From: Spartobacteria bacterium LR76 | GTDB lineage: Bacteria; Verrucomicrobiota; Verrucomicrobiia; Chthoniobacterales; Terrimicrobiaceae | Length of the DNA stretch: 64,000 nt | Direction of reading: 5' to 3' | Assembly (NCBI GenBank): GCA_003054655.1 | Contig: QAYZ01000015.1 | Coordinates: 248,001 to 312,000, forward strand | In this document: piece after piece, positions 1 to 64,000 of the stretch | Position numbering within the stretch: position 1 is the stretch's first letter | Layout: each line of letters opens with the position of its first letter | Translations under genes and position numbers: made by a program | Notes under the pieces: generated by a model | Databases searched by the model: none | What the model was told of the DNA's origin: nothing | What the model saw: only the letters and a program-made list of their open reading frames with translations

Positions 1-153
1 ATGCCCGAGACCTTCGACGCCCTCCTGGCCAAGGGGTACAAGTTTGTCACCGTGTCCGAACTGATCGCCATGGATCAGCCGGCACAACTCGTCAAGCGCG
101 AGGAACCCAAGCCGCAGAGCGCTCCGGCGGCTCCGGCCCAAGGAGCCCGCTAA
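1..153 (+). CDS. C-terminal end of a probable polysaccharide deacetylase (partial)
   Basis: The first 50 codons of the window are open and end in TAA. The text LLAKGYKFVTVSELIAMD is the usual last strand and helix of NodB-family polysaccharide deacetylases, where a 'GY.fvTvsEL' segment closes the barrel. It is followed by a Pro/Ala-rich tail (KPQSAPAAPAQGAR). The ATG at base 1 is probably an internal methionine, because a deacetylase would need about 200 more residues upstream, outside the window. The catalytic motifs cannot be seen, so the assignment rests on the C-terminal signature only. Confidence 0.55.
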   Translation: MPETFDALLAKGYKFVTVSELIAMDQPAQLVKREEPKPQSAPAAPAQGAR

Positions 154-181
154 CCGGGAGTCCGCCGCTCACGGCATACGC

Positions 182-814
182 CTAGTACGTGATCCGCACC
201 GGGGTGCCAAGGGGCGCGTTTTCAAAAAAGATCTGCGCCATTTCCTTCGGCATGCGGATGCAGCCATGGCTGTCCGGCACGCCGGGGAGAAAGCCCTGAT
301 GCATGCCCACCGCCCCGGTGACCCGCATGAAATACGGCATCGGAGCGCCTTCGAAATGCGCTCCGGCTGGCGCGCGGTCACGTGAGCTGATGTTTGCCTC
401 CACGACCTCTCCCGAGTTGTCTACAAAGTTGCCGTAGAGATTCGACACGTGATTCGGGTTTTTCTGCATGATGCGAAAACTGCCGGTCGGCGTATTGTAA
501 CCCTCACGTCCGGTGGACACAGGCGACATGCCAGCCAGTTGCCCGCCTTTGTAGAAGTAAGCCTCCTGGGCGGAGAGATCGATCACGATGGACGGCGATC
601 CTGTCATGCCCGTACCCTTCCAGTATCCCTGGTCCTGCTTTTTCCCAGCCTGGGTGGTCTTGGAGACAACCTGCCCATTGGCTCCGAGGTACAGCGTTTC
701 ATAGCTGGTGGAGGAAAGCTGCGCGGCGGTCGGGCGCGAAGTGGATGACGTGCCGGCGCAGCCTGCCAGGACGAACGCCGCACAAACAGCCAAGGGGAGC
801 AAAACAGGTTTCAC
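182..814 (-). CDS. L,D-transpeptidase (YkuD domain) lipoprotein
   Basis: A 210-residue lipoprotein. The GTG start at 814 gives a classic lipoprotein signal (KPVLLPLAVCAAFVLAGC, lipid-modified Cys19). Starts further upstream would run through the divergent gene and encode nonsense. The YkuD catalytic domain (about residues 73-210) has His172 and the SHGCIRM motif with nucleophile Cys185. Such enzymes make 3-3 peptidoglycan cross-links or anchor proteins to peptidoglycan in the periplasm. A purine-rich stretch 8-18 bases upstream of the GTG fits a ribosome site. Only 24 bp separate it from the divergent DUF4112 gene, so the two promoters must overlap each other's 5' ends. Confidence 0.9.
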   Translation of the reverse strand: MKPVLLPLAVCAAFVLAGCAGTSSTSRPTAAQLSSTSYETLYLGANGQVVSKTTQAGKKQDQGYWKGTGMTGSPSIVIDLSAQEAYFYKGGQLAGMSPVSTGREGYNTPTGSFRIMQKNPNHVSNLYGNFVDNSGEVVEANISSRDRAPAGAHFEGAPMPYFMRVTGAVGMHQGFLPGVPDSHGCIRMPKEMAQIFFENAPLGTPVRITY

Positions 815-838
815 GGGCTGTATCCCTACTCCCTGCCG

Positions 839-1417
839 ATGCAGGAAGAAAAGAAGGAATTCGGTTTGTCGCTTGCCGGAAGGCGAAGCCGTGGCATCTA
901 TGAGAGGTTCATGGAAGCCAAGCCGATCGAGACCGAAGTGCTCCCGCCGGAGTCGAAGAGTGCAGACCCCGATCTGGCCCGGCTGCTGGCCTGGATACTC
1001 GATGATCTTTTCACGATTCCGGGAACCAAGTTTCGCGTCGGGCTCGATCCGATCATCGGCCTCATCCCGGGGCTGGGTGATTCCTCGTCTACGGCCATCG
1101 CCTCGCTCCTGCTGGTCCAGGCTCTCCGGGCCGGAGTGCCCAAAGTGGTCATCACCCGCATGGCAGTGAACATCCTGATCAATGCCGGAGTCGGTGCCAT
1201 CCCCGGCATCGGCGATGTCTTCTCGGCGTGGTTCAAATCGAACCGCAAAAACTACCAGCTCCTCCAGCGCCACGCGGGAGCCTCCCGCAAGAACACGGTC
1301 GGCGACTGGATTTTTCTCGGCGCGATCATTGCCATCGTGGTCGGCACCGGCCTCCTGATGACTTTCGTGGCCCTCTACATCGTAACGAGCCTCATCGGCT
1401 GGATCTTCCGCGCATGA
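839..1417 (+). CDS. DUF4112 domain membrane-associated protein
   Basis: A 192-residue protein. The centre (about 55-140) carries the DUF4112 pattern: FRVGLDPIIGLIPGLGD, then ILINAGVGAIPGIGDVFSAWFKSNRKN, two Gly/Pro-rich 'IPG.GD' repeats separated by an amphipathic helix. A hydrophobic segment near the C-terminus (about 155-190) is probably transmembrane. The biochemical role of this family is unknown. ATG 839 is used; ATG 911 (MEAKPIETEV) is a possible later start. Its TGA overlaps the ATG of the uracil-DNA glycosylase gene (ATGA), so the two are probably translationally coupled. Confidence 0.85.
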   Translation: MQEEKKEFGLSLAGRRSRGIYERFMEAKPIETEVLPPESKSADPDLARLLAWILDDLFTIPGTKFRVGLDPIIGLIPGLGDSSSTAIASLLLVQALRAGVPKVVITRMAVNILINAGVGAIPGIGDVFSAWFKSNRKNYQLLQRHAGASRKNTVGDWIFLGAIIAIVVGTGLLMTFVALYIVTSLIGWIFRA

Positions 1418-2013
1418 GCACCCAAGCCCTCCTCGATCGCCATCTCCGCGCTCTCAGCCGCTGCAACAAATGCCCGGCCATGCACAAGCCGGTCGTCGTC
1501 GGTCGTCCATCGCTTTCCAGGATCCTGCTCGTCGGTCAGGCACCCGGAGTCAAGGAACCCGTGCTGGGCCGCCCGTTTGCCTGGACGGCAGGAAAGACGC
1601 TGTTTCGCTGGATCGAGAGCGCGCTGGGCTGGGATGAGGCGATGGCTCGTGATCGCATGTACTTCGCCGCGGTCTGCCGGTGTTTTCCTGGCAAGAACCC
1701 CAAGGGAGGCGACAGAGTGCCCGATGAAACCGAGATGGAAAACTGCTCCGGCTGGCTGGAGAAGGAATTCGACATCCTGAAGCCTGCGCTCGTCCTGCCG
1801 GTCGGCAAGCTGGCGATCTCCCGATTTCATTCCTTCGCCTCTCTGGCCGACATCGTGGGGCAGGTCGTGCCCATCGACTATCGCGGGCATCGCACGGAGA
1901 TGATTCCCCTGCCCCACCCCTCCGGCGCATCCACCTGGCACCGGATGGAACCCGGAAAGACGCTGCTGGCCAAGTCGCTGGCGCTTCTGGCGAAGCACCC
2001 CGCCACCCGCTAG
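1414..2013 (+). CDS. Uracil-DNA glycosylase family protein (family 4-like, Fe-S)
   Basis: A 199-residue protein starting at the ATGA overlap with the upstream gene. It shows the UDG superfamily layout: GQAPG at 41-45 followed by GRPF (uracil-binding loop), and HPSG at 168-171 as motif 2. Four cysteines at family 4 Fe-S positions are visible: Cys17 and Cys20 (CNKC), Cys88 or Cys90 in the 'vCRCFPG' segment, and Cys111 in 'EMENC'. Family 4 enzymes remove uracil from DNA to start base excision repair. Motif 1 has Gln where many family 4 members have Glu (GEAPG), so exact substrate range is uncertain. Its last 4 bp overlap the end of the convergent gene. Confidence 0.88.
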   Translation: MSTQALLDRHLRALSRCNKCPAMHKPVVVGRPSLSRILLVGQAPGVKEPVLGRPFAWTAGKTLFRWIESALGWDEAMARDRMYFAAVCRCFPGKNPKGGDRVPDETEMENCSGWLEKEFDILKPALVLPVGKLAISRFHSFASLADIVGQVVPIDYRGHRTEMIPLPHPSGASTWHRMEPGKTLLAKSLALLAKHPATR

Positions 2014-3878
2014 ATCGAGTCGGGGAAGAGTTCCTTCGTCACACGCTGGACGCCATCGCGGGCAAAGTCGCTCGATGGATACACCGACTGGGCCTTGAGA
2101 TACCACGCGAGGCTGGAACCAGGCTGGTTGCGCTTTTCCAGATCCTCGGCCTGGCGAAGGGCGCGCACGAAATCCGCCGCCTTCGTCGTGAGGTCGGCAC
2201 GGAGCTGGTTCAGCTTGTTATCATCCGGGTACTGACGGAAGGCCTTTTCCGCGCTCTCCCAGGCTCCGGCGTAATCTCCGCGCTTTTCAATCTCCTGGGC
2301 CTGAATGATCGCCGTCTCGATCTGCTGCATCTCGTCGAGCACCTGCCGGAGTTGCTCCTGCTTGTCCGGATACATCGCCGTGGCGGCGATGAAGCGCATC
2401 TTGTCGTCGTAGATCTGACGGTGATTCTTCTGGCTGAGCAACTGATCAAAATCGACCAGCGCACGCGACTGCACATCGGCCTGGGAAAAGATCAGTCCAG
2501 ACACCTCAGCCAGCGCGGGGTTGCGCGGCCAGATCTCGGTGGCGGAGCGCAATTCGGTCTCCAAGGTCGCCTTGTCGCCGCTGACAGCGGCGTTGCGGGC
2601 CTTGGCGATGTGCATGGCCGAAATCTGCTTCGCTGTTTCAATGGCAGCGGTGGGTTTCGAACTGTCGAAATCCTTCGCGGTTTCGGAGAGCTGCTTCACC
2701 AGCTTGTCGGCCAGCGTGTAGTCCTTCACGTCGATGGCGCTGATGAGCTGATTCGACGCTTTGACAAAGGCGAGGGCCCGGCGCTTATCCTCACGGTCGA
2801 GAGTGCGCACCTCGGGCAGGTATTCGCCGATCAGGAACGTCTCGGCCAGGCGCTTGGTGGCGCTTTCCATCTCGTTCTTCTCAAGCAGGAACTTGAAGGC
2901 GTCGATACCCTGCCGCACATCGCGAATGATTTCGTTGGCCGTGGAGTCGAGCGTGCCGACCGTCGGCGGCATGCCCGTGGTCTTGGCAAAGAGGCTCTTG
3001 GCGTCTTCTCCCACGCGGAGCTGGCTGTCGCCATCGGAAAAAATGGAGCGATAGAATCGCGTGCCGATCAGCACATGCTGAAAGCGGCGTTGGAGGAAGT
3101 GCTGGATGATGAGAGCCTGAAACTCGATCTTTACCTGCAGCTCGGCGACCTCCTTCTTGAGCTGGTTGGCCTTCATGAGAGCGTTGACCTCGGCCAGTCT
3201 GGTGATGATGGGCTGCATCTCCATATCGTCCTCCATCTGCTTGGCTTTCGCGTCCTGTGAGGGGGTTTGCCCCGATTTGGAAGACCCGCTATCCAGCCTG
3301 GAGCCTTGAGCCGTCACCCGGGCATTCCACTCCAGGCGCTTGCGCTCGTCCTCGAGGCTGCGATTTGCGGCATTGACCCGATCCCCGTTTTTGCGGGCGA
3401 GCCAGGCCGAGTAGACCTGGTTGGCGATGGCATCGCACAAGCGGGCGTCATCCGGGTATTGCGAAGCTTTGGCGAGGAGCTGGAATGCCTCATCGGAAGA
3501 CTTGGGAGTCACCCGCCCGGGAGCGAGTTTGTCCATGATCGTCTGGAGGAGCTTCTGGTACTCCTCATCGGCCTCGGAGACCGCAGGCGGGGCGTTCAGG
3601 TACTTTTCAAACCGCGCCTCCAGCAGCCGGTTGTTGTTGATATTCCAGTTCTTGCCGTCCCAGGAGACGATCTCGCTACCGGGATCAAAAACCGGCGTAT
3701 CCTTACCGAGAAAACCGGAACCTCCCCGGCCATTGGCTGGTGCAGCCGACCCGCCGGAACTCGCCGGAGCTGGCTGGGCGGGGCTGGACTGGCCGGGTTT
3801 AAACTCCGAGGAAACATCGCCTTGGGCAAAGGCGATACCAGTGCCCGCCAGGAGCAGTATCAGGGGGAAATGCTTCAT
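2010..3878 (-). CDS. Secreted helical-repeat protein, function unknown
   Basis: A 622-residue protein with a clear signal peptide (MKHFPLILLLAGTGIAFAQG) and a Gly/Pro/Ser-rich stretch after it. The rest is almost wholly charged alpha helix. Residues about 400-620 read as TPR-like helical repeats (for example KRGDYAGAWESAEKAFRQYPDDNKLNQLRADL), while residues about 200-260 look coiled-coil. No catalytic motif was recognised. It overlaps the upstream gene (3875-4273) by 4 bp, so the two are a co-transcribed and probably coupled pair acting at the periplasmic side of the envelope. TPR-type scaffolding is the likeliest role, but this is inference. Confidence 0.8.
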   Translation of the reverse strand: MKHFPLILLLAGTGIAFAQGDVSSEFKPGQSSPAQPAPASSGGSAAPANGRGGSGFLGKDTPVFDPGSEIVSWDGKNWNINNNRLLEARFEKYLNAPPAVSEADEEYQKLLQTIMDKLAPGRVTPKSSDEAFQLLAKASQYPDDARLCDAIANQVYSAWLARKNGDRVNAANRSLEDERKRLEWNARVTAQGSRLDSGSSKSGQTPSQDAKAKQMEDDMEMQPIITRLAEVNALMKANQLKKEVAELQVKIEFQALIIQHFLQRRFQHVLIGTRFYRSIFSDGDSQLRVGEDAKSLFAKTTGMPPTVGTLDSTANEIIRDVRQGIDAFKFLLEKNEMESATKRLAETFLIGEYLPEVRTLDREDKRRALAFVKASNQLISAIDVKDYTLADKLVKQLSETAKDFDSSKPTAAIETAKQISAMHIAKARNAAVSGDKATLETELRSATEIWPRNPALAEVSGLIFSQADVQSRALVDFDQLLSQKNHRQIYDDKMRFIAATAMYPDKQEQLRQVLDEMQQIETAIIQAQEIEKRGDYAGAWESAEKAFRQYPDDNKLNQLRADLTTKAADFVRALRQAEDLEKRNQPGSSLAWYLKAQSVYPSSDFARDGVQRVTKELFPDSI

Positions 3879-4273
3879 GCCTTGGTCAGCTTCTTCGTTC
3901 GCAATATACCCTTGTCGTCGACTTCGAGCAGAAAAATAAACTTCTGCCCTTTCTGGATGTTCACTTCGTTAAAATCCTTCGTCACCAGCACCGGGAGCAC
4001 GTAATCCCCCGAAGCGACACTGACGGAAAACAACCGCCCCTCCGCAGGCGAAAGCGCGAGGGAATTCACGATCTCCCCTTCCACCTTGTAGACATTGCCT
4101 CTGAGGCTGTTGGCATTGTCGAGGTATGCCTTGCTGTCGAGCGTCTGTATGGTGCGATAGGGATCGCTGCCGGAGGAACTAAAGAACCGGGAGCCGAGAA
4201 AGGCGACGACAACCAAGGCCAGCGCTATACCGATCCAGAGGGGTTTGACGGAATTCTTACCACGACGGGCCAT
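3875..4273 (-). CDS. Membrane-anchored protein, function unknown
   Basis: A 132-residue protein with a basic N-terminus (MARRGKNSVKP), one transmembrane helix (about 11-28, LWIGIALALVVVAFLG) and an extracytoplasmic domain of about 95 residues. The domain is beta-rich (GNVYKVEGEIVNSL, RLFSVSV, YVLPVLV, KFIFLLEVDDKGILRTKKL) and could be an OB-like fold, though no family was recognised. It is the first gene of a two-gene operon with the large helical-repeat protein (ATGA overlap at 3875-3878), which suggests they act together in the envelope. Confidence 0.75.
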   Translation of the reverse strand: MARRGKNSVKPLWIGIALALVVVAFLGSRFFSSSGSDPYRTIQTLDSKAYLDNANSLRGNVYKVEGEIVNSLALSPAEGRLFSVSVASGDYVLPVLVTKDFNEVNIQKGQKFIFLLEVDDKGILRTKKLTKA

Positions 4274-4332
4274 CGAAGGTGTTTATAAGGTGTTGGCAGC
4301 CTATTCAAACCCGAATTCCAAAGGAAGTTGCG

Positions 4333-5352
4333 CTAAAGCAATGGGACAAGGAAGCGCTCGAGGACCAGGTACGTAACGACCGCAAAGCCCGCCGCGCCCG
4401 GGATGGTGCAAATCCAAGCCACCAGCATGCTGCCCCAGGTGCCAAAATTGATCTTCCGATGGTCCCGGACCATCCCTGCGCCCGTGATGCACCCGATTAC
4501 CACATGAGTCGTGCTCACAGGCAGACCGAAGCGCGAACAGAGCAGAATGGTGATAGACGCGCCGATGTTGGCCGCGAAGCCATTCTCCTGGTCGAGGATG
4601 GTGATTTTTTTGCCCGTCGTCTCAATGATGCGCCGCCCGCCCGCCAGGGTGCCGAGGCCCATGGTGACGGCACAGAGAATCACGACCCACCAGGGGATGG
4701 GGCTGTTCGCCGGGAGCATCCGCCCGCCGATGAGGGCGAGGGTGATCACGCCCATGGTCTTCTGAGCGTCGTTGGAGCCATGGGAAAAAGCCATGATGGC
4801 CCCTGCCATGATCTGCAACGGCCGGAAAATGTGCTCCTGCCTTTCCTGCCGGATCAGGAGAAAGATCAGGTAAATCACGCCCATGATGAAGGCCGCCACC
4901 AGCGCTCCAAAAATCGGCGAGAGCAACATGGGGATGAGCACCTTGTCCATGATCGACGTCCAGATGACACCATGGGCATGACCGTAGGTGACGCCCGCTC
5001 CGACCAATCCGCCCACAATCGCATGGGAGGAACTGCTCGGCATGCCAAAGTACCAGGTCGTGATATTCCAGGCGATCGCTCCCACGAGAGCCGACAGGAC
5101 GATTAACTGGGCATTGATCGGCGTACCGACATCCCGGACGATCCCCTTTTCAATCGTAGTCGCAACCTCCGTGGCGAAAAATGCCCCGGCAACATTCATG
5201 ACAGCCGCCATGATGAGAGCGGATTTCAAGGTCATCGCATGAGTGGAAACAACGGTGGCGATGGCATTCGCCGCGTCGTGAAATCCATTGGTGAAATCGA
5301 AGACCAGGGCGATAACGACCACGGCAACGAGCAAAGCTAACGGTACTTCCAT
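4333..5352 (-). CDS. pit: Inorganic phosphate transporter, PiT family
   Basis: A 339-residue multi-pass inner membrane protein. Both PiT signature repeats are present: TNGFHDAANAIATVVSTHAM near residue 22 and FSHGSNDAQKTMGVITLAL in the second half, each centred on the conserved Asn-Asp/His-Asp ion-binding residues. Low-affinity, ion-coupled phosphate (or metal-phosphate) import is the known role. The length is near the short bacterial PiT class. It is transcribed divergently from a secreted alkaline phosphatase, so phosphate release and uptake genes share one intergenic region of about 120 bp. No PhoU-like partner is adjacent. Confidence 0.92.
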   Translation of the reverse strand: MEVPLALLVAVVVIALVFDFTNGFHDAANAIATVVSTHAMTLKSALIMAAVMNVAGAFFATEVATTIEKGIVRDVGTPINAQLIVLSALVGAIAWNITTWYFGMPSSSSHAIVGGLVGAGVTYGHAHGVIWTSIMDKVLIPMLLSPIFGALVAAFIMGVIYLIFLLIRQERQEHIFRPLQIMAGAIMAFSHGSNDAQKTMGVITLALIGGRMLPANSPIPWWVVILCAVTMGLGTLAGGRRIIETTGKKITILDQENGFAANIGASITILLCSRFGLPVSTTHVVIGCITGAGMVRDHRKINFGTWGSMLVAWICTIPGAAGFAVVTYLVLERFLVPLL

Positions 5353-5403
5353 GCAAAAAACGGGACTGAGGGGAGCCTCTCATCGGGGGACGGGAGACAT
5401 CGA

Positions 5404-5422
5404 CTGTCAAAAGGTTGTTTCA
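5404..5422 (+). promoter_or_regulatory. Weak candidate Pho box
   Basis: The divergent pit/alkaline phosphatase region contains CTGTCAA followed, after a 4-base spacer, by TTGTTTC. The first half matches the PhoB half-site consensus CTGTCAT at 6 of 7 positions. The second half matches poorly (about 3 of 7). It sits upstream of the phosphatase start at a plausible distance. The call rests on the neighbours' function as much as on the sequence. Confidence 0.25.
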
Positions 5423-5471
5423 ATATTCCTTTAGCATTTCGACCATGGGGGTAGTAAAGATCGACCTTCCG

Positions 5472-6770
5472 ATGAATGTTCTCACCCACCCCATGCGCAC
5501 CATCATTGTGAGCCTGATTCTCGGGGGATTTTTTGCCATTGGCTCCGCCGCTGTTCGCGCCGAGGCGAACAAGAAACTCGAGGGAATCATCCTCATAATT
5601 TCCGACGGGACATCGCTCGAACTCATCACCACCGCGAGAGACTACGCCCTCGGGGCAGATGGCAGGCTCGCCTGGGATAATTTCCCCGCCACGGCGTTTG
5701 TGCGGACATATTCGGCCTCAGATCTCGTGACGGATTCCGCCGCAGGTGCCACCGCAATGGCCCGTGGCATCAAGGCGATCAATGGGGTGGTCGGGCAAGA
5801 AGCCCCGGATTCCACCTCCGGCCCGGCGAGCATTCTCGACCTCGCCAAGGCCAAAGGGTGGTCCACGGGTGTGGTCAGCGACGACTCCGTCACGGGGGCT
5901 ACACCGGCGTCGTTCCTCGTTGAGCATCGCAGTCGCGCCCAGTACGACCTCATCGCCGACAAAATCCTCGACCAGTTCGGCAAGCGGGCCGATATCGTCC
6001 TCGGTGGGGGGTCCAAGTGGTTCAGCGACAGGTCGGCTGATCCAGCGATCAAGTACAAGGAAAACCAGCCCGCCCAGGTGCAGATGAATGCCGCAAAGAG
6101 GGAGAAATCCAACGTGGCGTATTTCAACGACTGGAGCGCATTCGTAGAGGCCAGGAAGGGCGACAAACCTGTACTCGGAACCTTTTTCCCCGATGCCTTT
6201 CCCTACTACGCGGATGGCATCCGCACTTTGCGGCTGCGCGACATGGTCGGCGAAGCGGTGAAATTTCTCATAGCCGCAGGCAAGCCATACCTCCTCGTAG
6301 CTGAGGCCGCACTACCGGACAAGGCCTGCCACGCCAACAACGCCAAGCGGGCCATCACGGAGGTGCTGGAACTCGACGCCACCCTGGACTGGCTGAAGAA
6401 AAATGCCGGGCCGAACGTGCTGATCATCGTCACCACCGACCACAACACCGGCGGGCTGATCTTCAACGGGCCCCCGGCACCGCTACGACTCAAGGGCGAC
6501 GCCCTGTTGGGAAAAAATCCGGTCAGCGAGCACCCGTATCTCACCTGGGCCAGCGGCCCGGGAGCGAATCCGCCGAAGCCGGATGCCACGCCTGTAGCCG
6601 AGGATCATTTCGAGGCGACTCAGCCTGCCTTGCTGCCTCGCGGATCGGCCTATCACACCGGCGGGGATGTGTGGCTGGTAGCTGATGGACCGGGGTCGGA
6701 AACCATCCATGGGTCCATCGACAACACGGATATCTACCGCATCATCGCGAAGGAAATCGCAAAGAACTGA
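5472..6770 (+). CDS. Secreted alkaline phosphatase (PhoA superfamily)
   Basis: A 432-residue enzyme with an N-terminal signal peptide ending near AVRA/EANKK. Metal and active-site motifs follow in order: LIISDGTS (metal-binding Asp), VTDSAAGATAMARG with the nucleophilic Ser in D-S-A, PDKACHANNAKRA (metal ligands), TTDHNTGG (Asp-His) and YHTGGDVWL (His). It hydrolyses phosphomonoesters in the periplasm or outside the cell. The start is uncertain: ATG 5472 gives the best signal peptide, with ATG 5445, ATG 5493 and TTG 5415 also in frame. The divergent Pit transporter would take up the phosphate released. Confidence 0.92.
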   Translation: MNVLTHPMRTIIVSLILGGFFAIGSAAVRAEANKKLEGIILIISDGTSLELITTARDYALGADGRLAWDNFPATAFVRTYSASDLVTDSAAGATAMARGIKAINGVVGQEAPDSTSGPASILDLAKAKGWSTGVVSDDSVTGATPASFLVEHRSRAQYDLIADKILDQFGKRADIVLGGGSKWFSDRSADPAIKYKENQPAQVQMNAAKREKSNVAYFNDWSAFVEARKGDKPVLGTFFPDAFPYYADGIRTLRLRDMVGEAVKFLIAAGKPYLLVAEAALPDKACHANNAKRAITEVLELDATLDWLKKNAGPNVLIIVTTDHNTGGLIFNGPPAPLRLKGDALLGKNPVSEHPYLTWASGPGANPPKPDATPVAEDHFEATQPALLPRGSAYHTGGDVWLVADGPGSETIHGSIDNTDIYRIIAKEIAKN

Positions 6771-6829
6771 CGCAGAGTTCCCCTGCGTACCCAGCGAAGC
6801 GGACTTCCCGGAACCGGCTTTATCAAAGA

Positions 6830-6861
6830 AAAACGCCGCCCTTTTGCGAAGGCGGCGTTTT
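6830..6861. terminator. Bidirectional Rho-independent terminator
   Basis: A perfect GC-rich inverted repeat (AAAACGCCGCC, 10-base loop, GGCGGCGTTTT) flanked by A and T runs on the two sides. It lies between the convergent ends of the alkaline phosphatase and glutamine synthetase genes and can stop both transcripts. Confidence 0.85.
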
Positions 6862-6885
6862 CTTGAATCGGTATCTTACCAGCGA

Positions 6886-7905
6886 TTACGGGGTCGGGAC
6901 CGTGGCAATCGTCTGAAGGATGCGGCTCGCGATCTTGTACGGATCGCCAGCGGAGTTCGGACGACGGTCTTCGAGGTAGCCCTTGTAGCCGTTGTTGACG
7001 AAGCTGTGCGGGACGCGGATGGAAGCGCCACGGTTGGCCACGCCGTAGTTGAACTTGTCGATCGACTGGGTCTCGTGGAGACCAGTCAGACGGAGATGGT
7101 TGTCCGGGCCGTAAACGGCGATGTGCTCGTTCTTGTACTTGTCGAAGGCAGCCATGAGGGCCTCGAAGTACTCCTTGCCGCCGACTTCACGCATATACTT
7201 GGTCGAGAAGTTGGAGTGCATGCCGGAGCCGTTCCAGTCGAGATCCTTGCCGAGCGGCTTGCAATGGAAGTTCACGTCCACGCCGTACTTTTCGCAAAGA
7301 CGGAGGAGGAGGTAACGGGCCATCCACACCTGGTCAGCAGCGGTCTTGGAACCCTTGCCGAAGACCTGGAACTCCCACTGGCCCTTGGCCACTTCGGCAT
7401 TGATGCCTTCGTGGTTGATGCCGGCCTCGAGACAGAGGTCGAGGTGGGTGTCGACGATTTCACGGGCGATGTCGCCCACGGCATTGTAGCCGACGCCGGT
7501 GTAGTACTTGCCCTGCGGCTCGGGATATCCCTCACGCGGGAAGCCGAGCGGGCGACCGTCCTGATAAAGGAAATACTCCTGCTCGAAGCCGAACCAGGTA
7601 TCCGGATCGTCCACGATGGTGGCACGGGCATTGGTCGGGTGCGGGGTGCCGTCCGGAAGGAGGACTTCGCACATGACGAGGACGCCGTTTGTCTTGGTGG
7701 CGTCGGGGAAAACTGCAACGGGCTTGAGCACGCAATCCGAGCTGTGACCCTCGGCCTGCTTCGTCGAGCTGCCGTCGAAGCCCCAGAGCGGGAGCTCCTC
7801 AAGAGTCGGGAAAGAGTCAAATTCCTTGATCTGGGTTTTGCCACGGAGATTGGCCACCGGCTCGTAACCATCGAGCCAGATGTATTCCAGTTTGTACTTC
7901 GCCAT
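6886..7905 (-). CDS. Glutamine synthetase, type II (GlnII-like)
   Basis: A 339-residue enzyme starting MAKYKLEYIWLDGYEP, the beta-Grasp start of eukaryote-type GSII. Visible motifs: WGFDGSSTKQAEGHSSD (substrate/latch region), FGFEQEYFL (metal Glu residues), NAEVAKGQWEFQV, DWNGSGMHSNFST (ATP/His region) and NRGASIRVPH (Arg-rich substrate site). It joins ammonia and glutamate with ATP in the cytoplasm. At about 340 residues it is the short GSII form, not the roughly 470-residue GSI. It therefore lacks the GSI adenylylation loop, and post-translational control should differ. ATG 7905 is chosen because the upstream extension (to 8019) has no homology. Confidence 0.93.
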   Translation of the reverse strand: MAKYKLEYIWLDGYEPVANLRGKTQIKEFDSFPTLEELPLWGFDGSSTKQAEGHSSDCVLKPVAVFPDATKTNGVLVMCEVLLPDGTPHPTNARATIVDDPDTWFGFEQEYFLYQDGRPLGFPREGYPEPQGKYYTGVGYNAVGDIAREIVDTHLDLCLEAGINHEGINAEVAKGQWEFQVFGKGSKTAADQVWMARYLLLRLCEKYGVDVNFHCKPLGKDLDWNGSGMHSNFSTKYMREVGGKEYFEALMAAFDKYKNEHIAVYGPDNHLRLTGLHETQSIDKFNYGVANRGASIRVPHSFVNNGYKGYLEDRRPNSAGDPYKIASRILQTIATVPTP

Positions 7906-8102
7906 ATTTTTCTTCGAGTGTCTTGTTTTGAGCGGACCGCGCCGGAGGGGACCGCATAAGTGTTGTTTTTTACCCTTTATCCGTACGGCGCACCTATTGA
8001 AGAGCAGGAACGATGCCAACCCTCAAGAAGATCCGGTAGCCAAGGGAAAATCCCCGGTGAGGACTTGCAGCCAACCCGGCCAGCGGCGACGATAAGAGCC
8101 GA

Positions 8103-8576
8103 ATGCATCAGGTCAAAGACACCCTCCGCGCCACGGTGCGTATCGGCTACGACGGACGAGTCCACAAGACCTTCCGTGGGCCGAACGCGCAGGAACGCTT
8201 CGACACTGAGGTGAAGGTACTGCGGTTCCTGGAGAAGATGCAGTGCCCCTTTGTACCTCGGCTGCTGGAGTCTGATCCAGAGCAGTTAAAAATCGTCACC
8301 TCAAGCTGCGGTCAGCGGGTCGACCACCTGGACGACGACCGCAGGGTGGAGCTTTTTGCGGAATTGGAAAAATACGGCGTCCGTCACGACGATGCCGAGA
8401 CACGCAATGTCACCTACCGGCAGTCGGATGGGCGCTTCTGCTTGATCGATTTCGAGTTTGCGACCATTTTGCCGGGTTTTGAGGAGGCCGATGGAGCCAG
8501 TCAACCAAGTCATACCGAATCAACGCCTGATCTGGCACGGCCGCAGCAACACGGGCCGCGTCCGGTTGAACAATGA
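8103..8576 (+). CDS. Compact protein kinase-like protein
   Basis: A 157-residue protein. A minimal kinase fold can be read by eye: a small N-lobe with Lys (VHKTFRG) and Glu (TEVKVLRFLE), then a catalytic loop HDDAETRN (H-x-D-x4-N pattern) and LIDFEFA in place of DFG. This layout is typical of RIO/Bud32/aminoglycoside-kinase-like compact kinases. No substrate can be named. The tail after about residue 125 is low-complexity and overlaps the start of the PP2C gene by 86 bp in another frame. A stop codon in frame at 8037 and the ATG at 8103 limit the start. The tight overlap with a phosphatase suggests an opposing kinase/phosphatase pair. Confidence 0.65.
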   Translation: MHQVKDTLRATVRIGYDGRVHKTFRGPNAQERFDTEVKVLRFLEKMQCPFVPRLLESDPEQLKIVTSSCGQRVDHLDDDRRVELFAELEKYGVRHDDAETRNVTYRQSDGRFCLIDFEFATILPGFEEADGASQPSHTESTPDLARPQQHGPRPVEQ

Positions 8577-9333
8577 GGACACCTTTCTCGGGCTGCAATT
8601 CGACGCCCGGGAGCTGAGATACCTCGGGCGGGAAGGCGAGGGATCTACGGATCATGGCGACTACGTTTTTGCCGTAAGCGATGGCATGGGCGGAGCGGCG
8701 GCGGGAGAGTTTGCCAGCCGCATCACGGTGGACAAGGTGACGCGGTTCCTGCCAGCGGCCTTCAAACGCTCGGCGCAGGGGCTGGCCGCAGGTTTTGCCG
8801 ATATTTTCACCGAGCTGTACCACGAGATTCACAAGGCAATTTCCTATCTTTCCTGGGGCGATCCGGATTGCGCCGGGATGGGGGCGACGCTCACGCTGAC
8901 CTGGTTCACGCCGGGATGGATGTATTTTGCCCACATCGGTGACAGCCGGCTCTACTATCTCCCGGCGAGCGAAGAGGGAATCAAGCAGCTTTCCCATGAC
9001 GACACCTACGTCGGGTGGCTTTTCCGCCAGGGAAAGATCAGCGAATGGGAGGCCAAGCAGCACCCGGGACGCACGTCTCTGCAAAAGGCGCTCGGAGCAG
9101 GCCATCAATTCGTCGATCCGCAAGTCGGCGCGGTGGCGTACCAGAAAGGCGATGTTTTCGTGCTGTGCAGCGACGGCGTGGTGGACGGGTTGTTCGACAA
9201 TGAGATCCGCCGTCTCCTGAAAGACCCCGAGCCGGCAGAGCGCCAGCACGATCCCGCCCAGCGCATTGTCACGACCGCAGTGGAGCGCTCGGGACGAGAC
9301 AATACGACCGCGATCGTGATCGAGGTGGGTTAG
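8491..9333 (+). CDS. PP2C-family Ser/Thr protein phosphatase
   Basis: A 280-residue cytoplasmic phosphatase with the PP2C motif series: NNEDTFLG, FAVSDGMGGAAAGEFAS (metal-binding Asp), MGATLTLTWFTPG, AHIGDSRLYYL, LSHDDTY, VFVLCSDGVVDGLF (metal Asp) and GRDNTTAIVIEV. ATG 8491 is supported by a strong Shine-Dalgarno (GAGGAGG) just upstream, although it lies inside the 3' end of the kinase-like gene in another frame. Metal-dependent dephosphorylation of Ser/Thr in proteins is the family role. The partner is not visible beyond the overlapping kinase-like gene. Confidence 0.9.
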   Translation: MEPVNQVIPNQRLIWHGRSNTGRVRLNNEDTFLGLQFDARELRYLGREGEGSTDHGDYVFAVSDGMGGAAAGEFASRITVDKVTRFLPAAFKRSAQGLAAGFADIFTELYHEIHKAISYLSWGDPDCAGMGATLTLTWFTPGWMYFAHIGDSRLYYLPASEEGIKQLSHDDTYVGWLFRQGKISEWEAKQHPGRTSLQKALGAGHQFVDPQVGAVAYQKGDVFVLCSDGVVDGLFDNEIRRLLKDPEPAERQHDPAQRIVTTAVERSGRDNTTAIVIEVG

Positions 9334-9335
9334 GA

Positions 9336-10814
9336 TCACCTTGCGCCTGTCGAACCAGCGCTCGTCCGTGCAGCCAGCGGCGCAGCAATGCTCTCGAGGG
9401 ATTTTCTCTCCGCCTTGACGCCAAGCCAGGCCTCCACGAGTGCGGCGGAAATCATCAGCACGGCGGCGAACAGATAACCCAGGAAGAGCGGCCAGCGGTC
9501 CTGCCCGCCCACGTCGATCAGCCAGCCATAAAGCAGCGGGGCGGCGACTCCGCCAAAGAATGTCCCCACCGCGAAGAAAATCGCGATGGCCAGCCCGCGC
9601 ATTTCCAAGGGAAAAATCTCGCTGACCGTGAGGTAAGCGGAACTCGCCGCCGCCGAGGCCACGAAGAAGATCATCATCCACGCCGCCGTCTGCCCGGTGG
9701 AGGAAAGAGCGTGTTGGAGGAAAAGGATCGAGGAGCCGACCAGCAGCAGGCCGCTGCCCGCGTAGGTCGCCACGATCATCGGCTTGCGTCCCCAGGTATC
9801 AAAAAATCGCCCGAGCACCATGGGGCCGACGGCATTTGCCAGGGCGAAGGGCAGCAGGTATCCGCCCACCGTCAACTCCGACACGCCGAAATAGCGCACG
9901 AGCACCAGCGGATAGGTGAAGAACACGCCATTGAAAAAGAAGGCCTGCGCGATCATGAGGGCGAGACCGAGGACAGAACGGCTCCTGTGTTCATGCGCCA
10001 CGGCGTGCCAGATTTCACGGAAGGACGTGCCCTTGCGGGCATGAACACGTATTGACGGTTCCCGCAGCGGAGCCAGCTCGCCATGATGCGCCTCCGCATG
10101 CCGCTCCACCTCCGTAACAATCTGCTCCGCCTCCTCCGCCCGCCCGTGAACCATGAGCCAGCGCGGACTCTCCGGCACCCAGCGGCGAAAGAAGAGAATG
10201 ACCAGGCCCAGCAATGCGCCGATACCGAAGGCCATTCGCCACCCCAGCCAGACGGGGAGGAAATCCGGGTGCAGCAGCACGAGTGTCGCGCTCGATCCGA
10301 TGGCTGCGCCGATCCAGAAGGTGGCGTTGATGATGAGATTCACCCGACCCCGCAGCCTGGCGGGGATGAGTTCATCGATGGCGGAGTTGATCGCCGCATA
10401 CTCGCCGCCTATGCCTGCGCCAGTAAGGGCGCGGAAGGCGATGTAGCTCCAGAAATCCCACGAGAACGCCGTGGCGGCGGTGGCAGTGAGGTAGACGCCG
10501 ACGGTGAGGAAAAACAGCCTTTTGCGTCCGAAGCGGTCGGTGGCCCAGCCAAAACCCAGCGCACCAAGGACGGCACCGATCAGATAGGCCGAAGCGCTCG
10601 CGCCGATCTGGACGGGCGAGAGGGCAAGGGCCTCGGGATGAGTGAGCACCCCGCCGAGCGCACCGGCCAGGGTGACCTCCAGGCCGTCGAGAATCCAGGT
10701 GACGCCGAGAGCCGTGACCACCAGCCAGTGCCAGCGTGTCCACGGCAGGCGATCCATCCGCTCCGGGATGCGCGTTTCCGTCCAGGGAGAAGCGTTCACG
10801 CTCGGGATTCGCAT
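9336..10814 (-). CDS. MFS transporter (sugar/organic acid type)
   Basis: A 492-residue inner membrane protein with 12 predicted transmembrane helices. The major facilitator signature between helices 2 and 3 is present (GWATDRFGRKR), and a second copy lies after helix 8 (GRFFDTWGRKP). The half containing ALTGAGIGGEYAAINSAIDELIPARLRGRVN matches the SP/AAHS group of sugar, aromatic acid or metabolite:H+ symporters. It is the last gene of a minus-strand cluster with a FAH-family hydrolase and a D-threonine aldolase-like enzyme, so its substrate is probably what they degrade. The ATG at 10814 gives an N-terminus with about 30 polar residues before helix 1. Confidence 0.88.
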   Translation of the reverse strand: MRIPSVNASPWTETRIPERMDRLPWTRWHWLVVTALGVTWILDGLEVTLAGALGGVLTHPEALALSPVQIGASASAYLIGAVLGALGFGWATDRFGRKRLFFLTVGVYLTATAATAFSWDFWSYIAFRALTGAGIGGEYAAINSAIDELIPARLRGRVNLIINATFWIGAAIGSSATLVLLHPDFLPVWLGWRMAFGIGALLGLVILFFRRWVPESPRWLMVHGRAEEAEQIVTEVERHAEAHHGELAPLREPSIRVHARKGTSFREIWHAVAHEHRSRSVLGLALMIAQAFFFNGVFFTYPLVLVRYFGVSELTVGGYLLPFALANAVGPMVLGRFFDTWGRKPMIVATYAGSGLLLVGSSILFLQHALSSTGQTAAWMMIFFVASAAASSAYLTVSEIFPLEMRGLAIAIFFAVGTFFGGVAAPLLYGWLIDVGGQDRWPLFLGYLFAAVLMISAALVEAWLGVKAERKSLESIAAPLAARTSAGSTGAR

Positions 10815-10847
10815 CCCAGGCGCGATTCGGACCCCTGAAAATCCGCG

Positions 10848-11645
10848 CTACTCGGAGACGACAGGATTCGTGAGCCGGCCGATTTTCTCGACCTCGACGG
10901 TCACCTCGTCGCCCGGCTGGAGCCAGCGGGGAGGATTGCGCGCCATGCCGACGCCGTGCGGCGTGCCGGTGAGAATGACCGTTCCCGGATAGAGCGTCGT
11001 GCTCCCGCTGAGGAATTCGATCAGCGTGGGCACATCGAAGATCATATCCGCCGTCGTCCAGTCCTGCAGGGTCTCCCCATTGACGATGGTTTTAATTGCG
11101 AGGCTGTTGGGGTTCGGAATCTCGTCGCTCGTGACCAGCACGGGGCCAAGGGGAGCGAAGGTATCGAACGACTTGCCCCGGCACCACTGGCCGCCGCCCC
11201 AGTTCTTTTGCCAGTCGCGGGCGCTCACGTCGTTTGCCGCAGTGTAGCCAAAGACATAGTCGAGGGCGTGCTCGCGCTTCACGTTCTTGCAGGTCCTGCC
11301 AATGACGACGGCGAGTTCGCATTCGTAGTCCACCTGATGGCTGGCCAGTGCGGTGGGGAGTTGGATGGGGTCGCCGGGATTCTGGAGCGTGTTGGGGGTC
11401 TTGACGAAAAGGATGGGAAACTCTGGGATCTTTGCCTTTGTCTCCTCGGCGTGGTGGCGGTAGTTCAGCCCGATGCAAAGGATCACGGACGGAACCAGCG
11501 GGGCGAGGAGCTTGGCCACATCGGCGGTTTCTCCGGTGGGAGTCAATTCTCCAAACAACTCCCCGGCGAGGCGTTCAAAGGAACCGCCTGCCTCTCTGGC
11601 GTAATGAATGTCTCCGGCGCTGTCCGAGTAACGAATGATCTTCAT
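10848..11645 (-). CDS. Fumarylacetoacetate hydrolase (FAH) family protein
   Basis: A 265-residue enzyme. FAH-fold motifs: CIGLNYRHHAEE, FVKTPNTLQNPGDPI, YECELAVVIGR (the E-x-E metal ligands), GYTAANDVSARDWQ, RGKSFDTFAPLGPVL, ILTGTPHGVGM and LQPGDEVTVEVEKIG. Members cleave or decarboxylate beta-diketo or 2-oxo acids, for example in degradation of aromatics or deoxy-sugar acids. The exact substrate cannot be read from sequence. ATG 11645 (MKIIRYSD) is the usual family N-terminus. It lies between the aldolase-like and MFS genes on the same strand with short gaps, consistent with a catabolic operon. Confidence 0.9.
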   Translation of the reverse strand: MKIIRYSDSAGDIHYAREAGGSFERLAGELFGELTPTGETADVAKLLAPLVPSVILCIGLNYRHHAEETKAKIPEFPILFVKTPNTLQNPGDPIQLPTALASHQVDYECELAVVIGRTCKNVKREHALDYVFGYTAANDVSARDWQKNWGGGQWCRGKSFDTFAPLGPVLVTSDEIPNPNSLAIKTIVNGETLQDWTTADMIFDVPTLIEFLSGSTTLYPGTVILTGTPHGVGMARNPPRWLQPGDEVTVEVEKIGRLTNPVVSE

Positions 11646-11743
11646 GGCTGGTAAAGGAATGCCGCTCTGGCACGGCGAATGACTCCCTAACACCCCGGCA
11701 GGCGGGAGGCCAGCCCGAACCACTTACAGCGAGGGCCAGGGCA

Positions 11744-12829
11744 TTAGTCGGATCGTCCCCGCGCGTCGACAGGCCAGACATCGACCACCTCGCCACCCCG
11801 TACGACATGCACACGGTCGGCAAGATTCACCACGGGGCAAACGTGAGCCGGAGTGAAGAGCAGCCGGTCCCCCACCCGCAGGTTGGAAACGCCGCGGCCG
11901 GTGACGAACCCATGCTCCTCGCTGAGACGCGTCACATTAACGTCCTCGCGATCCACGGCGCGGGCGGTGATGTTGCCGGAGTATTTGTCGCTCGAGAAAA
12001 CCTTTGAACCAGCATCGATCAAGGCCAGATCCGGCTCGGGACGATCCACCACGGTGGCCAGCACATGCAGCGCGACATCTCCGAAAGTCATTCCGCCGGG
12101 ACCCTCGGCAAGATTCAGGTCCCCGTAAACATACGCCCCCGGGCGGACGGCTTTCACCGGGAAACGCTTGAGGAATTCCGCCGCCGTGACGCTGCACCCC
12201 GGCCAGACCGGAACGTCTTCGCCGATCTCGTCGCGTGCCGCCTCAAGCGAATCCTCCGCCGCCCTCACCAGGATCTCGACCTGCTGTGGCGTGCGAGCCT
12301 GATAGGCGTGGCCCTCGTGGGTGTAAAGCCCGGCGAGCCTCATGCGATGCGAGGAGCGGATGCGGTCGGCCAACTCCCCGGCGGCAACCGGAGTACGCAC
12401 GCCCTCGCGCAGCAGGCCGGTATCGACGGCCATGAGGACGGGCACGGAGATGCCGGCTGCCTCCAGCACCTTTTCCAACACCTCGAGGTGCGCCTCGCTG
12501 GTGACGGCGAGGATGAGTTCGTCAAGCATTCCGGCCAACTCGCGCAGGCGGCGGGCCTTGCTCACATCGGCCAGAGAGTACGCGATGAAAATGCGTCGCA
12601 CGCCCGAGGGCAGCATCGCCTCGGCCTCGCCGAGCTTGGCGCAGGTCGCGCCCTTGGCCCCGGCGGCGAGCTGCTTTTTCAGGACGGCCACGGATTTGTG
12701 GGTCTTGATGTGCGGCCAGAGCTCGACGCCGGCAGCATCGCAGGCGGCCTGCATGGAGGAGATGTTTCGTTCCAGCCTGTCAGGATCAACGATCAGGGCC
12801 GGTGACGGGATGGCGTCCGGGGTTTGCAT
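11744..12829 (-). CDS. PLP-dependent D-threonine aldolase / D-serine dehydratase-like protein
   Basis: A 361-residue fold-type III PLP enzyme. The N-terminal barrel starts with TPALIVD-like text (IPSPALIVDPDRLERN) and holds the cofactor-binding motif WPHIKTHKS (residues 38-46, Schiff-base Lys in HIKTHK). The C-terminal beta domain has the metal-binding 'FTPAHVCPVVNL' segment (His and Cys) found in D-threonine aldolases and DSD1-type D-serine dehydratases. It cleaves or dehydrates D-3-hydroxy amino acids. It is the first gene of the minus-strand cluster with the FAH-family hydrolase and MFS transporter. Which reaction it performs is open. Confidence 0.87.
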   Translation of the reverse strand: MQTPDAIPSPALIVDPDRLERNISSMQAACDAAGVELWPHIKTHKSVAVLKKQLAAGAKGATCAKLGEAEAMLPSGVRRIFIAYSLADVSKARRLRELAGMLDELILAVTSEAHLEVLEKVLEAAGISVPVLMAVDTGLLREGVRTPVAAGELADRIRSSHRMRLAGLYTHEGHAYQARTPQQVEILVRAAEDSLEAARDEIGEDVPVWPGCSVTAAEFLKRFPVKAVRPGAYVYGDLNLAEGPGGMTFGDVALHVLATVVDRPEPDLALIDAGSKVFSSDKYSGNITARAVDREDVNVTRLSEEHGFVTGRGVSNLRVGDRLLFTPAHVCPVVNLADRVHVVRGGEVVDVWPVDARGRSD

Positions 12830-12922
12830 GGCTCTGAAACGGGATGCTCTCAGCTTTTCCCGGCGGATTCAATCTCGCCCGCACGCTTGACCTCGCGGGA
12901 ATAAACCGACATTCCCAGAGCC

Positions 12923-13423
12923 ATGAGCGCACGCGTTTACCTCGCAGGACCGGACGTCTTCTTTCCCGATGCCAAAAAACTGGCCGTGACGTACAAAGCG
13001 ATCCTCGCCGAGTACGGACTCGACGGGCAGTTCCCGCTCGATAACCAGATCCAGGCCGCGACGCTCCAGGAAACCGCCCTGGCGATCTTTGAGGCCAACT
13101 ACCGCCTCATCGACTCCTGCGACGCGGTACTTGCCAACATGGTCCCCTTTCGCGGTCCGTCGATGGATGTCGGGACGGCGTGGGAAATCGGCTACGCCTA
13201 TGCGCAGGGCAAGCCCATCGTAGGTTACACAGACATCCTCACGCCGTACCGCACCAAGGTGCATCACAGCGGCTTCTCGCAGGCCGAGACCGATCCCGTG
13301 GACCATCTCGGCCACGAGATCGAGCACTTTGAAGGCATCGACAATCTCATGCTCACGCAATCCGTGCGCGCCATCAAACCGACCCTCCGCGAAGCCGCCG
13401 AGTACTTGGCGACGATTGTTTAA
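12923..13423 (+). CDS. Nucleoside 2-deoxyribosyltransferase
   Basis: A 166-residue protein of the Nuc_deoxyrib_tr family: VYLAGPDVFFPDA at the N-terminus (base-binding loop), DGQFPLDN, then DAVLANMVPFRGPSMDVGTAWEIGYAYAQGKPIVGYT. Glu88 in GTAWEIGYA is the expected nucleophile, with the Asp of SMDVGT beside it. It exchanges bases between deoxynucleosides, or hydrolyses them, in nucleotide salvage. The length matches the family. It stands alone between two minus-strand genes. Confidence 0.9.
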   Translation: MSARVYLAGPDVFFPDAKKLAVTYKAILAEYGLDGQFPLDNQIQAATLQETALAIFEANYRLIDSCDAVLANMVPFRGPSMDVGTAWEIGYAYAQGKPIVGYTDILTPYRTKVHHSGFSQAETDPVDHLGHEIEHFEGIDNLMLTQSVRAIKPTLREAAEYLATIV

Positions 13424-13445
13424 AGCGGGTTTTAACCTGCTCCAA

Positions 13446-14444
13446 CTACCAGCCGAGCACCTGGGCAAAGATCAGCGGAGCGACAATGGAGGCGTCGCTC
13501 TCGATGATGTGCTTCGGCGTGGCGACGCCCAGCTTGCCCCAGGTGATCTTTTCATTCGGCACCGCGCCGGAGTAGCTGCCATAGCTCGTGGTCGAGTCGC
13601 TGATCTGGCAGAAGTACCCCCACAACGGCACGTCCCCGCGCTGCAAATCCTGATGCAGCATCGGGACGACGCAGATCGGGAAATCCCCCGCGATGCCTCC
13701 GCCGATCTGGAAGAAACCGATCGAGCCGGTCGCGCCCATCGGACGGGCCGTGGCGGTGTACCACTCCGCCAGCGAGATCATGTACTCAATGCCGGTGCGC
13801 ACCGTGTGGACATTGCGAATATCCCCGCTGATGCAGTGTCCGGTGTACATGTTGCCGAGAGTGGAGTCTTCCCAGCCCGGGACGAACATCGGGAGGTTGC
13901 GCTCCGCCGCGGCAAGGAGCCAGCTATTCGCGGGGTCGATTTGGGATTCCAGCTTCCCGCCAAGCAGGATGCGGTAGAGGAACTCGTGCGGAAAACACCG
14001 TTCGCCCGCGCGATCCGCTGCCTGCCATTCCGCCAGCACGGCGGCCTCGATGCGCCGCATGGCCTCCATCTCGGGGATGCACGTATCGGTCACGCGATTC
14101 ATGTGCCGGTCGAGCAGCGCCTGCTCATCGTCGGGCGTGAGATCACGGTAATGCGGTACGCGCTCGTAAAAATCATGCGCGACGAGGTTGAAGACATCCT
14201 CCTCGAGATTCGCACCCGTGCAGCAGATGGCGTGCACCTTGCCCTGCCGAATCATTTCCGCGAGCGAAAGCCCGATCTCCGCCGTGCTCATCGCGCCCGC
14301 CATGGTGAGAAACATCACGCCACCCTGGTCGAGATGGGCGGTGTAACCATCGGCGGCGTCCCGGAGCGAAGCCGCATTAAAGTGCCGGAAATGATGGCGG
14401 ATGAATCGGGAGATTTCGCCGCCTGCCTGTGGAACCGTGTGCAT
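13446..14444 (-). CDS. Deoxyhypusine synthase-like protein
   Basis: A 332-residue Rossmann-type protein of the deoxyhypusine synthase family. FLTMAGAMSTAEIGLSLAEM and CCTGANLEEDVFNLVAHD form the NAD-binding part, and PNEKITWGKL near the end holds the lysine (Lys304) equivalent to the catalytic Lys of eukaryotic DHS. Bacteria lack eIF5A, so a different acceptor is likely. Bacterial relatives are thought to transfer the aminobutyl group of spermidine to small amines (homospermidine synthase-type) or to have unknown roles. ATG 14444 is preferred; a TTG at 14492 would add 16 residues. Confidence 0.85.
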   Translation of the reverse strand: MHTVPQAGGEISRFIRHHFRHFNAASLRDAADGYTAHLDQGGVMFLTMAGAMSTAEIGLSLAEMIRQGKVHAICCTGANLEEDVFNLVAHDFYERVPHYRDLTPDDEQALLDRHMNRVTDTCIPEMEAMRRIEAAVLAEWQAADRAGERCFPHEFLYRILLGGKLESQIDPANSWLLAAAERNLPMFVPGWEDSTLGNMYTGHCISGDIRNVHTVRTGIEYMISLAEWYTATARPMGATGSIGFFQIGGGIAGDFPICVVPMLHQDLQRGDVPLWGYFCQISDSTTSYGSYSGAVPNEKITWGKLGVATPKHIIESDASIVAPLIFAQVLGW

Positions 14445-14741
14445 TTTTTCAAAGCCAGTCGTGGCCGGACTGACAACGGGTATGGGCAGCAAAAAGCCAC
14501 CCGGTTTCGTGGACGGCTACGGGTCGTCGACCCGCCATGACCGTCTCTGGGGTGGCTGAGGGGAAAGGTATCGGGAAGGCCCGCCTGTGGCAAGTCAGAG
14601 TTCGGGTTGGCCGCGTGGAGTTGACATCGCTCCCAGCCTGCCCACCCGCTTACGCCAAGGCATGCTCCCTCCTTCCGCTTAGCGGCCCGCCTTATTTTAG
14701 AGATCGACAGCGTTGCTTAGAAATACTTTAAGGAAAGCCCC

Positions 14742-15308
14742 ATGATTAAAGTGTCTCTTGCACTCGCGGCGAGCGTCCTCGGACTTTTTCTGAACAGCAC
14801 CATCGCCCAGGAGGTCGATAATCCGGACTTTTCCAAGGGAAAAACCGGATGGATGGGAGACGGCAAGGTCGTGTATTTTGCCGCGGATGGGACCATCTCC
14901 GAAACGGCCGCTGCCGGCGCCGTGCCGGGGTTAAAAATCGAGCTCAGCAAAAACGAGTGGAAGGAAGTTCACCAGAATCTGCGCCCCAAGCAAAAGGATA
15001 CGGAAATCCAGTACTCCGTGCAGGTCATGGCCGATCCGACATTCGTTCGCCTGCCGGAATCCAAGGATTACTCCGACGTCGATTTCCGCCAGGGAAGCGG
15101 CTATGCTTGGAGTGCGCTGGTTTATCCGAAATGCGATTTTCTCATGCGCGTCCATGACGACACCTGGTACTACCGCCCCCGGTCGCTGACCCCTCTCGGA
15201 ACCTGGAAGACGTTTTCGGAAAGCTTCCCCAACCTAAAGGCCCGCCAGCGTGAAATCGCGCTCCTGTTTCCTCCCGGAGAAGGAACGATCTACGTCAAAG
15301 GCAAGTAA
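14742..15308 (+). CDS. Secreted protein, function unknown (carbohydrate-binding-like)
   Basis: A 188-residue protein with a signal peptide (MIKVSLALAASVLGLFLNSTIAQ). The mature part begins VDNPDFSKGKTGWMGDGKV, the 'N.dFs.g..gW' opening common in secreted carbohydrate-binding-like jelly-roll modules, and ends in LFPPGEGTIYVKGK, also typical of such folds. Trp and Tyr residues are frequent (TWYYRPRS, GYAWSALVYP). No catalytic site is visible. It follows about 300 bp of intergenic DNA in which I recognise no feature other than an AT-rich stretch before the start that could hold a promoter. Confidence 0.75.
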   Translation: MIKVSLALAASVLGLFLNSTIAQEVDNPDFSKGKTGWMGDGKVVYFAADGTISETAAAGAVPGLKIELSKNEWKEVHQNLRPKQKDTEIQYSVQVMADPTFVRLPESKDYSDVDFRQGSGYAWSALVYPKCDFLMRVHDDTWYYRPRSLTPLGTWKTFSESFPNLKARQREIALLFPPGEGTIYVKGK

Positions 15309-15419
15309 AGCCCCCCTTTCGCGCCCGGGGCCTGGGCTGATTAACCGGGACAGCGCTCCGTGGCGGGCTTGGCGTTGGGGTGTTCAGTCTGATGTAGGCG
15401 AGCTTTGCCCTTCCTTCAA

Positions 15420-15440
15420 GATTCCGCTTCCGGCGGAATC
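15420..15440. terminator. Small hairpin, possible terminator
   Basis: GATTCCGC and GCGGAATC form an 8-bp stem around a short loop, downstream of the secreted protein gene and of the minus-strand orphan gene at 15563. There is no T-run directly after it on either strand, so termination is uncertain. Confidence 0.3.
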
Positions 15441-15484
15441 GCTCCCTTTCGTGTGCTCATGGCGCGGGAGCCGGTCTTTCCGAG

Positions 15485-15583
15485 AGGCGGTTTCCTTATT
15501 CGGGTGTTCGTAGCCGAGAAGCTTGTCGCACTTCATATTCCCAATAGTTGGCATCCGCCCTGCTATGGTTGGGCCATGCGTTC
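15485..15583. repeat. 99-bp diverged duplication, copy A
   Basis: This 99-bp stretch aligns without gaps to 15980-16078 (offset 495 bp), at roughly three quarters identity by eye. Shared blocks include TTTCCTTATT, GGTGTTC, CACTTCAT and CATCCGCCC. It covers the last codons and 3' flank of the minus-strand gene at 15563-15892. Copy B has the same relation to the gene at 16058-16249. Confidence 0.8.
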
Positions 15584-15892
15584 CGAACGTCCTCCCGCCT
15601 CCAACAAAAGAGCTTCTATATCTGAAGCCAAGTTCAAATTGCCGCCAAACCATATAAAAGGCGTCGAAACATGAATTGCAACCTCGATACTATCACCTAT
15701 CTCCTTGCAGGTTACTCCAACATTCGCCTTCCCGTTCGAAATCATCCAGCCAAAGCTTCTATCGTCAAAAATGAGATCTTTTGACAACTCTTCTCCGACC
15801 AAAGGAACTACCTGATACCCCTTACCCCTCACGCGAACCAGCCACAGGTCGAATAACGAGTCCTTGTCGCATTTAAGTCTCTTCAACGTCAT
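15563..15892 (-). CDS. Orphan small protein in RHS-remnant region
   Basis: A 109-residue soluble protein of unknown function (starts MTLKRLKCDKDSLFDLWLVR, ends GGRSERMAQP). It is acidic, without signal peptide or membrane segment, and lower in GC than the flanking core genes. It lies on the strand downstream of an RHS-repeat fragment, where immunity proteins to polymorphic toxins usually sit. An immunity-type role is inference from position only. Its C-terminal 'ER-x-x-Q' end and 3' flank are duplicated at the next small gene. Confidence 0.55.
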   Translation of the reverse strand: MTLKRLKCDKDSLFDLWLVRVRGKGYQVVPLVGEELSKDLIFDDRSFGWMISNGKANVGVTCKEIGDSIEVAIHVSTPFIWFGGNLNLASDIEALLLEAGGRSERMAQP

Positions 15893-15979
15893 AACACCTT
15901 CATTGATCAGGTTTAGGATTGGGAGTATTTAGCGAGAACACGCCCTGAATCACGACTTTTACCGCCCAACACAGAAGAC

Positions 15980-16078
15980 AGGCGCTTTCCTTATTAAGGT
16001 GTTCCTAGCGAAAAAGCTTGGCACACTTCATCCCACGATTAGCCAACATCCGCCCAGCTATAATTGATCCGTGCGTTC
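15980..16078. repeat. 99-bp diverged duplication, copy B
   Basis: Second copy of the ungapped 99-bp duplication, covering the 3' end and flank of the small gene at 16058-16249. Both copies encode the last residues of the preceding minus-strand gene (ERMAQP in A, ERTDQL in B). The duplication unit therefore seems to be a gene 3' end plus its spacer, as expected from stepwise addition of toxin/immunity cassettes by homologous recombination. Confidence 0.8.
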
Positions 16079-16249
16079 ATTTTTCCGAACAAAGGACCCT
16101 TGTTCACTCAATTTCTTAACCAAATATCCAACTATTCGCTGCCTACCCGTTCGCTCAACCAGATCCTCATTTAACACCAAATCCTCGATTGCAGCCTCGA
16201 TTATCGGCCAAGCTAAATCTTTTTTAAATTCGTCGTATACACATTTCAT
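16058..16249 (-). CDS. Orphan small protein in RHS-remnant region
   Basis: A 63-residue, mostly helical protein (MKCVYDEFKKDLAWPIIEAAIEDL...) with no recognised family. It is 6 bp downstream of the 135-residue gene on the same strand. It could be a complete small gene or the surviving part of a longer one. Its 3' end shares the 99-bp duplicated sequence with the neighbouring orphan gene. Confidence 0.45.
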   Translation of the reverse strand: MKCVYDEFKKDLAWPIIEAAIEDLVLNEDLVERTGRQRIVGYLVKKLSEQGSFVRKNERTDQL

Positions 16250-16255
16250 TTACTT

Positions 16256-16663
16256 TTAATCTTTCGACCTCCCGGATTGGCCAGTGTGTTCGCTTTTTAT
16301 CTCTGAAAACACAGCTCTTGCGTCAGGATCACCATCCACGAGTCTTTCTAAAAATTGAGGATATCCCGCCCACGCCGACGGTACGATTATCGGAGATTCT
16401 TCCGGCAATAGCTTCCATCCCACCGGAATGCAAGAGTCGACCATTTGAAAAAATACGGAACAATATGGCTTCGGATAGTTGGCATTCGGCTCGTCACACA
16501 AATATAGCCACACAAAATTGAAACGAACAAGCAGCCCTATCACATGATATTCCTCTCCAACAGTTAATCCAATATTCTCCAAGTGAACACTCTCTTGAAC
16601 ATGTTGACGAATGCGAGGATCTAAAATTTCTGAAACTTTATTTAGAACACACCGTACGATCAT
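16256..16663 (-). CDS. Immunity-like orphan protein of an RHS locus
   Basis: A 135-residue soluble protein. The segment LTVGEEYHVIGLLVRFNFVWLYLCDE and the C-terminal PQFLERLVDGDPDARAVFSEIK resemble, from memory, small proteins found after RHS/polymorphic toxin genes ('LTVGKEY-vYgi...WY-ICDE ... fyerLtDGDpeA'), which are thought to be immunity proteins. That likeness is by eye, not a search. It begins at the very end of the RHS fragment (4-bp overlap at 16660-16663), which fits. No toxin domain is left in front of it. Confidence 0.6.
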   Translation of the reverse strand: MIVRCVLNKVSEILDPRIRQHVQESVHLENIGLTVGEEYHVIGLLVRFNFVWLYLCDEPNANYPKPYCSVFFQMVDSCIPVGWKLLPEESPIIVPSAWAGYPQFLERLVDGDPDARAVFSEIKSEHTGQSGRSKD

Positions 16664-16887
16664 ATTGGATTTCTTATACTAAGAAGGACGCCCGCCGAAG
16701 CCAGCGATTCCTGCGGCAGGGTGCTCAGCCGGTTCTGGGCGTCGTAGGTGTATCCCACGTCGGCCTTCCCGGCCTTGCTCGCATCCGGCTCGGTCACCGT
16801 CAGCAGGTTGCCCGTCGCGTCGCACGTCATCACCCGGTTGTCCTGGGTGCGGCCCATGTAACAGGAGGGGAACAAGCCACAGGGCAA
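16660..16887 (-). pseudogene. Truncated RHS/YD-repeat fragment
   Basis: About 50 residues of RHS-repeat text are legible: GRTQDNRVMTCDATGNLLTVTEPD...VGYTYDAQNRLSTL, with the D-x-x-GN-L and Y-x-YDAqNRL signature of a YD repeat. The frame stops soon after (LLSIRNPI). The many upstream repeats and the downstream RHS core expected of a real RHS protein are missing, so this is a remnant. It lies 125 bp outside the left attachment repeat of the integrated element. The loss of the rest of the RHS gene may be related to rearrangement around that site. Confidence 0.65.
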
Positions 16888-17011
16888 TCACGGCGTCGTG
16901 AAGGCCCGGGGCGGGCCTGGCTGGAGATTGGGAACGCTGGCGTAGAGCCTCGATCACCGGGGGAGATTACCCCTTTCGATTGACCAGCGGAAAGGACTCT
17001 GAATCGAAAAA

Positions 17012-17057
17012 TGGAGCCATGGGGATTCGAACCCCAGACCTCCTCAATGCCATTGAG
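17012..17057. repeat. Left attachment repeat (displaced tRNA-Ala 3' part)
   Basis: A 46-bp sequence identical to 30380-30425 inside tRNA-Ala(GGC). It covers the tRNA from the anticodon stem to the discriminator base. Outside the repeat the two sites differ completely. This is the expected left-behind copy after integration into a tRNA gene. On the tRNA strand it is followed by TTTTTCGATTC rather than CCA. Confidence 0.92.
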
Positions 17058-17139
17058 CAGCCCCACCCTCTAGAATCCCGGATTTCCCTCTAGGATTCGC
17101 ATTCATTCGTTCACAAGAATTGCCATTCTTGTTGATTTT

Positions 17140-18333
17140 TTGGGCACTATAGGTCACTTTCCCCTTGTGCCAAAAAGGGCAACATTTGAACCAGTTCGGG
17201 TGGATGGACGGAAGAGCGGTTGGAAGATCGACATCCCCGCTCGCTACTCGTCGACCGGAAAACGCGGGCGGTATTTCTTCACCACGAAGACAGAGGCGGA
17301 GAACTTCGCCGACGATGAACGTACCCGGGTGAAGAACTTCGGAATGCAGGGGGGCGGAACGCTCTCCCCTTCCCAATCCGAGCAGGCGCTCGCGGCATTC
17401 TCGGCACTGTCCCCGCATGGCGTAACCTTGAATGAGGTCGTACAAGATTGGCTTTCCAGGAAGCGCGACCGGGAACAGTCTGTCCCCTTCTCTCAAGCCA
17501 AGGACAAGTTTCTTGCCCATCTCGCCAAGAAGAAGATCAAGGGCCGCCGTGTCAGTGGAAAATATCAACAGACCGCAAGACAGGTGTTCGGTCGTTTTCC
17601 CTCGCTGTCCGACAAGATGCTTTCCGACATCGACGCCCGGACATTGGCGCTGGCATGTGAAGGAATGACGCCGAGCGTAAAATTCACCGCCCTGGCCGTT
17701 CTTTCCTCGCTCTTCAACTGGTCCGCTGAAACTCCGCGTCATTGGGTAAAAGCCAATCCGGCCAAGGATGTTCCCCGCGATGATCTTGGAGCGCGACGGG
17801 TCGATACGTTTTCGCCTGCCGATGTGAAAACGGTGCTCAAGACTCCAACCGACGACGATATCCGAAAATACCACGTCCTAGGATTCTTCGCTGGCATCCG
17901 CCCCGAGGAGCTGCCGCGAGTCCGAGAAGAGTTCATCAACTTGCCCGAGCGGGTGATTGTGCTGCCGCACGAGATCACCAAAACCGGAGTACGTCGAGTC
18001 ATCGAGATCAACGATACGCTTTTAGCGTGGCTGGAATGGTTCGCATCACGCAGCGTCCCACAGCCCGGCCCCATCATATCACCCGTAAATATCAGGAAGA
18101 GGCTCCGCGCCTTCCGCGAAAAAGCCGGAGTCGCATGGATTCAGGACGGCATGCGCCATTCGTATGCAAGCTACTGGCTCGCGATTCACAAGGACGAGCA
18201 TCGCTTGAGAGATAACCTGGGGCATCGCAGCGCAGATGAGCTTTGGGACCACTACCACAAGGCAAAGACCCAAAAGGAGGCGAAAGAATTCTGGAACCTG
18301 ACGCCGACGAACATTTTCGACAAATCAGAATGA
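17140..18333 (+). CDS. int: Tyrosine-type site-specific integrase
   Basis: A 397-residue recombinase with an SAM-like core-binding N-terminal region (about 80-200) and a catalytic C-terminus. Visible residues: Arg254 in FFAGIRPEEL, Arg339-His340 in GMRHSYASY, His362 in LGHRS and nucleophile Tyr372 in LWDHYHK. The usual His three residues before the second Arg is Asp here (DGMR), a variation worth noting. It should cut and join at the 46-bp att repeats, the left one ending 82 bp before the gene. The start is TTG 17140 or GTG 17167; no good Shine-Dalgarno is seen. Its TGA overlaps the next gene's ATG. Confidence 0.92.
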   Translation: MGTIGHFPLVPKRATFEPVRVDGRKSGWKIDIPARYSSTGKRGRYFFTTKTEAENFADDERTRVKNFGMQGGGTLSPSQSEQALAAFSALSPHGVTLNEVVQDWLSRKRDREQSVPFSQAKDKFLAHLAKKKIKGRRVSGKYQQTARQVFGRFPSLSDKMLSDIDARTLALACEGMTPSVKFTALAVLSSLFNWSAETPRHWVKANPAKDVPRDDLGARRVDTFSPADVKTVLKTPTDDDIRKYHVLGFFAGIRPEELPRVREEFINLPERVIVLPHEITKTGVRRVIEINDTLLAWLEWFASRSVPQPGPIISPVNIRKRLRAFREKAGVAWIQDGMRHSYASYWLAIHKDEHRLRDNLGHRSADELWDHYHKAKTQKEAKEFWNLTPTNIFDKSE

Positions 18334-18950
18334 CCGCCCCATCAAGCAAAGACGCTCAGTCTAGAATTGAAGTGCATTACAAGGCCATAAATACCTTGTG
18401 TGGCATTCATCCGGATGACGCGCATTTGGCGATTTGTGCAAAGCTCAAACATAAAAACACAAATGTGACGCTCAAAAAAATCGATGACCTAATGATTGAT
18501 GCTCTGGTTTGCATGGAAAACAATCTTACGTCAGTTCAGAAGGACTACGAGCAACGCAGACGAAAGGACGATCCCGCGTTTGCCAAAAAACTAGACCGAG
18601 CGCGGTATGCCACCCGCAAGCCAACATTCAGCCAAGCCGAATTGTTTGTACTACAGAATTGGCGCAGAATTTGCCCCGCTGTCAAAAAAGGGGTTCCAGT
18701 CACGGACGAGCAAAGGAAAGCCCTGTGCGAACTTGCGGAAAAAGTTCCAGGGCTACGGGAGTGGTCGCCAGATGCAGCGGGTGCGTTTATGGAGAGATTT
18801 GGGCTATTTCGGTCCGCAGTAGATGTCCGAGAGTCCTTTAAAAAAACATGGCAACGCCTAGGGCTAAAATCCTTCGACAAAAAGAAAATCGTAGGGCTCG
18901 TTGAGACATCGAACGGATATTGGCGCTTTATTGAACCCGGCGACCTGTAA
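18330..18950 (+). CDS. Hypothetical protein coupled to integrase
   Basis: A 206-residue basic, helical protein starting MTAPSSKDAQSRIEVHYKAINTLCG. The gene starts at an ATGA overlap with the integrase stop, so the two are translationally coupled. No domain was recognised. Residues 70-110 (EQRRRKDDPAFAKKLDRARYATRKPTF) are strongly basic and could bind DNA. The GC content is lower than that of the integrase. A role as an integrase accessory or element-specific factor is only a guess from position. Confidence 0.7.
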   Translation: MTAPSSKDAQSRIEVHYKAINTLCGIHPDDAHLAICAKLKHKNTNVTLKKIDDLMIDALVCMENNLTSVQKDYEQRRRKDDPAFAKKLDRARYATRKPTFSQAELFVLQNWRRICPAVKKGVPVTDEQRKALCELAEKVPGLREWSPDAAGAFMERFGLFRSAVDVRESFKKTWQRLGLKSFDKKKIVGLVETSNGYWRFIEPGDL

Positions 18951-19012
18951 GCTTATTTCAGTTTTTGTCCCCACAGAGAGGGAATTCACTGTATAAATAG
19001 GTAGGCACTCCA

Positions 19013-19210
19013 ATGAGTGCCAACGATCTACTGACAAAGCAGGAAGCCGCCAATCTCTTGGGTGGCAGTAAGCCGGTATCAATATCCTACATCGATCAAC
19101 TTCTCGCTCGCCGCAGACTGCCGAAGGTACGCCTATCCTACAAGGTCTGCCGCATTCCACGCGCTGCGGTTGAAGAGTTCATCGCCAAACGCACCGAGGT
19201 CGCCCGATGA
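19013..19210 (+). CDS. Excisionase-like HTH protein
   Basis: A 65-residue protein with the MerR/excisionase-type helix-turn-helix layout: LLTKQEAANLLGGSKPVSISYIDQLLARRRLPKVRLSYKVCRIPRAAVEEFIAKR. The pattern 'eaA-lL ... yid-Ll...g.lP-vr...r-r-i.raaveeFi' is that of helix_turn_helix_17 proteins, which include Xis-like recombination directionality factors. It lies downstream of int on the same strand and overlaps the next gene by 4 bp (ATGA). Confidence 0.78.
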   Translation: MSANDLLTKQEAANLLGGSKPVSISYIDQLLARRRLPKVRLSYKVCRIPRAAVEEFIAKRTEVAR

Positions 19211-19407
19211 GCGCCCCCGGAAAACGAAGCAGGCCGACCACTCGCAATGATCGGCCCGCTAATAGCTTCGAGTGTGAAGAAAAGCTAACGCCTGCCCGCG
19301 AAAAGCTCAAGCGGATTTCTCAGAATCTCCGCGCACGTCACGCGGTATCGGGAGCATCGTATTACCTTCGGCTTGCCGATGTTCTGGAGGCCGCTGCACT
19401 AAAATGA
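19207..19407 (+). CDS. Small hypothetical protein
   Basis: A 66-residue basic protein (MSAPGKRSRPTTRND...) with a helical C-terminal half. It overlaps the end of the excisionase-like gene (ATGA) and has AGGT in its ribosome-site position. No family was recognised. Coding is supported mainly by coupling and spacing. Confidence 0.5.
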   Translation: MSAPGKRSRPTTRNDRPANSFECEEKLTPAREKLKRISQNLRARHAVSGASYYLRLADVLEAAALK

Positions 19408-19471
19408 GAATCCTGCGCAGGCTGCGCAGCCTGATTAGAACCATCGCGCCGTTCCTGGGAGTATCCCCGAA

Positions 19472-20917
19472 ATGAAGCCCGCCCTTTCTCATCCAGGCCG
19501 GGAGAGCGCCGTCATTGGGCGACTCGCCGCACAAGGAAGACTTCCGAGGTATAATCCCGATTCCTTCCTTGCTCGGGAGTACCGCGCTATCGTCACCGCC
19601 GCGGCGAGCATCGCCCGCGATGGTCGGGAGCCCCACATCATCGCCATCAATGAGCGAATCGAGGCCAACCCGATGCTTTGCCGGGAGATGCAGGAGACGC
19701 TTGGCGATAGCTGGGCAACTGCGTGGCAGGCGAGAGCTGATTCTAGTCTGGCGTTTGGTGCTGAGGGGCCAATCCTAGACTGCCTCCGCGATCTTGAAGA
19801 GGCAGCACTAGAGCGCGAATCCCAAGAGGCAACAAAGCAACACGCCGAGGGCCACATATCCCGCTCCGAACTCCTCGACCGCCTAACCGCGATAGAGAAA
19901 TCCGGACGCTCCGATTCTGGCGACGTGTCAGACCTCTTTGCCGATGTCGGTAAGATCCTTTCCGCCGGACTGGACCCTGAGCGCCCCACCGTTGCCGAGT
20001 ATGCCACCGGGTCTTTCCTGTTCTACGCGGGGCGGCTCAACGAAATTCACGGCGAGCCGGGAACGGGCAAGAGTAATATCAATCTCCTCGCCACCATGAC
20101 GGTACTGGCGACCGGGCAACCTGTTCTCTACATCGACCCCGAGGACAGCGCCGAGGCGGCAATCCGCCGTCTTCTCGGCTTCGGATGCCCGGAGGATGTC
20201 ATACGGGATCACTTCAAGCACACGCGATGCCCAGCGGGAGACGACTACGCGCGCCTTGCCTCCTGGGCGACAGCAAATAAACCTCCTCTTGTCATCGTGG
20301 ACGGTCTTGCTGAGGCACTCGCCGCCGATGGATTGAGCGAGGACAAACCCGAGGATTTCTTGAAGTTCTGCCGGGAGCGCCTGCAACCATTCACCGATGC
20401 AGGGGCGGCAGTCGTTCTCTCCGATCACGTCGTCAAGAGCGCCGAGAACCGGGGCCGATGGTCACGGGGGACAGGGGCGAAACTCGGGCGATATGATGGC
20501 GTTTCGTATGCCGTGGAATTGGGTCAAGGATACTCCCCGACCGTTGAGGGTTTTGTCCGGCTGTCGGTCGCCAAAGATCGAAACGGAGGCGTGGGCGTTG
20601 TTGGCCAGTCTGTCACCGAGATTCATTTCTCACCGATGGAAGCAGGACTAACCCGCGTCACATTCAAAAAACCAACTGGAAAGAGCGAGGGGCGATTCCT
20701 TCCTACCGCGCTTATGGAGAAGGTTTCGCGGCAACTCGAAACCGTACCAACCTCATCGGCCCGCGATCTTCGAGCACTAGGCAAATCGGATTTCGTTGAT
20801 AGAGCCATCCGAGAACTCGTTGCCATGGGCAATCTCCAAGTCACTCCGGGCGGCATTGGAAGGTCGAACAAATACAAGCTCATCAAGCCGTATCGGGAGG
20901 ACAACTCCGATGTTTAA
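19472..20917 (+). CDS. RecA/AAA-fold ATPase with DnaB-N-like domain (replication protein candidate)
   Basis: A 481-residue protein. Residues 10-85 resemble the DnaB helicase N-terminal domain (ESAVIGRLAAQGRLPRYNPDSF...YRAIVTAAASIARDG). The RecA-like ATPase core follows, with Walker A GEPGTGKS at 194-201, YIDPED near 220, Walker B LVIVDG at 273-278 and AVVLSDHVV as a sensor-like strand, as in plasmid RepA/AAA_25 helicases. The last 80 residues look like a winged helix. It could be a replicative helicase or loader for an excised form of the element. The iteron-like ACCGTG array begins 4 bp after its stop codon. Confidence 0.82.
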   Translation: MKPALSHPGRESAVIGRLAAQGRLPRYNPDSFLAREYRAIVTAAASIARDGREPHIIAINERIEANPMLCREMQETLGDSWATAWQARADSSLAFGAEGPILDCLRDLEEAALERESQEATKQHAEGHISRSELLDRLTAIEKSGRSDSGDVSDLFADVGKILSAGLDPERPTVAEYATGSFLFYAGRLNEIHGEPGTGKSNINLLATMTVLATGQPVLYIDPEDSAEAAIRRLLGFGCPEDVIRDHFKHTRCPAGDDYARLASWATANKPPLVIVDGLAEALAADGLSEDKPEDFLKFCRERLQPFTDAGAAVVLSDHVVKSAENRGRWSRGTGAKLGRYDGVSYAVELGQGYSPTVEGFVRLSVAKDRNGGVGVVGQSVTEIHFSPMEAGLTRVTFKKPTGKSEGRFLPTALMEKVSRQLETVPTSSARDLRALGKSDFVDRAIRELVAMGNLQVTPGGIGRSNKYKLIKPYREDNSDV

Positions 20918-20920
20918 CAC

Positions 20921-21061
20921 ACCGTGCCCCTACCGTGTCCCAACCGTGCCCCGGACACGGTTGCAACCCACCGTGCCCCTGTGCCCCTCTCCCTTTAGGG
21001 AGGGGCACGGTCGGGCACGAGTGCGAGGCAGCAATTCAAACTCGAAACCTTGGGGCACGGT
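20921..21061. repeat. Iteron-like ACCGTG(CCCC) array, candidate origin or operator
   Basis: Seven ACCGTG hexamers lie within 141 bp. Four are on the plus strand, at 20921, 20932, 20943 and 20970; the first three are spaced exactly 11 bp apart. Three are inverted, at 20956-20961, 21006-21011 and 21056-21061. Most extend to ACCGTGCCCC. The copies around 20970-21011 face each other and make a strong hairpin (GTGCCCC...GGGGCAC with CTCCC/GGGAG inside). The position after the helicase-like gene and directly before the gene at 21071 fits an iteron origin or an autoregulatory operator. Confidence 0.7.
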
Positions 21062-21070
21062 CAGAAGCTA

Positions 21071-21331
21071 ATGAAACATCACGAACCACACGACGAACCG
21101 GAGAACTTGAATCTAGCTTTCCAGGTAGCACACCTTGAGCAGGAGCTTGCCAGCTACAAGCAGCGCACACGCGAGGCGATAGGCGATCTCGTCGGCGACG
21201 TAACCCAGTATGTGCGGGAGGCCGTGCACACCAAGGCCGGATACGTCCTAACTCAGGAAGTGTTGATCGACATCGACGAGCAACTAGCCGCACTCGATGA
21301 CACAATCATCCGGCGAGTGTTCAAGCGATGA
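21071..21331 (+). CDS. Small coiled-coil hypothetical protein
   Basis: An 86-residue acidic helical protein (MKHHEPHDEPENLNLAFQVAHLEQELASYKQRTREA...). Heptad-like spacing of Leu/Ala in residues 14-40 suggests a short coiled coil. ATG 21071 lies 9 bp after the last inverted ACCGTG copy, so the repeat array may control it. No family was recognised. Confidence 0.6.
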   Translation: MKHHEPHDEPENLNLAFQVAHLEQELASYKQRTREAIGDLVGDVTQYVREAVHTKAGYVLTQEVLIDIDEQLAALDDTIIRRVFKR

Positions 21332-21453
21332 ACCAGCCGCATCACCCCCGTATGAAGGAATCTCTTCCGAAAATTTCTCTAGGTCAGGTTCCGTCGAAGG
21401 CAGCCTGTTTTCGAGCGCACATCACCGTCCTTTTCTGAATCCGAACCATTGTC

Positions 21454-21918
21454 ATGAAACGTCAAAAATACGCCCACCCGCTCCGAGTTTATGCGGAGCA
21501 ATATCAAGTCAGCCTCTCCACGATAAAGCGATGGAGCGCCCGCGATCTCAACTTGGACGATCCGAACGCGATACGCTCGGAGGTACTCGTTCAGAAGCAC
21601 ATGCCCCCGAATATGCCTTTCAGCGACTCGGCAGGGACAGACAAGGCACTCGAACTCAGTAAGACCCTTCTCGCCGCCAAGGAAGTGATCAAATGGCTTG
21701 TGCCGAACTGCTATGACAGAGCCGCCGTTGAGGGGAGAGGATCGACCAGGGAGGAGGCTATTGCTGGGTACGAGGAGATGTTTTCCTTCGTGGTTGAGGT
21801 GTGCTGGAAAACCTGCGTCCTGATTCAACTGCAAGGACTCACCTTCGAGGCAGCGAGGGAGCAAGTGTTTACGGAATTTGACGCGAAGCTGGGGGCGACT
21901 GGCGATGCCGTTTCTTGA
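21454..21918 (+). CDS. HTH protein, terminase-small-subunit-like
   Basis: A 154-residue protein. The N-terminus KYAHPLRVYAEQYQVSLSTIKRWSARDLNLDDP reads as a helix-turn-helix (aeqYqVSlsTIkrW), followed by a helical region. The size and HTH-first layout are like phage small terminase or gpNu1-type proteins, which recognise DNA for packaging. This is a by-eye resemblance, and a transcription regulator is equally possible. The 3' end overlaps the next gene by 14 bp. No large terminase subunit is present in the element. Confidence 0.6.
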   Translation: MKRQKYAHPLRVYAEQYQVSLSTIKRWSARDLNLDDPNAIRSEVLVQKHMPPNMPFSDSAGTDKALELSKTLLAAKEVIKWLVPNCYDRAAVEGRGSTREEAIAGYEEMFSFVVEVCWKTCVLIQLQGLTFEAAREQVFTEFDAKLGATGDAVS

Positions 21919-22219
21919 TGATGCTGGCATTCCGATTCTGGCGGTGCCTCCAGCGGTGTACGAAGAGGAAGAATCCGAAGGTTCGAACGCTGGCCCCGAT
22001 AAATGGGATGCGCTGGCCGTGTATTCCCGGCTACTCGGGATGTGCTCTACGCCGGGTCAGATAGCAGCCGCGCAATATGTTTGCGGCATGGACAACAGGC
22101 GTCCCTGCGAAATCGCGTTATCGCTCCGTGTCAGCCGCCAAAGGTTCAATGCTTTGCGGCATTGGGCCGAAAAGCGCCTCTCTATAATCAAGGGGGGTGT
22201 TTACGAAGGAACCGCATAA
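21905..22219 (+). CDS. Small HTH protein, sigma-region-4-like
   Basis: A 104-residue protein. Residues 50-95 (STPGQIAAAQYVCGMDNRRPCEIALSLRVSRQRFNALRHWAEKRLS) look like the sigma-70 region 4 pattern of 'one helix - HTH': EIA-sLrVSrqrfnaL-hwA. Phage late-gene regulators often have this form. It starts at ATG 21905 inside the end of the previous gene and overlaps the next by 23 bp, so these three genes look like one transcript. Confidence 0.6.
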   Translation: MPFLDDAGIPILAVPPAVYEEEESEGSNAGPDKWDALAVYSRLLGMCSTPGQIAAAQYVCGMDNRRPCEIALSLRVSRQRFNALRHWAEKRLSIIKGGVYEGTA

Positions 22220-23423
22220 ACAAAGGCTCGGCGGACAATTCAGTTTACGCGGCGCGCATTTGTATATGCACGATCAATTGGAAGCTCGAAAAGCTGAAGC
22301 GATACCTTACACGGCGTTTCTTGAACAGAATGCACCGCAATCCAAGAACTTCGATGATCTCCTCGGCAAGTGTGATCTTGAGTTTGGGAAAAAGCACCCC
22401 TCTCGCGGGGTTTTTCAAATCGCACGGAGCCGCTACGACGCCGGGCAAATCATTCCGAAAAAGTTTCATGACATTATCGAATCCATCGGCACGGAAACTC
22501 CCAAAGCTGAAAGCACTCCCGCCCTTGCGGCTGAAGCAGCCAAGCCATTAACGCCGCCCGCCGTTGTCTCTGCTCCGATTGCTTCCACCCCTAGCAAGCC
22601 CGCCGCGAAGGCAATGCCCGCTCCTGTCGCTCCGGCTCCTGTCCGGGCAGAGCATCTTCCAAAGGTCAGCATGGCAACGCTTGGAAAGACGGTGAACGCG
22701 CTGATGACTGATCCCAATCCGAGTGTGCGCCAGCCCGTAATCGAAGGCATCCAGAAAGGACTTGAGGCAAGCAAGCTCATTCACCGCGCAGAATTCGACA
22801 AGCTGTCTCCTCAAGCAAAGATCGACTACATCCGGGGCGGCGGGAAAATTACAAACATGCTCGGCTTGGCGACGACCACCGCCGACAAGGAACAGCCCAA
22901 CAACGCCAAGCCGGTCTATGCGGCTGGCGAGAAACCGTCTGATGACATCGATTTCAGCTTCATCAGTGATTTCGTCGCGAAAAGAAAGCTGCGTCTTGAG
23001 TTCGAGGAGAACCGAGGGCTGACGTGTGACTCGTGGTTGGAGTGGATGCGCTTCCGTCATGCCTATTTCGCCAGCGTCGGCGGGACCACCGAGGAAATGA
23101 TGGGCCGGGCTATTGTCATTCCCAGCGTTGTCATCGAGTCGAAAAAGGAGGTCTACGACCGTGAAGAGAAGTGGAAGCGCCAGGACGCCTATTTCGTCGA
23201 GAAGCTTGCATCTCTCCGGGCCGAACTGGAGCAGGCACAGAAGCCCGGAAACTCCAGCGAGTGGGATTCACGCAGGCGTGAACGGGTTCCCCTCCTAGAG
23301 CGAGCCATCCAGCAAGCGACCTCCGATTGGCAGAACGTCCAGAAAAAGCGCGTCGACCACCACGCCACTGAGAACAGGCGGCGCGAGGAGCGATTCACCG
23401 CCATGCGCAAGGCTCTGTACTAA
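22197..23423 (+). CDS. Hypothetical protein with Ala/Pro-rich linker
   Basis: A protein of up to 408 residues in three parts: a folded N-terminal part (about 20-95), an Ala/Pro linker (about 105-155) and a charged helical C-terminal half ending in a long coiled-coil-like stretch (KEVYDREEKWKRQDAYFVEKLASLRAELEQAQ). No family was recognised. Its place directly before the tape-measure-like gene suggests a structural or assembly role, but this is inference. The start is uncertain: GTG 22197 overlaps the previous gene, while ATG 22266 gives a shorter protein. Neither has a clear ribosome site at normal spacing. Confidence 0.65.
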   Translation: MFTKEPHKQRLGGQFSLRGAHLYMHDQLEARKAEAIPYTAFLEQNAPQSKNFDDLLGKCDLEFGKKHPSRGVFQIARSRYDAGQIIPKKFHDIIESIGTETPKAESTPALAAEAAKPLTPPAVVSAPIASTPSKPAAKAMPAPVAPAPVRAEHLPKVSMATLGKTVNALMTDPNPSVRQPVIEGIQKGLEASKLIHRAEFDKLSPQAKIDYIRGGGKITNMLGLATTTADKEQPNNAKPVYAAGEKPSDDIDFSFISDFVAKRKLRLEFEENRGLTCDSWLEWMRFRHAYFASVGGTTEEMMGRAIVIPSVVIESKKEVYDREEKWKRQDAYFVEKLASLRAELEQAQKPGNSSEWDSRRRERVPLLERAIQQATSDWQNVQKKRVDHHATENRRREERFTAMRKALY

Positions 23424-23476
23424 TCCGAGAATACTTTCCGCTAGGAAAATCAGGCCCCAGCCTCTGAGGGGGATTC

Positions 23477-25528
23477 ATGCGCCGCGCTGGGCGGCGGCAG
23501 AGGCACCCAGCAAATTTTTTTATGGCTACTGAAGCTCGCCTAAAAGGCAAACTCACGATGGACGATTCGCAGTTCCACACTGCGTTGCGTCGATCCCAGC
23601 AAAGTGCAGCGCGATTTGCATCCACTGTCGGCAGGACGGTATCGGTTGCAGGGGCCGTTGGCTTTTCTGCGATGACAGCCGGAGCCGTGGCGACATCTGT
23701 TGCTCTCGGGGCATCGGTCAAACGAGCCTTGGAACTCGGGGGGAAGTTCAACGACCTGAAGAACCGCACGGGGGCGACAGTCAAAGGGCTTACGCTGCTT
23801 TCTACAGCGTTCGATAATGCAGGTATCGGTGGCGATCAACTCGGTGCGACCATCAATAAGTTGCAGAAGGCCATTGAGGACAACAACCCCGCAATCTCTC
23901 AGCTTGGCCTAAATCTGGAGGATCTGAAAAAGCAGGCTCCAGACCAGCAGTTGCTCGCAGTCGGGAAGCGTATCGCCGGTATCAAGTCACCTTCCGAACA
24001 GGCGGCAACCGCGATGGCGATTTTCGGCAAGACGGGTGGTCAGCTTCTCCAGGTCTTCAAAGACTCCGGGGCGCTGGACAACGCAAGAGAGGTGCTTGGG
24101 TCGATGCCGGAAATCCTAGACCGGAACGCCGAGAAGTTCGACGCACTCGACGATGCAATCGGCAACATCACGCAAAAGGTTGACGCCTTTGGAGTCGGCC
24201 TTGCGGACAAGGTAGCGCCCGCGCTCGACCCGATCTTGGGTAAGCTCCTGAAGATCGACTCGGCCAAAATTGGGCAAGGTGTCGGAGAGGACATCGTACA
24301 GGCGGGAAAGAACATCAAGGACGCGGTATCGGGCGCATTCGATGGAGAAGAGGTCAAGGCGGGCATGCTCAATGCCGCTGTACAGTTTGGCGGGTTCGTT
24401 CGCGATGCCGTGGTGGGTAATGCGAGCAAAATCAGCAGTGTCTTGCTCCGTGCCTTCAGTAGCCCGGTTGCCTTTCTGCAAGCCCACCTTGAGGCAAATC
24501 TTGCGAAGCTCCAGGCACGGGCTCAGGGCATCAATGTTGATCCCGTGAGCGACGCCGATAAGGCGCGCGCGGGGGCATACGAAAAGCAGATTTCCGAAAA
24601 GAAAGATCAGCTCAAGGCGACGGCGGAAAAGTACAAGGCTGGCGGGGCTGGCATGGAACTCACGGCAGAGGGCCAGGGAATGCTCATCGCGATGGATGAG
24701 CTAAAGAAATCCATCATGAACCTGACCGAGGCGCGGGGGGATATCGTCACCCGGATGAACAATTCGGCCATGTATGATCCCAATGAGATTTATAAGCGGA
24801 TCATGGCCGAGGGAGGGCCGAAGGTTGGCCCCGGTGATGGAGTTTCGATGAAGGGTCTAGCTGACGATCTGGACAAATCAGCGCGAGAGGCTGACACCCG
24901 CCTTCGCAACACGCTCTTTTCCTTGGTGAACAAGATTGCGCCGAACACCGTCAAAGCGGCCACGTCACAGAGCCAGGGGAGTGATAACACCCCATCGCCC
25001 TCCCCAGCATCGAGCGTAGCGCCTTCTACGCCCCCTGTTGCCCCCACAACGCCCCCTAGCAGCGCCGCTCCTGCTCCAGCGCCGACAGCAAGCAGCACGG
25101 TTGAGAGAGACGTGAACGGGCGACGCACGAAGATTTCAGGTGCGCGATACGGGAATCAGCTTGCTCCCGGCGGCATCGAGCGAGCCAGAAATCAACCTGC
25201 CCCATGGGAGAAACTGCGAAACTCTCCGGCTCCCTGGGATATCTACCGGAGCAGCCCTGCCCCCTGGGACTTGATGCGTAGCGATCCCGCCGTGCCGTCT
25301 CCGGTTTCACAGCCGAGCGTAAAGCCGCCCGGACGCCCTCGAATGACCACGGACGACGCGAGCCGAGAGAACAAGATCGTAGCGAGGTACGCGCAGAGCA
25401 AGGACAGCAAAAACGCGGAATCCGAGAAAGCGGCATCTTCCATGGCTCAAGACATCGCCATGATTCGCCAAGGCATGAACGTTATAACAGGCGGAGGTGG
25501 CGGCGGCGGAAAAGGCAAGGGCAAATAA
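23477..25528 (+). CDS. Phage tail tape-measure-like protein
   Basis: A 683-residue protein. After a basic leader, the text MATEARLKGKLTMDDSQFHTALRRS...FASTVGRTVSVAG...ALGASVKRALELGGKFNDLKNRTGATVKGL is that of phage tail tape-measure N-termini. AISQLGLNLEDLK...QLLAVGKRIAGI...ATAMAIFGKTGGQLLQVFKD is the TP901-type core. The middle is long and helical; the C-terminal part has a Pro/Ala linker and three 10-residue repeats (R-x-x-PAPW-x-x-x). ATG 23477 is chosen because GAGGGGG lies 6 bases before it. At under 700 residues it would fit only a short tail. No other tail gene is near. Confidence 0.8.
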   Translation: MRRAGRRQRHPANFFMATEARLKGKLTMDDSQFHTALRRSQQSAARFASTVGRTVSVAGAVGFSAMTAGAVATSVALGASVKRALELGGKFNDLKNRTGATVKGLTLLSTAFDNAGIGGDQLGATINKLQKAIEDNNPAISQLGLNLEDLKKQAPDQQLLAVGKRIAGIKSPSEQAATAMAIFGKTGGQLLQVFKDSGALDNAREVLGSMPEILDRNAEKFDALDDAIGNITQKVDAFGVGLADKVAPALDPILGKLLKIDSAKIGQGVGEDIVQAGKNIKDAVSGAFDGEEVKAGMLNAAVQFGGFVRDAVVGNASKISSVLLRAFSSPVAFLQAHLEANLAKLQARAQGINVDPVSDADKARAGAYEKQISEKKDQLKATAEKYKAGGAGMELTAEGQGMLIAMDELKKSIMNLTEARGDIVTRMNNSAMYDPNEIYKRIMAEGGPKVGPGDGVSMKGLADDLDKSAREADTRLRNTLFSLVNKIAPNTVKAATSQSQGSDNTPSPSPASSVAPSTPPVAPTTPPSSAAPAPAPTASSTVERDVNGRRTKISGARYGNQLAPGGIERARNQPAPWEKLRNSPAPWDIYRSSPAPWDLMRSDPAVPSPVSQPSVKPPGRPRMTTDDASRENKIVARYAQSKDSKNAESEKAASSMAQDIAMIRQGMNVITGGGGGGGKGKGK

Positions 25529-25531
25529 GGA

Positions 25532-25572
25532 AAAGCCCCGCCACGACCATTTCGGGCCGTAGGCGGGGCTTT
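25532..25572. terminator. Rho-independent terminator after the tape-measure-like gene
   Basis: A perfect 11-bp stem AAAGCCCCGCC/GGCGGGGCTTT around a 19-base loop that itself has a small GGCC-type pairing. It is flanked by A and T runs, 3 bp after the stop of the tape-measure-like gene and before the convergent HTH gene. It can act in both directions. Confidence 0.85.
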
Positions 25573-25586
25573 ATGCTGCCGGGCAG

Positions 25587-25793
25587 TTATCGTTTCGGAG
25601 ATCGGTGTGAGGCGTTCGGGTTGTACGTCAGCTCCTCCAGCGCCTTTTCAACGTCGCTCCAGCGATACCGGACGCATTTTGAACTGAGCTTGATAAACGG
25701 TATCAGCCCTTGCGCCTTGAGCGTGTTCACGTGGCGGACACTGACGTTCATCCGCGCAGCGACCTCTTTTATGTCAATAAGAGGCTCGATCAT
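25587..25793 (-). CDS. Excisionase/MerR-like HTH protein
   Basis: A 68-residue DNA-binding protein: MIEPLIDIKEVAARMNVSVRHVNTLKAQGLIPFIKLSSKCVRYRWSDVEKALEEL. This is the winged HTH pattern of helix_turn_helix_17 proteins (diKEvAarmnVSvrhVn.l...G.iP.ikls.k.vRyr..dvekale). It is last in a minus-strand set with two other genes (25806-26117 and 26114-26659), facing the forward block across a terminator. Such proteins serve as excisionases or small repressors. Confidence 0.75.
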   Translation of the reverse strand: MIEPLIDIKEVAARMNVSVRHVNTLKAQGLIPFIKLSSKCVRYRWSDVEKALEELTYNPNASHRSPKR

Positions 25794-25805
25794 CGGATTA
25801 CCGTC

Positions 25806-26117
25806 TCAATTATTCATCCATACCGCAACCCTTCTCCTCGTGTTGATTGTTTCGGTCGCCATCAATCGGAGGAAGGCGACGACATTGGAGGGCGCGCTTA
25901 AAAGGCGGAATGTTCGTTGACTGTGGTCATACTCCATATCGATGTCGAATCGGTAGCGCATGAACTCCAGATCGCGCTGGATGGTCTTTGTTGTAACTTC
26001 GAATTCTTCCGCCGCAGTCGAGCAGTTGAGCCGCTCTCCCCTTTGAAGGTCGCCTAGAATTTTTGCGATCCGTTCAACCGCAGGGAGCGCCCGACGCTGA
26101 ACAACGCCCCTTTTCAC
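25806..26117 (-). CDS. HTH_11/DeoR-type DNA-binding protein without sensor domain
   Basis: A 103-residue protein. Residues 12-70 (AVERIAKILGDLQRGERLNCSTAAEEFEVTTKTIQRDLEFMRYRFDIDMEYDHSQRTFRL) form the N-terminal winged HTH of DeoR/WYL-type regulators ('vttKTIqRDleflr...'). The usual WYL or sugar-sensing domain is absent, so this may be a minimal regulator. The GTG start at 26117 has a strong AAGGAGGT site and overlaps the upstream gene's stop by 4 bp. Confidence 0.75.
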   Translation of the reverse strand: MKRGVVQRRALPAVERIAKILGDLQRGERLNCSTAAEEFEVTTKTIQRDLEFMRYRFDIDMEYDHSQRTFRLLSAPSNVVAFLRLMATETINTRRRVAVWMNN

Positions 26118-26659
26118 GCTGCCACCTCCTTACGCGCCGGGAATGGGTCATAGCTCGCCCACACCAAGCCCGCGTCGTCTTTCTGGAACTCCCATTTTCT
26201 GACCAACATTCTAGGCTTTTGCCTCATATCGTGTTCGTCGGCCTTACGTGCAGCCCTCTTGGCTTGCTTGAGACTGTCGAATCCACGTTCGCAGGCTTCG
26301 TGCTCTCCCACCCGCCCATGGTCGTAGATGTCGTCAAGGTATCCCTCCAGAATGGAATCCGTCATTTCCTCGACGGAGGTTTCCAGAATCTCCGCCATGT
26401 GCTCGATTCGGGCCATGTGTTTGCCGGAAATTGCGACATTCACCCGCTCCTCATCGCCGGACTTCGCCGCGTAGGCGGTTGCGATGAGCTTAGAAATCAG
26501 ATGATCCATTGTAAGGCCGTTCTTTCGGCCAAGCTCCTCGCCTCTATTCCACAATTCCAGGGACCAGTTACCGACATCGATAACGTTTCCCTCCGTGTCT
26601 TTGATGGTTACCTCGATGGTTTCAGCCTTTGCGGCTGCCTTCCGTGATTCTCTTTTCAT
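26114..26659 (-). CDS. Hypothetical protein with leader hairpin
   Basis: A 181-residue, charged, cytoplasmic protein (starts MKRESRKAAAKAETIEVTIKDTEG). The centre (about 70-110, VNVAISGKHMARIEHMAEILETSVEEMTDSILEGYL) is helical. No family was recognised. It is coupled by a 4-bp overlap to the DeoR-type HTH gene, so it is probably part of the element's regulatory switch. It has no Shine-Dalgarno. A 16-bp stem with a U-run ends only 12 bases before its ATG, which could attenuate its expression. Confidence 0.65.
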   Translation of the reverse strand: MKRESRKAAAKAETIEVTIKDTEGNVIDVGNWSLELWNRGEELGRKNGLTMDHLISKLIATAYAAKSGDEERVNVAISGKHMARIEHMAEILETSVEEMTDSILEGYLDDIYDHGRVGEHEACERGFDSLKQAKRAARKADEHDMRQKPRMLVRKWEFQKDDAGLVWASYDPFPARKEVAA

Positions 26660-26668
26660 GTAATAACG

Positions 26669-26746
26669 AAAAAGCCTCAGCCGGAAGGCTGTAACCTTTC
26701 CCGCAACGGCACGACCCGTACGCAGTATCCGACTGAGGCTTTTTTT
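26669..26746. terminator. Long-stem bidirectional terminator or structured leader
   Basis: A 16-bp inverted repeat (AAAAAGCCTCAGCCGG at 26669-26684 against CCGACTGAGGCTTTTT at 26729-26744, with one G-U type pair) encloses 44 bases. These can fold into two inner hairpins, CGG/CCG around a 6-base loop and GGAA.GG/CCTTCC. Runs of A and T on both ends make it a two-way terminator in form. On the minus strand it sits inside the 5' leader of the gene starting at 26659, so attenuation is possible. Confidence 0.7.
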
Positions 26747-26872
26747 CTCGTTTCATGTTTTTACGGCGCTGGATTCGTGGTCCAGGGTGAGAATTGCCGA
26801 TCCGCTGTTACAGCAGCGAACGCCCGACCGATAGAACAGCCTGGGCGGCGATGTCAAGATTTACCTGCCGAG

Positions 26873-27109
26873 CTACTTTCCCGCATCGCTCTGTGCGCTC
26901 GTCCGATCCTCACCCATCGCGATTGCCCGGCGAATGTTGCGGGTTTCCTTCCGCCGTCTCTTGTACCAGAGGCGGAATGCGGTTTCGTTGATGTCCCACC
27001 CGCCGCGATTACCGCGAGGCTTGCAGGCCGGAAACTCGCCAGCTTTGGCAAATTTCTGAATCGTCCATTCCGCGTACCCGCTCACCTTCGCTGCCTCCGC
27101 GGTGGTCAT
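26873..27109 (-). CDS. Small HTH (excisionase-like) protein
   Basis: A 78-residue basic protein: MTTAEAAKVSGYAEWTIQKFAKAGEFPACKPRGNRGGWDINETAFRLWYKRRR. This is the usual excisionase HTH pattern (ttaEaAkvsGyaewTIqkfa..GefPack.rGnrggwdi.etafr.W). A GGAGG site lies 7-8 bases before ATG 27109. It is separated from the minus-strand trio by about 210 bp holding the long-stem structure. It may be the element's main directionality factor. Confidence 0.72.
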   Translation of the reverse strand: MTTAEAAKVSGYAEWTIQKFAKAGEFPACKPRGNRGGWDINETAFRLWYKRRRKETRNIRRAIAMGEDRTSAQSDAGK

Positions 27110-27324
27110 AGCGCCACCTCCGTAAAGCTCGTTATTGCGTTTAGTTCAGCGGCAACAAGATGGCCGCTCGACAAGGAGGAGTGTGGCATTCTGAAATTCA
27201 GCCCCGGGAGGCCGTCTATCTCGTGCGTCGATGTTGTTATTTTCATCCCTACAGTGTAGCACCGCCAATGACCGCCAACCGGGGAAACTGAGAAAATCCA
27301 GTTTCAAAGATGGCAAGGTAATCT

Positions 27325-28245
27325 ATGCTCCGCTGGATGTCAGCGCGTGACCTTCGCACAGTAGAATCCGTTATAGCTCTGCCAGCTGGAGAGCATTCCT
27401 GGGTTGAATTCAAGGGGGTAAAAGGGAAAGATTTTTCAGATAATAACGTCTGCCAGAACTTCGTTTTGTCGTTGGCCAAGGAACTTTGCGCGTTCGCGAA
27501 CACCGGAGAAGGCCTCCTTATTCTCGGTATTGATGAAAACAAGACGACCAAAGAACGAACCGTAAGTTGTGGCGGGATTCCGCAAGTCAAGGGCCGGGAG
27601 AGAATGCAGAAATGGCTCCAGGATTCTCTGCCGCATCTCCTCGATCCCGCGTTGGTTGATTTTGATGTTTACGAAATATCAGATGGCGACGGGCTTGAAG
27701 CTGATCGAGCACTGTTCATCATCGAAATACGCCTGAGTTCGATTGCTCCTCATCAAGTAAGAGGGACGGGATGCTACTACGGAAGAGTTGCCGACAAAGC
27801 CCAACCTCTACCGCATCAATTTGTGTCGGACATCATGAATCGCTTCGTTCATCCCAAATTGAAGATCGTTTTTATATACGACGAGTTCACCAGCCCTCAC
27901 GAGCTAATCGTGAACGTGATAAACATTGGACGCGTTCCGGCAAAGTTGATCAATATTCGCCTTTGGATTTGGCCAAAGGAGAGGGTTATAATGTCAGGGG
28001 ATCGAGCTGTATCCTTCATCGAAGGAAAAGAGTGGCGCACCCTTGAGGCCGAGTTTCGCCCAATTCTACCAAGGCGTCATACAGAATGGAAAATCTCACT
28101 TCTCAGCCTGGGATATAAGGGGGTAAGGGTGAAGTGGGACATATCGGCAGATAGCGCACCTATTCTTAGTGGAGAACAGGAGATCACTGAATCAGACCTG
28201 ATGCGCAAGATTGATAGAAACTCCAATTTGGCGGCCCTCGAGTAG
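27325..28245 (+). CDS. AlbA_2/Schlafen-type putative nucleic-acid-binding protein
   Basis: A 306-residue protein. The N-terminal 150 residues match the AlbA_2 (Schlafen) pattern: VIALPAGEHSWVEFKGVKGKDF..., ELCAFANTGEGLLILGIDENKTT..., then IIEIRLSSIAPHQVRG..GCYYGRVADKAQPLP. Catalytic-type acidic residues sit in the WVEFK segment. The C-terminal half is beta-rich and unrecognised. Bacterial members occur as regulators, RNases or parts of defence islands. A good AAGGT site precedes ATG 27325. The GC content is lower than the core, as expected for cargo of a mobile element. The exact role is unknown. Confidence 0.78.
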   Translation: MLRWMSARDLRTVESVIALPAGEHSWVEFKGVKGKDFSDNNVCQNFVLSLAKELCAFANTGEGLLILGIDENKTTKERTVSCGGIPQVKGRERMQKWLQDSLPHLLDPALVDFDVYEISDGDGLEADRALFIIEIRLSSIAPHQVRGTGCYYGRVADKAQPLPHQFVSDIMNRFVHPKLKIVFIYDEFTSPHELIVNVINIGRVPAKLINIRLWIWPKERVIMSGDRAVSFIEGKEWRTLEAEFRPILPRRHTEWKISLLSLGYKGVRVKWDISADSAPILSGEQEITESDLMRKIDRNSNLAALE

Positions 28246-28380
28246 CTTCTCGAACGCCTCAGGTGACTCCTCTTTGATCCGATTGGCGTCCGATCCTGAG
28301 GCGTGGAGCAAGGCCTCAACGGAGCAGGACACACAAGAATGTATTGACTGACTTCCTGCGACTTTGTTAATCCGCCGAAC

Positions 28381-28677
28381 ATGATCCTACATCCATGTTC
28401 GTGCGGGTCGTTTCGAGTTTCCACGGGAAGCTCTCTCGACAAAACAAATCAAGCAGGAGAAACCGGATTCATTTACTGTCTGGATTGCGGGCGAATTTTC
28501 GGTCTCCACCCCAAAATGCTTCAAACCAGGGAGGCGGCTGGCGCTCTCTGGAATCGACGGAGAAAACAGGAGGTCGCGAGGAACTGGAAACCCATGCGTC
28601 AAACTGCCACCTGGGCTACATGGAGCGCATCCACGAATGGCGCGAGGTGCTCAGGTCGGAGGCGTAGCAGATCTTAG
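28381..28677 (+). CDS. Lar-like zinc-ribbon protein
   Basis: A 98-residue protein. HPCSCGSFRV...FIYCLDCGRIFG gives a C-x-C / C-x-x-C zinc ribbon, followed by REAAGALWNRRRK. The combination 'CpxCG...v.C..Cg...eeAi.lWNrR' is the hallmark of the Lar restriction-alleviation family of phages and mobile elements. Lar of the Rac prophage modulates type I restriction. The last 30 residues are basic and probably not part of the fold. The start is ATG 28381; the 3' end overlaps the convergent gene by 4 bp. Confidence 0.6.
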   Translation: MILHPCSCGSFRVSTGSSLDKTNQAGETGFIYCLDCGRIFGLHPKMLQTREAAGALWNRRRKQEVARNWKPMRQTATWATWSASTNGARCSGRRRSRS

Positions 28678-29207
28678 CTGCCCCCTCCTGCAGGTTTTAT
28701 CTCTTGACTTTGCTGTTCGCGGATAGTGCCCCAAGTGGAATTTAGATGCTTATCATTTTGGCGGACGCCTCTTTGCGCCACAAATCCAATTACGTAACAC
28801 CCTATGTTGGCACTCAGCAACGCTCCGACAGTACACTTCAACACGATGCAATGCCCTACGATAAACGCATCAATCCCCGTCTGATTTACGTGTTCAGCAA
28901 TTTCCCAAGGAGTGAAAACCACCCCTAGAGCCATACAAAATACTACCCCGGAAAAGATCCAAATAGGAGCAATCATTACTTTCCCCCACATGAAGAGGAA
29001 AAACCGTATTTTTTTGCCTCGATTTTCTGCTTCCCTGGCAGTTTCAGAATTATTCGGAGAATTTGAAACTATTTTTACAACAGTCTCCCGGTAGTTTTTC
29101 TCTATCTCCGATAATTTCGATCCATGATGCCCTCGCAGAGCATTTAATAAGGCCATCGTTGCTCCAAAAATACTCAGGAGCAACGCGATTAAAGTATAAA
29201 GGGGCAT
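28674..29207 (-). CDS. Membrane protein, second gene of a two-gene cargo operon
   Basis: A 177-residue protein with an N-terminal helix (MPLYTLIALLLSIFGATMALLNAL), a soluble charged stretch (28-65) and two further hydrophobic helices (about 70-100 and 118-150). It has a short polar C-terminal tail. No family was recognised. It lies 11 bp downstream of the 212-residue soluble gene on the same strand, so they are co-transcribed. A membrane protein paired with a soluble partner at the end of an integrated element is a form often seen in anti-phage systems, but no known system is matched. Confidence 0.7.
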   Translation of the reverse strand: MPLYTLIALLLSIFGATMALLNALRGHHGSKLSEIEKNYRETVVKIVSNSPNNSETAREAENRGKKIRFFLFMWGKVMIAPIWIFSGVVFCMALGVVFTPWEIAEHVNQTGIDAFIVGHCIVLKCTVGALLSANIGCYVIGFVAQRGVRQNDKHLNSTWGTIREQQSQEIKPAGGGS

Positions 29208-29218
29208 AGAGAGCTACC

Positions 29219-29857
29219 CTACGCGGGTAGCTCAGAACTTTGTAAACGTCCCCAAACAGAGTCAAACAGTTTTTCCTGTTGTTTCGCAATAAGCGGAGCA
29301 CGAAAATTCACCTTGGCTTTAATAACGTCCGCCGAAGAATCCAAATCAATTGGAGGATGCGGCTCCTCAATGCGGATCATTCTCGAGTCACAGACGATAA
29401 AGTGCGATATATTGGACGCGCTTTTTGCCAATACGTACTCAAAAACCTCGCCAAATCGACTCTTCATTGACGCGAGGGCTTTAGCGCAGTCAGGAGTCGC
29501 GTTAATGACGATCATTTGAATCTTTCCGCCGGTCTTTCGTAAGTTTTCCGCAGCTGCCGCAAAGGGCCGATCAAGGGCGCTCCAAAAGTTTCCGCCACTT
29601 CCAGTCAGAATTTTCACGCTCGTCAAGGACGTTAAAAGCATTGTGTGAGTAAGGCACAATGCATCAAAAAACGAGTCGTTCTTGAAGTCCTGATCGTATC
29701 CGCGATCAATCAGGGCAGCGACAAGCTCATGAAATGGCGGCGTGTCACTCAATTCGCACGCTTCCCTGTACTCACGAAGAGCATCACTGATCTTCGTGAA
29801 CGGAGATTGAGCGCTTTCGACACCAGTCGAGGCTTCCGGTTCAACGATTGCAGGCAT
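29219..29857 (-). CDS. Soluble protein of unknown function, first gene of a two-gene cargo operon
   Basis: A 212-residue cytoplasmic protein. Residues 85-212 look like a folded alpha/beta domain: GSGGNFWSALDRPFAAAAENLRKTGGKIQMIVINATPD..., FEYVLAKSASNISHFIVCDSRMIRIEEPHPPIDLDSS...., KLFDSVWGRL. The alternation of strand text ending in 'FIVCDSRMIRIEEPHPP' is reminiscent of PLD-like effector domains, but no HKD motif is present and I make no assignment. It is followed after 11 bp by a membrane protein gene. Both are AT-richer than the core genome. Confidence 0.65.
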   Translation of the reverse strand: MPAIVEPEASTGVESAQSPFTKISDALREYREACELSDTPPFHELVAALIDRGYDQDFKNDSFFDALCLTHTMLLTSLTSVKILTGSGGNFWSALDRPFAAAAENLRKTGGKIQMIVINATPDCAKALASMKSRFGEVFEYVLAKSASNISHFIVCDSRMIRIEEPHPPIDLDSSADVIKAKVNFRAPLIAKQQEKLFDSVWGRLQSSELPA

Positions 29858-30376
29858 GTTTTTCGAAGGGTTTTGTGAATATCCTGTATGTCAACAGCAG
29901 GTTTTTGCGAAAAAGACCGCACTTTTCCATGCGAACACGCATTTGGACTCGCATTTCGAGGCGAGAGTCAAAATATCAAAGTGTTCATTCGTTCTACGGG
30001 ATGGAACGAACGGTTGCGTGGGAGAAATTGCAAAAATCAGCGAACGAGGCACGAACTTTCAATCCGCTCCTCGATGGAGGTCTGGATTCAGGAATCATAC
30101 TCATAGCCGACAAGCTGAACGTACTTGTAGCTACAGAAAGGTCAATCAGCGAACAACTGAAAACTGCATTTTCTGGAGTCCGGGCGTCTGGACTAGTCTG
30201 GATTCAGACTGAAACTGGTTTCAAATTTCCAAGAACTCAAAAACATTCCAGACGTCTGGAATTCCGATTTTGCACCCGGTGCAAAATAGCTACCTCGGGG
30301 AGATTTCAAGGCACCAATGCGGCACCATGGAAAACCTTCATCCACACTCAGCCAGCGTAAGTCACTGAAGCTGAAG
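29858..30376. other. Gene-poor right end of the element with palindromes and repeated motifs
   Basis: About 520 bp without a convincing gene; the open frames here have no family likeness and odd composition. It holds the 12-mer GTCTGGATTCAG twice (30080 and 30196), further GTCTGGA copies at 30186 and 30254, and two adjacent palindromes (30245-30262 and 30267-30287). It ends at the tRNA gene. Sites of this kind next to an att site may bind integrase arms, excisionase or a repressor. Confidence 0.55.
30245..30287. repeat. Two adjacent palindromes near the right att site
   Basis: ATTCCAGACGTCTGGAAT (30245-30262) is a perfect 18-bp palindrome. Four bases later, 30267-30287 is a 21-bp inverted repeat, ATTTTGCACC, one central base, GGTGCAAAAT. 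Both are perfect. They lie about 95-135 bp from the right attachment repeat and could be operators or recombination accessory sites. Confidence 0.65.
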
Positions 30377-30452
30377 TGGTGGAGCCATGGGGATTCGAAC
30401 CCCAGACCTCCTCAATGCCATTGAGGCGCTCTACCAACTGAGCTATGACCCC
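30377..30452 (-). tRNA. tRNA-Ala (anticodon GGC)
   Basis: A 76-base cloverleaf on the minus strand: acceptor GGGGTCA paired with TGGCTCC, including the G3-U70 pair that identifies tRNA-Ala; D-arm GCTCAGTTGGTAGAGC; anticodon arm CCTCA-ATGGCAT-TGAGG with anticodon GGC; T-arm around GGTTCGAATCC; and encoded CCA. It reads alanine codon GCC. Its 3' part is the integration site of the adjacent element and was restored by the element's own 46-bp copy. Confidence 0.96.
30380..30425. repeat. Right attachment repeat within tRNA-Ala
   Basis: 46 bp identical to 17012-17057. It spans discriminator base to anticodon stem of the intact tRNA-Ala. Together with the left copy it defines a 13,368-bp insertion unit. 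Confidence 0.92.
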
Positions 30453-30514
30453 TTGAATTTGGGAGGGCTGATAATCTCTGCTTTCCGAAATAATGCAAGG
30501 GATAAAATTTCCCG

Positions 30515-31588
30515 TTATTTGTAAATCGCGTGATCGATCCAGAACGGGTCTGCGGAAACCTTGCGGAAGGCCTCAAGGGATTTCGGCGAGGAGGTGACGC
30601 GCAGGTTGCTGTAGGATCCGTCGGCATTCTCCCATCGTTCGTTCCACACGACGGCGGCCTTCAGTCGCGGCATGCGGGTTTTCATGTACTGCACGGCGTC
30701 GACGATCCACTGATCCTTGGGTCCGATGGCGGGAAACTCTCCGATCCCCCACTCCGCCAGCATGATCGGCTTGGTCGGACTGATGGCGGCAAGTTCGTCG
30801 TATCCCTGCCGAAAGGTCGACTCGACGGTGAACCATGGGTCGCCGGGGAACTGCGCGCCATAGGCACTCAGACCGAGCCAGTCGACATAGTCGTCACCGG
30901 GGTAGTAGGCGGCCATGGAATTCCAGGGGTCCGGGGGAGCGTTCTGGTTGTTGACGTGAAAGACCCAGAGGATGTTCTTCGCCCCGCGGGCGCGGACGCG
31001 GTCGACGACGTAGCGGTAGGCCTTTTTATAGGTCTCTGGACCGGCGAAAAGGCCGTTGCCCAGCGGCTGATCCGCGCCATTACGAAACCCAGACCACGGG
31101 AACCAGGTGCCGTTCATCTCGATGCCCCAGGCGACGAGCATGGGATGGCCAAAGGCCTTGGCGGCGTCGGCCCATTGGTCGATGTAGGCATCCCATTTGC
31201 CGTCCAGGATCGACTGGAGGCTGAACTGATCCGGCGGGTGGTCCTGTTGATAGGGCCGATCCCAGGGAGACCAATAGACCAGCGGGATGGAACCATGGCG
31301 GCTGATGATATCCATGTTGCGGCGGGGAAACCGCTGTTCGCCCCAGTAGCTGGAGGAGGCGATGATGGCGAGGCGGCGTCCGGTTTCCTGCTCGAAGCTC
31401 TCGATGCCCTCCAGGGTCACATCATCCTCGTGATCACCGAAGTCGAGGTAACCGCCATTATACGCGCCAATCGCGGGAACCTTGAAGGTCTTCGGAGCGG
31501 AGGCTGGAGCGGGCGGCGGAGGCACGGGTTTGGAGCACGAGGCGAGCGCGGCCGTGCAGACCAGGGCGAGGAAATGGGAGATTCTCAC
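30515..31588 (-). CDS. GH26-like glycoside hydrolase lipoprotein
   Basis: A 357-residue lipoprotein: GTG start at 31588, signal VRISHFLALVCTAALASC with lipobox Cys, then a Pro-rich spacer. The barrel shows the GH26-type pattern: acid/base Glu in AWGIEMNGTWFPWSG, the VFHVNNQN and YYPGDDYVDWLGLSAYG strands, and the nucleophile Glu in IMLAEWGIGEFP. GH26 enzymes cleave beta-mannans or related beta-glycans. The start codon overlaps the stop of the large GT2/deacetylase gene (GTGA), so it is translationally coupled to it. It probably trims or releases the polymer made by that protein. Confidence 0.85.
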   Translation of the reverse strand: MRISHFLALVCTAALASCSKPVPPPPAPASAPKTFKVPAIGAYNGGYLDFGDHEDDVTLEGIESFEQETGRRLAIIASSSYWGEQRFPRRNMDIISRHGSIPLVYWSPWDRPYQQDHPPDQFSLQSILDGKWDAYIDQWADAAKAFGHPMLVAWGIEMNGTWFPWSGFRNGADQPLGNGLFAGPETYKKAYRYVVDRVRARGAKNILWVFHVNNQNAPPDPWNSMAAYYPGDDYVDWLGLSAYGAQFPGDPWFTVESTFRQGYDELAAISPTKPIMLAEWGIGEFPAIGPKDQWIVDAVQYMKTRMPRLKAAVVWNERWENADGSYSNLRVTSSPKSLEAFRKVSADPFWIDHAIYK

Positions 31589-34500
31589 GGTTGGGCGGGG
31601 ACAAGGTTGCCGCGTCGCTCGAGCTTGCCCCATCCCACCCAGGCGCCCTGGAGGATTTGCAGGATGGAGCGCCAGACCACGTAGGCCAGGAGCGGTCGAT
31701 ACACGAAGCGCATCGGAATGATCCACAGCGACCGGCTGAGCTTCTCGCCCTCAATTACGCAGGCGATGAAGGCCAGCAGAAGGTCGCAGATGAGGAAGGC
31801 CAGGAAGTAACCCACAAAGGGCAGCCCGCCTCCGGAAAGGATCGACACGATGAGAAGGAAATCCACCAGCGGGATCGCCGCCACGAGGATGATCTGGAAG
31901 ATGACGACACCTGGCAGGCTGAAGCAGCCGAGCCAGCCGTAACGCGCGCTCAGGATCATGTCGCGGTGTTTCCACAGGCACTGCATGGTGCCGTAAGCCC
32001 AGCGAAAGCGTTGCCTGGCGAGGCCCGACATGGTCTCGGGAGCCTCGGTCCAGGCGATGGCGTCAGGCGTGTACGTCACACGCCAGCCGCGCCGATGCAG
32101 GCTGAGCGTGAGGTCGGTATCCTCGGCCAGCGTATCAAAGGCAAAGCCGCCGCAGTCCTCGATGGCGGATTTGCGGAAAGCGCTGATCGCGCCCGGGACG
32201 ACGGTGATGGCGTTGATCCTGTCGTAGGCGCGGCGGTCGAGATTGAACCCGCAGGTGTACTCGAGGCTCTGGAACTTGGTGACCCAGTTGCGGATGTTGC
32301 CGACCTTGGCATGGCCGGAAACCGCGCCCACCCTGGGATCGGCCAGCGGCGCAACGAGATGGCGCAGCGTGTCGCGCTGGAAATGGGTGTCGGCATCGAG
32401 AAAGACGATCATCTCATGGCGCGCCACCTCGCAGCCTCGCGAGAGGGCGACGGCCTTGCCCGCGTTTGCCTGTTGGATGAGACGGACGCGCGGTTCGGTG
32501 GCGGCGAACTCCTCGACCTTGCCCGCCGTGCCGTCGGAGGACCCGTCATCGACGACCACCACCTCGACCTCGCCCTGGTAGTCGGTATTGAGCAGGGCCT
32601 TCAGTGTTCCGTCGATCACCTTGGCTTCATTGTAGGCGGCCACGACGATCGAGATGGGCGGAGCGAAGCTCTCCTGCGGCTCGCGCTTGCGCCATGCCAG
32701 CGCCAGCGCGGCCATGATGCCGCTGCGCGCCAGGGTGATCAGGCAGGCGATGATCATGAAGGCCCAGATGAAATCCTCGGTCCAGTGCGCCAGGGCGAGG
32801 GCGATATTGGAAATGATCAGCGGTGCGGTGGCGGCGTCGATCGCGAGCTTCGGCATGGACTGATCCCGCTTCAGCCCCATGATGGCTCCCACGCGAACGA
32901 TCTGGTCGCCGCGATCCTGCAGGAAGTCGAGGATGCGGGGCAGCGCCTCCACCGTCTGGCTGCGATCCCCGCCCGCATCGTGCAGCAGGATCACGCTGCC
33001 GGTGAGACGCTCCTCCCGCACGCGGCGGACGATGGCGTCCGCTCCGGGCCGCGCCCAATCCTGCGGGTCGACGCTTTCGCCAACCGTGAGGTAACCCATC
33101 GTGCTCGCCTGGGCGATGGGCCGCAGATCGGAGAGACTGGCGGGCATGGAATCCGCGTTGTACGGCGGACGGAAAAGGAGGGGCGACCGCTTCGTGATCC
33201 ATTCAAAGAGCCGCTCGGTGGCATTCAGCTCCAGTATGGTCTGATCCGTGCTGACCTCCCCGAGATTCGGATGCGTGTAGGTATGGCTGCCGATCTCGTG
33301 CCCCTCGCGCAGGATGCGGCGCACGAGATCCGGGTGCTCCTCCGCATGCTTGCCGAGGATGAAGAAGGTGGCGTGCACTCGGCGCGCCTTGAGGATGTCG
33401 AGGATCTTGGGCGTCCACTCGGGATCGGGACCGTCGTCGAAGGAAAGCGCCACCCGGTGCGGATTGAAGCCGCCCCAGTGTACCGCCACGGGGTAAACCG
33501 GCCAGGAGGTGAAGGTTTCCGTCAGATAGCCCGAGGCATCTGTATTGACTTCCCTCCGTCCGCCGTGGGACTCAAGTTCCGCACGGATAAAGTCCCCCTC
33601 GCCCACATGAGCGATCACGGCCCCCGGGTCCAGGTACTCAAGGTAGGTCTGGCGGTGGCGGCTGCCGATGGTACTCTCGTTTTTGCCAAAGGCCTTCCAG
33701 ATCGCGGGGTCCTCGCTACCCAGGCGGTTGACCATGATGCCCCCGGTTTTCTGGTCGCCGGCCGCTTTGAGCTGGTTGGCGAAAGTCGTCGCATCGAGGA
33801 ACCACACCTCGTGGGTCTCGCCCTCATAGCCGTAGGAGAAGGAGGGATTGTAATATGGTGCCTGGCTGCTGACGCCCGCCGTGCTGGCGCGCTGGGCGCG
33901 AGCCATGGCATCGGCAAAGCTCAGCGTCGTCGCATGGGTCTTGGTCGTGTTCCAGTCATACCCATAGGCACCGATGGAAATGATCCATTGCGAAGGGTCC
34001 CCATAGCCAAGCAGCGCCTTGAGCCAGCCCTCAAACCAAGGCTGGGCGGCCACGGGGCCGGGAGCGTCCTGCTCGGCATTCTCGTCATGCAACTGCGCCA
34101 CCATGCGGTCGACCACGCCGGGAATCTGCTCGAGGTCGAAGACCTTGAGATCATCGCCGACCGGGATGCTCAGCCAGAGCTCGCGGTCATCCTGGTGCAG
34201 CGCATCGCGGATCTGGCCGAGAAAAGCGGTCAGCCGATCGGAAAACGCAGGGTCAAGCCCCTGCCAGTCGAGGAGGACACCGGCAGCCCCGATATCGCGC
34301 AAGGAGTCGCGGAGAGCCTTGATAAAATGCTGCTGCTGGGCGGCATCGCTCTCCAGCAAGCCCTCGATCGCATCGCTATCCCACGAGTCGCCCGAGGCGT
34401 TCGTCATCACCGGCACCATCCTGGCACGAGAGCTATGCAGCAGGGAAAGCACGCTGGGCTCGACCTCGACCCGGATATGAGCTGGGACGCCGCCAACGGA

Positions 34501-34893
34501 CATGATCTCCGGGCAGACATGGGTCAACTCCCCGGCGTGGGCGGCAAAGGAGGCCAGACTGCGCTGGTCGCCATCATCGAGGATGGCCGCCCGCACCTCT
34601 CCGCTCTTCGCCAGGGCGGCGCGTGTCTGATGCGCGTGACCGAGGGATTTTTGCAACATGGCCTCCCAAGGTTTTCGCTCCGCCATCTGATGGGGTTTTG
34701 CCTCCAGGGCATGCAGCTTCAACCTCAGGGCCATGAGGGAATCCGGCATCTTCAGCATCGGCTGAATGAGCAGGGATTTCACAAAGACGACCGAGGCGGC
34801 CAGGACCGCGACGACTGCCACCGCCACCACGATGCGAACCCACGTCCAGCGGCGGCGCTTCGGGTCAAAAAAAACGAAGTCCTCCCTATTCAT
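31585..34893 (-). CDS. Three-domain GH18-like / polysaccharide deacetylase / GT2 glycosyltransferase
   Basis: A 1102-residue membrane protein. A transmembrane helix (20-45) is followed by a GH18-like domain (about 95-430) in which the usual DxE end of the catalytic strand is GVLLDWQ (Gln211 for Glu), so hydrolysis is doubtful. A NodB deacetylase (about 478-665) has ALSFDDGPDP, HEIGSHTYTHPNL (metal His537 and His541), FRPPYN and ILLHDA. A helix near 695-725 precedes a processive GT2 domain (about 746-970) with VVVDDGSS, FLDADT, EDTD and QRFRW. C-terminal membrane helices follow. It should build a beta-linked, probably N-acetylhexosamine polymer and deacetylate it on the outside. The GH26-like lipoprotein gene is coupled downstream. 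Confidence 0.92.
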   Translation of the reverse strand: MNREDFVFFDPKRRRWTWVRIVVAVAVVAVLAASVVFVKSLLIQPMLKMPDSLMALRLKLHALEAKPHQMAERKPWEAMLQKSLGHAHQTRAALAKSGEVRAAILDDGDQRSLASFAAHAGELTHVCPEIMSVGGVPAHIRVEVEPSVLSLLHSSRARMVPVMTNASGDSWDSDAIEGLLESDAAQQQHFIKALRDSLRDIGAAGVLLDWQGLDPAFSDRLTAFLGQIRDALHQDDRELWLSIPVGDDLKVFDLEQIPGVVDRMVAQLHDENAEQDAPGPVAAQPWFEGWLKALLGYGDPSQWIISIGAYGYDWNTTKTHATTLSFADAMARAQRASTAGVSSQAPYYNPSFSYGYEGETHEVWFLDATTFANQLKAAGDQKTGGIMVNRLGSEDPAIWKAFGKNESTIGSRHRQTYLEYLDPGAVIAHVGEGDFIRAELESHGGRREVNTDASGYLTETFTSWPVYPVAVHWGGFNPHRVALSFDDGPDPEWTPKILDILKARRVHATFFILGKHAEEHPDLVRRILREGHEIGSHTYTHPNLGEVSTDQTILELNATERLFEWITKRSPLLFRPPYNADSMPASLSDLRPIAQASTMGYLTVGESVDPQDWARPGADAIVRRVREERLTGSVILLHDAGGDRSQTVEALPRILDFLQDRGDQIVRVGAIMGLKRDQSMPKLAIDAATAPLIISNIALALAHWTEDFIWAFMIIACLITLARSGIMAALALAWRKREPQESFAPPISIVVAAYNEAKVIDGTLKALLNTDYQGEVEVVVVDDGSSDGTAGKVEEFAATEPRVRLIQQANAGKAVALSRGCEVARHEMIVFLDADTHFQRDTLRHLVAPLADPRVGAVSGHAKVGNIRNWVTKFQSLEYTCGFNLDRRAYDRINAITVVPGAISAFRKSAIEDCGGFAFDTLAEDTDLTLSLHRRGWRVTYTPDAIAWTEAPETMSGLARQRFRWAYGTMQCLWKHRDMILSARYGWLGCFSLPGVVIFQIILVAAIPLVDFLLIVSILSGGGLPFVGYFLAFLICDLLLAFIACVIEGEKLSRSLWIIPMRFVYRPLLAYVVWRSILQILQGAWVGWGKLERRGNLVPAQP

Positions 34894-34989
34894 GGACCGA
34901 CCCGAGGCCGGTCTTCACCGGCCCTGCGCTTCTGAAAAAACATTGCCCTGATACGACAACGGAAATCCCGCCGTCGTTCAATCAGAGCC

Positions 34990-36090
34990 TTACGTACCGA
35001 GGAGCAGGCGGGCCGGATTCTCGATGCAATCCTTCACCCGCACGAGGAAGGTCACGGCCTCCTTGCCGTCCACCACACGGTGGTCGTAGCTGAGGGCGAG
35101 GTACATCATCGGGCGGATGACGACCTGACCTTTTTCGGCGACCGGACGCTCCAGGATCTTGTGCATGCCCAGGATGCCGCTCTGCGGTGGGTTCAGGATC
35201 GGCGTGCTGAGGAGCGAGCCGTAGACGCCGCCGTTGGAGATGGTAAAGACGCCTCCCTGGAGGTCATCCAGCGAGATTTTTCCCTCGCGGGCCTTCACGG
35301 CGTACTCGCCAAGTTCCTGCTCGATCTCGGCGAACGACTTCTTGTCGCAATCGCGGAGCACCGGGACCATGAGTCCTTTTTCCGTGCCCACGGCGACGCC
35401 GATGTCGAAGTAGTGATTCTGGATCAGCTCATCGCCATCAAGGCGGGAGTTGATCGCCGGGGTGGCCTTGAGCGCATCGACGACGGCTTTGACGAAGAAC
35501 GACATGAAGCCGAGCTTGATGCCGTGCTTCTTCACGAATTCGTCCTGCATCGCCTTGCGCAGGCTCATCACGGTGCTCATGTCGCACTCGTTGAAGGTGG
35601 TGAGGATCGCAGCGGTGTGCTGGGCGTTGACGAGCTGGGTCGCGATTTTACGGCGGAGCGGAGTCAGCTTCTTGCGGGTCGTGCGTCCGTCCTCGGAAAC
35701 CGGAGCAGCCGGCTTGGCGGCGGGTTTCGGCGCGGGAGCGGGCTTGGCAGGCTCAGCAGCCTTCGGCGCGGGAGCGGGTTCTGGTTTGGCGGGAGCTGGC
35801 TCAGCCTGCGGAGCAGCCGCCTTGGGGGCTTCCTCCTTGGGAGCCGGGGCGGCACCGCCAGCTTCGATCAAAGCAACGACCTGACCGATTTTCACCTCAT
35901 CGCCCTCGGCGGCCTGGGTCTTGAGGACGCCGGCTTCCGGAGAGTTGACCTCCGTCGAGACCTTGTCGGTCTCCAGGGTGAAGAGGACTTCGCCGGCCGA
36001 GACGGTCTCTCCGTCCTTCTTGTGCCAGGTCGAGATGATGCCGGAGGTAATGGATTCTCCGACGACGGGAACTTTGACTTCAACGCTCAT
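34990..36090 (-). CDS. sucB: 2-oxoglutarate dehydrogenase E2, dihydrolipoyl succinyltransferase
   Basis: A 366-residue E2 core protein of the TCA-cycle 2-oxoglutarate dehydrogenase complex. The lipoyl domain is at 2-76 with lipoylated Lys43 in ETDKVSTEV. An Ala/Pro-rich linker (about 78-135) leads directly into the catalytic domain, with [10 protein letters not shown] and active-site His337 in [12 protein letters not shown]. The peripheral subunit-binding domain normally between linker and catalytic core is not present, which explains the length of 366 against about 405 in E. coli. It lies 18 bp downstream of the E1 gene on the same strand. No E3 gene is nearby. Confidence 0.95.
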
Positions 36091-36108
36091 GGGATACTTT
36101 TTTCGGGA

Positions 36109-38859
36109 TTACACCTCGAAGGCTTGCTTGACCAGCGCGGCTTGCTCCCGCTGGTGCATCTGCATGGTGCCGGAGGCCGGACTCGCGCTCGCGGGACGGC
36201 CTGCATAATAAATATAGCCGGGGAAGAGATTGAGGAGGCGCGGCAGGATGAATGACCATGCTCCCATGTTCTCCGGCTCCTCCTGACACCACACGAACTT
36301 GCGTGCCTTGGCGTAGAGGGCGACGGTGCGTTTGAGCTTTTCCTCGTAAAGCGGGTAGAGCTGCTCGATGCGGACGATGGCTGTGTCCTCGATCTTGTTC
36401 TCGTCGCGGTACTTGATGAGGTCGTAGTAGACCTTGCCGGAGCAGAACACGACGCGATTGACCTTGCTGGCATCGGCCTCCTTGTCGGCGAGGATCTCGT
36501 AGAATCGGGAGTCCGTGAAGTCCTCGGTCTGCGACACCGCCTTTTCGTAGGTGAGCAGGCTCTTCGGCGTCATGATGACGAGCGGCTTGCGGTATTCCCG
36601 GTGAGCCTGACGGCGCAGAGCGTGGAAGTACTGGGCAGGCGTGGTGAGATTGCACACCTGCATGTTTTCGTTGGCGCAGAGCTGGAGAAAACGCTCCAGG
36701 CGCGCGCTCGAGTGCTCGGGTCCCTGGCCCTCATAGCCGTGCGGCAGGAGCAGCACGATGGAGGTCGGTCGACGCCACTTGCTCTCGGAGGAGGCGATGA
36801 ACTGGTCGATGATGATCTGGGCGCCGTTGGCAAAGTCGCCAAACTGAGCCTCCCAGAGGCAGAGCATCGAGGGGTAGTCCATCGAGTATCCGTAGTCGAA
36901 CCCGAGGACGGCGTACTCGGAAAGCGGGCTGTTGTAGACGCAGAAGCGGGCCTGATCGGGACCGAGGTTCATCAGCGGGATGTACCGCTCGCGATTCACC
37001 TCATCATAGAGCACGCTATGGCGATGGCTGAAGGTACCGCGGCGGCTATCCTGACCGGAGAGACGCACCGGGGTTTTCTCGAGAAGCAGGGAACCGAAGG
37101 CAAGCGCCTCGGCGAAAGCCCAGTTATAGGGGCCTCCCGCCTGCCAGGCCTGGAGTCGGCGATCGAGCAGGATGCGGCGGATCTTGGGCAGCACGCGGAA
37201 GCCCTCCGGCACGGTGGTAAGGCCCGTCACGATCTGGTCGAGCATCTCGCGGGAGATCTTCGTTACTGACGGCTCGTGCGAGTAGGGTGCCTGGAAGATG
37301 GCGGTCGATCCGGCGAACTCGCCCTCTTCCGAGCCATTCTTTTTCTTCGCCTGCTGGAGCGCATCCTCAAGCTCCTGGATCTGCTCGGCCTTGAGGGCGG
37401 CAGCCTCATCGGGAGAGATGGTGCCGAGCGGGAAGATCTGCTTGGCGAAGACCTCGCTCGGGAGCGGATGGGTCTTGATCTTGTTGTAAAGGTCGGGCTG
37501 CGTGAAGGTCGGTTCGTCGCCTTCGTTGTGACCGTGGCGGCGGTAGCAGTAGATATCGATGACGACATCGCGGCCAAACTCCTGGCGAAACTCCAGAGCG
37601 AGGCGGGCGATCTCGACCACCGCGATCGGGTCTTCGCCGTTCACGTGGAAAATCGGCGCGTCGATCATCTTCGCGATTTCCGTACAGTACGGAGTCGAAC
37701 GGGAGTCGGCCGGAAGCGTGGTGAAACCGATCTGGTTGTTCACCACGATGTGGATGGTGCCGCCCGTGCGGTAGCCCGGGAGCTGCGACATGTTGAACAC
37801 CTCAGCCACAACACCCTGCCCAATGAAGGCGGCGTCACCGTGGATAAGGATCGGCACGACCTTCTTGCGCTCACCCGTGTCATTGAGGACACGCTGGCGG
37901 GCGCGGGCCTTGCCCTGTACGACCGGGTCGACGGCCTCGAGGTGGCTCGGGTTGGCGGCGAGAGAGACGCGCACCTCGTACCCGGTCGGGGTGGTGCGGA
38001 CGTTCTCGAAGCCGAGATGGTACTTCACGTCGCCGCTGCCGCCGACAGATTCCGGGCGGAAGTTGCCCTGGAACTCGTTGAAGATCACATCGAGCGGCTT
38101 GTTGACGATGTTTGCCAAAACATTCAGACGGCCGCGATGGGCCATGCCCATGACGATCTCCTGAACACCCCGGGCCTCACTGTTTTGAATGATCGACTCC
38201 AGCGCGGTAATGAGCGTTTCACCACCCTCGAGGGAGAAGCGCTTGCCGCCGTAGGTGGTGTGGAGGAAGTTTTCAAACGTTTCCGCCTCGTAAAGTTTGC
38301 GGAGGATGTCGCGATGCAGGTCGCGATTCGTACGCAGGCTGGAATCGCGATTTTCAAAACGCTCCAACACCCAGTTGCGGATGCGGGGGTTCTGGATGTG
38401 CATGAACTCTGCGCCCACAGTGCTACAGTAGGTCGCACGGAGTTCGTCGATCATCTCGCGAAGACGCATCGGCCTGCCGTCGCGGAACTGGCGGGTGGAG
38501 ACCTCGCGGTCGAGATCCGCCTCCTCAAATCCCAGTTCGTTCAGGGAAAGCAGCGGATTCTCGCGGATGAGGACATCCAGAGGATCGAGATCGGCAATCG
38601 AATGGCCGAGGGTACGATAGGCAAAAACAAGGGCTTCGACCTTGGCCTGAAACAAGCCGTCGCCACCAGCAGCGGGCACGCCATTCAGCGATGCGGCAGG
38701 GGCAGCATCGCCTTCGGCTTCCAGCCGGGCTGAGCCGAGTTCAAAGCCTTCGAAAAATGCTGCCCAATTGGCATCGACCGAGCGGGGGTCAGCCACCCAT
38801 CGGGCATAGTTCTCGTCAATCAGCGCCTCGCTCCATCGAGCGGTAAAGGAACTTTTCAT
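36109..38859 (-). CDS. sucA: 2-oxoglutarate dehydrogenase E1 component
   Basis: A 916-residue ThDP-dependent enzyme that decarboxylates 2-oxoglutarate and succinylates the E2 lipoyl group. The N-terminal E2-binding segment is seen (LIDENYARWVADPRSVDANWAAFFEGF), then FAYRTLGHSIADLDPL, the His-rich GMAHRGRLNVLANI, HGDAAFIGQGVVAEVFNMSQL (ThDP site), NNQIGFTT and the C-terminal pyrimidine-binding part (LWEAQFGDFANGAQIIIDQFI). ATG 38859 is chosen; earlier in-frame starts encode unlikely text. The leader region has a GC-rich hairpin. The E2 gene follows after 18 bp. Confidence 0.95.
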   Translation of the reverse strand: MKSSFTARWSEALIDENYARWVADPRSVDANWAAFFEGFELGSARLEAEGDAAPAASLNGVPAAGGDGLFQAKVEALVFAYRTLGHSIADLDPLDVLIRENPLLSLNELGFEEADLDREVSTRQFRDGRPMRLREMIDELRATYCSTVGAEFMHIQNPRIRNWVLERFENRDSSLRTNRDLHRDILRKLYEAETFENFLHTTYGGKRFSLEGGETLITALESIIQNSEARGVQEIVMGMAHRGRLNVLANIVNKPLDVIFNEFQGNFRPESVGGSGDVKYHLGFENVRTTPTGYEVRVSLAANPSHLEAVDPVVQGKARARQRVLNDTGERKKVVPILIHGDAAFIGQGVVAEVFNMSQLPGYRTGGTIHIVVNNQIGFTTLPADSRSTPYCTEIAKMIDAPIFHVNGEDPIAVVEIARLALEFRQEFGRDVVIDIYCYRRHGHNEGDEPTFTQPDLYNKIKTHPLPSEVFAKQIFPLGTISPDEAAALKAEQIQELEDALQQAKKKNGSEEGEFAGSTAIFQAPYSHEPSVTKISREMLDQIVTGLTTVPEGFRVLPKIRRILLDRRLQAWQAGGPYNWAFAEALAFGSLLLEKTPVRLSGQDSRRGTFSHRHSVLYDEVNRERYIPLMNLGPDQARFCVYNSPLSEYAVLGFDYGYSMDYPSMLCLWEAQFGDFANGAQIIIDQFIASSESKWRRPTSIVLLLPHGYEGQGPEHSSARLERFLQLCANENMQVCNLTTPAQYFHALRRQAHREYRKPLVIMTPKSLLTYEKAVSQTEDFTDSRFYEILADKEADASKVNRVVFCSGKVYYDLIKYRDENKIEDTAIVRIEQLYPLYEEKLKRTVALYAKARKFVWCQEEPENMGAWSFILPRLLNLFPGYIYYAGRPASASPASGTMQMHQREQAALVKQAFEV

Positions 38860-38886
38860 TCGAAATGAGTCTCTATGTAAAGAAAG

Positions 38887-38908
38887 GGGGCGGCATGTTG
38901 GCCGCCCC
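38887..38908. promoter_or_regulatory. Hairpin in the leader of the 2-oxoglutarate dehydrogenase operon
   Basis: GGGGCGGC and GCCGCCCC form a perfect 8-bp stem around ATGTTG, 28-50 bases before the E1 start. On the transcribed strand it is followed by CTTTCTTT. It could be a weak attenuator. The remaining 210 bp up to the divergent ABC gene hold no recognised gene. Confidence 0.35.
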
Positions 38909-39119
38909 GTAACACTACCTCTGCACCTTGCAGGATGAAAACGCGAAGCGCAAGCTAACATCCCGCAAACTCGCAGAAACGAGGACAAGGAAGCGCAAGC
39001 CGAACGAATAAAGCACCTTACGAACGGAATTTTTCCAATGCCCAACGACTTTCCGGCCAATTTTTACGCCACGCCGCTTGAAAGAGGTCCAAAACCACGG
39101 TAAACGAACAGATTCCCTA

Positions 39120-40052
39120 ATGATCAAGGTTCAAAACCTGACGAAACGGTACGGAAGCGTCACCGCAGTCAATGAGATCCAGTTTGAGGTCGGCAAAGGC
39201 GAGATCGTCGGGTTCCTCGGGCCAAATGGTGCCGGAAAGAGCACGACGATGCGCATGCTGTCATGCTATCTCCCTCCCACCTCGGGGACAGCCGAGATCG
39301 CAGGGTATGATATTTTTCGCGATTCGCTCCGCGCCCGCGAGCACATCGGCTACATGCCAGAGAATGTCCCGCTGCCGCAGGACATGCGGGTGGATGAGTA
39401 CCTGAGATTCCGCGCCGCGCTCAAGGGGGTGCCAGGCCGCCGCATCAAGGAGCGGCTCGCGGATGTCTGCGAGCTGTGCAACCTGACCGATGTGAGCCGC
39501 AAGCTCATCGGCGCCCTCTCCAAAGGGTACCGGCAGCGCGTGGGGCTGGCCGATGCCATGATCCATGAGCCGGAGCTGCTCATCCTCGACGAGCCGACGA
39601 TCGGCCTCGATCCCAACCAGATCCGCCAGGTGCGCGACCTGATCCGCAACCTGCGCCGCCATCACACGATCCTGCTCTCCACCCATATCCTTTCCGAGGT
39701 GGAGATGACGTGCACCCGCGTCATCATCATCAACAAGGGACGCATCGAGGTCTCGGATACCCCGGAGAACCTCCGCTCCCGCCTGACAAAGGAGGGGGAG
39801 ATCCTTTTTGAGGTCAACGCCAGCGACCCGGCGGCCGCCACGGCCAAGATCAAGACTTTGCCCCACGTGAAGAGCCTCAACTCGCACCGCACACAGGACT
39901 GGACCCGCTATCTTATCCAGGCCGACGAGGATCTGCGTGAAGACCTCCACAACCTGGCGGTGCGAGAAAACTGGCGCGTGCGCGAACTGACCCGCCGCGT
40001 CGCCACTCTCGAGCAGATCTTTGCCGAGATCACCCACAAGGAGGATATCTAG
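39120..40052 (+). CDS. ABC transporter ATP-binding protein (GldA-like)
   Basis: A 310-residue ATPase: Walker A FLGPNGAGKST, Q-loop region YMPENVPLPQDM, signature ALSKGYRQRVGLADA, Walker B LLILDEPTIGLDP and H-loop LLSTHIL, with an extra C-terminal domain of about 80 residues. This matches the GldA/DrrA type. It is the first gene of a four-gene plus-strand operon with an ABC-2 permease, a GldG-like auxiliary protein and a DUF4340 protein. In Bacteroidetes the related GldAFG set is needed for gliding. In other phyla the set is common but the substrate is unknown. Confidence 0.93.
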   Translation: MIKVQNLTKRYGSVTAVNEIQFEVGKGEIVGFLGPNGAGKSTTMRMLSCYLPPTSGTAEIAGYDIFRDSLRAREHIGYMPENVPLPQDMRVDEYLRFRAALKGVPGRRIKERLADVCELCNLTDVSRKLIGALSKGYRQRVGLADAMIHEPELLILDEPTIGLDPNQIRQVRDLIRNLRRHHTILLSTHILSEVEMTCTRVIIINKGRIEVSDTPENLRSRLTKEGEILFEVNASDPAAATAKIKTLPHVKSLNSHRTQDWTRYLIQADEDLREDLHNLAVRENWRVRELTRRVATLEQIFAEITHKEDI

Positions 40053-40053
40053 G

Positions 40054-40809
40054 ATGCGTCGATTCTTCACCCTGCTGAAGCGGGAAATCCGGCACTACTT
40101 TCATCAGCCGCTCGCCTACATCGTCCTCTTCTGCTTCCTGCTGATCAACGGGTTTATCTTTCAACTCGGGGTCGGAGCGCTGAACCGGGCCGTCTCTCAA
40201 ACGACGGTGATCGAGGCGTTTTTTGACAGCATCCTGCTGTGGTTTCCGTTCCTGCTCACCTTCCCGCTGGTGACGATGCGCCTTTTCAGCGAGGAGTATA
40301 AGCTCGGCACGATCGAGACTCTCATGACAGCCCCGGTGGGCGACCTCGCCGTGGTGCTCTCCAAGTACTTCGGAGCGCTGGCCTTTTACCTCGTGCTCTG
40401 GGTGCCCACGTTCCTGTATTTCGTGATCTTTCACGTCGTGACGGGACAGGCCGCCGCCCAGTCATTCAGCCAGTATCTTGGCTCCTATCTGCTGCTCTTG
40501 CTGGTGGGCATGTTCTACCTTTCCATCGGGTGCCTGGCATCCTCGCTGACCAGCAACCAGATCGTCGCGGCGGTCGTCTCCTTTGCCCTGATCTGCCTGA
40601 TGTTCTTCCTCAGCGTGGTGACCTTTGTCTTCCCCTCGGCAGACCGCTTCCTCGGCGACATCGTCTACTACTTCTCGACCATCGAGCACATGGCAGACTT
40701 CTCGCAGGGTGTATTCGATAGCCGGCCGATTGTACTTTACGTGAGCCTCACTCTTTTCACCCTGTTCCTCACCTTCCACATCTTCCAGCATCGGAGGTGG
40801 CGTTCATGA
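40054..40809 (+). CDS. ABC-2 type permease (GldF-like)
   Basis: A 251-residue inner membrane protein with six predicted helices. MRRFFTLLKREIRHYFHQPLAYIVLFCFLLINGFIF, PLVTMRLFSEEYKLGTIETLMTAPVGDLAVVLSKYFGAL and the last helices match ABC-2/GldF permeases. It is one base downstream of the ATPase stop and its TGA overlaps the ATG of the GldG-like gene. It forms the channel for the operon's ATPase. Confidence 0.92.
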   Translation: MRRFFTLLKREIRHYFHQPLAYIVLFCFLLINGFIFQLGVGALNRAVSQTTVIEAFFDSILLWFPFLLTFPLVTMRLFSEEYKLGTIETLMTAPVGDLAVVLSKYFGALAFYLVLWVPTFLYFVIFHVVTGQAAAQSFSQYLGSYLLLLLVGMFYLSIGCLASSLTSNQIVAAVVSFALICLMFFLSVVTFVFPSADRFLGDIVYYFSTIEHMADFSQGVFDSRPIVLYVSLTLFTLFLTFHIFQHRRWRS

Positions 40810-42290
40810 CGGCGAAGATCCCTCGCAAGACGATCCGCATCAATGTGCTGGTGCAGATCATCGCCATGTTTGTGCTGCTGGTGGCGGTGAACTACTACAG
40901 CTTCAACCACTACATCCGGGCCGACTACTCGCGGTCGCAGAAGTTTGTCCTCTCGGAACAGACGAAACGCGTCATTCGCGAGCTGAAAAAGCCGGTGAAT
41001 ATCGTGGTCTTCTTCTCCCCCACCTCGGTCGCCCCGGATCGCGTGGTATTCAACGACCTGAGAAACCTCCTCAAGGAACTGACCTTCTCCGGACGCAAGC
41101 TCATCAATGTCGAGTATGTCGACCCCACCCGCGACCTCACCCGGGCGCGGGCGCTGCAGGCACAGTATAAATTCAGCGCCACCGAGAATGTCGTGATCGT
41201 CGACTACGAGGGGCGGAGCAAGTTCATCCCGGCGGGGGATCTCGGGGACATCAATCTCGAGGCGGTGCAACAGGGCGATACTCCTCGCCTGCTGTCCTTT
41301 GGCGGCGAAATGGTGCTCACCAACGCAATGCTGTCGCTGCTCTCGCCGGACAAGAAGAAGGTCTACTTCCTCCAAGGGCATGGAGAGCCTCCCATCGACG
41401 GACCGACTCCCCTCAGCCTCTTCCGCGAGTATCTCCAGAAGCAGAATGCCGAAACGCTCCCGCTCTCGCTCGGGTCCTCGGATAGCGTCCCCTCGGACTG
41501 CGCGCTCCTGGTGATCGCGGCTCCGCAGGTCGACCTGACCGAGCGCGAAGCCACTATTCTCGACCGGTTCTGGAGCTCCGAACAGGGACGCGTCCTGGTG
41601 TTGCTCGATCCCTCGGCCCACACCATCCAGCTTCATCGCTTCCTGGCGCAACGCGGAGTGATGCCGATGGAAAACCGTGTGCTCTGCACCGTGCGTCTCG
41701 GGTTCGCCACGGGGATCCTACGCGAGGTAACCGTCGATTTCATGGACAAGAACCCGGTCACGAAGCGGCTCGTCGGGCTCGAGATGCTGCTCACCGGCGA
41801 GACCCAGTCCTTGTTCGTAGACCCGGAGCAGGCGAAGTCGGACAAGATCCAGCTCTGGCCGCTGCTGGTCGCGAAAGAAAAATTCTGGGGGGAGTCGGAA
41901 TACGTCACGGATGAAAAGAAGGGCGTGCGCTACGACGAGGGCAAGGACGTGGGATACCCGGTCTACGTGGCGGTGGCAGCAGCGCGGGGCGGCGTGAACG
42001 ATGATCGCGTGGATGTCGAGTCGTCCAAGCTCGTCGTGGTGGGCAGCAGTCAATTTGCCCTGGATCTTGCACTCTCGCAGCAACCCCAGGCGCTCGATTT
42101 TCTGATGAGTTCGGCCAACTGGCTGCTCGATCGCCGCCAGTTCACCGGAGCGGTGCCCAAGAAGATCGACCAGTTCTCAATCAATCTCTCGGACGCCCAG
42201 TTGAGCTCGATCTCGTTCTACATCCTCATCGCGATTCCCGGGGTGGCCGCCCTTTTCGGAATCATCGCCTGGATCAGACGCCGCTCATGA
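40806..42290 (+). CDS. GldG-like ABC-type auxiliary protein
   Basis: A 494-residue protein with one N-terminal transmembrane helix (residues about 14-32) and one at the C-terminal end (about 470-490), enclosing a large extracytoplasmic domain. The text YSRSQKFVLSEQTKRVIRELKKPVNIVVFFSP...VEYVDPTRD is that of ABC_transp_aux/GldG domains, and VYFLQGHGEPPI is their second conserved block. It is coupled by ATGA overlaps to the permease upstream and the DUF4340 gene downstream. It probably works as the periplasmic arm of the transporter. Confidence 0.9.
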   Translation: MTAKIPRKTIRINVLVQIIAMFVLLVAVNYYSFNHYIRADYSRSQKFVLSEQTKRVIRELKKPVNIVVFFSPTSVAPDRVVFNDLRNLLKELTFSGRKLINVEYVDPTRDLTRARALQAQYKFSATENVVIVDYEGRSKFIPAGDLGDINLEAVQQGDTPRLLSFGGEMVLTNAMLSLLSPDKKKVYFLQGHGEPPIDGPTPLSLFREYLQKQNAETLPLSLGSSDSVPSDCALLVIAAPQVDLTEREATILDRFWSSEQGRVLVLLDPSAHTIQLHRFLAQRGVMPMENRVLCTVRLGFATGILREVTVDFMDKNPVTKRLVGLEMLLTGETQSLFVDPEQAKSDKIQLWPLLVAKEKFWGESEYVTDEKKGVRYDEGKDVGYPVYVAVAAARGGVNDDRVDVESSKLVVVGSSQFALDLALSQQPQALDFLMSSANWLLDRRQFTGAVPKKIDQFSINLSDAQLSSISFYILIAIPGVAALFGIIAWIRRRS

Positions 42291-43669
42291 GCCGGGGCTG
42301 GACCATCTTTCTCTGCCTCCTCGCGGTCGTGGCGATCGGCTTCCTGGCGATCTATGAACCACTGACTCGCAGCACTCGGGAGAAGGCCCAGTCCGCTCTG
42401 GGTGGGAGGGTCCTCGACTTCGACCCCGCGGGCGTGAGGGAGTTTCGCATTACCTCCCCCGGCAACGAACTCATCATCAAGCGCCGAGGCAACGGATGGC
42501 GCATCGAGGGAGATGACAAGGACCGGGCCAACCCGGCGCTCATCCGCGACGCGCTCAGGCTCGCGGCAAATCTCCAATACTCCGACCGGATCGACGGTCG
42601 CGAGTTTCGCAGCGACGACGACCTGAGCGACTACGGATTAAAAAAGCCCAAGCGGAAAATCCAGATTTCCGGGGATCAGGAAGTCACCCTGCTGATCGGC
42701 AAGGACGCCGCAGGAGATGGCAAAATCTACGTTCGCCGTGGCAGCGACCGCGATATTTACGTGACCGATGACGCCATCCTCAAGGTCGCTTTTCAAGACG
42801 CTCAAAAATTCCGTGATCCGCGCCTGACCGATCTCGAAGCCGATCAGGTGGATCGCGTCGTCATTCGCCGCAGCGACGGTCAGATCGAACTCACCCAGGA
42901 CGCGCGCGGCTGGCGCATGGTCAAGCCGCTCAACGCCCCGGCCGACCAGGCAGCGGTCAATGCCTATCTCAGCACCCTGCTCGGATTGTCGATCCGCGAG
43001 GTGCTCTCCGATGACTCGGGAGACCTGAGCCGCTTCGGCATCGTCGAGGGGACAAACGAGATATCGTTTTATGCGGAAGGCAAGGAACGCCACCAGACGC
43101 TTCGCATCGGACAGGCGACACAGGACTCTGTCATTGCGGAGTTCACGGCGAGGGACTCTGTCTTCCGCCTTCCGCCCGAGACGATCAAGCTCCTGAACGT
43201 CACGCCGGACGCGCTGCGCGATCATCGCCTCCTTCCGCTCAACATCGACCTCGTCGACATGATTCGCATCACCTTTCCCGAGGGAGCGATCGAGCTTCGC
43301 CGCAATGGAGACGGCTGGGTGCTCAAGGCCGGGACGGAAATGCGCCCGGCGAGCAGCCAGGCCATACGCGCCCTCGTGGATGCGATCAGCGCCGCCCGGG
43401 TATCCGAGTATGTATTGACCAGTGCCGACAAGCTCGATGCCGATCAGCTTTCGCCCCCGCGCATCAAGGTCGAGTTTCTCTCCGTCCTGTCGGAGAACAC
43501 CCCGGAGACCACTGCGGGCGCACGGAACATCGCGACCATCTCCTTTGGGACGGAAAAAGACGGCCAGATCCTCACTCGCATGAATGACTCCCTCGAGGTC
43601 GCAAAGGTTCCCGCCACCATCCTGAGCGCCCTGCCCTCGGATCCGCGAGACTGGCAGGCGCCGAAGTAA
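42287..43669 (+). CDS. DUF4340 domain protein
   Basis: A 460-residue protein with an N-terminal transmembrane helix (WTIFLCLLAVVAIGFLAIYEP) and two or three repeats of the DUF4340 pattern: 'v.eFrit...ne..ikr.gngWrI', 'DRVVIRRSDGQIELTQDARGWRMVKPLNAPADQAAVNAYLSTL' and 'MIRITFPEGAIELRRNGDGWVLKAG...ASSQAIRALVDAI'. It is the last gene of the Gld-like operon, coupled by an ATGA overlap. DUF4340 proteins regularly accompany GldG-like proteins, so it is a probable extracytoplasmic component. Its exact role is unknown. Confidence 0.88.
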   Translation: MSRGWTIFLCLLAVVAIGFLAIYEPLTRSTREKAQSALGGRVLDFDPAGVREFRITSPGNELIIKRRGNGWRIEGDDKDRANPALIRDALRLAANLQYSDRIDGREFRSDDDLSDYGLKKPKRKIQISGDQEVTLLIGKDAAGDGKIYVRRGSDRDIYVTDDAILKVAFQDAQKFRDPRLTDLEADQVDRVVIRRSDGQIELTQDARGWRMVKPLNAPADQAAVNAYLSTLLGLSIREVLSDDSGDLSRFGIVEGTNEISFYAEGKERHQTLRIGQATQDSVIAEFTARDSVFRLPPETIKLLNVTPDALRDHRLLPLNIDLVDMIRITFPEGAIELRRNGDGWVLKAGTEMRPASSQAIRALVDAISAARVSEYVLTSADKLDADQLSPPRIKVEFLSVLSENTPETTAGARNIATISFGTEKDGQILTRMNDSLEVAKVPATILSALPSDPRDWQAPK

Positions 43670-43763
43670 AGCGACGCGGCCTCCGCGAAGACCGAGTTTC
43701 CCCGGCGGAGAGAGCCTGCATTTTTCAGTCCCTTTTTCGCCGTGCTTCTCTTATCTTGCGCCC

Positions 43764-45731
43764 ATGAGCGACGTGCCGACCTCGGTCTCCGACGCTGAAC
43801 TCACGGTGGCCCGTCTGCGGAGAATGACGGCGGTCCTGCCGGGCATCATGTATGAATGCGAAATCTACCCGGACGGCCGCTCGCGGCTCACCTTCATGAA
43901 CGATGCCGTGAGGGATATCTTCGGCCTCGATCCGGAGGATCTCCTGCGCGACTCCACGTATTTCCACAAATTCGTCCATCCAGACGACCGGGAGAGCCTG
44001 CTTGCCGCCTCGCGCGAGCACATTCGCACCCTCCGCCCATGGCACCGGGAATACCGCTATATCTTTCCCAAGCTGGGACTCCGCTGGGTGGAAAGCCAGG
44101 GGCATCTTTCCCGCCGCGAGAGCGACGGGACGGTCATCTGGAACGGATTCATCACCGACATCACGGAACGAAAGCTCCAGCAGGACGCGCTGATCGAGAG
44201 CGAATCCCGCTTCCAGACGCTGCTCTCCAGCCCCTCCGTTGGATTCGTCATTACACCGGTCGACTTTTCCTGGAAGACCGCCAACGCGGCGATGGCGCGA
44301 CTGCTCGGGTATACGGTGGAGGAGTTTCACTCCCGCTGCTATGCGGACGTCACGACTCCCGCCGATCTGCCCACGCTACGGAAGACGATGGAGGAGATCA
44401 TCACCGGGCAGCGCGAGCATTTCGAGGGCGAGTTTCGCTACGTCCGCAAGGACGGTTCGATCGTCTGGACCCTGTCGTGTATTTCCCTCGCCCGCGACAT
44501 GGAGGGAAACCCCAAGTATCTTGTCATTCAGGCCACCGATCTCAGCGCTCTCAAGCGTACGGAGGAGGCATTACGCAAGGCCAAGGAGGAGGCGGATCGC
44601 GCCAACCTCGCAAAGAGCCAGTTCCTCACCACGATGAGCCATGAGATCCGTACCCCGCTGCACGGGGTCATCGGGTTCACCTCCCTGTTGCAGAAGACCG
44701 AGCTCAGCGCCGAGCAGCGCGAAATCGTCGAGAGCATCGAGCAAAGTGGCCGGCTGCTCCTGTCGCTCGTCTCCGACGTGCTCGACCTGTCCCGCATCGA
44801 GGCCGGCCGTCTCACGCTCGACCTGCGCGACATCGACCTGCGCGCCCTCATCGCCGATATCGGGCGAGGCACGGAGCTGGAGGCCCGCCGCCGGGGGATC
44901 TCCTTCTTCTGCACCATCACCGATGACGTCCCGGCATGGGTGGAATCCGATTCCCTGCGCATCCACCAGATCCTCGGCAACCTGCTCGGCAACGCCCTGA
45001 AATTCACTCACGAGGGTTCGATATCCCTGTCGGTGCAAAATGGTGCCCGCCTCGACGATGGCTCACTCGAGATTTATTTCACCGTGCAGGATACCGGCAT
45101 CGGAATAGCAAAAACCGATCACGAAAAGATCTTTCAGCCCTTCAGCCAGGCAGACTCCTCCCTCACGCGCAAGTACGGAGGCACCGGACTCGGTCTCGCC
45201 ATCGTGCGGAGCCTGTGCGAACTCCTTGGCGGCGGCATCCGCTTTGAAAGCACGGCAGGCAAAGGGTCCACTTTTCGCGCCTCCATCGTGGTACGCCCTG
45301 CGTCCCTGGCCCACTCTCCAGGTCCATCATCAGCCCCGGGGACCAATGCGATACCACCTGGGTTGCGCGTGCTGGTGGCCGAGGACAACATCCTCAGCCA
45401 AAAGCTCATCCACCGCATGCTCGCCCGGCTGTCCTGTGAAACAGCCATTGTCTCCACCGGACAGGAATGCGTGGATCTCGCGGTCACCCGTGGTTTTGAC
45501 GTCATCTTCATGGATGTGAGCATGCCCGGGATGGATGGCCTCCAGGCCACCCGCCTCATTCGCGAATGCGAATCCCGGCAACAAGCCCCGCCCATCCCAA
45601 TCATCGCCATCACCGCGGGAGTCACCGAGGCCGAGCGCACCGAATGCCTAGCCGCCGGGATGACCTCCGTCCTTGGGAAGCCATTCACCGGAGAGAGCCT
45701 GCAGCGCGCGATCCTGTCCGCCCTCCATTGA
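43764..45731 (+). CDS. Hybrid sensor histidine kinase (PAS-PAS-HisKA-HATPase-REC)
   Basis: A 655-residue cytoplasmic protein with no membrane segment. Two PAS/PAC domains (about 20-140 and 148-275) are followed by HisKA with His293 in TMSHEIRTPLHG. The HATPase has NLLGNALKFTHEG, DTGIGIAKTDHEKIFQPFSQADSSLTRKYGGTGLGL. The receiver domain (about 533-655) has phosphoacceptor Asp584 in VIFMDVSMPGMDG and Lys near GKPF. No Hpt domain or output regulator is adjacent, so the phosphorelay partner lies elsewhere. The lack of membrane helices suggests a cytosolic signal sensed by the PAS domains. Confidence 0.93.
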   Translation: MSDVPTSVSDAELTVARLRRMTAVLPGIMYECEIYPDGRSRLTFMNDAVRDIFGLDPEDLLRDSTYFHKFVHPDDRESLLAASREHIRTLRPWHREYRYIFPKLGLRWVESQGHLSRRESDGTVIWNGFITDITERKLQQDALIESESRFQTLLSSPSVGFVITPVDFSWKTANAAMARLLGYTVEEFHSRCYADVTTPADLPTLRKTMEEIITGQREHFEGEFRYVRKDGSIVWTLSCISLARDMEGNPKYLVIQATDLSALKRTEEALRKAKEEADRANLAKSQFLTTMSHEIRTPLHGVIGFTSLLQKTELSAEQREIVESIEQSGRLLLSLVSDVLDLSRIEAGRLTLDLRDIDLRALIADIGRGTELEARRRGISFFCTITDDVPAWVESDSLRIHQILGNLLGNALKFTHEGSISLSVQNGARLDDGSLEIYFTVQDTGIGIAKTDHEKIFQPFSQADSSLTRKYGGTGLGLAIVRSLCELLGGGIRFESTAGKGSTFRASIVVRPASLAHSPGPSSAPGTNAIPPGLRVLVAEDNILSQKLIHRMLARLSCETAIVSTGQECVDLAVTRGFDVIFMDVSMPGMDGLQATRLIRECESRQQAPPIPIIAITAGVTEAERTECLAAGMTSVLGKPFTGESLQRAILSALH

Positions 45732-45772
45732 TCAGGCTCCAGCACGGCCTCCCGGCCAAGAGGAGAATGCGC

Positions 45773-46249
45773 CTAGTGCTTCTGAAAGCTCACCTCGCAC
45801 CACATCGCGTCAATTTCCTGAGCATCAGAAAAGGAAAGCTCAAAGAGGCGGAAATCTTTCACACCATCCGGAAAACCAAACGTGGATTTCCATTCGCGAG
45901 GCTGTGCCGTCACAATACCTGCCTCTTCGTTGTTCGCTCCAAAGGATACCTTGAGGTGCTGGCCTTCCACCACCGTGGCAAAGAAGAGGGCGTTGGTTGT
46001 GCCTGGTTTCAAGGCAATCTCCTTCAGCGGTTCCTCCTTCCCCGCTTTGCGAAACACCACCCTGGCCGCGTAATCCTTCGGAAGGACAAGCTTCCAATCC
46101 GTTCGTGAGATTCCCATCTGCGACTCCATGAAGGCCACGCGGCGTTCCACCAGGCTGTCCCCGAGCGGGAGTTGCACGAGTTCCGGCAGTTGAGCCGCAA
46201 GTAAGGACAGCGAAGCGAAGATCGCGAAGACGGAGAGGAGAGATTTCAC
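45773..46249 (-). CDS. Secreted protein, function unknown
   Basis: A 158-residue protein with a signal peptide (MKSLLSVFAIFASLSLLAAQ). The mature part is beta-rich (DWKLVLPKDYAARVVFRKAGKEEPLKEIALKPGTTNALFFATVVEGQHLKVSFGANNE). No family was recognised. It is a single gene between the sensor kinase and alaS, on the opposite strand. Confidence 0.75.
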   Translation of the reverse strand: MKSLLSVFAIFASLSLLAAQLPELVQLPLGDSLVERRVAFMESQMGISRTDWKLVLPKDYAARVVFRKAGKEEPLKEIALKPGTTNALFFATVVEGQHLKVSFGANNEEAGIVTAQPREWKSTFGFPDGVKDFRLFELSFSDAQEIDAMWCEVSFQKH

Positions 46250-46402
46250 AGGCGGCTGACAGGTCGTTCAACATTCCTGTTTATTCGTTTCATCCGGCGG
46301 GCGAAAGACCTTTCCCGACCTGCCTGATCAGACAGCGACCTCGCCCGGGATTGGAACCCGCTTGACTCAGGCGGCAGGCGAGGCAGTCTGGTTGATTCGC
46401 CC

Positions 46403-49231
46403 ATGACCAGCGCTGAAATCCGCCAGAGTTTCCTCGATTTCTTCCACGAGAAGAAGCACACCATCGTGCCGTCGTCCAGTTTGATGCCCGATTCGCCGAA
46501 CCTGCTGTTCACGAATGCCGGCATGAACCAGTTTGTCCCCATCTTCCTCGGGGACGCGAAGTGCCCGTACACCCCGGGCCGGGCGGCGGATACGCAAAAG
46601 TGCATCCGCGCGGGCGGCAAGCACAACGACCTCGACGATGTGGGGCTGGATACCTACCACCACACGTTCTTTGAGATGCTGGGGAACTGGTCCTTTGGCG
46701 ACTATTTCAAGAAAGAGGCGATTCGCTGGGCATGGGAGCTGGTGATCGGGCGCTGGAAATTCCCGGCCAACCGTGTTTACGCGACGGTTTACGCGCCTAG
46801 CGAGGGCGATCCGAGCGAGTTTGACCAAGAGGCCTACGACATCTGGGCCGAGCTTTTCACGGCGGCGGGTCTCGATCCGAAGGTCCATATCGTCAACGGC
46901 AACAAGAAGGACAACTTCTGGATGATGGGCGACACGGGCCCGTGCGGTCCATGCAGCGAACTGCATGTCGACCTGACTCCCGAGGGCGACACCAAGGGGT
47001 CCCTTGTGAACATGGGCGATGCGCGCTGCATCGAGATCTGGAACCTCGTTTTCATCCAGTTCAACGCCAACCCGGACGGCACCTTCACCCCGCTCCCGGC
47101 CCAGCATGTCGACACCGGCATGGGCTTTGAGCGCGTAACCTCGATCATTCAGGGTACGCGGGGATTCACTGACTTTGCCAACGCGAAGATCTCAAACTAC
47201 GAGACAGATATCTTCCGCCCGATCTTTGACGAGATCGAGGTCCTGAGCGGCAAGAAGTATGGCAGCACCCTGCCTCCGGCCGACCTCTCGACCATCACAG
47301 AGCAGGAGTCGACGGACATCGCCTTCCGCGTCATTGCGGACCATATCCGTACGCTGAGCTTTGCCATTGCCGACGGCATCCTGCCGGGCAACACCGATCG
47401 CAACTACGTGCTGCGCCGCATCCTGCGCCGCGCCGTTCGCTACGGACGCACGCTCGGCTTTCACGAGCCGTTTTTCTTCAAGCTCGTCGACGTGCTCACG
47501 CGCACAATGGGCGATGTGTTTCCCGAGCTCCGCAAGAAGCACGCCCACGTCCGCGAGGTGCTGCACATGGAGGAGGAAGCCTTCAACCGCACGCTCGACA
47601 CCGGCATCAAGAAGTTCGCCGGATTTGCCTCGGCGAGCATGGCGGCGGCGGTGGAATTTCCTGGCGTCGACGCCACGGAGGCGGCCTATCGCCGCACCGG
47701 GCTGCAAAAGGAATTCGGCGAACTTTCCGTGCCGGAGTTTCTCAAGAAGTCGCTCGAAAAGTTCCCGGGGTCCGTCCAGAAGAGCCAGCCCGTGCTCTTC
47801 GGCCAGTGGGCTTTTGAGCTTTACGACACCTATGGCTTCCCGATCGACCTGACGGAACTCATCGCCCGCGAGCGCGGTCTCGGCGTTGATCGCGAGGGAT
47901 TTGAAAAGCTGATGGAGCGCCAGCGCGAGCGCGCCCGGCAGGCCCAGAAGAAGGAAGTGATCAGCGTCTCCAGTATCGAGGCTCCAGCGACGACGTTCTT
48001 TGGCTACGACTCCGAGGAGATTGAGACACGCGTGATCGACGTGGTCGGCATCAAGGACAAGACGGCAGTGATTCTCGAGTCGTCTGTCTGTTACGCCGAG
48101 ATGGGCGGTCAGGTCGGCGACACCGGGCTCCTCACTCATGGCGGGGAAAGCTGGACGATTTCCGATACCCGCAAGGCAGGCGACACGTGGCTGCATTTCA
48201 TCTCGGGTCCGGAAATCCCGGAACCCGGCCAGGATGTCTCGCTGGTGGTGGATTGCGAACGGCGCTCCGCCATTGAGCGGCATCACACGGTGACGCATCT
48301 GCTGCACTGGGCGCTGCATGAGGTAGTCTCACGCGAAGCCACGCAGAAGGGTTCGTACGTCGGCCCCGAAAAGCTCACCTTTGACTTCAACAGCGCCGCG
48401 CTCACCCCCTCGCAAGTCCGCGACATCGAGCGCCTCGTCAACGAGCGCATCCTGGAAAATGCCGTGGTCAGTTGGAGCGACGTGGCCTATGGGGACGTGA
48501 AGAGTCGCGCCGATGTGATGCAGATCTTCGGCGACAAGTATGGTGACCGAGTCCGCGTGGTGCAGATCGGCGGCTCGGCCCAACGGCTCGACGGGTACTC
48601 CATGGAGCTCTGCGGCGGCACGCATACCCGGGCGACGGGCGAGATCGGGCTTTTCCGCATTCTCGGCGAGGCCGCCATCGCGGCCGGGGTTCGTCGTATC
48701 GAAGCCATCGCGGGACTGGAAGCCTTTGACCATGCGGTCGGCGACGCCCAGCGCATCGTCGCGCTGGCGGAGAAGCTCAACTCCCCTATCGGCGAGTTGG
48801 AAAAGAAACTCGATGCCATGCTGGCCCACCAGAAGGAACTCGAGAAGGCGCTGAAAGCCGCCAGCCAGCGGGAAGCCGCAGCCAAGGCGAAAGATCTCCT
48901 GGCCGCCTCTGTCACCATCGGCAGCACGCCCGCCATCATCGCCGATCTCGGCGCGGTGGATGGCGACACGCTCCAGGCGGCGGCGGACGCCCTCAAGGGT
49001 CAGTACAGCGGTGTGGTCGTTCTCGGCGGAAGCGGCAATGGTGCCGTCTCGCTCGTCGCCACGGTAAGTCCGGAGTTCACTTCCACATTTGCCGCAGGCA
49101 AGATCATCCAGGCCATTGCGCCCATCGTGGGCGGCAAAGGCGGCGGACGACCCGACGGAGCACGCGGCGGCGGCAAGGACGCGGCCAAGCTGGCCGACGC
49201 TCTGGCGCACGCGCGCACGCTGCTTTCCTGA
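46403..49231 (+). CDS. alaS: Alanyl-tRNA synthetase
   Basis: A 942-residue class II synthetase. It opens with EIRQSFLDFFHEKKHTIVPSSSLMP...LLFTNAGMNQF and R-rich RAADTQKCIRAGGKHNDLDDVG (motif 2 region), GDTGPCGPCSE (Gly-rich motif 3 region). The editing domain has H627/H631 in HHTVTHLLHW and Cys737/His741 in CGGTHT. The C-terminal domain ends in the Gly-rich GGKGGGRPDGARGGGKD. It charges tRNA-Ala and clears Ser/Gly mischarging. At about 65 residues longer than E. coli AlaS (876) it has an insertion around 400-460 in the region before the editing domain. The tRNA-Ala(GGC) gene in this window is a substrate. Confidence 0.96.
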   Translation: MTSAEIRQSFLDFFHEKKHTIVPSSSLMPDSPNLLFTNAGMNQFVPIFLGDAKCPYTPGRAADTQKCIRAGGKHNDLDDVGLDTYHHTFFEMLGNWSFGDYFKKEAIRWAWELVIGRWKFPANRVYATVYAPSEGDPSEFDQEAYDIWAELFTAAGLDPKVHIVNGNKKDNFWMMGDTGPCGPCSELHVDLTPEGDTKGSLVNMGDARCIEIWNLVFIQFNANPDGTFTPLPAQHVDTGMGFERVTSIIQGTRGFTDFANAKISNYETDIFRPIFDEIEVLSGKKYGSTLPPADLSTITEQESTDIAFRVIADHIRTLSFAIADGILPGNTDRNYVLRRILRRAVRYGRTLGFHEPFFFKLVDVLTRTMGDVFPELRKKHAHVREVLHMEEEAFNRTLDTGIKKFAGFASASMAAAVEFPGVDATEAAYRRTGLQKEFGELSVPEFLKKSLEKFPGSVQKSQPVLFGQWAFELYDTYGFPIDLTELIARERGLGVDREGFEKLMERQRERARQAQKKEVISVSSIEAPATTFFGYDSEEIETRVIDVVGIKDKTAVILESSVCYAEMGGQVGDTGLLTHGGESWTISDTRKAGDTWLHFISGPEIPEPGQDVSLVVDCERRSAIERHHTVTHLLHWALHEVVSREATQKGSYVGPEKLTFDFNSAALTPSQVRDIERLVNERILENAVVSWSDVAYGDVKSRADVMQIFGDKYGDRVRVVQIGGSAQRLDGYSMELCGGTHTRATGEIGLFRILGEAAIAAGVRRIEAIAGLEAFDHAVGDAQRIVALAEKLNSPIGELEKKLDAMLAHQKELEKALKAASQREAAAKAKDLLAASVTIGSTPAIIADLGAVDGDTLQAAADALKGQYSGVVVLGGSGNGAVSLVATVSPEFTSTFAAGKIIQAIAPIVGGKGGGRPDGARGGGKDAAKLADALAHARTLLS

Positions 49232-49235
49232 TTCC

Positions 49236-50066
49236 CTAAGACGACGCGTGGGCGGAGAGACATCCCTCCCACGCGATCATGGCGCGCTTGCGGATCGGGT
49301 CCCAGCGGTAGTTGCCCATCACGCCAGTCTGCCGGATGACCCGATGACACGGGATGAGATAGGAAATCGCATTCTGCCCGATAGCCGTGCCGACCGCTCG
49401 CGAGGCGGTCGGAAATCCCGCCGCGCCAGCCAGCGCCCCATAGCTCACCAATGAGCCCGCCGGGATGCGCAGCAAGGCCCGCCACACCTTGACCTGAAAG
49501 TCGCTACCCCGGACATGGGCGCGAATCGGCACGCGGCTCGCCGTGGGTTGAAAGATGCAATCAGCGATTCGTTGAGCGTCCCCATCCGAGCGGAGCCACT
49601 CCGCCTTCGGCCATTGAGCCGACATTTCCTCCCACGCACTCTCCTCATCATCCGGGAAGGAAAGCCAGCAGACTCCGCGCGGGTTTTGAGCGATCATAGC
49701 CATTCCGAAAGGCGTCGACGCGCACCCCGCCGAGATCGTCCATCCCAGCCCTCCCGCCTTGATCTCACCGGGAGACGCCGCCTCAAGAGAGACGCAGAGA
49801 TCGTGCAACCGGCCCGGCCCGGACAAGCCGGATTCATAGGCGGCAGACAACACGCTCTCTCCCTCCAGCAACAACCGACGGGCATGGCTTACCGTGAGAC
49901 ATTGCAAAAATTCCTTCGGCGTCGCCCCTACCCAATCGGTGAAAACATGATGAAAATGCGACTCGCTCAGCCCGGCCCGCGAGGCCAAGTCCGCAAGATC
50001 TGGCTGGTCGGCAAAGTTGCCATCCAGGTATCGAATGACATCCGCTATGCGCTGGTAGTCGCTCAT
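49236..50066 (-). CDS. AraC-type HTH fused to O6-alkylguanine-DNA alkyltransferase (Ada-like)
   Basis: A 276-residue protein. An AraC-type HTH (about 5-85: PDLADLASRAGLSESHFHHVFTDWVGATPKEFLQ) is joined to an AGT domain (about 100-270) with RALLRIPAGSLVSYGALA...AVGTAIGQNAISYLIPCHRVIRQTG. Active Cys240 lies in PCHRV. It transfers alkyl groups from O6-guanine to itself. The N-terminal Ada zinc domain that senses methylphosphotriesters is absent, so the HTH may not be switched the way it is in E. coli Ada. ATG 50066 begins the HTH; an in-frame ATG at 50168 would add 34 unlikely residues. Confidence 0.92.
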   Translation of the reverse strand: MSDYQRIADVIRYLDGNFADQPDLADLASRAGLSESHFHHVFTDWVGATPKEFLQCLTVSHARRLLLEGESVLSAAYESGLSGPGRLHDLCVSLEAASPGEIKAGGLGWTISAGCASTPFGMAMIAQNPRGVCWLSFPDDEESAWEEMSAQWPKAEWLRSDGDAQRIADCIFQPTASRVPIRAHVRGSDFQVKVWRALLRIPAGSLVSYGALAGAAGFPTASRAVGTAIGQNAISYLIPCHRVIRQTGVMGNYRWDPIRKRAMIAWEGCLSAHASS

Positions 50067-50173
50067 GGAGTCCCAGTCTCGCACGAAGTCCTTTCCGCGC
50101 CCACCCGGTTCTTGCGACGAAGTATCAGCGAAATTTTTTGAAACTTGGGAGAAAGTCGGGCGTTTCATCCTGT

Positions 50174-50686
50174 ATGAAGAGTCCCCTCACCACCCTGATA
50201 ATCGTCCTGCTCGCAGCCGCCTCACCCCTCCGGGCGGAATCCAAGCATACTGCGGAATACTTCCTTACCACTCCACAGGAGTTCGTTAACCAGATCGTTT
50301 CGCTGGATGTCGCCTTCGTCAAACCAGTTCATTGGGTCAGCCCAAATCCAGACTTCCAGTTCTTTCATGCGATGACGATCGACCGGACGGACAAGAAGCC
50401 CGGCGGCGGCATTCTCGTGGCGGTGAAAGCCGCCGATGCGAGCGCTTTTGCCCGCAAGTACGGAACGGACTTCGATGGAAGGAATGACACGACGATCCTC
50501 AAGGGGCTGTTTTTGGCAGGCGGCGGAGAAAAGGGCCGGATGAAGGTCTATCTTGTCGACACCACAAGCGAACTCAAGGCTCTCTTCGACGCCGGGGAAT
50601 TCTCCCTGCCAGCCGAACCCGCTGATGGCGGCGGGCAGGGCGGACCACGCCCGCCCAGAGCCGATGGTCAGGCACCGCAATCCTGA
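50174..50686 (+). CDS. Secreted protein, function unknown
   Basis: A 170-residue protein with a signal peptide (MKSPLTTLIIVLLAAASPLRA). The mature domain (TAEYFLTTPQEFVNQIVSLDVAFVKPVHW...TILKGLFLAGGG...KVYLVDTTSE) could be a small OB-like fold, and the C-terminal 30 residues are Gly/Pro-rich and disordered. No family was recognised. It is divergent from the Ada-like gene across about 110 bp that should hold both promoters. Confidence 0.75.
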   Translation: MKSPLTTLIIVLLAAASPLRAESKHTAEYFLTTPQEFVNQIVSLDVAFVKPVHWVSPNPDFQFFHAMTIDRTDKKPGGGILVAVKAADASAFARKYGTDFDGRNDTTILKGLFLAGGGEKGRMKVYLVDTTSELKALFDAGEFSLPAEPADGGGQGGPRPPRADGQAPQS

Positions 50687-50749
50687 TCTCCTGATCCTGG
50701 GGGGCGGCAAGTCAGCCGCCTCCCGGTCAGAGCAGCAGCAGTCCTCCTG

Positions 50750-51265
50750 CTAGTTTTCCCCGATCAACTGCTTCGCCTCTTCCTTGTTCAAGAGGTGGGT
50801 ATCCTTGAGGACGATGTCTCCGGCGACGTAGTTCGAAAAGGTTCCCCGGATTACGACATTCTGCCCGACTACGATAAAGGGACGCTGCTCGGTGAGCTGT
50901 CCGTCGCTGTTGCGGTGGAAAATGATCGCCTGGGACTGATCATCGCTGATCATCACATTCGTGGTCGGCACGTCGTCTGACGAAAACACGCATTTCACGT
51001 CCGGCGACGGATTATTCGCACGCTGGAGATAGGCGACGAGCGGGTTGCCGTCGATGTCGTCGGATTTTTCCACCTGCCCCACCCTGCCGTAAACCGCGAT
51101 GCGCTGGCCGCTGTATTTTTGCAGGGCGGCGTCGGGCTGGGTGGAGAATTCATTCACGATCTGGTCGAGCGTGACGAAGCCGCTGGGAGGCAGAGGCGGG
51201 AGCTGGGTCTGAGCGAAGAGCGATGTGGCCGAAAGCAGGAGGGGAAGGAGGAAGAGCTTCTTCAT
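50750..51265 (-). CDS. Secreted OB-fold (tRNA_anti-like) protein
   Basis: A 171-residue protein with a signal peptide (MKKLFLLPLLLSATSLFAQ). The mature domain reads as the tRNA_anti-like/OB fold: LDQIVNEFSTQPDAALQKYSGQRIAVYGRVGQVEKSDD...AYLQRANN..VKCVFSSDD...PFIVVGQNVVIRGTFSNYVAGDIVLKDTHLL. The 'y.gk.i.v.G.V........i.L........v.c.F......l..Gq.v.i.G.........l.dc.l' pattern is seen in full. These periplasmic OB proteins have no firmly known role. ATG 51265 is chosen for the signal peptide. Confidence 0.8.
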   Translation of the reverse strand: MKKLFLLPLLLSATSLFAQTQLPPLPPSGFVTLDQIVNEFSTQPDAALQKYSGQRIAVYGRVGQVEKSDDIDGNPLVAYLQRANNPSPDVKCVFSSDDVPTTNVMISDDQSQAIIFHRNSDGQLTEQRPFIVVGQNVVIRGTFSNYVAGDIVLKDTHLLNKEEAKQLIGEN

Positions 51266-51347
51266 TGCCCCGGCACTTAGCCTCTTTTCCGCCCTGCGGC
51301 GAGCCAAAAACCAGCCCTCGTCCCGGAAGCCGTGATATCCAAAAACG

Positions 51348-51380
51348 AAAAGGGGCGCTTCTCACGAAGCGCCCCCTTTT
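51348..51380. terminator. Rho-independent terminator for fusA
   Basis: AAAAGGGGCGCTT and AAGCGCCCCCTTTT form a strong stem with a 6-base loop, 22 bp downstream of the EF-G stop. The flanking A/T runs allow termination in both directions, though the upstream neighbour on the plus strand ends far away. Confidence 0.85.
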
Positions 51381-51401
51381 CTTATCTGGCTGGGGAAATC
51401 C

Positions 51402-53546
51402 TTAGCCCTTCTGCTGGTCGAGAACGGCGTTGAGCACGTTCGTCGGGACCTGCTCGAAGTGCGACGGCTCCATCGAGTACGAGGAGCGGCCCTTCGAAAG
51501 CGAGCGGATGGCCGTAGCGTAGCCGAACATTTCGGCGAGCGGCACTTCCGCAGCGATGGTGCAAAGATTGCCCTTGGTCTCCATGCCGCTGATGCGGGCA
51601 CGGCGGCGATTGAGGTCGCCCATGATGTCGCCCTGGAATTCCTCCGGGGTGATGTTTTCGACCTTCATGATCGGCTCGAGCAGGATCGGCTTGGCTTTCT
51701 TCAGGCCGTCCTTGACCGCGAAGATGGCCGCCAGCTTGAACGCGAGCTCGTTCGAGTCCACGTCGTGGTAGCTTCCGTCAACGATATCAACGTGCACGTC
51801 GATGACGGGGTAACCGCCGACGACACCGTTGAGCACGGCTTCGTTGATGCCCTTGATACAGGCCGGGATGTAATCCTTCGGGATGGCGCCGCCGACGATC
51901 TTGTTCTCGACCGTGAGGCCCTTGCCACGCTCGTTCGGAGCGATCTTGACGACCACGTGACCGTACTGACCACGACCACCGGACTGCTTGACCAGCTTGC
52001 CTTCGCCATCGGCGGGAGCAAGGATCGTCTCCTTATAAGCGATCTGCGGCTTGCCAGCGTTGGCCTCGACCTTGAACTCGCGCATCATACGATCGCGAAT
52101 GATTTCCAGGTGAAGCTCGCCCATGCCCGCGATCACGGTCTGGCCGGTGTCTTCGTTCGTGAAGACGCGGAAGGTCGGATCTTCTTCAGCGAGGCGCTGG
52201 AGAGCGTTGGCCATCTTTTCCTGGTCGATCTTCGTCTTCGGCTCGACCGCCATTTCGATAACGGGGTCGGGGAAGGACGGCGGCTCGAGAAGGATCGGAT
52301 GATCTTCGTCGCAAAGGGTGTCGCCCGTGGTGATGTTCTTGATGCCCACGATGGCGGCGATGTCGCCGGAGTAGCAGGTATCGATGTCCTCACGCTTGTC
52401 GGCCTGAATCTGGATGATTCGGCTGATGCGCTCGCGCTTGTTGGTGCGAGGGTTGTAGACGGTGTCGCCCTTGCTCAGCTTGCCGGAGTACACACGGAAG
52501 AACACGAGCTTGCCGACGAACGGATCACTCCACAGCTTGAACGCGAGCGAGCAGAACTTGCCGTTGTCATCGGAGGTGACTTCGATCGGCTCGCCGTTGT
52601 CCGGGTTCTGACCCTTGGCGGCGGGAATGTCGAGCGGGCTCGGGAGATAGTCGACGACGGCGTCGACGAGGAACTGTACGCCCTTGTTTTTGAAGGCGGA
52701 ACCACCGGCGACCGGGACGAAGCGGTTGGCAATCGTCTGGCGGCGGATGGCGGCCTTGAGCTCCTGCTTGGAAATGGGCTTCTCCTCGAGGAAGAGCATG
52801 CCGATCTCTTCATCGAGATCGCACATCTGCTCGACGAGATCCTGATAGGCCTTCTCGGCCATGGCCTTGTGATCCTCCGGGATGTCGACAACCTCGTAGG
52901 TGGAACCAAACTGGTCGTTGTCGGAGTAAATGACCGCCTTCTGGTTGAGGACGTCGATCTGGCCCTTGAGGTAATCTTCGCGACCGAGCGGGATGAGGAT
53001 CGGCCAGGCGTTGGCGCCGAGCTTGTTGCGCATGGACTCGACGGCGGCGTCGAAATCAGCGCCGGTACGGTCCATCTTGTTCACGAAAGCGATACGGGGC
53101 ACACCGTACTTGGTGGCCTGACGCCAGACGGTCTCGGACTGCGGCTGCACACCCGCCACACCGCAGAACACGGCGACTGCACCGTCGAGCACGCGGAGCG
53201 AACGCTCCACCTCGGCCGTAAAGTCCACGTGGCCGGGAGTGTCGATGATGTTCACGCGCATCTTGATGCCTTCGTAGGCCTTGTAGATTTCCTCTTCCTT
53301 GCGCTGGAGCCACGAACAGGTGGTGGCAGCAGAGGTGATCGTGATGCCGCGCTCGCGCTCCTGCTCCATCCAGTCCGTCACGGTCGTGCCCTCGTGCACC
53401 TCACCGATCTTGTGGATCATGCCGGTGTAGAAAAGGATACGCTCGGTCAGCGTGGTCTTGCCGGCATCGATGTGTGCAGCGATACCGATGTTGCGGGTGC
53501 GTTCGAGAGGAAACGCGCGGTTGGGCGAATTCGGATTGGCGGACAT
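51402..53546 (-). CDS. fusA: Translation elongation factor G
   Basis: A 714-residue GTPase that drives ribosomal translocation. G1 AHIDAGKTT at 24-32, switch [13 protein letters not shown]3 DTPGHVDF, G4 NKMD; domain II ([17 protein letters not shown]), domain IV ([13 protein letters not shown]) and domain V ([29 protein letters not shown]) follow. Length and the YG/GH loop text are those of the canonical translocation EF-G. It is not next to rpsL/rpsG or tuf here, so it stands outside a str operon. About 260 bp upstream has no gene and should hold the promoter. Confidence 0.96.
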
Positions 53547-53810
53547 AGGGAAATGGCGCTTTAGCGGAACGACCGGGCACCCGGCGACGTGATCGCCAGG
53601 AAATCTCTCCTGTCTGTAAACCGTTCGAGCATGCGTTTTTAGTTAAATACCCCGGCCATCGCCTTACAAGAGGGCCACCCAAGGCGGGTAAAACCACAAA
53701 AGCCACGCGATGACGTGGGGAGTGGAAAACCTAGAGATGCACGCGGCAAGGGCAAGAGAAAACTTGCACCCCGCAGCGTTGCATGCGTTGCGTAACAACA
53801 CGCTTGCGCC

Positions 53811-54521
53811 CTAGGGACGCTTGTACTCCAGCGTCCCCTTGCCCTTGAGCGGCTGGGAGGCGTAGATCTCTTTCCCATCTTCCCGGATGCTCAGGGTGAC
53901 ATCGGTAGCGTCGGAATCGCTGGTTACAGTGAGAGACTCGATGTACTGGCCGAGAAAAACGATCGATGGATCCGTCGCTGTGCGCTCCATCGATACGCCG
54001 CTGACGTTGTAGCGGTACTTGATCTTCACCTTATCCTGTCCCTGCCCCATGACCATGAAGTTGAGCTGCTGGTCTTTTGGCCCCTTCCAACCGAGGTCGG
54101 TGGCTTTGGAGGCGACAAGGTAATATTCTCCATTCAGGGTGCCGTAGGGCAACATTGAGGAGGACTTTGTATTCCCGTCCGCAGACTGTCGATTGAGCTG
54201 CAAGCCTCCGAGCGGAGCAATGTTGGGCTCATACATCTTTCCGTTCGCGATCTGCACTGTTTCAAAGCCCGCGGGAAGCAGCACCAAGGTAATGGAATCG
54301 ATCGGAAGTGGAGAGGCCGCCACCATATCAAATACCCGGCCCATCCTGGTCTTGTCGCTTTCACTGAGTCCATCCATGCAAATCAAGCGATCAAACGCCG
54401 TGCGGTCCTTTCCCGAGCAGGCTTGCTGAAGTGCAGCACGCAGGTCGTCGGGCGACTTCGGAGCGGCATTAAGAGAGAGGGAAAAACTGAAGACCAGAAG
54501 GGGCAGGAACGCTCGTTTCAC
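53811..54521 (-). CDS. Secreted protein, function unknown
   Basis: A 236-residue protein with a signal peptide (MKRAFLPLLVFSFSLSLNA). An early helical part with two Cys (ALQQACSGKDRTAFDRLICMDGLSESDKTRM) may form a disulphide. The second half is beta-rich (IKYRYNVSGVSMERTATDPSIVFLGQYIESLTVTSDSDATDVTLSIRE). No family was recognised. The resemblance to other small secreted proteins in the window is only general. Confidence 0.78.
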   Translation of the reverse strand: MKRAFLPLLVFSFSLSLNAAPKSPDDLRAALQQACSGKDRTAFDRLICMDGLSESDKTRMGRVFDMVAASPLPIDSITLVLLPAGFETVQIANGKMYEPNIAPLGGLQLNRQSADGNTKSSSMLPYGTLNGEYYLVASKATDLGWKGPKDQQLNFMVMGQGQDKVKIKYRYNVSGVSMERTATDPSIVFLGQYIESLTVTSDSDATDVTLSIREDGKEIYASQPLKGKGTLEYKRP

Positions 54522-54613
54522 AATGCAGGAAATATCCCCTTAGCCGCCCTGCTGACAAGAAACGCCTCCGCGTAGCACTGGCGCAAACCTGAGGGATGTG
54601 AAACAGTCCCGCC

Positions 54614-55087
54614 ATGGAAATCCTCTGGTGGAGCCTCACGATCACGCTGATGGTTGTCGGCCTGGTCGGCACGGTGGTGCCATTGCTGCCGGGGACGGTT
54701 CTCATTCTTGCCGGAGCGGTACTTAATCACTTCACCCTGCATTCCATCGGCTGGCCGACGTTGATCGGGCTGACCCTGCTCATGCTGCTGGCCCAGGCGC
54801 TCGATATTGTGAGCGGCGCGGTGGGGGCCAAGTGGTTCGGCGCGACGCGCTGGGGGGCGATCGGCGGCATCCTCGGGGCGGTTGTCGGGTTGTTCTTCGG
54901 CATCCTCGGGTTGCTGATCGGGCCGCTGGTGGGGGCATTTCTCGGGGAACTGCTCGGCGGCAAGGGCCTGCTCCCGGCGGGGCAATCCGGCTGGGGCACC
55001 TTCCTGGGCACCACGGCGGGGATCGTCGGTAAGGTCGCCATCGGGTTGATCATGGTTGTCTGGTTTGGGGTGGCCTGCCTGATTTAG
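54614..55087 (+). CDS. DUF456 family membrane protein
   Basis: A 157-residue protein with four hydrophobic segments rich in Gly. The pattern LMVVGLVGTVVPLLPGTVLILAGAVLNHF, then a Gly-rich GAVGAKWFGATRWGAIGGILGAVVGLFFGILGLLIGPLVGAFLGELLGGK, is that of DUF456 inner membrane proteins, whose function is unknown. It lies 51 bp upstream of the K+ channel gene on the same strand, so the two may be co-transcribed. Confidence 0.85.
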   Translation: MEILWWSLTITLMVVGLVGTVVPLLPGTVLILAGAVLNHFTLHSIGWPTLIGLTLLMLLAQALDIVSGAVGAKWFGATRWGAIGGILGAVVGLFFGILGLLIGPLVGAFLGELLGGKGLLPAGQSGWGTFLGTTAGIVGKVAIGLIMVVWFGVACLI

Positions 55088-55138
55088 AGCAAGTTCTTGG
55101 CGTGAAACATGCTGCCGCTCCCGGCGGTGAGCACCGGC

Positions 55139-56176
55139 ATGAAGATCTCCCGGCTGCGCTATCGTCTGCTGATCAGCGTGGCCATATTCTCCGCAGTCTG
55201 TCTGCTGGGCGTGATCGGCTATGTCATCCTGGGGTGGAAGCTCATCGATGCCGTCTATATGGTGGTCATCACGATTTTCGGCGTGGGCTATGGCGAGGTG
55301 GAGCCGGTCGACCAGACCTCGGAGCGAATTTTTACCATCCTGCTGATCATTTGCGGCAACTCTGCCGCGATCTACGTGGTCGGCGAGGTGGTGCGGACCC
55401 TGACGGGAGGCGAAATCGTCAAGGCCCTGGGAGATATGCAGGAAAGCAAGAAAGTTGAGGAAATCAGCCATCACACCATCATCTGCGGGTGGGGCCGCAT
55501 CGGACAGGTGCTGAGTGCGGAACTGTCCCAGGCGGGGCACCGCTTCATCATCGTCGACGTGGACAAGGAACGCATCGCCGACGCGCACACTCGCGGGTAT
55601 CTCGTGGTCGAGGGCAGCGCCACGGATGAAGACACCCTGATCCGCGCAGGAATCAACCGCGCCGATGTGCTCGCAACCGTCCTGCCGCAGGACACGCTGA
55701 ACGTCTTCATCACCCTCACCGCCCGAAACCTGAATCCCCTCGTGCGCATCATCGCGCGAGGCGAACAACCCGCCACGGAGAAGAAGCTCCGACAGGCCGG
55801 GGCCAACGAGGTCATCCTGCCCGCCACCATCGGGGCCATGCGTATCGCCCACAGCATCACCAAACCGTCGCTGACCGACTTCATCGGCGGCAAGGAAGGC
55901 ATAGGTGGCGCGGATTTTCACCATCTCGGGTTGGAAATCCACGAGCTTTCCCTCAAGCAGCAGGGGCATCTCGAAGGCTGGACGATCGGCGAAATCCAGC
56001 GGGCGGCGGAGGGCAAGCTCATGGTGCTCGCGATCCGCAAGCCGGGCGGCGAAATCCTGCGCAAAGACCTCGACACGCTGGCCCTGGAAAAGGGCGATTC
56101 CCTCGTGGTGATGGCGCATCCGGGCAGACTGCCCGATTTTCTCGTGCGCGAGGTGACTGACACCGAGATTGTGTAG
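55139..56176 (+). CDS. Two-helix potassium channel with RCK (TrkA-N/C) domains
   Basis: A 345-residue protein. Two transmembrane helices (about 8-30 and 62-85) flank a pore loop whose filter reads TIFGVGYGE, a variant of TVGYGD. After a linker come TrkA-N (HTIICGWGRIGQVLSAELSQAGHRFIIVDVDKERI, Rossmann GxGxxG-type) and TrkA-C (about 250-335, ending LALEKGDSLVVMAHP). It is a K+ channel gated by a nucleotide or cation on the RCK ring. ATG 55139 is preferred (MKISRLRYRLLIS); ATG 55109 would add 10 residues. It follows the DUF456 gene. Confidence 0.88.
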   Translation: MKISRLRYRLLISVAIFSAVCLLGVIGYVILGWKLIDAVYMVVITIFGVGYGEVEPVDQTSERIFTILLIICGNSAAIYVVGEVVRTLTGGEIVKALGDMQESKKVEEISHHTIICGWGRIGQVLSAELSQAGHRFIIVDVDKERIADAHTRGYLVVEGSATDEDTLIRAGINRADVLATVLPQDTLNVFITLTARNLNPLVRIIARGEQPATEKKLRQAGANEVILPATIGAMRIAHSITKPSLTDFIGGKEGIGGADFHHLGLEIHELSLKQQGHLEGWTIGEIQRAAEGKLMVLAIRKPGGEILRKDLDTLALEKGDSLVVMAHPGRLPDFLVREVTDTEIV

Positions 56177-56208
56177 GCGGCCCGGCCTGCTAGGGTAGTG
56201 GTTTATCC

Positions 56209-57093
56209 ATGTCCGCGCCGCAGAATACCATCGCCCTGATCTACGATTACGATCAAACCCTCTCGCCGGCCTACATGCAGGAGGAGGCGATTTTCCCGGA
56301 ATTCGGCATCCACGCCGACCGCTTCTGGAAACAATGCCAGACCCTCGTACGGGAGCAAAACTACGACAACGAGCTGGCCTACATGAAGGTGCTGCTCGAC
56401 ACGCTGGAGATGGACCGCCCCACGAATGACGAACTGCGCAAACTCGGGGCGAAGCTGAATTTCTACCCAGGCCTGCCGGAGATGTTTGAGGAATTCCAGG
56501 CGGGACTCCTCTCCCCGGAGCACAAGGCCTACGGCATCACGGTCGAGCACTACATCGTCTCCAGCGGGCTCAAGATTCTCCTCGAAGGCAGCCGCCTCGC
56601 GCCGTACGTGAAGGCGATCTTCGGCTGCGAATTCGGCGAGGACGCGCAGGGGCGCATCACCTTTCCCAAGCGCGCCATCAGCCACACGCAGAAGACGCAA
56701 TTCCTCTTCCGCATCAACAAGGGCATGCTCGACCTGAGCGAGGACGTGAATGACCACATGGCCCCCGACCTGCGCCCGATTCCCTTTACCAACATGGTCT
56801 ACATCGGCGACGGCCCGACGGACGTACCCTGCTTCACCGTGATGCAGCGCAATGGGGGCAAGGCCATCGCGGTTTACAATCCCAACGACCCGACGCGCGC
56901 GAGCTTCAAGAAATGCTACCAGCTCAGCGCCCACGCCGAGCGGGTGAAAAACATCGCGCCCTCGGATTTCCGCCAGGGCAGCCATCTGCGTTTCCTCATT
57001 GAGGAAATGGTGCAGGACATCGCCAGCTCCATCCTCGACCGCCGCCGTCTCGACCTGGAGGCAGGAACAGTCAAAGCGCCGAAGCACTCGTAA
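56209..57093 (+). CDS. HAD-superfamily phosphatase
   Basis: A 294-residue hydrolase. Motif I is IYDYDQTLSP (nucleophile Asp13, acid/base Asp15), motif II VSSGLKILLEG, motif III near a Lys in the 80 residues before motif IV, and motif IV VYIGDGPTDVPCF. The cap is helical. The layout is nearest to phosphoserine phosphatase-like HAD proteins, but the substrate is unknown. The 3' end overlaps the convergent MBL-like gene by 23 bp. Confidence 0.85.
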   Translation: MSAPQNTIALIYDYDQTLSPAYMQEEAIFPEFGIHADRFWKQCQTLVREQNYDNELAYMKVLLDTLEMDRPTNDELRKLGAKLNFYPGLPEMFEEFQAGLLSPEHKAYGITVEHYIVSSGLKILLEGSRLAPYVKAIFGCEFGEDAQGRITFPKRAISHTQKTQFLFRINKGMLDLSEDVNDHMAPDLRPIPFTNMVYIGDGPTDVPCFTVMQRNGGKAIAVYNPNDPTRASFKKCYQLSAHAERVKNIAPSDFRQGSHLRFLIEEMVQDIASSILDRRRLDLEAGTVKAPKHS

Positions 57094-57667
57094 GCAAGGC
57101 CCTCAGGCGCTCGCGGGGCTGCTGCTCCAATGGCAGGCCGTGGGCAAAACAAAGCGTCGAGAAATCCTCGGCGAGCAAGGCGGCGAGCGAACGACGCAAC
57201 TGCGCGGGATCGAGACAATACTTGTCCGGAAGGATATCGAACTCCTTCAGGTGAATCAGCGCATCACCCACGACGAGGACATCGCCGCCGAGGATGGCGC
57301 TTTCTCCCAGCGCACCGCCGGGAAGCGGGATGACGCGCATGCCTCCCGGCAGGACATCGCCCGCGGCGTACCATTGGTCGGCGATGAGTTCCGGCCTGGC
57401 CTCCACCGGGGCAAGGATCGGGCATCCCCAGCGTTTCGCGAGCATCACGGAATCGCGCTGATGATTTTCGCTCGTGAGGACGATGCGGGAAACGGATTCC
57501 CCACCGAGGATGGGCGACAAGGCTTCCACCGGGAGGTCAAAGGGATCGAAGACCGTCCAGCCATCCGCCGCGCGAAGCAGCGTGCTGGTGCAATCGACCT
57601 TCACGCGGTCGACGTAAAGCTTCCAGATCGCGAGATCCTCGCGAATCCGGCGCACCTCGGGCGTCAT
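57071..57667 (-). CDS. MBL-fold-like hydrolase with altered metal site
   Basis: A 198-residue protein. The order of strands (DCTSTLLRAADGWTVFDPF, RIVLTSENHQRDS, GMRVIPLPGG, DVLVVGDALIHL, CFAHGLPL) follows the metallo-beta-lactamase fold. The usual T-H-x-H-x-D-H motif reads TSENHQRDS, with only one His and Asp kept, while VVGDAL (Asp) and FAHGLPL (His) are present. It may be a one-metal or inactive relative. Its ATG overlaps the stop of the MscS-cNMP gene (ATGA), so it is co-translated with it. Confidence 0.72.
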   Translation of the reverse strand: MTPEVRRIREDLAIWKLYVDRVKVDCTSTLLRAADGWTVFDPFDLPVEALSPILGGESVSRIVLTSENHQRDSVMLAKRWGCPILAPVEARPELIADQWYAAGDVLPGGMRVIPLPGGALGESAILGGDVLVVGDALIHLKEFDILPDKYCLDPAQLRRSLAALLAEDFSTLCFAHGLPLEQQPRERLRALLTSASAL

Positions 57668-59250
57668 AGCTCGAAAAACTTGCGGAGCTTGCGCAGGAAG
57701 TTCGACTGATAATCCTGCTGTTTCTCGGCGATCAGCGCGGAGTTCGTCGATTCCGACAGGACGCCTTCATTCTGGAGACGGCGGCGGGCGAGCAGGTCGC
57801 TCAGGTTTTCCACGAGCTCCGGGCTGTCGGCGATGATCGGAGCCAGAACGCTCTTGTCGATCTCGACCGCAGTCGTGTCCTCCAACGCCACAATGGTGGC
57901 GCTGCGTGCCTCGCCGGTGAGGAGAGACATCTCTCCGATGCACTCGCCGGGATTGATCTTGGCCACGGAGCGAATCGCGCCTCCGATGTCCACCAACACG
58001 TCAGCCAGCCCATCAAGGATGATATACATTGATGATCCGGCATCGCCTTGCTTGATGAGCTTTTCCCCTTCGCCGAACGAAACCACACGGGCGTGATCGA
58101 CGAGATAGGTCTTCTGGCCGTCATTCAGGACGCTGGCAAAGAAAACCTTCTTGAGTCCGTCCTTGATCAGAGCCGGGCAATCCGGTGGCTGGACCGTGGG
58201 AACATACTGGGTCTCAAGCTGGATCGGATACGGGATCGAGATGTTATGGCGACGAAGGGCATACCAGAGATTCGTCCGCACGCTGCTCAGGATCTCTTCA
58301 AAGCAGCCATGGTCTTCGATCCAGAACTTCAGGTCGTAGGTAATGCTCGAGGCGGCAAACTCCTTCAGAAAAACCGACGGGGCGGGTTCCGCCAGAACGC
58401 CTTTGCCCATGAGGCAGGCCTCGACCAGCACCTTGCGCACCTTGGTGGGAGCGACGTCATAATCCAGCCCGATCTCAATGCGCAGGGCATGGCGGGGAGT
58501 CGGGTGACTAAAGTTCGTCACCGTCTCCTTGGTGATGTTGCTGTTCGGGATATCGAGATAAATGTCGTCGCAGGTGCGGAGGCGGGTGGAGCGCCAGTTC
58601 ACCTCCATGATCTCGGCGTGCTCGTCGCCAACCTTCAGCCAGTCGCCGGGTTTGAACTGCCCGCCGAAATAGATGGCGAATCCAGCGAATAGATTGCCGA
58701 GCGTATCCTGCAAGGCGAGACCGAGAACGATGCCCACGATACCGGCACCCGCGAGCAAGCCGCCCAATGGCTCGCCGTAGATATTCTGGATGACGATGAC
58801 GACGGCAAAAAGGAAGACGACCAGCGAGACCAACTGGCTGAGCAGCTTGGGAACCTTCGAGTTCATCCCGTCGCCACGTCCGAAAATTGCGACAAAATAG
58901 TGGCGCAGCAGCGTGATAATGATGAAGGCCCCGGATAGAACCACCGCCGCATTGACGTTTCTCTCGGCGAGGCCGAAGTCCACCACCGGCAGCAACTGCG
59001 CGACAAACATGGCGAAGGTCAGGCAGAAGATGTGATAAAACCATCCCAGCGGCACCTGGAACCGGCGTTTGAAGAAACGCCCGATGGCAAACAGGACAAG
59101 GTAGATCGCGATCGATGCGCCGACAAAGATCAAGGTGGTGTTGGTCCACTTGATACCCTCCGTGATGACGCTTTCGCTAATCAGCGCCTCGGGCGAGGCG
59201 GAGGGGGAAGGCTCGGGGGTCGCGGCAGCGATGAGGAGTGGAAGAATCAT
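57664..59250 (-). CDS. MscS-type channel with C-terminal cyclic nucleotide-binding domain
   Basis: A 528-residue inner membrane protein. Four hydrophobic segments (about 33-55, 66-90, 100-125 and 138-165) lead into the MscS pore and beta domain (GLLAGAGIVGIVLGLALQDTLGNLFAGFAIYFGGQFKPGDWLKVGDEHAEIMEVNWRSTRLRTCDDIYLDIPNS). A cNMP-binding domain (about 372-495) follows, with ISFGEGEKLIKQGDAGSSMYIILDGLADVLVD and the phosphate-binding cassette INPGECIGEMSLLTGEARSATIVAL. Such fusions are cyclic-nucleotide-modulated mechanosensitive channels (bCNG type). The MBL-like gene is coupled downstream by ATGA. Confidence 0.92.
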   Translation of the reverse strand: MILPLLIAAATPEPSPSASPEALISESVITEGIKWTNTTLIFVGASIAIYLVLFAIGRFFKRRFQVPLGWFYHIFCLTFAMFVAQLLPVVDFGLAERNVNAAVVLSGAFIIITLLRHYFVAIFGRGDGMNSKVPKLLSQLVSLVVFLFAVVIVIQNIYGEPLGGLLAGAGIVGIVLGLALQDTLGNLFAGFAIYFGGQFKPGDWLKVGDEHAEIMEVNWRSTRLRTCDDIYLDIPNSNITKETVTNFSHPTPRHALRIEIGLDYDVAPTKVRKVLVEACLMGKGVLAEPAPSVFLKEFAASSITYDLKFWIEDHGCFEEILSSVRTNLWYALRRHNISIPYPIQLETQYVPTVQPPDCPALIKDGLKKVFFASVLNDGQKTYLVDHARVVSFGEGEKLIKQGDAGSSMYIILDGLADVLVDIGGAIRSVAKINPGECIGEMSLLTGEARSATIVALEDTTAVEIDKSVLAPIIADSPELVENLSDLLARRRLQNEGVLSESTNSALIAEKQQDYQSNFLRKLRKFFEL

Positions 59251-59326
59251 GCCTGCTGGTAAATGTCGTCCTGACGGGCGGTATTAGCACGCCCTAAGGG
59301 CGCAACTTTCAAGCCTGAAAGCACGT

Positions 59327-59354
59327 CAGCCCGCCTCATTTGGGAGACGGGCTG
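59327..59354. terminator. Hairpin downstream of polX, possible terminator
   Basis: CAGCCCGCCTC and GAGACGGGCTG form an 11-bp stem with one mismatch around ATTTGG. It sits 10 bp after the polX stop. An A-run follows on the plus strand, but there is no clear U-run on the transcribed side. Confidence 0.4.
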
Positions 59355-59364
59355 AAAAACAGGC

Positions 59365-61101
59365 TTACTTGCGCTTGCGAACCAGTTCCTTCTCGATCTG
59401 ACCGAGCGGGAGGGTATTGACCACGTCGTTCCGGGTGAGCCAGCCCTTGCGAGCGCTGCCGACGCCAAAGATGAGGTCCTGCAATCCCGCCGTGGAATGC
59501 GCGTCGGGGTTGATCGAACAGCGAACGCCCTTTTCCTTGGCCAGCGGCCACCATTGCCAGTCCATGTCGAGGCGACGCGGGTTGGCGTTCAGCTCGATGA
59601 TGGTGCCAGTCGCAGCCGCAGCCTCGATGATGGCGGGGACGTTGACCTTGTACGGTTCGCGGGTGAGGAGGAGGCGGCCGGTGAGGTGCCCCATCATGGT
59701 CACGTAGGGATTGGAGATGGCCTTGATGATGCGGTCGGTCATTTCCACCTCGGAGAGGGAAAATGCGGCATGCACCGAGACGACGACATAATCGAGCTGC
59801 GCGAGGATTTCGTCGGAGAAATCCAGCGAGCCGTCTTTGCGGATGTCGCACTCCGTCCCGGCGAAGAGCTTGAAACCATCGAAGGTCTGGTTGAGCTCGC
59901 GGATGCGGGCGACCTGCTCGAGGAGGCGCTTTTCGTCGAGGCCATTGGCCTGCACGGAGCTTTTGCTGTGGTCGGCGATGCCGAGATACTGGAGCCCGAG
60001 ATCCTCGGCGGCATGGGCCATTTCCTCCAGCGAGGCGCGGCCATCACTGGCATGGGTGTGGCAATGGAAGGTGCCGCGCAGATTCTGCCATTCGATCAAC
60101 TGGGGGAGTTCCCCCGCCTCGGCGGCGGCGATTTCCCCGCGATCCTCGCGAAGCTCGGGTTCCACGAAAGACAGCCCGAGCGCCCGATAGACATCGGCCT
60201 CGGTGTAAACCTCGGGGATCGGCTCCTTGAGTTCGCGTCCCTCGGCCACGCTGAAGCGGTATTCGTTCAGCGACCAGCCACGCTCCAGGGCGCGGGAACG
60301 GAGGCGGACATTGTGCTCCTTGCTGCCAGTGAAGTAGACGATGGCGAAGGGGTACTCCTCCGACTTCACCACGCGGATGTCGCACTGGATGCCGTTTTTC
60401 AGGATCACGCTGGCCTTGGTATCGCCATGGGCCAGGACGGAATCGACGAGGTGGTGGCCGACAAAATCCTCCAGTACGATCTTCGGGTGTCGGGTCGAGA
60501 CGATGAAATCGAGGTCGCGCACGATCGGCTTTTTGCGGCGATAGCTGCCGGCCACCTGCACGAGGCTCACTCGCGGATGGCTGCGGAGGTCGTCGAGAAG
60601 CGACTCGGCCAGTCCGCTGATATCGCCGAGGCGGAACTGCCCGGCGCTCTTCTTGAGCTGATCGAGGCCTTTCAGAATGTTCTCAGCGGTCTTCGCGCCG
60701 AAACCGGGAAGCGCCGCCACCTGCCCATCGCGGCAGACGCGCTCCAGCTTGGTCAGGGAATGGACGCCGAGCTGGTCGTAGAGCGCCTTGATCTTTTTGG
60801 CACCCAGGCCAGGCACGTCGAAGAGGGTGAAAATATCGGGCGGGAACTGCTCGCGAAGCTCCTCGTAATACTCGAGCTTCCCCGTGCGGGCGAGTGTCGT
60901 GATTTTTTCCACCAGCGCCTTTCCAATGCCCTCCACTTCGCCGAGACCGTCGCGGGCGACGATCTTGTCAAAATCCTCGGTCAGCGTGTCGAGGGCGCGG
61001 GCGCCGTTGGTATAGGCGCGAATTTTGAAGGGGTTCTCGCCCTTAAGCTCCAAAAGCCGGGCAATGTTTTCCAGAATGTCAGAAATCTCGTCCTTGGTCA
61101 T
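59365..61101 (-). CDS. polX: DNA polymerase X with PHP domain
   Basis: A 578-residue repair polymerase. The 8-kDa HhH domain (1-80: ISDILENIARLLELKGENPFKIRAYTNGARAL) and a second HhH (VPGLGAKKIKALYDQLG) precede the palm with catalytic Asp196 and Asp198 in GSYRRKKPIVRDLDFIV. The C-terminal PHP domain (about 335-570) has HCHTHASDGRAS, ADHSK, AGTECDI and NPDAHS metal ligands. Bacterial PolX fills gaps in base excision repair, and its PHP domain has exonuclease or AP-endonuclease activity. ATG 61101 overlaps the stop of the upstream gene by 4 bp (ATGA). Confidence 0.94.
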   Translation of the reverse strand: MTKDEISDILENIARLLELKGENPFKIRAYTNGARALDTLTEDFDKIVARDGLGEVEGIGKALVEKITTLARTGKLEYYEELREQFPPDIFTLFDVPGLGAKKIKALYDQLGVHSLTKLERVCRDGQVAALPGFGAKTAENILKGLDQLKKSAGQFRLGDISGLAESLLDDLRSHPRVSLVQVAGSYRRKKPIVRDLDFIVSTRHPKIVLEDFVGHHLVDSVLAHGDTKASVILKNGIQCDIRVVKSEEYPFAIVYFTGSKEHNVRLRSRALERGWSLNEYRFSVAEGRELKEPIPEVYTEADVYRALGLSFVEPELREDRGEIAAAEAGELPQLIEWQNLRGTFHCHTHASDGRASLEEMAHAAEDLGLQYLGIADHSKSSVQANGLDEKRLLEQVARIRELNQTFDGFKLFAGTECDIRKDGSLDFSDEILAQLDYVVVSVHAAFSLSEVEMTDRIIKAISNPYVTMMGHLTGRLLLTREPYKVNVPAIIEAAAATGTIIELNANPRRLDMDWQWWPLAKEKGVRCSINPDAHSTAGLQDLIFGVGSARKGWLTRNDVVNTLPLGQIEKELVRKRK

Positions 61102-61868
61102 CGCGTGTAGGTGGCAATACGGTTGCGCCAGCCGGGAAGCCATTTGGCCTCGTTGCGTTCGGGAGGAGAGTTCTTCACGCGGGTGGTCAGCACCTGGTCC
61201 GCCGCCCGGGCAAAAGCCTCCAGCGGATCGCCGGAGGGGCTCATGGTCAGGAGCACCTGGAGCAGGCCCCAGCCCTTGCCGTTGTACCGCTCGGTGGGCG
61301 AAACGCCCTCGCCCTTGAAGTTCACATAATCAATGAGGGCGTACATGCCGAGGGGCTGCGCGGCGACGCGGTAGAAGTTGGCCCTGACGCGCTCGCGATC
61401 CCCGGGAGCAGTGGCGGCGAGCATCTTGGGCAGCGCCTGCTCAAGACGAAGCGCGGCGAAACGAGCCTGCTGCGGCACGGTGGTGCGAAGAAGATTGCGC
61501 AACTGGACCATCGGGGGTGCCTGCGCATCAGCGAGGAAAACCGCGCGATTCGACCATGGGCAGGCCTGCCGCATCCAGCCCGGCACCATGATCCCATGCC
61601 CCGCGAGATAGACAACGAGCTTCGGGAAACTCTCCTCGAACGGGCCGGATTTGCCGCGCGGATACCAGATGAAGTGCCCGATGCCGAGGGAGGCAAAATC
61701 CTCGCCCTTGTTCCAAGAGGTCAGGCCCTCAACCGTGCCCGCGCACTCGTTTTTCCAAATGCGGCGGCCGATTTCCTGCGCCTGCGCGTCGGAAAGTTGG
61801 ATCGTCTGGGCAGGAGCCAGCGAGAGGCACAAAAAGCAGGCCAGGGCCGAGAGAGAGAGGATTTTCAT
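61098..61868 (-). CDS. Secreted protein, function unknown
   Basis: A 256-residue protein with a signal peptide (MKILSLSALACFLCLSLAPAQ). The mature part has QEIGRRIWKNECAGTVEGLTSWNKGEDFASLGIGHFIWYPRGKSGPFEESFP near its start, which is the pattern of a family seen in many Proteobacteria and Verrucomicrobia but without known function. The GIGHFIWYP and KGEGVSPTERYNGKGWGLLQVL text hints at a lysozyme-like or glycan-binding fold, though no catalytic set can be shown. It is first in a pair with polX (ATGA overlap). Confidence 0.78.
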   Translation of the reverse strand: MKILSLSALACFLCLSLAPAQTIQLSDAQAQEIGRRIWKNECAGTVEGLTSWNKGEDFASLGIGHFIWYPRGKSGPFEESFPKLVVYLAGHGIMVPGWMRQACPWSNRAVFLADAQAPPMVQLRNLLRTTVPQQARFAALRLEQALPKMLAATAPGDRERVRANFYRVAAQPLGMYALIDYVNFKGEGVSPTERYNGKGWGLLQVLLTMSPSGDPLEAFARAADQVLTTRVKNSPPERNEAKWLPGWRNRIATYTR

Positions 61869-61909
61869 CGGTGGTTGGACAAAGTCCGGGACCAATCTAG
61901 CGTAGACAT

Positions 61910-63988
61910 GTGAATTTTGGCGAGAACGAGCAACTTTTCGGTTTCGATCCCCTGCCCCGTCTCGTGGCGGCGGAATTCGCCGAACCCAACGCAATCGACC
62001 TCTACGTGCGACAGGCGGATGGTTTCACCGCGCGCGTCCGGGAGGTCTTTCAGCCGTTTTTCTGGTGCAGTGGGGATGCTGGACTCGAACTCTCGGGCGG
62101 GCTGCCCCTGAATCGCCTCATCCGCTGCGACTCCTGGGCGGAGTGCCAGGCCACCCGGTCGGAGGCCGCCAGCTTGCCGACCTTCTGGCTGAACGACCCG
62201 GTGCAGCAGTATCTCACCCAGTCGGGGCGCACATTGTTCAAGGGAATGCTCTTCGAGGATCTGCGGCGCATGCAGATCGGTATTCAGACGGGGGAAAACG
62301 GCCTGACCGCCATCGCGCTCAGCGACTCCAGCGGATGGGAGGAGGTTTTCCCCGTGCAGCCGGGGCTGGTGGAAAGCGAGCGGGCGGCGCTCGAGTGGCT
62401 GTCTACTCAGATCGCCGAGCGCGATCCCGACGTGATCGAGGGGCACAATCTCTTCAAGGTCGATCTCGCCCTCCTCGCCGCCCGGGCGAAGAAGCTGAAA
62501 ACCAAGCTGGCATGGGGACGCAGCGGCGAGGTGCTGAAATCCCGCCCCTCCCGCCTCCAGATCGCGGAGAAGACGATACAGTACCCGAAGTTCACCGTGC
62601 CCGGTCGCCATCTCGTCGATACGTGGGTGCTCGCGCAGTATTACGACGTGTCGTCGCGGGAGCTGGAGAGCTTCGCGCTGGAACATGTTGCACAGCATTT
62701 TGGCGTGGCGGACAAGGATTCGGCGGACGGACGCACGGCGCTCTCGATCGTGCGGGAAACCCGGTCGCTCGCGGCGGCGCTGAGCCGGAGCTACTTCATC
62801 CAGGCGCAGATCTTTCCCTACAATTACCAGGACGTGATCATTCGCGGAAACGCGACGAAGATCGATGCGCTCTTCCTCCGCGAGTATCTGCGGCGCGGGC
62901 ATTCGCTCCCGGATTATCCAGACGCGCGACCGTTCGAGGGCGGCTACACGGATATTTTCAAGACGGGGGTGATTCCCCACGTGTGGCACTGCGACGTGAC
63001 CTCGCTCTACCCGTCGGTGATCCTGTCCTTTGGCTACACCCCGACAGGCGACAAGCTGGACCTCTTCCGCAACCTCCTGAGTGAACTCCGCACCTTCCGC
63101 GTGGCGGCGAAAGCCGAGATGCGCCAGGCGGAAACCGCTCGCGAGCGCAGCCAGCTCGACGCGCTCCAGAGCACGTTCAAGATCCTGATCAATTCCTTCT
63201 ACGGCTACCTCGGCTTTGCGCAGGGGCATTTTGCCGACTTCGACGTGGCGGAAGCCGTGACGGCGAAAGGCCGCGAACTCCTGCGCCTGATGGTCGACTG
63301 GCTGGGCAAACAGGGCGCGGAGGTGATCGAGATCGACACCGATGGCATTTACTTCCATCCGCCAGAAGGCGCCGAAGCCGAGATGCTCCAGAAGGGACTC
63401 ACTGCGGAGCTGCCGGAAGGCATTGATGTGGAATTCGACGAGCGGTACACCGCGATGTTCAGCTACAAGGCGAAGAACTACGCGCTGCTCCACGAGGATG
63501 GCTCGATGTCGATCAAGGGTGCGGCACTCAAGTCGCGCGGGATGGAGCCATTTCTCCGCGATTATCTCGAGCAATTCGTTCGTCGACTCCTAGAGGGCAA
63601 GCCTCGCGAGGCTGGAGCGCTGCGCGACGAGGTCGAGGGACGGTTGCGCCGAGGGGAGTTTTCCATCGAGGCGCTGGCCAAGACCGAGGCGCTCCAGGAT
63701 TCCGTCGCATCGTACCAAAAGAAAATCAGCGCCTCATCCCGCAACCGGGCGGCGGCGTTCGAACTCGCGATCAAGAGCGGGCGCGACTACCAGGCGGGTG
63801 ACCAGGTGAGCTATTACATCACCGGGACCAAGAAGAAGGTCGTCGCCTACGAAAACGCACGGCTCGCCTCGGAGTGGAATCCCGAGGCGCGCGATGAAAA
63901 CGTCGAGTACTACGCGGGCAAGCTGCACGAACTGGCGAAGAAATTTGCCGAATTCTCGGAAAGCCCGGATGACCTGCCGCTGCTCTAG
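61910..63988 (+). CDS. Family B DNA polymerase (pol II-like) with degenerate exonuclease motifs
   Basis: A 692-residue polymerase. Polymerase motifs are intact: A CDVTSLYPSVIL, B LKILINSFYGYLGF, C IDTDGIYF. The N-terminal 3'-5' exonuclease domain is altered: Exo I, expected as D-x-E, reads Gly124-Ile-Gln126 (RRMQIGIQTG). Exo II keeps Asn/Asp (EGHNLFKVDLALL). Exo III, expected as L-D-D-V-R-E-T, reads LSIVRET. Proofreading is therefore probably lost while synthesis is kept. The GTG start at 61910 lies 41 bp from the divergent secreted protein gene. Together with polX it suggests a repair or damage-tolerance role. Confidence 0.9.
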   Translation: MNFGENEQLFGFDPLPRLVAAEFAEPNAIDLYVRQADGFTARVREVFQPFFWCSGDAGLELSGGLPLNRLIRCDSWAECQATRSEAASLPTFWLNDPVQQYLTQSGRTLFKGMLFEDLRRMQIGIQTGENGLTAIALSDSSGWEEVFPVQPGLVESERAALEWLSTQIAERDPDVIEGHNLFKVDLALLAARAKKLKTKLAWGRSGEVLKSRPSRLQIAEKTIQYPKFTVPGRHLVDTWVLAQYYDVSSRELESFALEHVAQHFGVADKDSADGRTALSIVRETRSLAAALSRSYFIQAQIFPYNYQDVIIRGNATKIDALFLREYLRRGHSLPDYPDARPFEGGYTDIFKTGVIPHVWHCDVTSLYPSVILSFGYTPTGDKLDLFRNLLSELRTFRVAAKAEMRQAETARERSQLDALQSTFKILINSFYGYLGFAQGHFADFDVAEAVTAKGRELLRLMVDWLGKQGAEVIEIDTDGIYFHPPEGAEAEMLQKGLTAELPEGIDVEFDERYTAMFSYKAKNYALLHEDGSMSIKGAALKSRGMEPFLRDYLEQFVRRLLEGKPREAGALRDEVEGRLRRGEFSIEALAKTEALQDSVASYQKKISASSRNRAAAFELAIKSGRDYQAGDQVSYYITGTKKKVVAYENARLASEWNPEARDENVEYYAGKLHELAKKFAEFSESPDDLPLL

Positions 63989-64000
63989 CCAGGCTTAACC

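Follow-up and report, generated by a model that had tools for sequence, protein, structure and literature searches.

A tRNA-Ala-integrated element of Spartobacteria bacterium LR76 with a lone tail tape-measure gene, a possible phage satellite

The cf-PICIs are expected to carry genes for capsid, portal, protease and large terminase, all of which are missing from the recognised genes of the element described here. In the accounts of PICIs and cf-PICIs available to us, these satellites are 10–15 kb long with an integrase at one end, regulators, a replication gene and accessory genes, a plan shared by the present 13.4-kb element, in which no packaging-redirection gene is recognised with confidence. 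PICMIs, according to the portions of PMC10803314 available to us, are similarly minimal, with an integrase, a small regulator, a replication protein and no capsid-remodelling gene, but they adjoin fis in Vibrionaceae, measure about 6 kb and lack a tape-measure protein (TMP), whereas the present element lies in a tRNA-Ala gene. The PLE satellites of Vibrio cholerae build chimeric tails with TMPs of their own, and putative tmp genes are indicated in PLE-like elements and some cf-PICIs (Mathur et al. 2026, PMC12987554, the latter in the legend to Extended Data Fig. 10). In the available parts of that paper, PLEs depend on a phage to provide the other parts of the particle and encode a tail-assembly chaperone and, in some cases, a baseplate hub. 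Our element is likewise an integrative island with its own TMP, a likeness of gene content; it differs in host phylum, which matched contigs of relatives indicate to be Verrucomicrobiota, and in its other genes, and no tail-assembly chaperone, baseplate hub or capsid-redirection gene could be named in it. Verrucomicrobia phage P8625 (NC_029047) encodes relatives of both the replication ATPase of the element (41%, over two thirds of the query) and its TMP (25%, over a third), but is a 32.9-kb phage annotated with a large terminase, a portal, a P22-coat-type protein and tail fibres.

The window analysed here, 64,000 nucleotides in length, has a single detectable tRNA gene, tRNA-Ala(GGC), at 30377–30452 on the minus strand. 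A 46-bp direct repeat, corresponding to the 3´ part of this tRNA without CCA, occurs in exact copies at 17012–17057 and, inside the tRNA gene, at 30380–30425 (identity is 93% when the repeat is stretched to 56 bp). The roughly 13.4 kb between them has a G+C content of 54.6%, lower than that of either flank (61.0% and 61.3%). Next to the left copy lies the gene of a 397-aa tyrosine recombinase/integrase (17140–18333, plus strand; phrog_1, E 2e-29, and no integrase match in Pfam at E 0.1), so that the identical repeats, adjacent integrase and tRNA-Ala(GGC) target described in an earlier note on this DNA are borne out. The limits proposed there agree with the exact repeat pair, but the right one is provisional and the junction is not a clean insertion, because sequence just inside the right repeat is common to two congeneric genomes (59 bp, 30321–30379, in G086 and all 87 bp, 30293–30379, in G087). 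The TMP, ATPase and 408-aa gene of the element were not found in either congener. No clean empty site was found in congeners; in G086 the place is taken by other DNA, and the contig of G087 stops about 150 bp beyond the shared stretch. A search for a second repeat pair returned nothing beyond short words, and the hydrolase gene of G086 had no match elsewhere in the window genome.

Downstream of the integrase, the plus strand encodes a 204-aa protein of no assigned function (18336–18950), an HTH_17 excisionase-family protein (19013–19210, by family match), a 66-aa protein without a Pfam or PHROGs match (19207–19407) and a 481-aa replication ATPase of DnaB/RecA type (19472–20917), which matches AAA_25 in Pfam (E 2e-7) and primase/helicase and DnaB-like PHROGs (E about 1e-6). 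At another locus, L054, the slot between integrase and HTH gene is filled by a 229-aa gene of no assigned function that is not among the homologue-search matches. The ATPase gene is followed by seven GTGCCC/GGGCAC hexamers (20924–21058), an iteron-like putative origin: six fall in 20901–21050, whereas 150 bp of the window contain 0.08 on average, and at least six are reached by 8 of 6385 overlapping 150-bp windows. The earlier claim of an ATPase with iterons is thus retained for the enzyme, and for the iterons solely as a hexamer cluster. A 93-aa protein without a Pfam or PHROGs function follows (21050–21331, plus). The remaining regulators are on the minus strand: an excisionase-like HTH_17 protein (25587–25793; phrog_66, E 6e-10), a 103-aa DeoR-type regulator (25806–26117; HTH_DeoR in Pfam) and a further HTH_17 protein (26873–27109, by family match), the last two flanking a 181-aa protein with no Pfam or PHROGs match (26114–26659, minus). 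The four small HTH proteins noted previously are therefore three of HTH_17 and one of HTH_DeoR type; two of the HTH_17 genes also touch phrog_57 (small terminase) in addition to excisionase families.

A tail TMP of 683 aa, or of 667 aa if translation starts at the next in-frame ATG (23525), is encoded at 23477–25528 on the plus strand. It is identified by matches to five tail-tape-measure PHROGs (best E 1.6e-12), by the alignment and by trees, in agreement with the earlier reading of one tape-measure-like protein, and its reading frame is intact. PDB matches of the TMP profile were to designed-repeat and apolipophorin chains and were treated as noise. A terminator-like hairpin (25531–25572; z -4.3) lies 3´ of the gene. 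Immediately preceding it is a 408-aa orphan with an A/P-rich middle (22197–23423, plus), which a single-sequence model of low confidence (mean pLDDT 49) shows as mostly helical; it has no match among phage sequences and, order-wide, eight weak matches besides itself (best E 3e-6), most of them within the A/P-rich middle. Further upstream on the same strand are a 113-aa protein that is HTH-like by eye and has no family match (21878–22219) and a 154-aa protein with a weakly HTH-like N-terminus in a low-confidence model (21454–21918). The latter bears a weak resemblance to a small terminase but is not put forward as one: its BLASTP match to the gene preceding a terminase-like gene in L044 spans 24 residues (E 0.008), and its single-sequence model has a pLDDT of 48. 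Toward the right end are a Schlafen AlbA_2 protein (27325–28245, plus; E 8e-12, above the curated cutoff), a Lar-like restriction-alleviation protein (28381–28677, plus; E 1e-4, below the cutoff) and two minus-strand proteins of 177 and 212 aa (28674–29207 and 29219–29857) to which Pfam and PHROGs assign no function; of the cargo named earlier, the Schlafen type stands and the Lar type is tentative.

The 18 element proteins gave no Pfam or PHROGs match to large terminase, portal, capsid or other head-formation genes, no PHROGs match to tail families other than TMP, and no relaxase, type IV secretion or transfer gene recognised by Pfam. Judged by its recognised genes, the element fits neither a complete prophage nor an ICE, as had been proposed, and of the satellite and integrative element suggested at that time it is best read as an integrative element of satellite type. 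The genome has no second TMP, nor does it encode a portal of this family; thus no resident helper of that type is seen.

Across the order, 26 TMP contexts were read, 15 of them with head genes. Besides the window, four (L022, L034, L039 and L045) lack head genes and possess genes for integrase and replication, a count biased toward TMP by the TMP search that located them. Two are flanked by tRNA direct repeats, L022 by a 22-bp repeat enclosing 9.9 kb at tRNA-Arg and L045 by a 43-bp repeat enclosing 8.7 kb at tRNA-Val. Among the 57 proteins of the five headless elements are five integrases, five TMPs (544–683 aa, all frames open), four excisionase-type proteins and several that match replication families; the best 25 of the 49 families matched include no large terminase, portal or capsid. 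L040 and L086 were ruled out as headless by capsid or sheath genes, and L030 was left out, its TMP lying at a contig end and, in the tree, near those of phage-type loci. The loci studied here were also the source of the marker profiles (portal, protease, capsid and unnamed clusters), the first three clusters being named by PHROGs and a "terL" cluster by position alone, and the eight-seed integrase profile includes four of the five headless integrases. Class-wide, 20 of 35 TMP loci (a set that leaves out a third copy in G493 and a second place in G511) have a phage cluster marker, L086 has tail genes and the remaining 14 have no integrase match. Phylum-wide, seven new TMP loci were found, none with an integrase match; two have portal matches and the others were judged by eye or lie on short contigs. 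A TMP scan of IMG/VR found nothing, and the literature searched yielded no paper on TMP-bearing satellites in Verrucomicrobiota.

The new family with conserved gene order that the earlier note envisaged is not supported by these loci. None of the other loci read combines an integrase, this type of ATPase and a lone TMP; the four other headless loci use replication genes of other types, and the full gene set of the window was seen in none. Nor do the TMPs point to a single origin: those of the headless elements are not one clade (AU p 0.0016, four rows in the tree), that of the window groups with phage-type TMPs from its own host family (94/87), and that of L039 with a TMP of the family of L039 (100/99). 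The tree thus indicates that headless elements took up TMPs more than once, at least two uptakes being needed. A C-terminal LxExRxQT motif, defined post hoc after viewing the alignment, is kept in L022, L039 and 5 of 11 non-headless aligned TMPs and is absent from the TMPs of the window, L045 and L034.

We favor, at somewhat short of an even chance and from gene anatomy only, an integrative phage satellite that takes over a siphophage and puts its own TMP in place of the phage one. The observations behind this reading are the direct repeats and gene content, an intact frame for the TMP, the lack of recognised genes for head or large terminase, and an architecture that recurs. By gene content the traits of a satellite are present: site-specific integration, a replication gene of its own and an incomplete virion set. 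The integrase and excisionase-type proteins would move the island in and out of tRNA-Ala, and upon siphophage infection the ATPase, acting at the GTGCCC cluster, would amplify the circle. Head, packaging enzyme, tail tube and tip would come from the helper, since they are absent from the island. By analogy with PLEs, the island TMP would replace that of the helper in chimeric satellite tails, which may escape, or be favored over, the helper's own tail assembly; the Schlafen- and Lar-like genes would be cargo. That the tail ruler is the lone recognisable virion gene suggests a parasite that borrows the particles of other viruses and fits its own ruler.

A siphoprophage reduced by deletion, with integrase, replication module and an unused TMP left over, would explain why the window TMP stands beside phage-type TMPs of the same family in the tree, why P8625 holds relatives of both ATPase and TMP, and why the integrase–HTH–ATPase module also occurs at the end of the phage-like contigs L094 and L147. 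We nevertheless consider this less likely, because all five lone TMP frames are open, at least 544 aa long and near integrase and replication genes, and because the same small architecture occurs with quite different cargo. A control search with the portal also speaks against it: 15 of 29 places were off TMP contigs, 11 of these 15 had other head or tail markers, three of the remaining four were truncated frames and none of the 15 had an integrase, a weak control in that 0 of 19 phage-type TMP contexts show an integrase within the stretch read either.

Defence-type cargo on islands of this kind would fit a TMP that acts as a decoy and lets the island poison the tail assembly of infecting phages, a kind of defence that Tai and Rta exert in different ways. 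Known blockers are, however, not described as TMP homologues in the parts of the sources available to us, and PADLOC gave no match for the ten window proteins scanned, a set without the TMP. The phage-like TMP lengths, and the motif kept in two elements, look functional rather than dominant-negative, and we regard a decoy as improbable. Slightly more improbable is an integrative plasmid-like element or mobilizable island with the TMP as hitch-hiking cargo unrelated to particles. Relatives of the ATPase do occur on two small actinobacterial plasmids, and the TMP-bearing locus L034 encodes a MobA/MobL (MobA_MobL) relaxase, but no relaxase or transfer gene is recognised in the window element and the tree demands at least two TMP uptakes by headless elements. 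The TMP is a virion protein for which we know of no plasmid role.

Beyond this locus, the satellite reading carries a broader and more tentative proposal, namely that Verrucomicrobiota may hold a large undescribed class of minimal tRNA-borne satellites, several of which independently captured TMPs from phages of their host family, such that chimeric tails would have arisen on repeated occasions in elements other than the Vibrio PLEs, with no recognisable gene for a chaperone or capsid. If true, a headless minimal case of this kind in another phylum, with TMPs captured repeatedly from local phages, would establish the remodelling of tails as a general strategy of satellites.

Scans of IMG/VR with a helicase alignment gave no match, and those with the ATPase gave one locus in one scan and three in another, one being in common. 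When searches were led by the replication genes, a TMP accompanied the helicase in 2 of 22 contexts and the ATPase in 1 of 6 places, several of these contexts and places being on short contigs. Where the context of ATPase relatives was read, phage P8625 was the only one with a TMP, two contexts being contigs of less than 6 kb. These searches also recovered further small tRNA elements, which makes the TMP an accessory of a minority. The island with its TMP is better regarded as one outfit within a broad class of small elements integrated at tRNA genes. Other outfits differ: the related small tRNA elements L163 and L165 carry restriction-modification genes, and L166 carries a small-terminase-like gene.

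The island at 17012-30425 is real and headless, and the one virion gene recognised in it encodes a tape measure. Sequence comparison within the window confirmed the earlier note's identical 46-bp direct repeats with a neighbouring integrase: the two copies match exactly, the right one forms the 3´ part of tRNA-Ala(GGC) (30377-30452), and the integrase frame starts 83 bp from the left one. The G+C content is 54.6%, against about 61% in the surroundings. Rightward genes encode, in order, the integrase, a 204-aa protein, an HTH protein, a 66-aa protein, a DnaB/RecA-type replication ATPase (481 aa, 19472..20917, +), proteins of 93, 154, 113 and 408 aa, and the tail tape-measure protein (TMP; 683 aa, 23477..25528, +), with a strong hairpin 3´ of the TMP gene. 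A leftward block of four genes (three HTH genes and one for a 181-aa protein) follows the hairpin, and beyond it lie Schlafen-like and Lar-like cargo and two unknown genes. Among the 18 predicted island proteins, no large terminase, portal, capsid, lysis or relaxase family was matched in Pfam and PHROG searches (E 0.1), and the TMP was the sole structural protein named; the proposals that this is, by recognised genes, neither a full prophage nor an ICE and that it carries a single tape-measure-like protein both stand. Two small HTH genes touch phrog_57 (small terminase) through their HTH region, with stronger matches to excisionases. Near the right end are two operator-like palindromes, one perfect of 18 bp (30245-30262) and one of 21 bp with a one-base centre (30267-30287).

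G086 and G087, the two other genomes of the genus, have this tRNA-Ala too, and in neither was the island TMP, ATPase or 408-aa gene found. In these congeners the sequence adjoining the repeat matches, over 59 bp (G086) and 87 bp (G087) and with chromosome-like divergence, what lies immediately inward of the right copy in the window; the left copy has no CCA, and different DNA follows it. If this shared stretch is native, the layout seen now is something other than a plain insertion; alternatively, the congeners retain it as the arm of an element that has left. To the left of the left copy, 15472-17011 has a G+C content of 49% and holds a YD-repeat fragment and small orphans. It is missing in G086, which has two other genes in its place, one judged by eye to be of hydrolase type; the window stretch may be left over from an earlier insertion into the same tRNA.

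Including the window, TMP relatives occur at 27 places in 21 of the 213 genomes of the order, and 26 contexts were examined, the 27th place being on a 3.9-kb contig. Portal, protease or capsid markers were found in 15 contexts, and four more contained only tail-region clusters that have no PHROGs name and elsewhere accompany portal, protease or capsid genes. Five loci are headless (the window, L022, L039, L045 and L034), each combining an integrase match and a TMP with replication-type genes. Two other candidates were set aside, L040 for its capsid gene and L030 because a contig end cuts the locus. An integrase match was found in none of the 19 phage-type contexts within the examined stretch, as expected for larger phages and with a profile partly built from the headless integrases. 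Among the matches listed for 57 proteins of the five headless elements, one protein, unattributed to a source locus, matches a "lytic tail protein" family (E 2e-7). Repeats delimit both L022 (in tRNA-Arg) and L045 (in tRNA-Val), and L039 extends to the contig end. In L034 no repeats were found and a MobA/MobL relaxase gene (14314-15543) shares the stretch with the integrase, a primase-type gene, a small-terminase-like gene and the TMP, so this locus may differ in kind from the others or combine two adjoining elements. In L045, stretches repeated from the integrase start precede the left repeat (7427-7557), as if a second related element had once stood in tandem at this tRNA-Val. No headless locus with an integrase match was seen among 35 loci of the class (14 without an integrase match left unclassified) or seven of the phylum (several left unclassified).

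As a control for prophage decay, a portal search returned 30 rows, which fall on 29 places in 22 genomes; 14 places were on TMP contigs already examined, and the other 15 formed the control set. Other head or tail markers accompanied 11 of these portals, the remaining four comprising three truncated frames and one on an 11-kb contig, and no integrase match was found in any of the 15. In this set no integrase element with a lone, intact portal turned up, against five open lone TMPs, a weak control given that integrases lie outside the examined stretch in phage-type loci too and that marker detection is limited for distant phages. A tree of the conserved TMP domain (42 rows, L045 excluded for its long branch) rejected a single headless clade (AU p 0.0016). 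It placed the window TMP beside those of phage-type L023 and L031 from the same host family (support 94/87) and the L039 TMP beside that of L041 from its own family (100/99); by plain identity, the row closest to the window TMP is headless L022 (40%). Groupings were unchanged in a quick 44-row tree including L045 and Verrucomicrobia phage P8625 (NC_029047), and strongly supported branches force only two label changes. These groupings and changes suggest either that TMPs were acquired from local phages more than once or that phages of this sort gave rise to the elements themselves; the tree fits both. Three PAPW words in the C-terminal part of the window TMP are absent from the other 15 aligned TMPs.

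A search free of TMP bias, with the DUF5906-type helicase found in L022 and L039, located this helicase in 19 of 210 genomes (24 places). In the 20 new contexts examined, several on contigs below 6 kb, an integrase match was found in ten and a portal, protease or capsid match in none; L161 matches a putative terminase cluster, named by position only. Bounded elements lie in tRNA-Arg (L156, 6.4 kb), tRNA-Lys (L163, 7.6 kb, 5691-13338; methylase and HNH nuclease) and tRNA-Tyr (L165, 9.2 kb, 5255-14471; methylase and MvaI/BcnI nuclease), the latter two with restriction-modification genes behind a core of integrase, HTH and helicase genes. An integrase-helicase stretch starting beside tRNA-Leu (L166, 5178-11685) has a small-terminase-like gene and no further head or tail marker match. 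One of 34 scanned proteins matches phrog_4044 (E 4e-18; best 25 of 58 PHROG families listed), a match assigned to the L166 gene as the only one that Pfam, below cutoff, also linked to a small terminase. Restriction-modification and small-terminase cargo is typical of satellites, and in SaPIs their own small terminase is a packaging-redirection device. These small tRNA elements raise the likelihood that the window's island is a satellite, and they mark the TMP as an accessory (present in two of 22 helicase contexts, L022 and L039 included).

The island is probably of satellite type. Mathur et al. (2026; PMC12987554) showed that PLEs, satellites of Vibrio cholerae, incorporate their own TMP to form chimeric tails, and PLE-like elements and cf-PICIs with putative tmp genes are catalogued there too; comparisons with tail inhibition and with minimal satellites draw on He et al. 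(2024; PMC11364771) and on the PICMI paper (PMC10803314), respectively. By analogy with PLEs, the island would hijack a siphophage and substitute its own TMP. We give this mechanism about an even chance, with induction, packaging and tail incorporation all predicted. A literature search, with subscription papers mostly and bioRxiv preprints wholly outside its scope, listed no paper that describes elements of this type from Verrucomicrobiota.

The ATPase occurs in six of the 213 genomes of the order. L054 has an integrase, an unknown gene, an HTH gene and the ATPase in window order up to the contig end, and L055, an element of 7.9 kb in tRNA-Val flanked by 44-bp repeats, has integrase and ATPase genes and no TMP. 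An ATPase relative is also encoded by phage P8625. Others come from Verrucomicrobiota MAGs and phage-like contigs, where none of eight examined loci had a TMP match. At the ends of two phage-like contigs (L094, 5172-8025; L147, 3767-6510), two divergent integrase genes adjoin the ATPase module.

Follow-up and report, generated by a model that had tools for sequence, protein, structure and literature searches.

Why should a mobile element that lacks a recognisable set of virion genes hold the gene for a phage tail ruler? This question is raised by an open reading frame (ORF) at 23477..25528 on the forward strand of the window, the 64,000-nucleotide stretch of the Spartobacteria bacterium LR76 genome that was analysed here. 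An earlier note on this DNA had seen in the ORF the N-terminal and core text of phage tail tape-measure proteins (TMPs) and had proposed that the element either hijacks a helper phage and supplies its own tail-length ruler, or has reused the protein for another task.

The ORF is intact, encodes 683 aa when read from 23477 or 668 aa from 23522, and resembles its neighbouring genes in codon-position G+C. A profile search, which the note had suggested as a check, was significant for five PHROG families, all named 'tail length tape measure protein': phrog_9483 (E=1.6e-12, over residues 16-286), phrog_8462 (3e-11), phrog_2276 (3e-10), phrog_9570 and phrog_8125. In Pfam and NCBIfam no TMP hit was obtained, so that the curated tape-measure models are silent and the related PHROG families score. 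An HMM built from phage relatives scored the protein at 1.6e-73, and tblastn against phage genomes returned annotated TMPs, including that of Verrucomicrobia phage P8625 (25%, 2e-10). TMPs of prophages in the same family are 34-44% identical over about 240 residues, and relatives in genomes of the same family and order are mostly at 25-44% identity. Single-protein scans of IMG/VR and GTDB contigs found nothing; the IMG/VR relatives were obtained with an alignment as query instead, and the best 80 look like phages where this can be judged. The alignment with phage TMPs begins at residue 16, so that translation may in fact start at Met16 (23522); the Shine-Dalgarno sequence is better at 23477.

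Structure prediction, also suggested by the note, gave the same picture. AlphaFold2 (24 sequences) modelled an all-helical N-terminal domain at about residues 67-210 (pLDDT 84-97), followed by long helices of lower certainty. A fold search of BFVD returned 41 viral models at 1e-3 or better, of which those with informative names were mostly TMPs, and the PDB gave no match. Clear alignment of the protein with phage TMPs is confined to about its first 300 residues, and the C-terminal part is Pro-rich and unique. At the level of sequence the ORF is therefore confirmed as encoding a siphophage-type TMP, and the earlier reading of its N-terminal and core text is borne out by the PHROG matches and the homology to the TMPs of P8625 and of prophages. 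Tail length follows TMP length at about 0.15 nm per residue, a rule by which a TMP of 668-683 aa would give a tail near 100 nm.

The TMP gene lies in a 13.4-kb element that spans 17012-30435 between tRNA-Ala repeats and is lower in G+C than its flanks. At its left end, 17012-17067 (56 nt) repeats the 3' part of tRNA-Ala at 30380-30435 with 93% identity, the first 46 nt being identical. From the repeat search and sequence reading we place attL at 17012..17057, as a 46-nt perfect copy, and from the repeat search and ARAGORN we place attR at 30380..30425, within the minus-strand tRNA-Ala(GGC) gene at 30377-30452. Just outside attL, a 102-nt direct repeat at 15482-16078 (75% identical, spacing 495) lies in a stretch of low G+C at 15-17 kb and looks like the remnant of an older mobile element.

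About 80 bases inward of the left repeat begins a tyrosine integrase gene of 397 aa with a TTG start (17140..18333, +; phrog_1 at 2.1e-29 and NCBIfam Xer models). It is overlapped by an ORF at 18243..18950 (+), which probably starts in reality at about 18330 and to which no role is assigned, no significant Pfam, PHROG or NCBIfam match having been found. A small excisionase-like HTH protein of 65 aa follows at 19013..19210 (+); it is 48% identical over 56 aa to an HTH protein of L057, one of the related loci described below. The gene at 19472..20917 (+) encodes a replicative RecA/DnaB-like ATPase (helicase) of 481 aa, with matches to AAA_25 (1.8e-7), phrog_239 primase/helicase (8e-7) and phrog_19 DnaB-like (1.5e-6). 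Relatives of it were found in five further genomes and a virus contig, in several cases next to integrases and tRNAs. Beyond a gene for a small terminase (TerS)-like protein at 21454..21918 (+), sequence reading gives an HTH-containing ORF of 113 aa (21878..22219, +) without a PHROG match. Directly upstream of the TMP stands a 408-aa protein (22197..23423, +) of two domains with a Pro/Ala-rich linker between them; it has no significant Pfam, PHROG or NCBIfam match, and elsewhere it matches weakly and around the Pro/Ala-rich part only.

Downstream of the TMP, three short minus-strand genes at 25587..26659 encode an HTH protein, a WYL/DeoR-type HTH protein and a 181-aa protein, and form a probable regulatory block; the product of 25587-25793 is 45% identical over 55 aa to an HTH protein of L057 and that of 26114-26659 is 32% identical to the product of a gene in a related locus. 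A Schlafen AlbA_2 protein (27325..28245, +; PF04326 at 8e-12) is probable cargo or defence of the element, and two minus-strand genes of 177 and 212 aa at 28674..29857, which have no significant Pfam, PHROG or NCBIfam match, are probable cargo. Among the criteria for a satellite, the element shows att-bounded integration, its own integrase, its own replication gene and an incomplete set of virion genes.

The incompleteness of that set was examined closely. When the neighbours were scanned with Pfam, PHROGs and NCBIfam, no large terminase (TerL), portal, capsid or other tail gene was found. From about 100 prophage and virus loci with this TMP we clustered 132 protein families, and of their HMMs, run against the six-frame translation of the element, only that of the TMP cluster matched (1.6e-73). 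These HMMs recognised no tail chaperone (TAC) or hub beside the TMP, a search that a very divergent chaperone could escape. Since the TMP cluster was the only match, the earlier claim that no virion genes surround the TMP was right, with the addition of a packaging-type gene that had been missed, the TerS-like ORF.

The TerS-like protein (154 aa) shares its N-terminal HTH with TerS. It is 35% identical over 48 aa and 38% over 52 aa to ORFs from two phages, each the immediate upstream neighbour of TerL and itself a phrog_57 TerS (5e-11 and 7e-11). Against true TerS proteins the E-value is about 1e-4, and the similarity spans an HTH of about 50 residues. A TerS-type gene is a typical tool by which satellites redirect packaging. 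In a PDB profile search with four sequences, RppC (6hlk) came first and four TerS chains next, all of them weak (E 0.09-0.5); the AlphaFold2 model of the protein alone was poor (pLDDT 48) and was set aside. Rpp is a protein of the phage-inducible chromosomal islands (PICIs) that binds phage TerS and redirects packaging (PMC6739421). From its sequence, the product of 21454-21918 is TerS-like or Rpp-like and a candidate redirector of packaging.

Several identities were considered for the element as a whole and rejected. TerL, portal and capsid of a tailed prophage are absent from it, nor does it own the set of capsid, portal and terminases that marks a cf-PICI. Membership of the PLE satellites of Vibrio cholerae was also set aside: a TMP is present, but TAC and hub genes were not found beside it.

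Is the element alone of its kind? The order was searched in a sample of 144 genomes, where related loci are mostly on MAG contigs with genes called by a simple ORF caller. Most TMP relatives there belong to prophages, in which TerL and portal stand some 8 kb before the TMP on contigs long enough to include them. Four further elements (L057, L065, L068 and L075) combine a tyrosine integrase, a replication gene and a TMP; in PHROG and cluster-HMM searches none of them yielded a TerL, portal or capsid gene, or any of the usual phage neighbours of the TMP. L057 (9.9 kb, at tRNA-Arg, att repeat of 45 nt at 87%) carries a DUF5906-type primase-like ATPase, and L075 (8.7 kb, at tRNA-Val, att repeat of 43 nt) carries RepO plus a DnaC-like protein; in both, the att repeats at the tRNAs are clean. 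L065 and L068 have primase-type replication genes; their ends are not fully defined and they may be incomplete. L065 also has a TerS-like gene (phrog_57 at 1.3e-4) and a weak match at the tail-chaperone position (E 9e-4), and in L068 host genes (RNase R and a radical-SAM biotin-synthase-like protein) are met from 1.5 kb beyond the TMP. The satellite TMPs are 544-683 aa long, within the phage range of about 450-900 aa; a loss of hydrophobic segments was tested for and not found, these too being within the phage range. A siphophage prophage (L063/L169) resides in genome G041 alongside the L057 element; its TMP differs from that of the element, the two lengths in this genome being 566 and 798 aa.

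Other loci from these searches were judged separately. L168 (G066:C174, 1-10448) is an integrase-replication-TerS element with a 782-aa protein in the position of the TMP. Since this protein matches no TMP by PHROG or hhalign, L168 was not counted; the protein may be a divergent TMP or something else. L076 was rejected as a contractile-tailed prophage by gene order, and L086, L099, L110, L120, L122 and L130 were rejected since TerL and further phage genes are present; in these six the TMP stands about 9 kb before TerL, an unusual order with opposite-strand blocks. Beside attL of L075, a truncated integrase start (L075:7291-7556), 92-98% identical to 15986-16066, marks the former presence of a second, related element at this tRNA-Val. 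In the virus contig L023 (IMGVR_UViG_3300007965_000005, 2044-8025), the tail end of a prophage abuts a small integrase-replication element, with two divergent integrases of the same family back to back (5172-6518, -, and 6433-8025, +), an arrangement that resembles tandem insertion of prophage and satellite into a shared site.

Whether the TMPs of the five elements descend from one acquisition was examined with an IQ-TREE analysis of 50 TMP N-terminal domains. The L068 TMP pairs with a prophage TMP (100/99), that of L065 with a virus-contig TMP (97/94), and that of L057 falls inside a supported group of 11 (98/91) whose other members are phages; the TMPs of the window and of L075 stand apart. 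The five satellite TMPs require five changes on the tree, four of which are forced by supported branches, and a single clade is rejected (p-AU 4e-6, or 1.3e-4 without the long-branched L075). The tree thus points to at least four separate captures of a TMP by these elements. Since the TMPs do not form one clade, this suggests selection for a TMP in such elements. As a control, portals were sought in the same genomes. The 26 matches included no clear intact orphan comparable to the TMP elements among those examined, which sit with head genes or are fragments, except L178. There (L178:2584-4332, in G119) an intact portal gene of 582 aa lies on an 11-kb contig without another recognised head gene.

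Taken together, we consider it probable that the element is an integrated phage satellite which builds chimeric tails on a helper siphophage. Read directly from the DNA are a tRNA-Ala-integrated island with an integrase and a replicative ATPase, a TerS-like gene and an intact TMP gene; the working of the system is what we infer from them. Upon infection or induction by a siphophage, the element would excise and replicate, and its TerS-like or Rpp-like protein would steer the large terminase of the helper to the element DNA. The satellite TMP would then replace that of the helper, which would provide tube, tip and fibres. The tails of the resulting particles would be chimeric, and the satellite would determine their length and perhaps also how DNA is ejected. 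The element may thereby gain freedom from a helper TMP with which it is incompatible or which is being attacked, and possibly also preferential tailing of satellite particles. Of the two explanations in the earlier note, hijacking of a helper with a ruler of its own is thus favoured over reuse, because of the att-bounded integrase-replication island, the TerS-like gene, the recurrence of such elements, the independent captures and the PLE precedent. On the other side stand the failure to find helper genes, the lack of a TAC or hub, the divergent C-terminus of the TMP and the assignment of TerS on a short HTH. Neither a phrog_15 TerL nor a portal of this phage group occurs in the genome of the window; any helper would be external or of another kind.

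The TMP could alternatively be a look-alike which, outside particles, poisons or titrates the tail assembly of the helper (chaperone, tip or tube), thereby shielding the host. Attack on tail assembly is an established strategy of satellites and prophages (PMC11364771), the phage TMP is the target of Rta in PLE11, and retention of the N-terminal domain with a divergent C-terminus, as in the window, would suit such a role. We regard it as unlikely, since homology to phage TMPs extends along almost all of the L057 and L068 proteins (40% over 569 columns and 37% over 531), as expected of working rulers and not needed in a poison. The lengths of the satellite TMPs also fit a ruler, and a satellite in need of tails would harm itself.

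Still less likely is that the gene is useless, left in a decayed prophage or brought into a satellite by chance recombination. Orphan fragments of phage genes do occur, as in the degenerate portals of L179, L180 and L182, and MAG assembly could join fragments, a point that bears on L065 and L068 with their undefined ends. However, the TMP ORF is intact with a codon-position G+C like that of its neighbours, the att ends are in good condition, 13.4 kb leaves no room for the remainder of a prophage, and there are five elements with separately captured TMPs. Reuse of the TMP for a task outside the virion, such as a membrane-active or superinfection-exclusion protein, would draw on the hydrophobic segments that TMPs carry but is very improbable, since no neighbouring gene hints at such a task and the repeated company of integrase and replication genes, joined in two elements by a TerS-like gene, fits particle formation.

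If the satellite does build such tails, the element would be a minimal system for testing the benefit of owning a tape measure. More tentatively, and with confidence a little short of even, we propose that Verrucomicrobiota hold a convergent class of tail-ruler satellites with hardly more than two virion-related genes, a TerS-like packaging redirector and a TMP newly taken from local siphophages. On that view, replacing one structural protein would suffice to give a satellite a tail of its own, and the choice of which particles are tailed would fall to the TMP instead of the capsid.

The source family of the TMP is that of the Verrucomicrobiota siphoviruses (P8625 and prophages such as L009-L014 and L058-L074), which, unlike the element, have sets of head and tail genes; in these, wherever the contig is long enough, TerL and portal precede the TMP by about 8 kb. 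Gram-negative PICIs of the EcCICFT073 type resemble the element in having an integrase, a replication gene, an Rpp/TerS-type protein and an incomplete virion set (PMC6739421); in the open-licence literature, however, no TMP is reported for them, and their regulatory genes are not matched in the element. The cf-PICIs and the Streptomyces satellites Mulch and Flayer also supply part of the virion themselves, but they bring capsid and packaging genes (PMC10690885), whereas the element has no capsid, portal or large terminase.

All well characterised satellites had been believed to borrow the tails of their helpers (PMC12987554); chimeric tails are now known in one satellite family, PLE. There the TMP of the satellite enters virions and is needed for transfer (PMC12987554, Nature 2026): PLE without it lose 96-99.9% of transfer, and the PLE11 TMP shortens otherwise phage-made tails by about 10 nm (PMC12987554). 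Putative tmp genes have also been noted in Vibrio PLE-like elements and cf-PICIs (PMC12987554). PLE1, PLE4 and PLE11 and the element are alike in being integrated with a TMP gene of their own. PLE uses helper head proteins, a use that for the element we only presume. The helper of PLE is a contractile-tailed lytic phage, whereas the TMP of the window is of siphophage type; PLE carries TAC with its TMP (plus the hub BhuB in PLE11), whereas the element has no recognisable TAC or hub. The element also differs in its Verrucomicrobiota host, its tRNA site and its integrase and replication genes. It therefore departs from the PLE precedent in host phylum, tail type, gene content and element family. 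Since four further elements appear to have captured TMPs independently, the making of hybrid tails may be widespread among such parasites, and the repetition of this capture in another phylum, with siphophage-type TMPs and without recognisable chaperone or hub genes, points to a general strategy.
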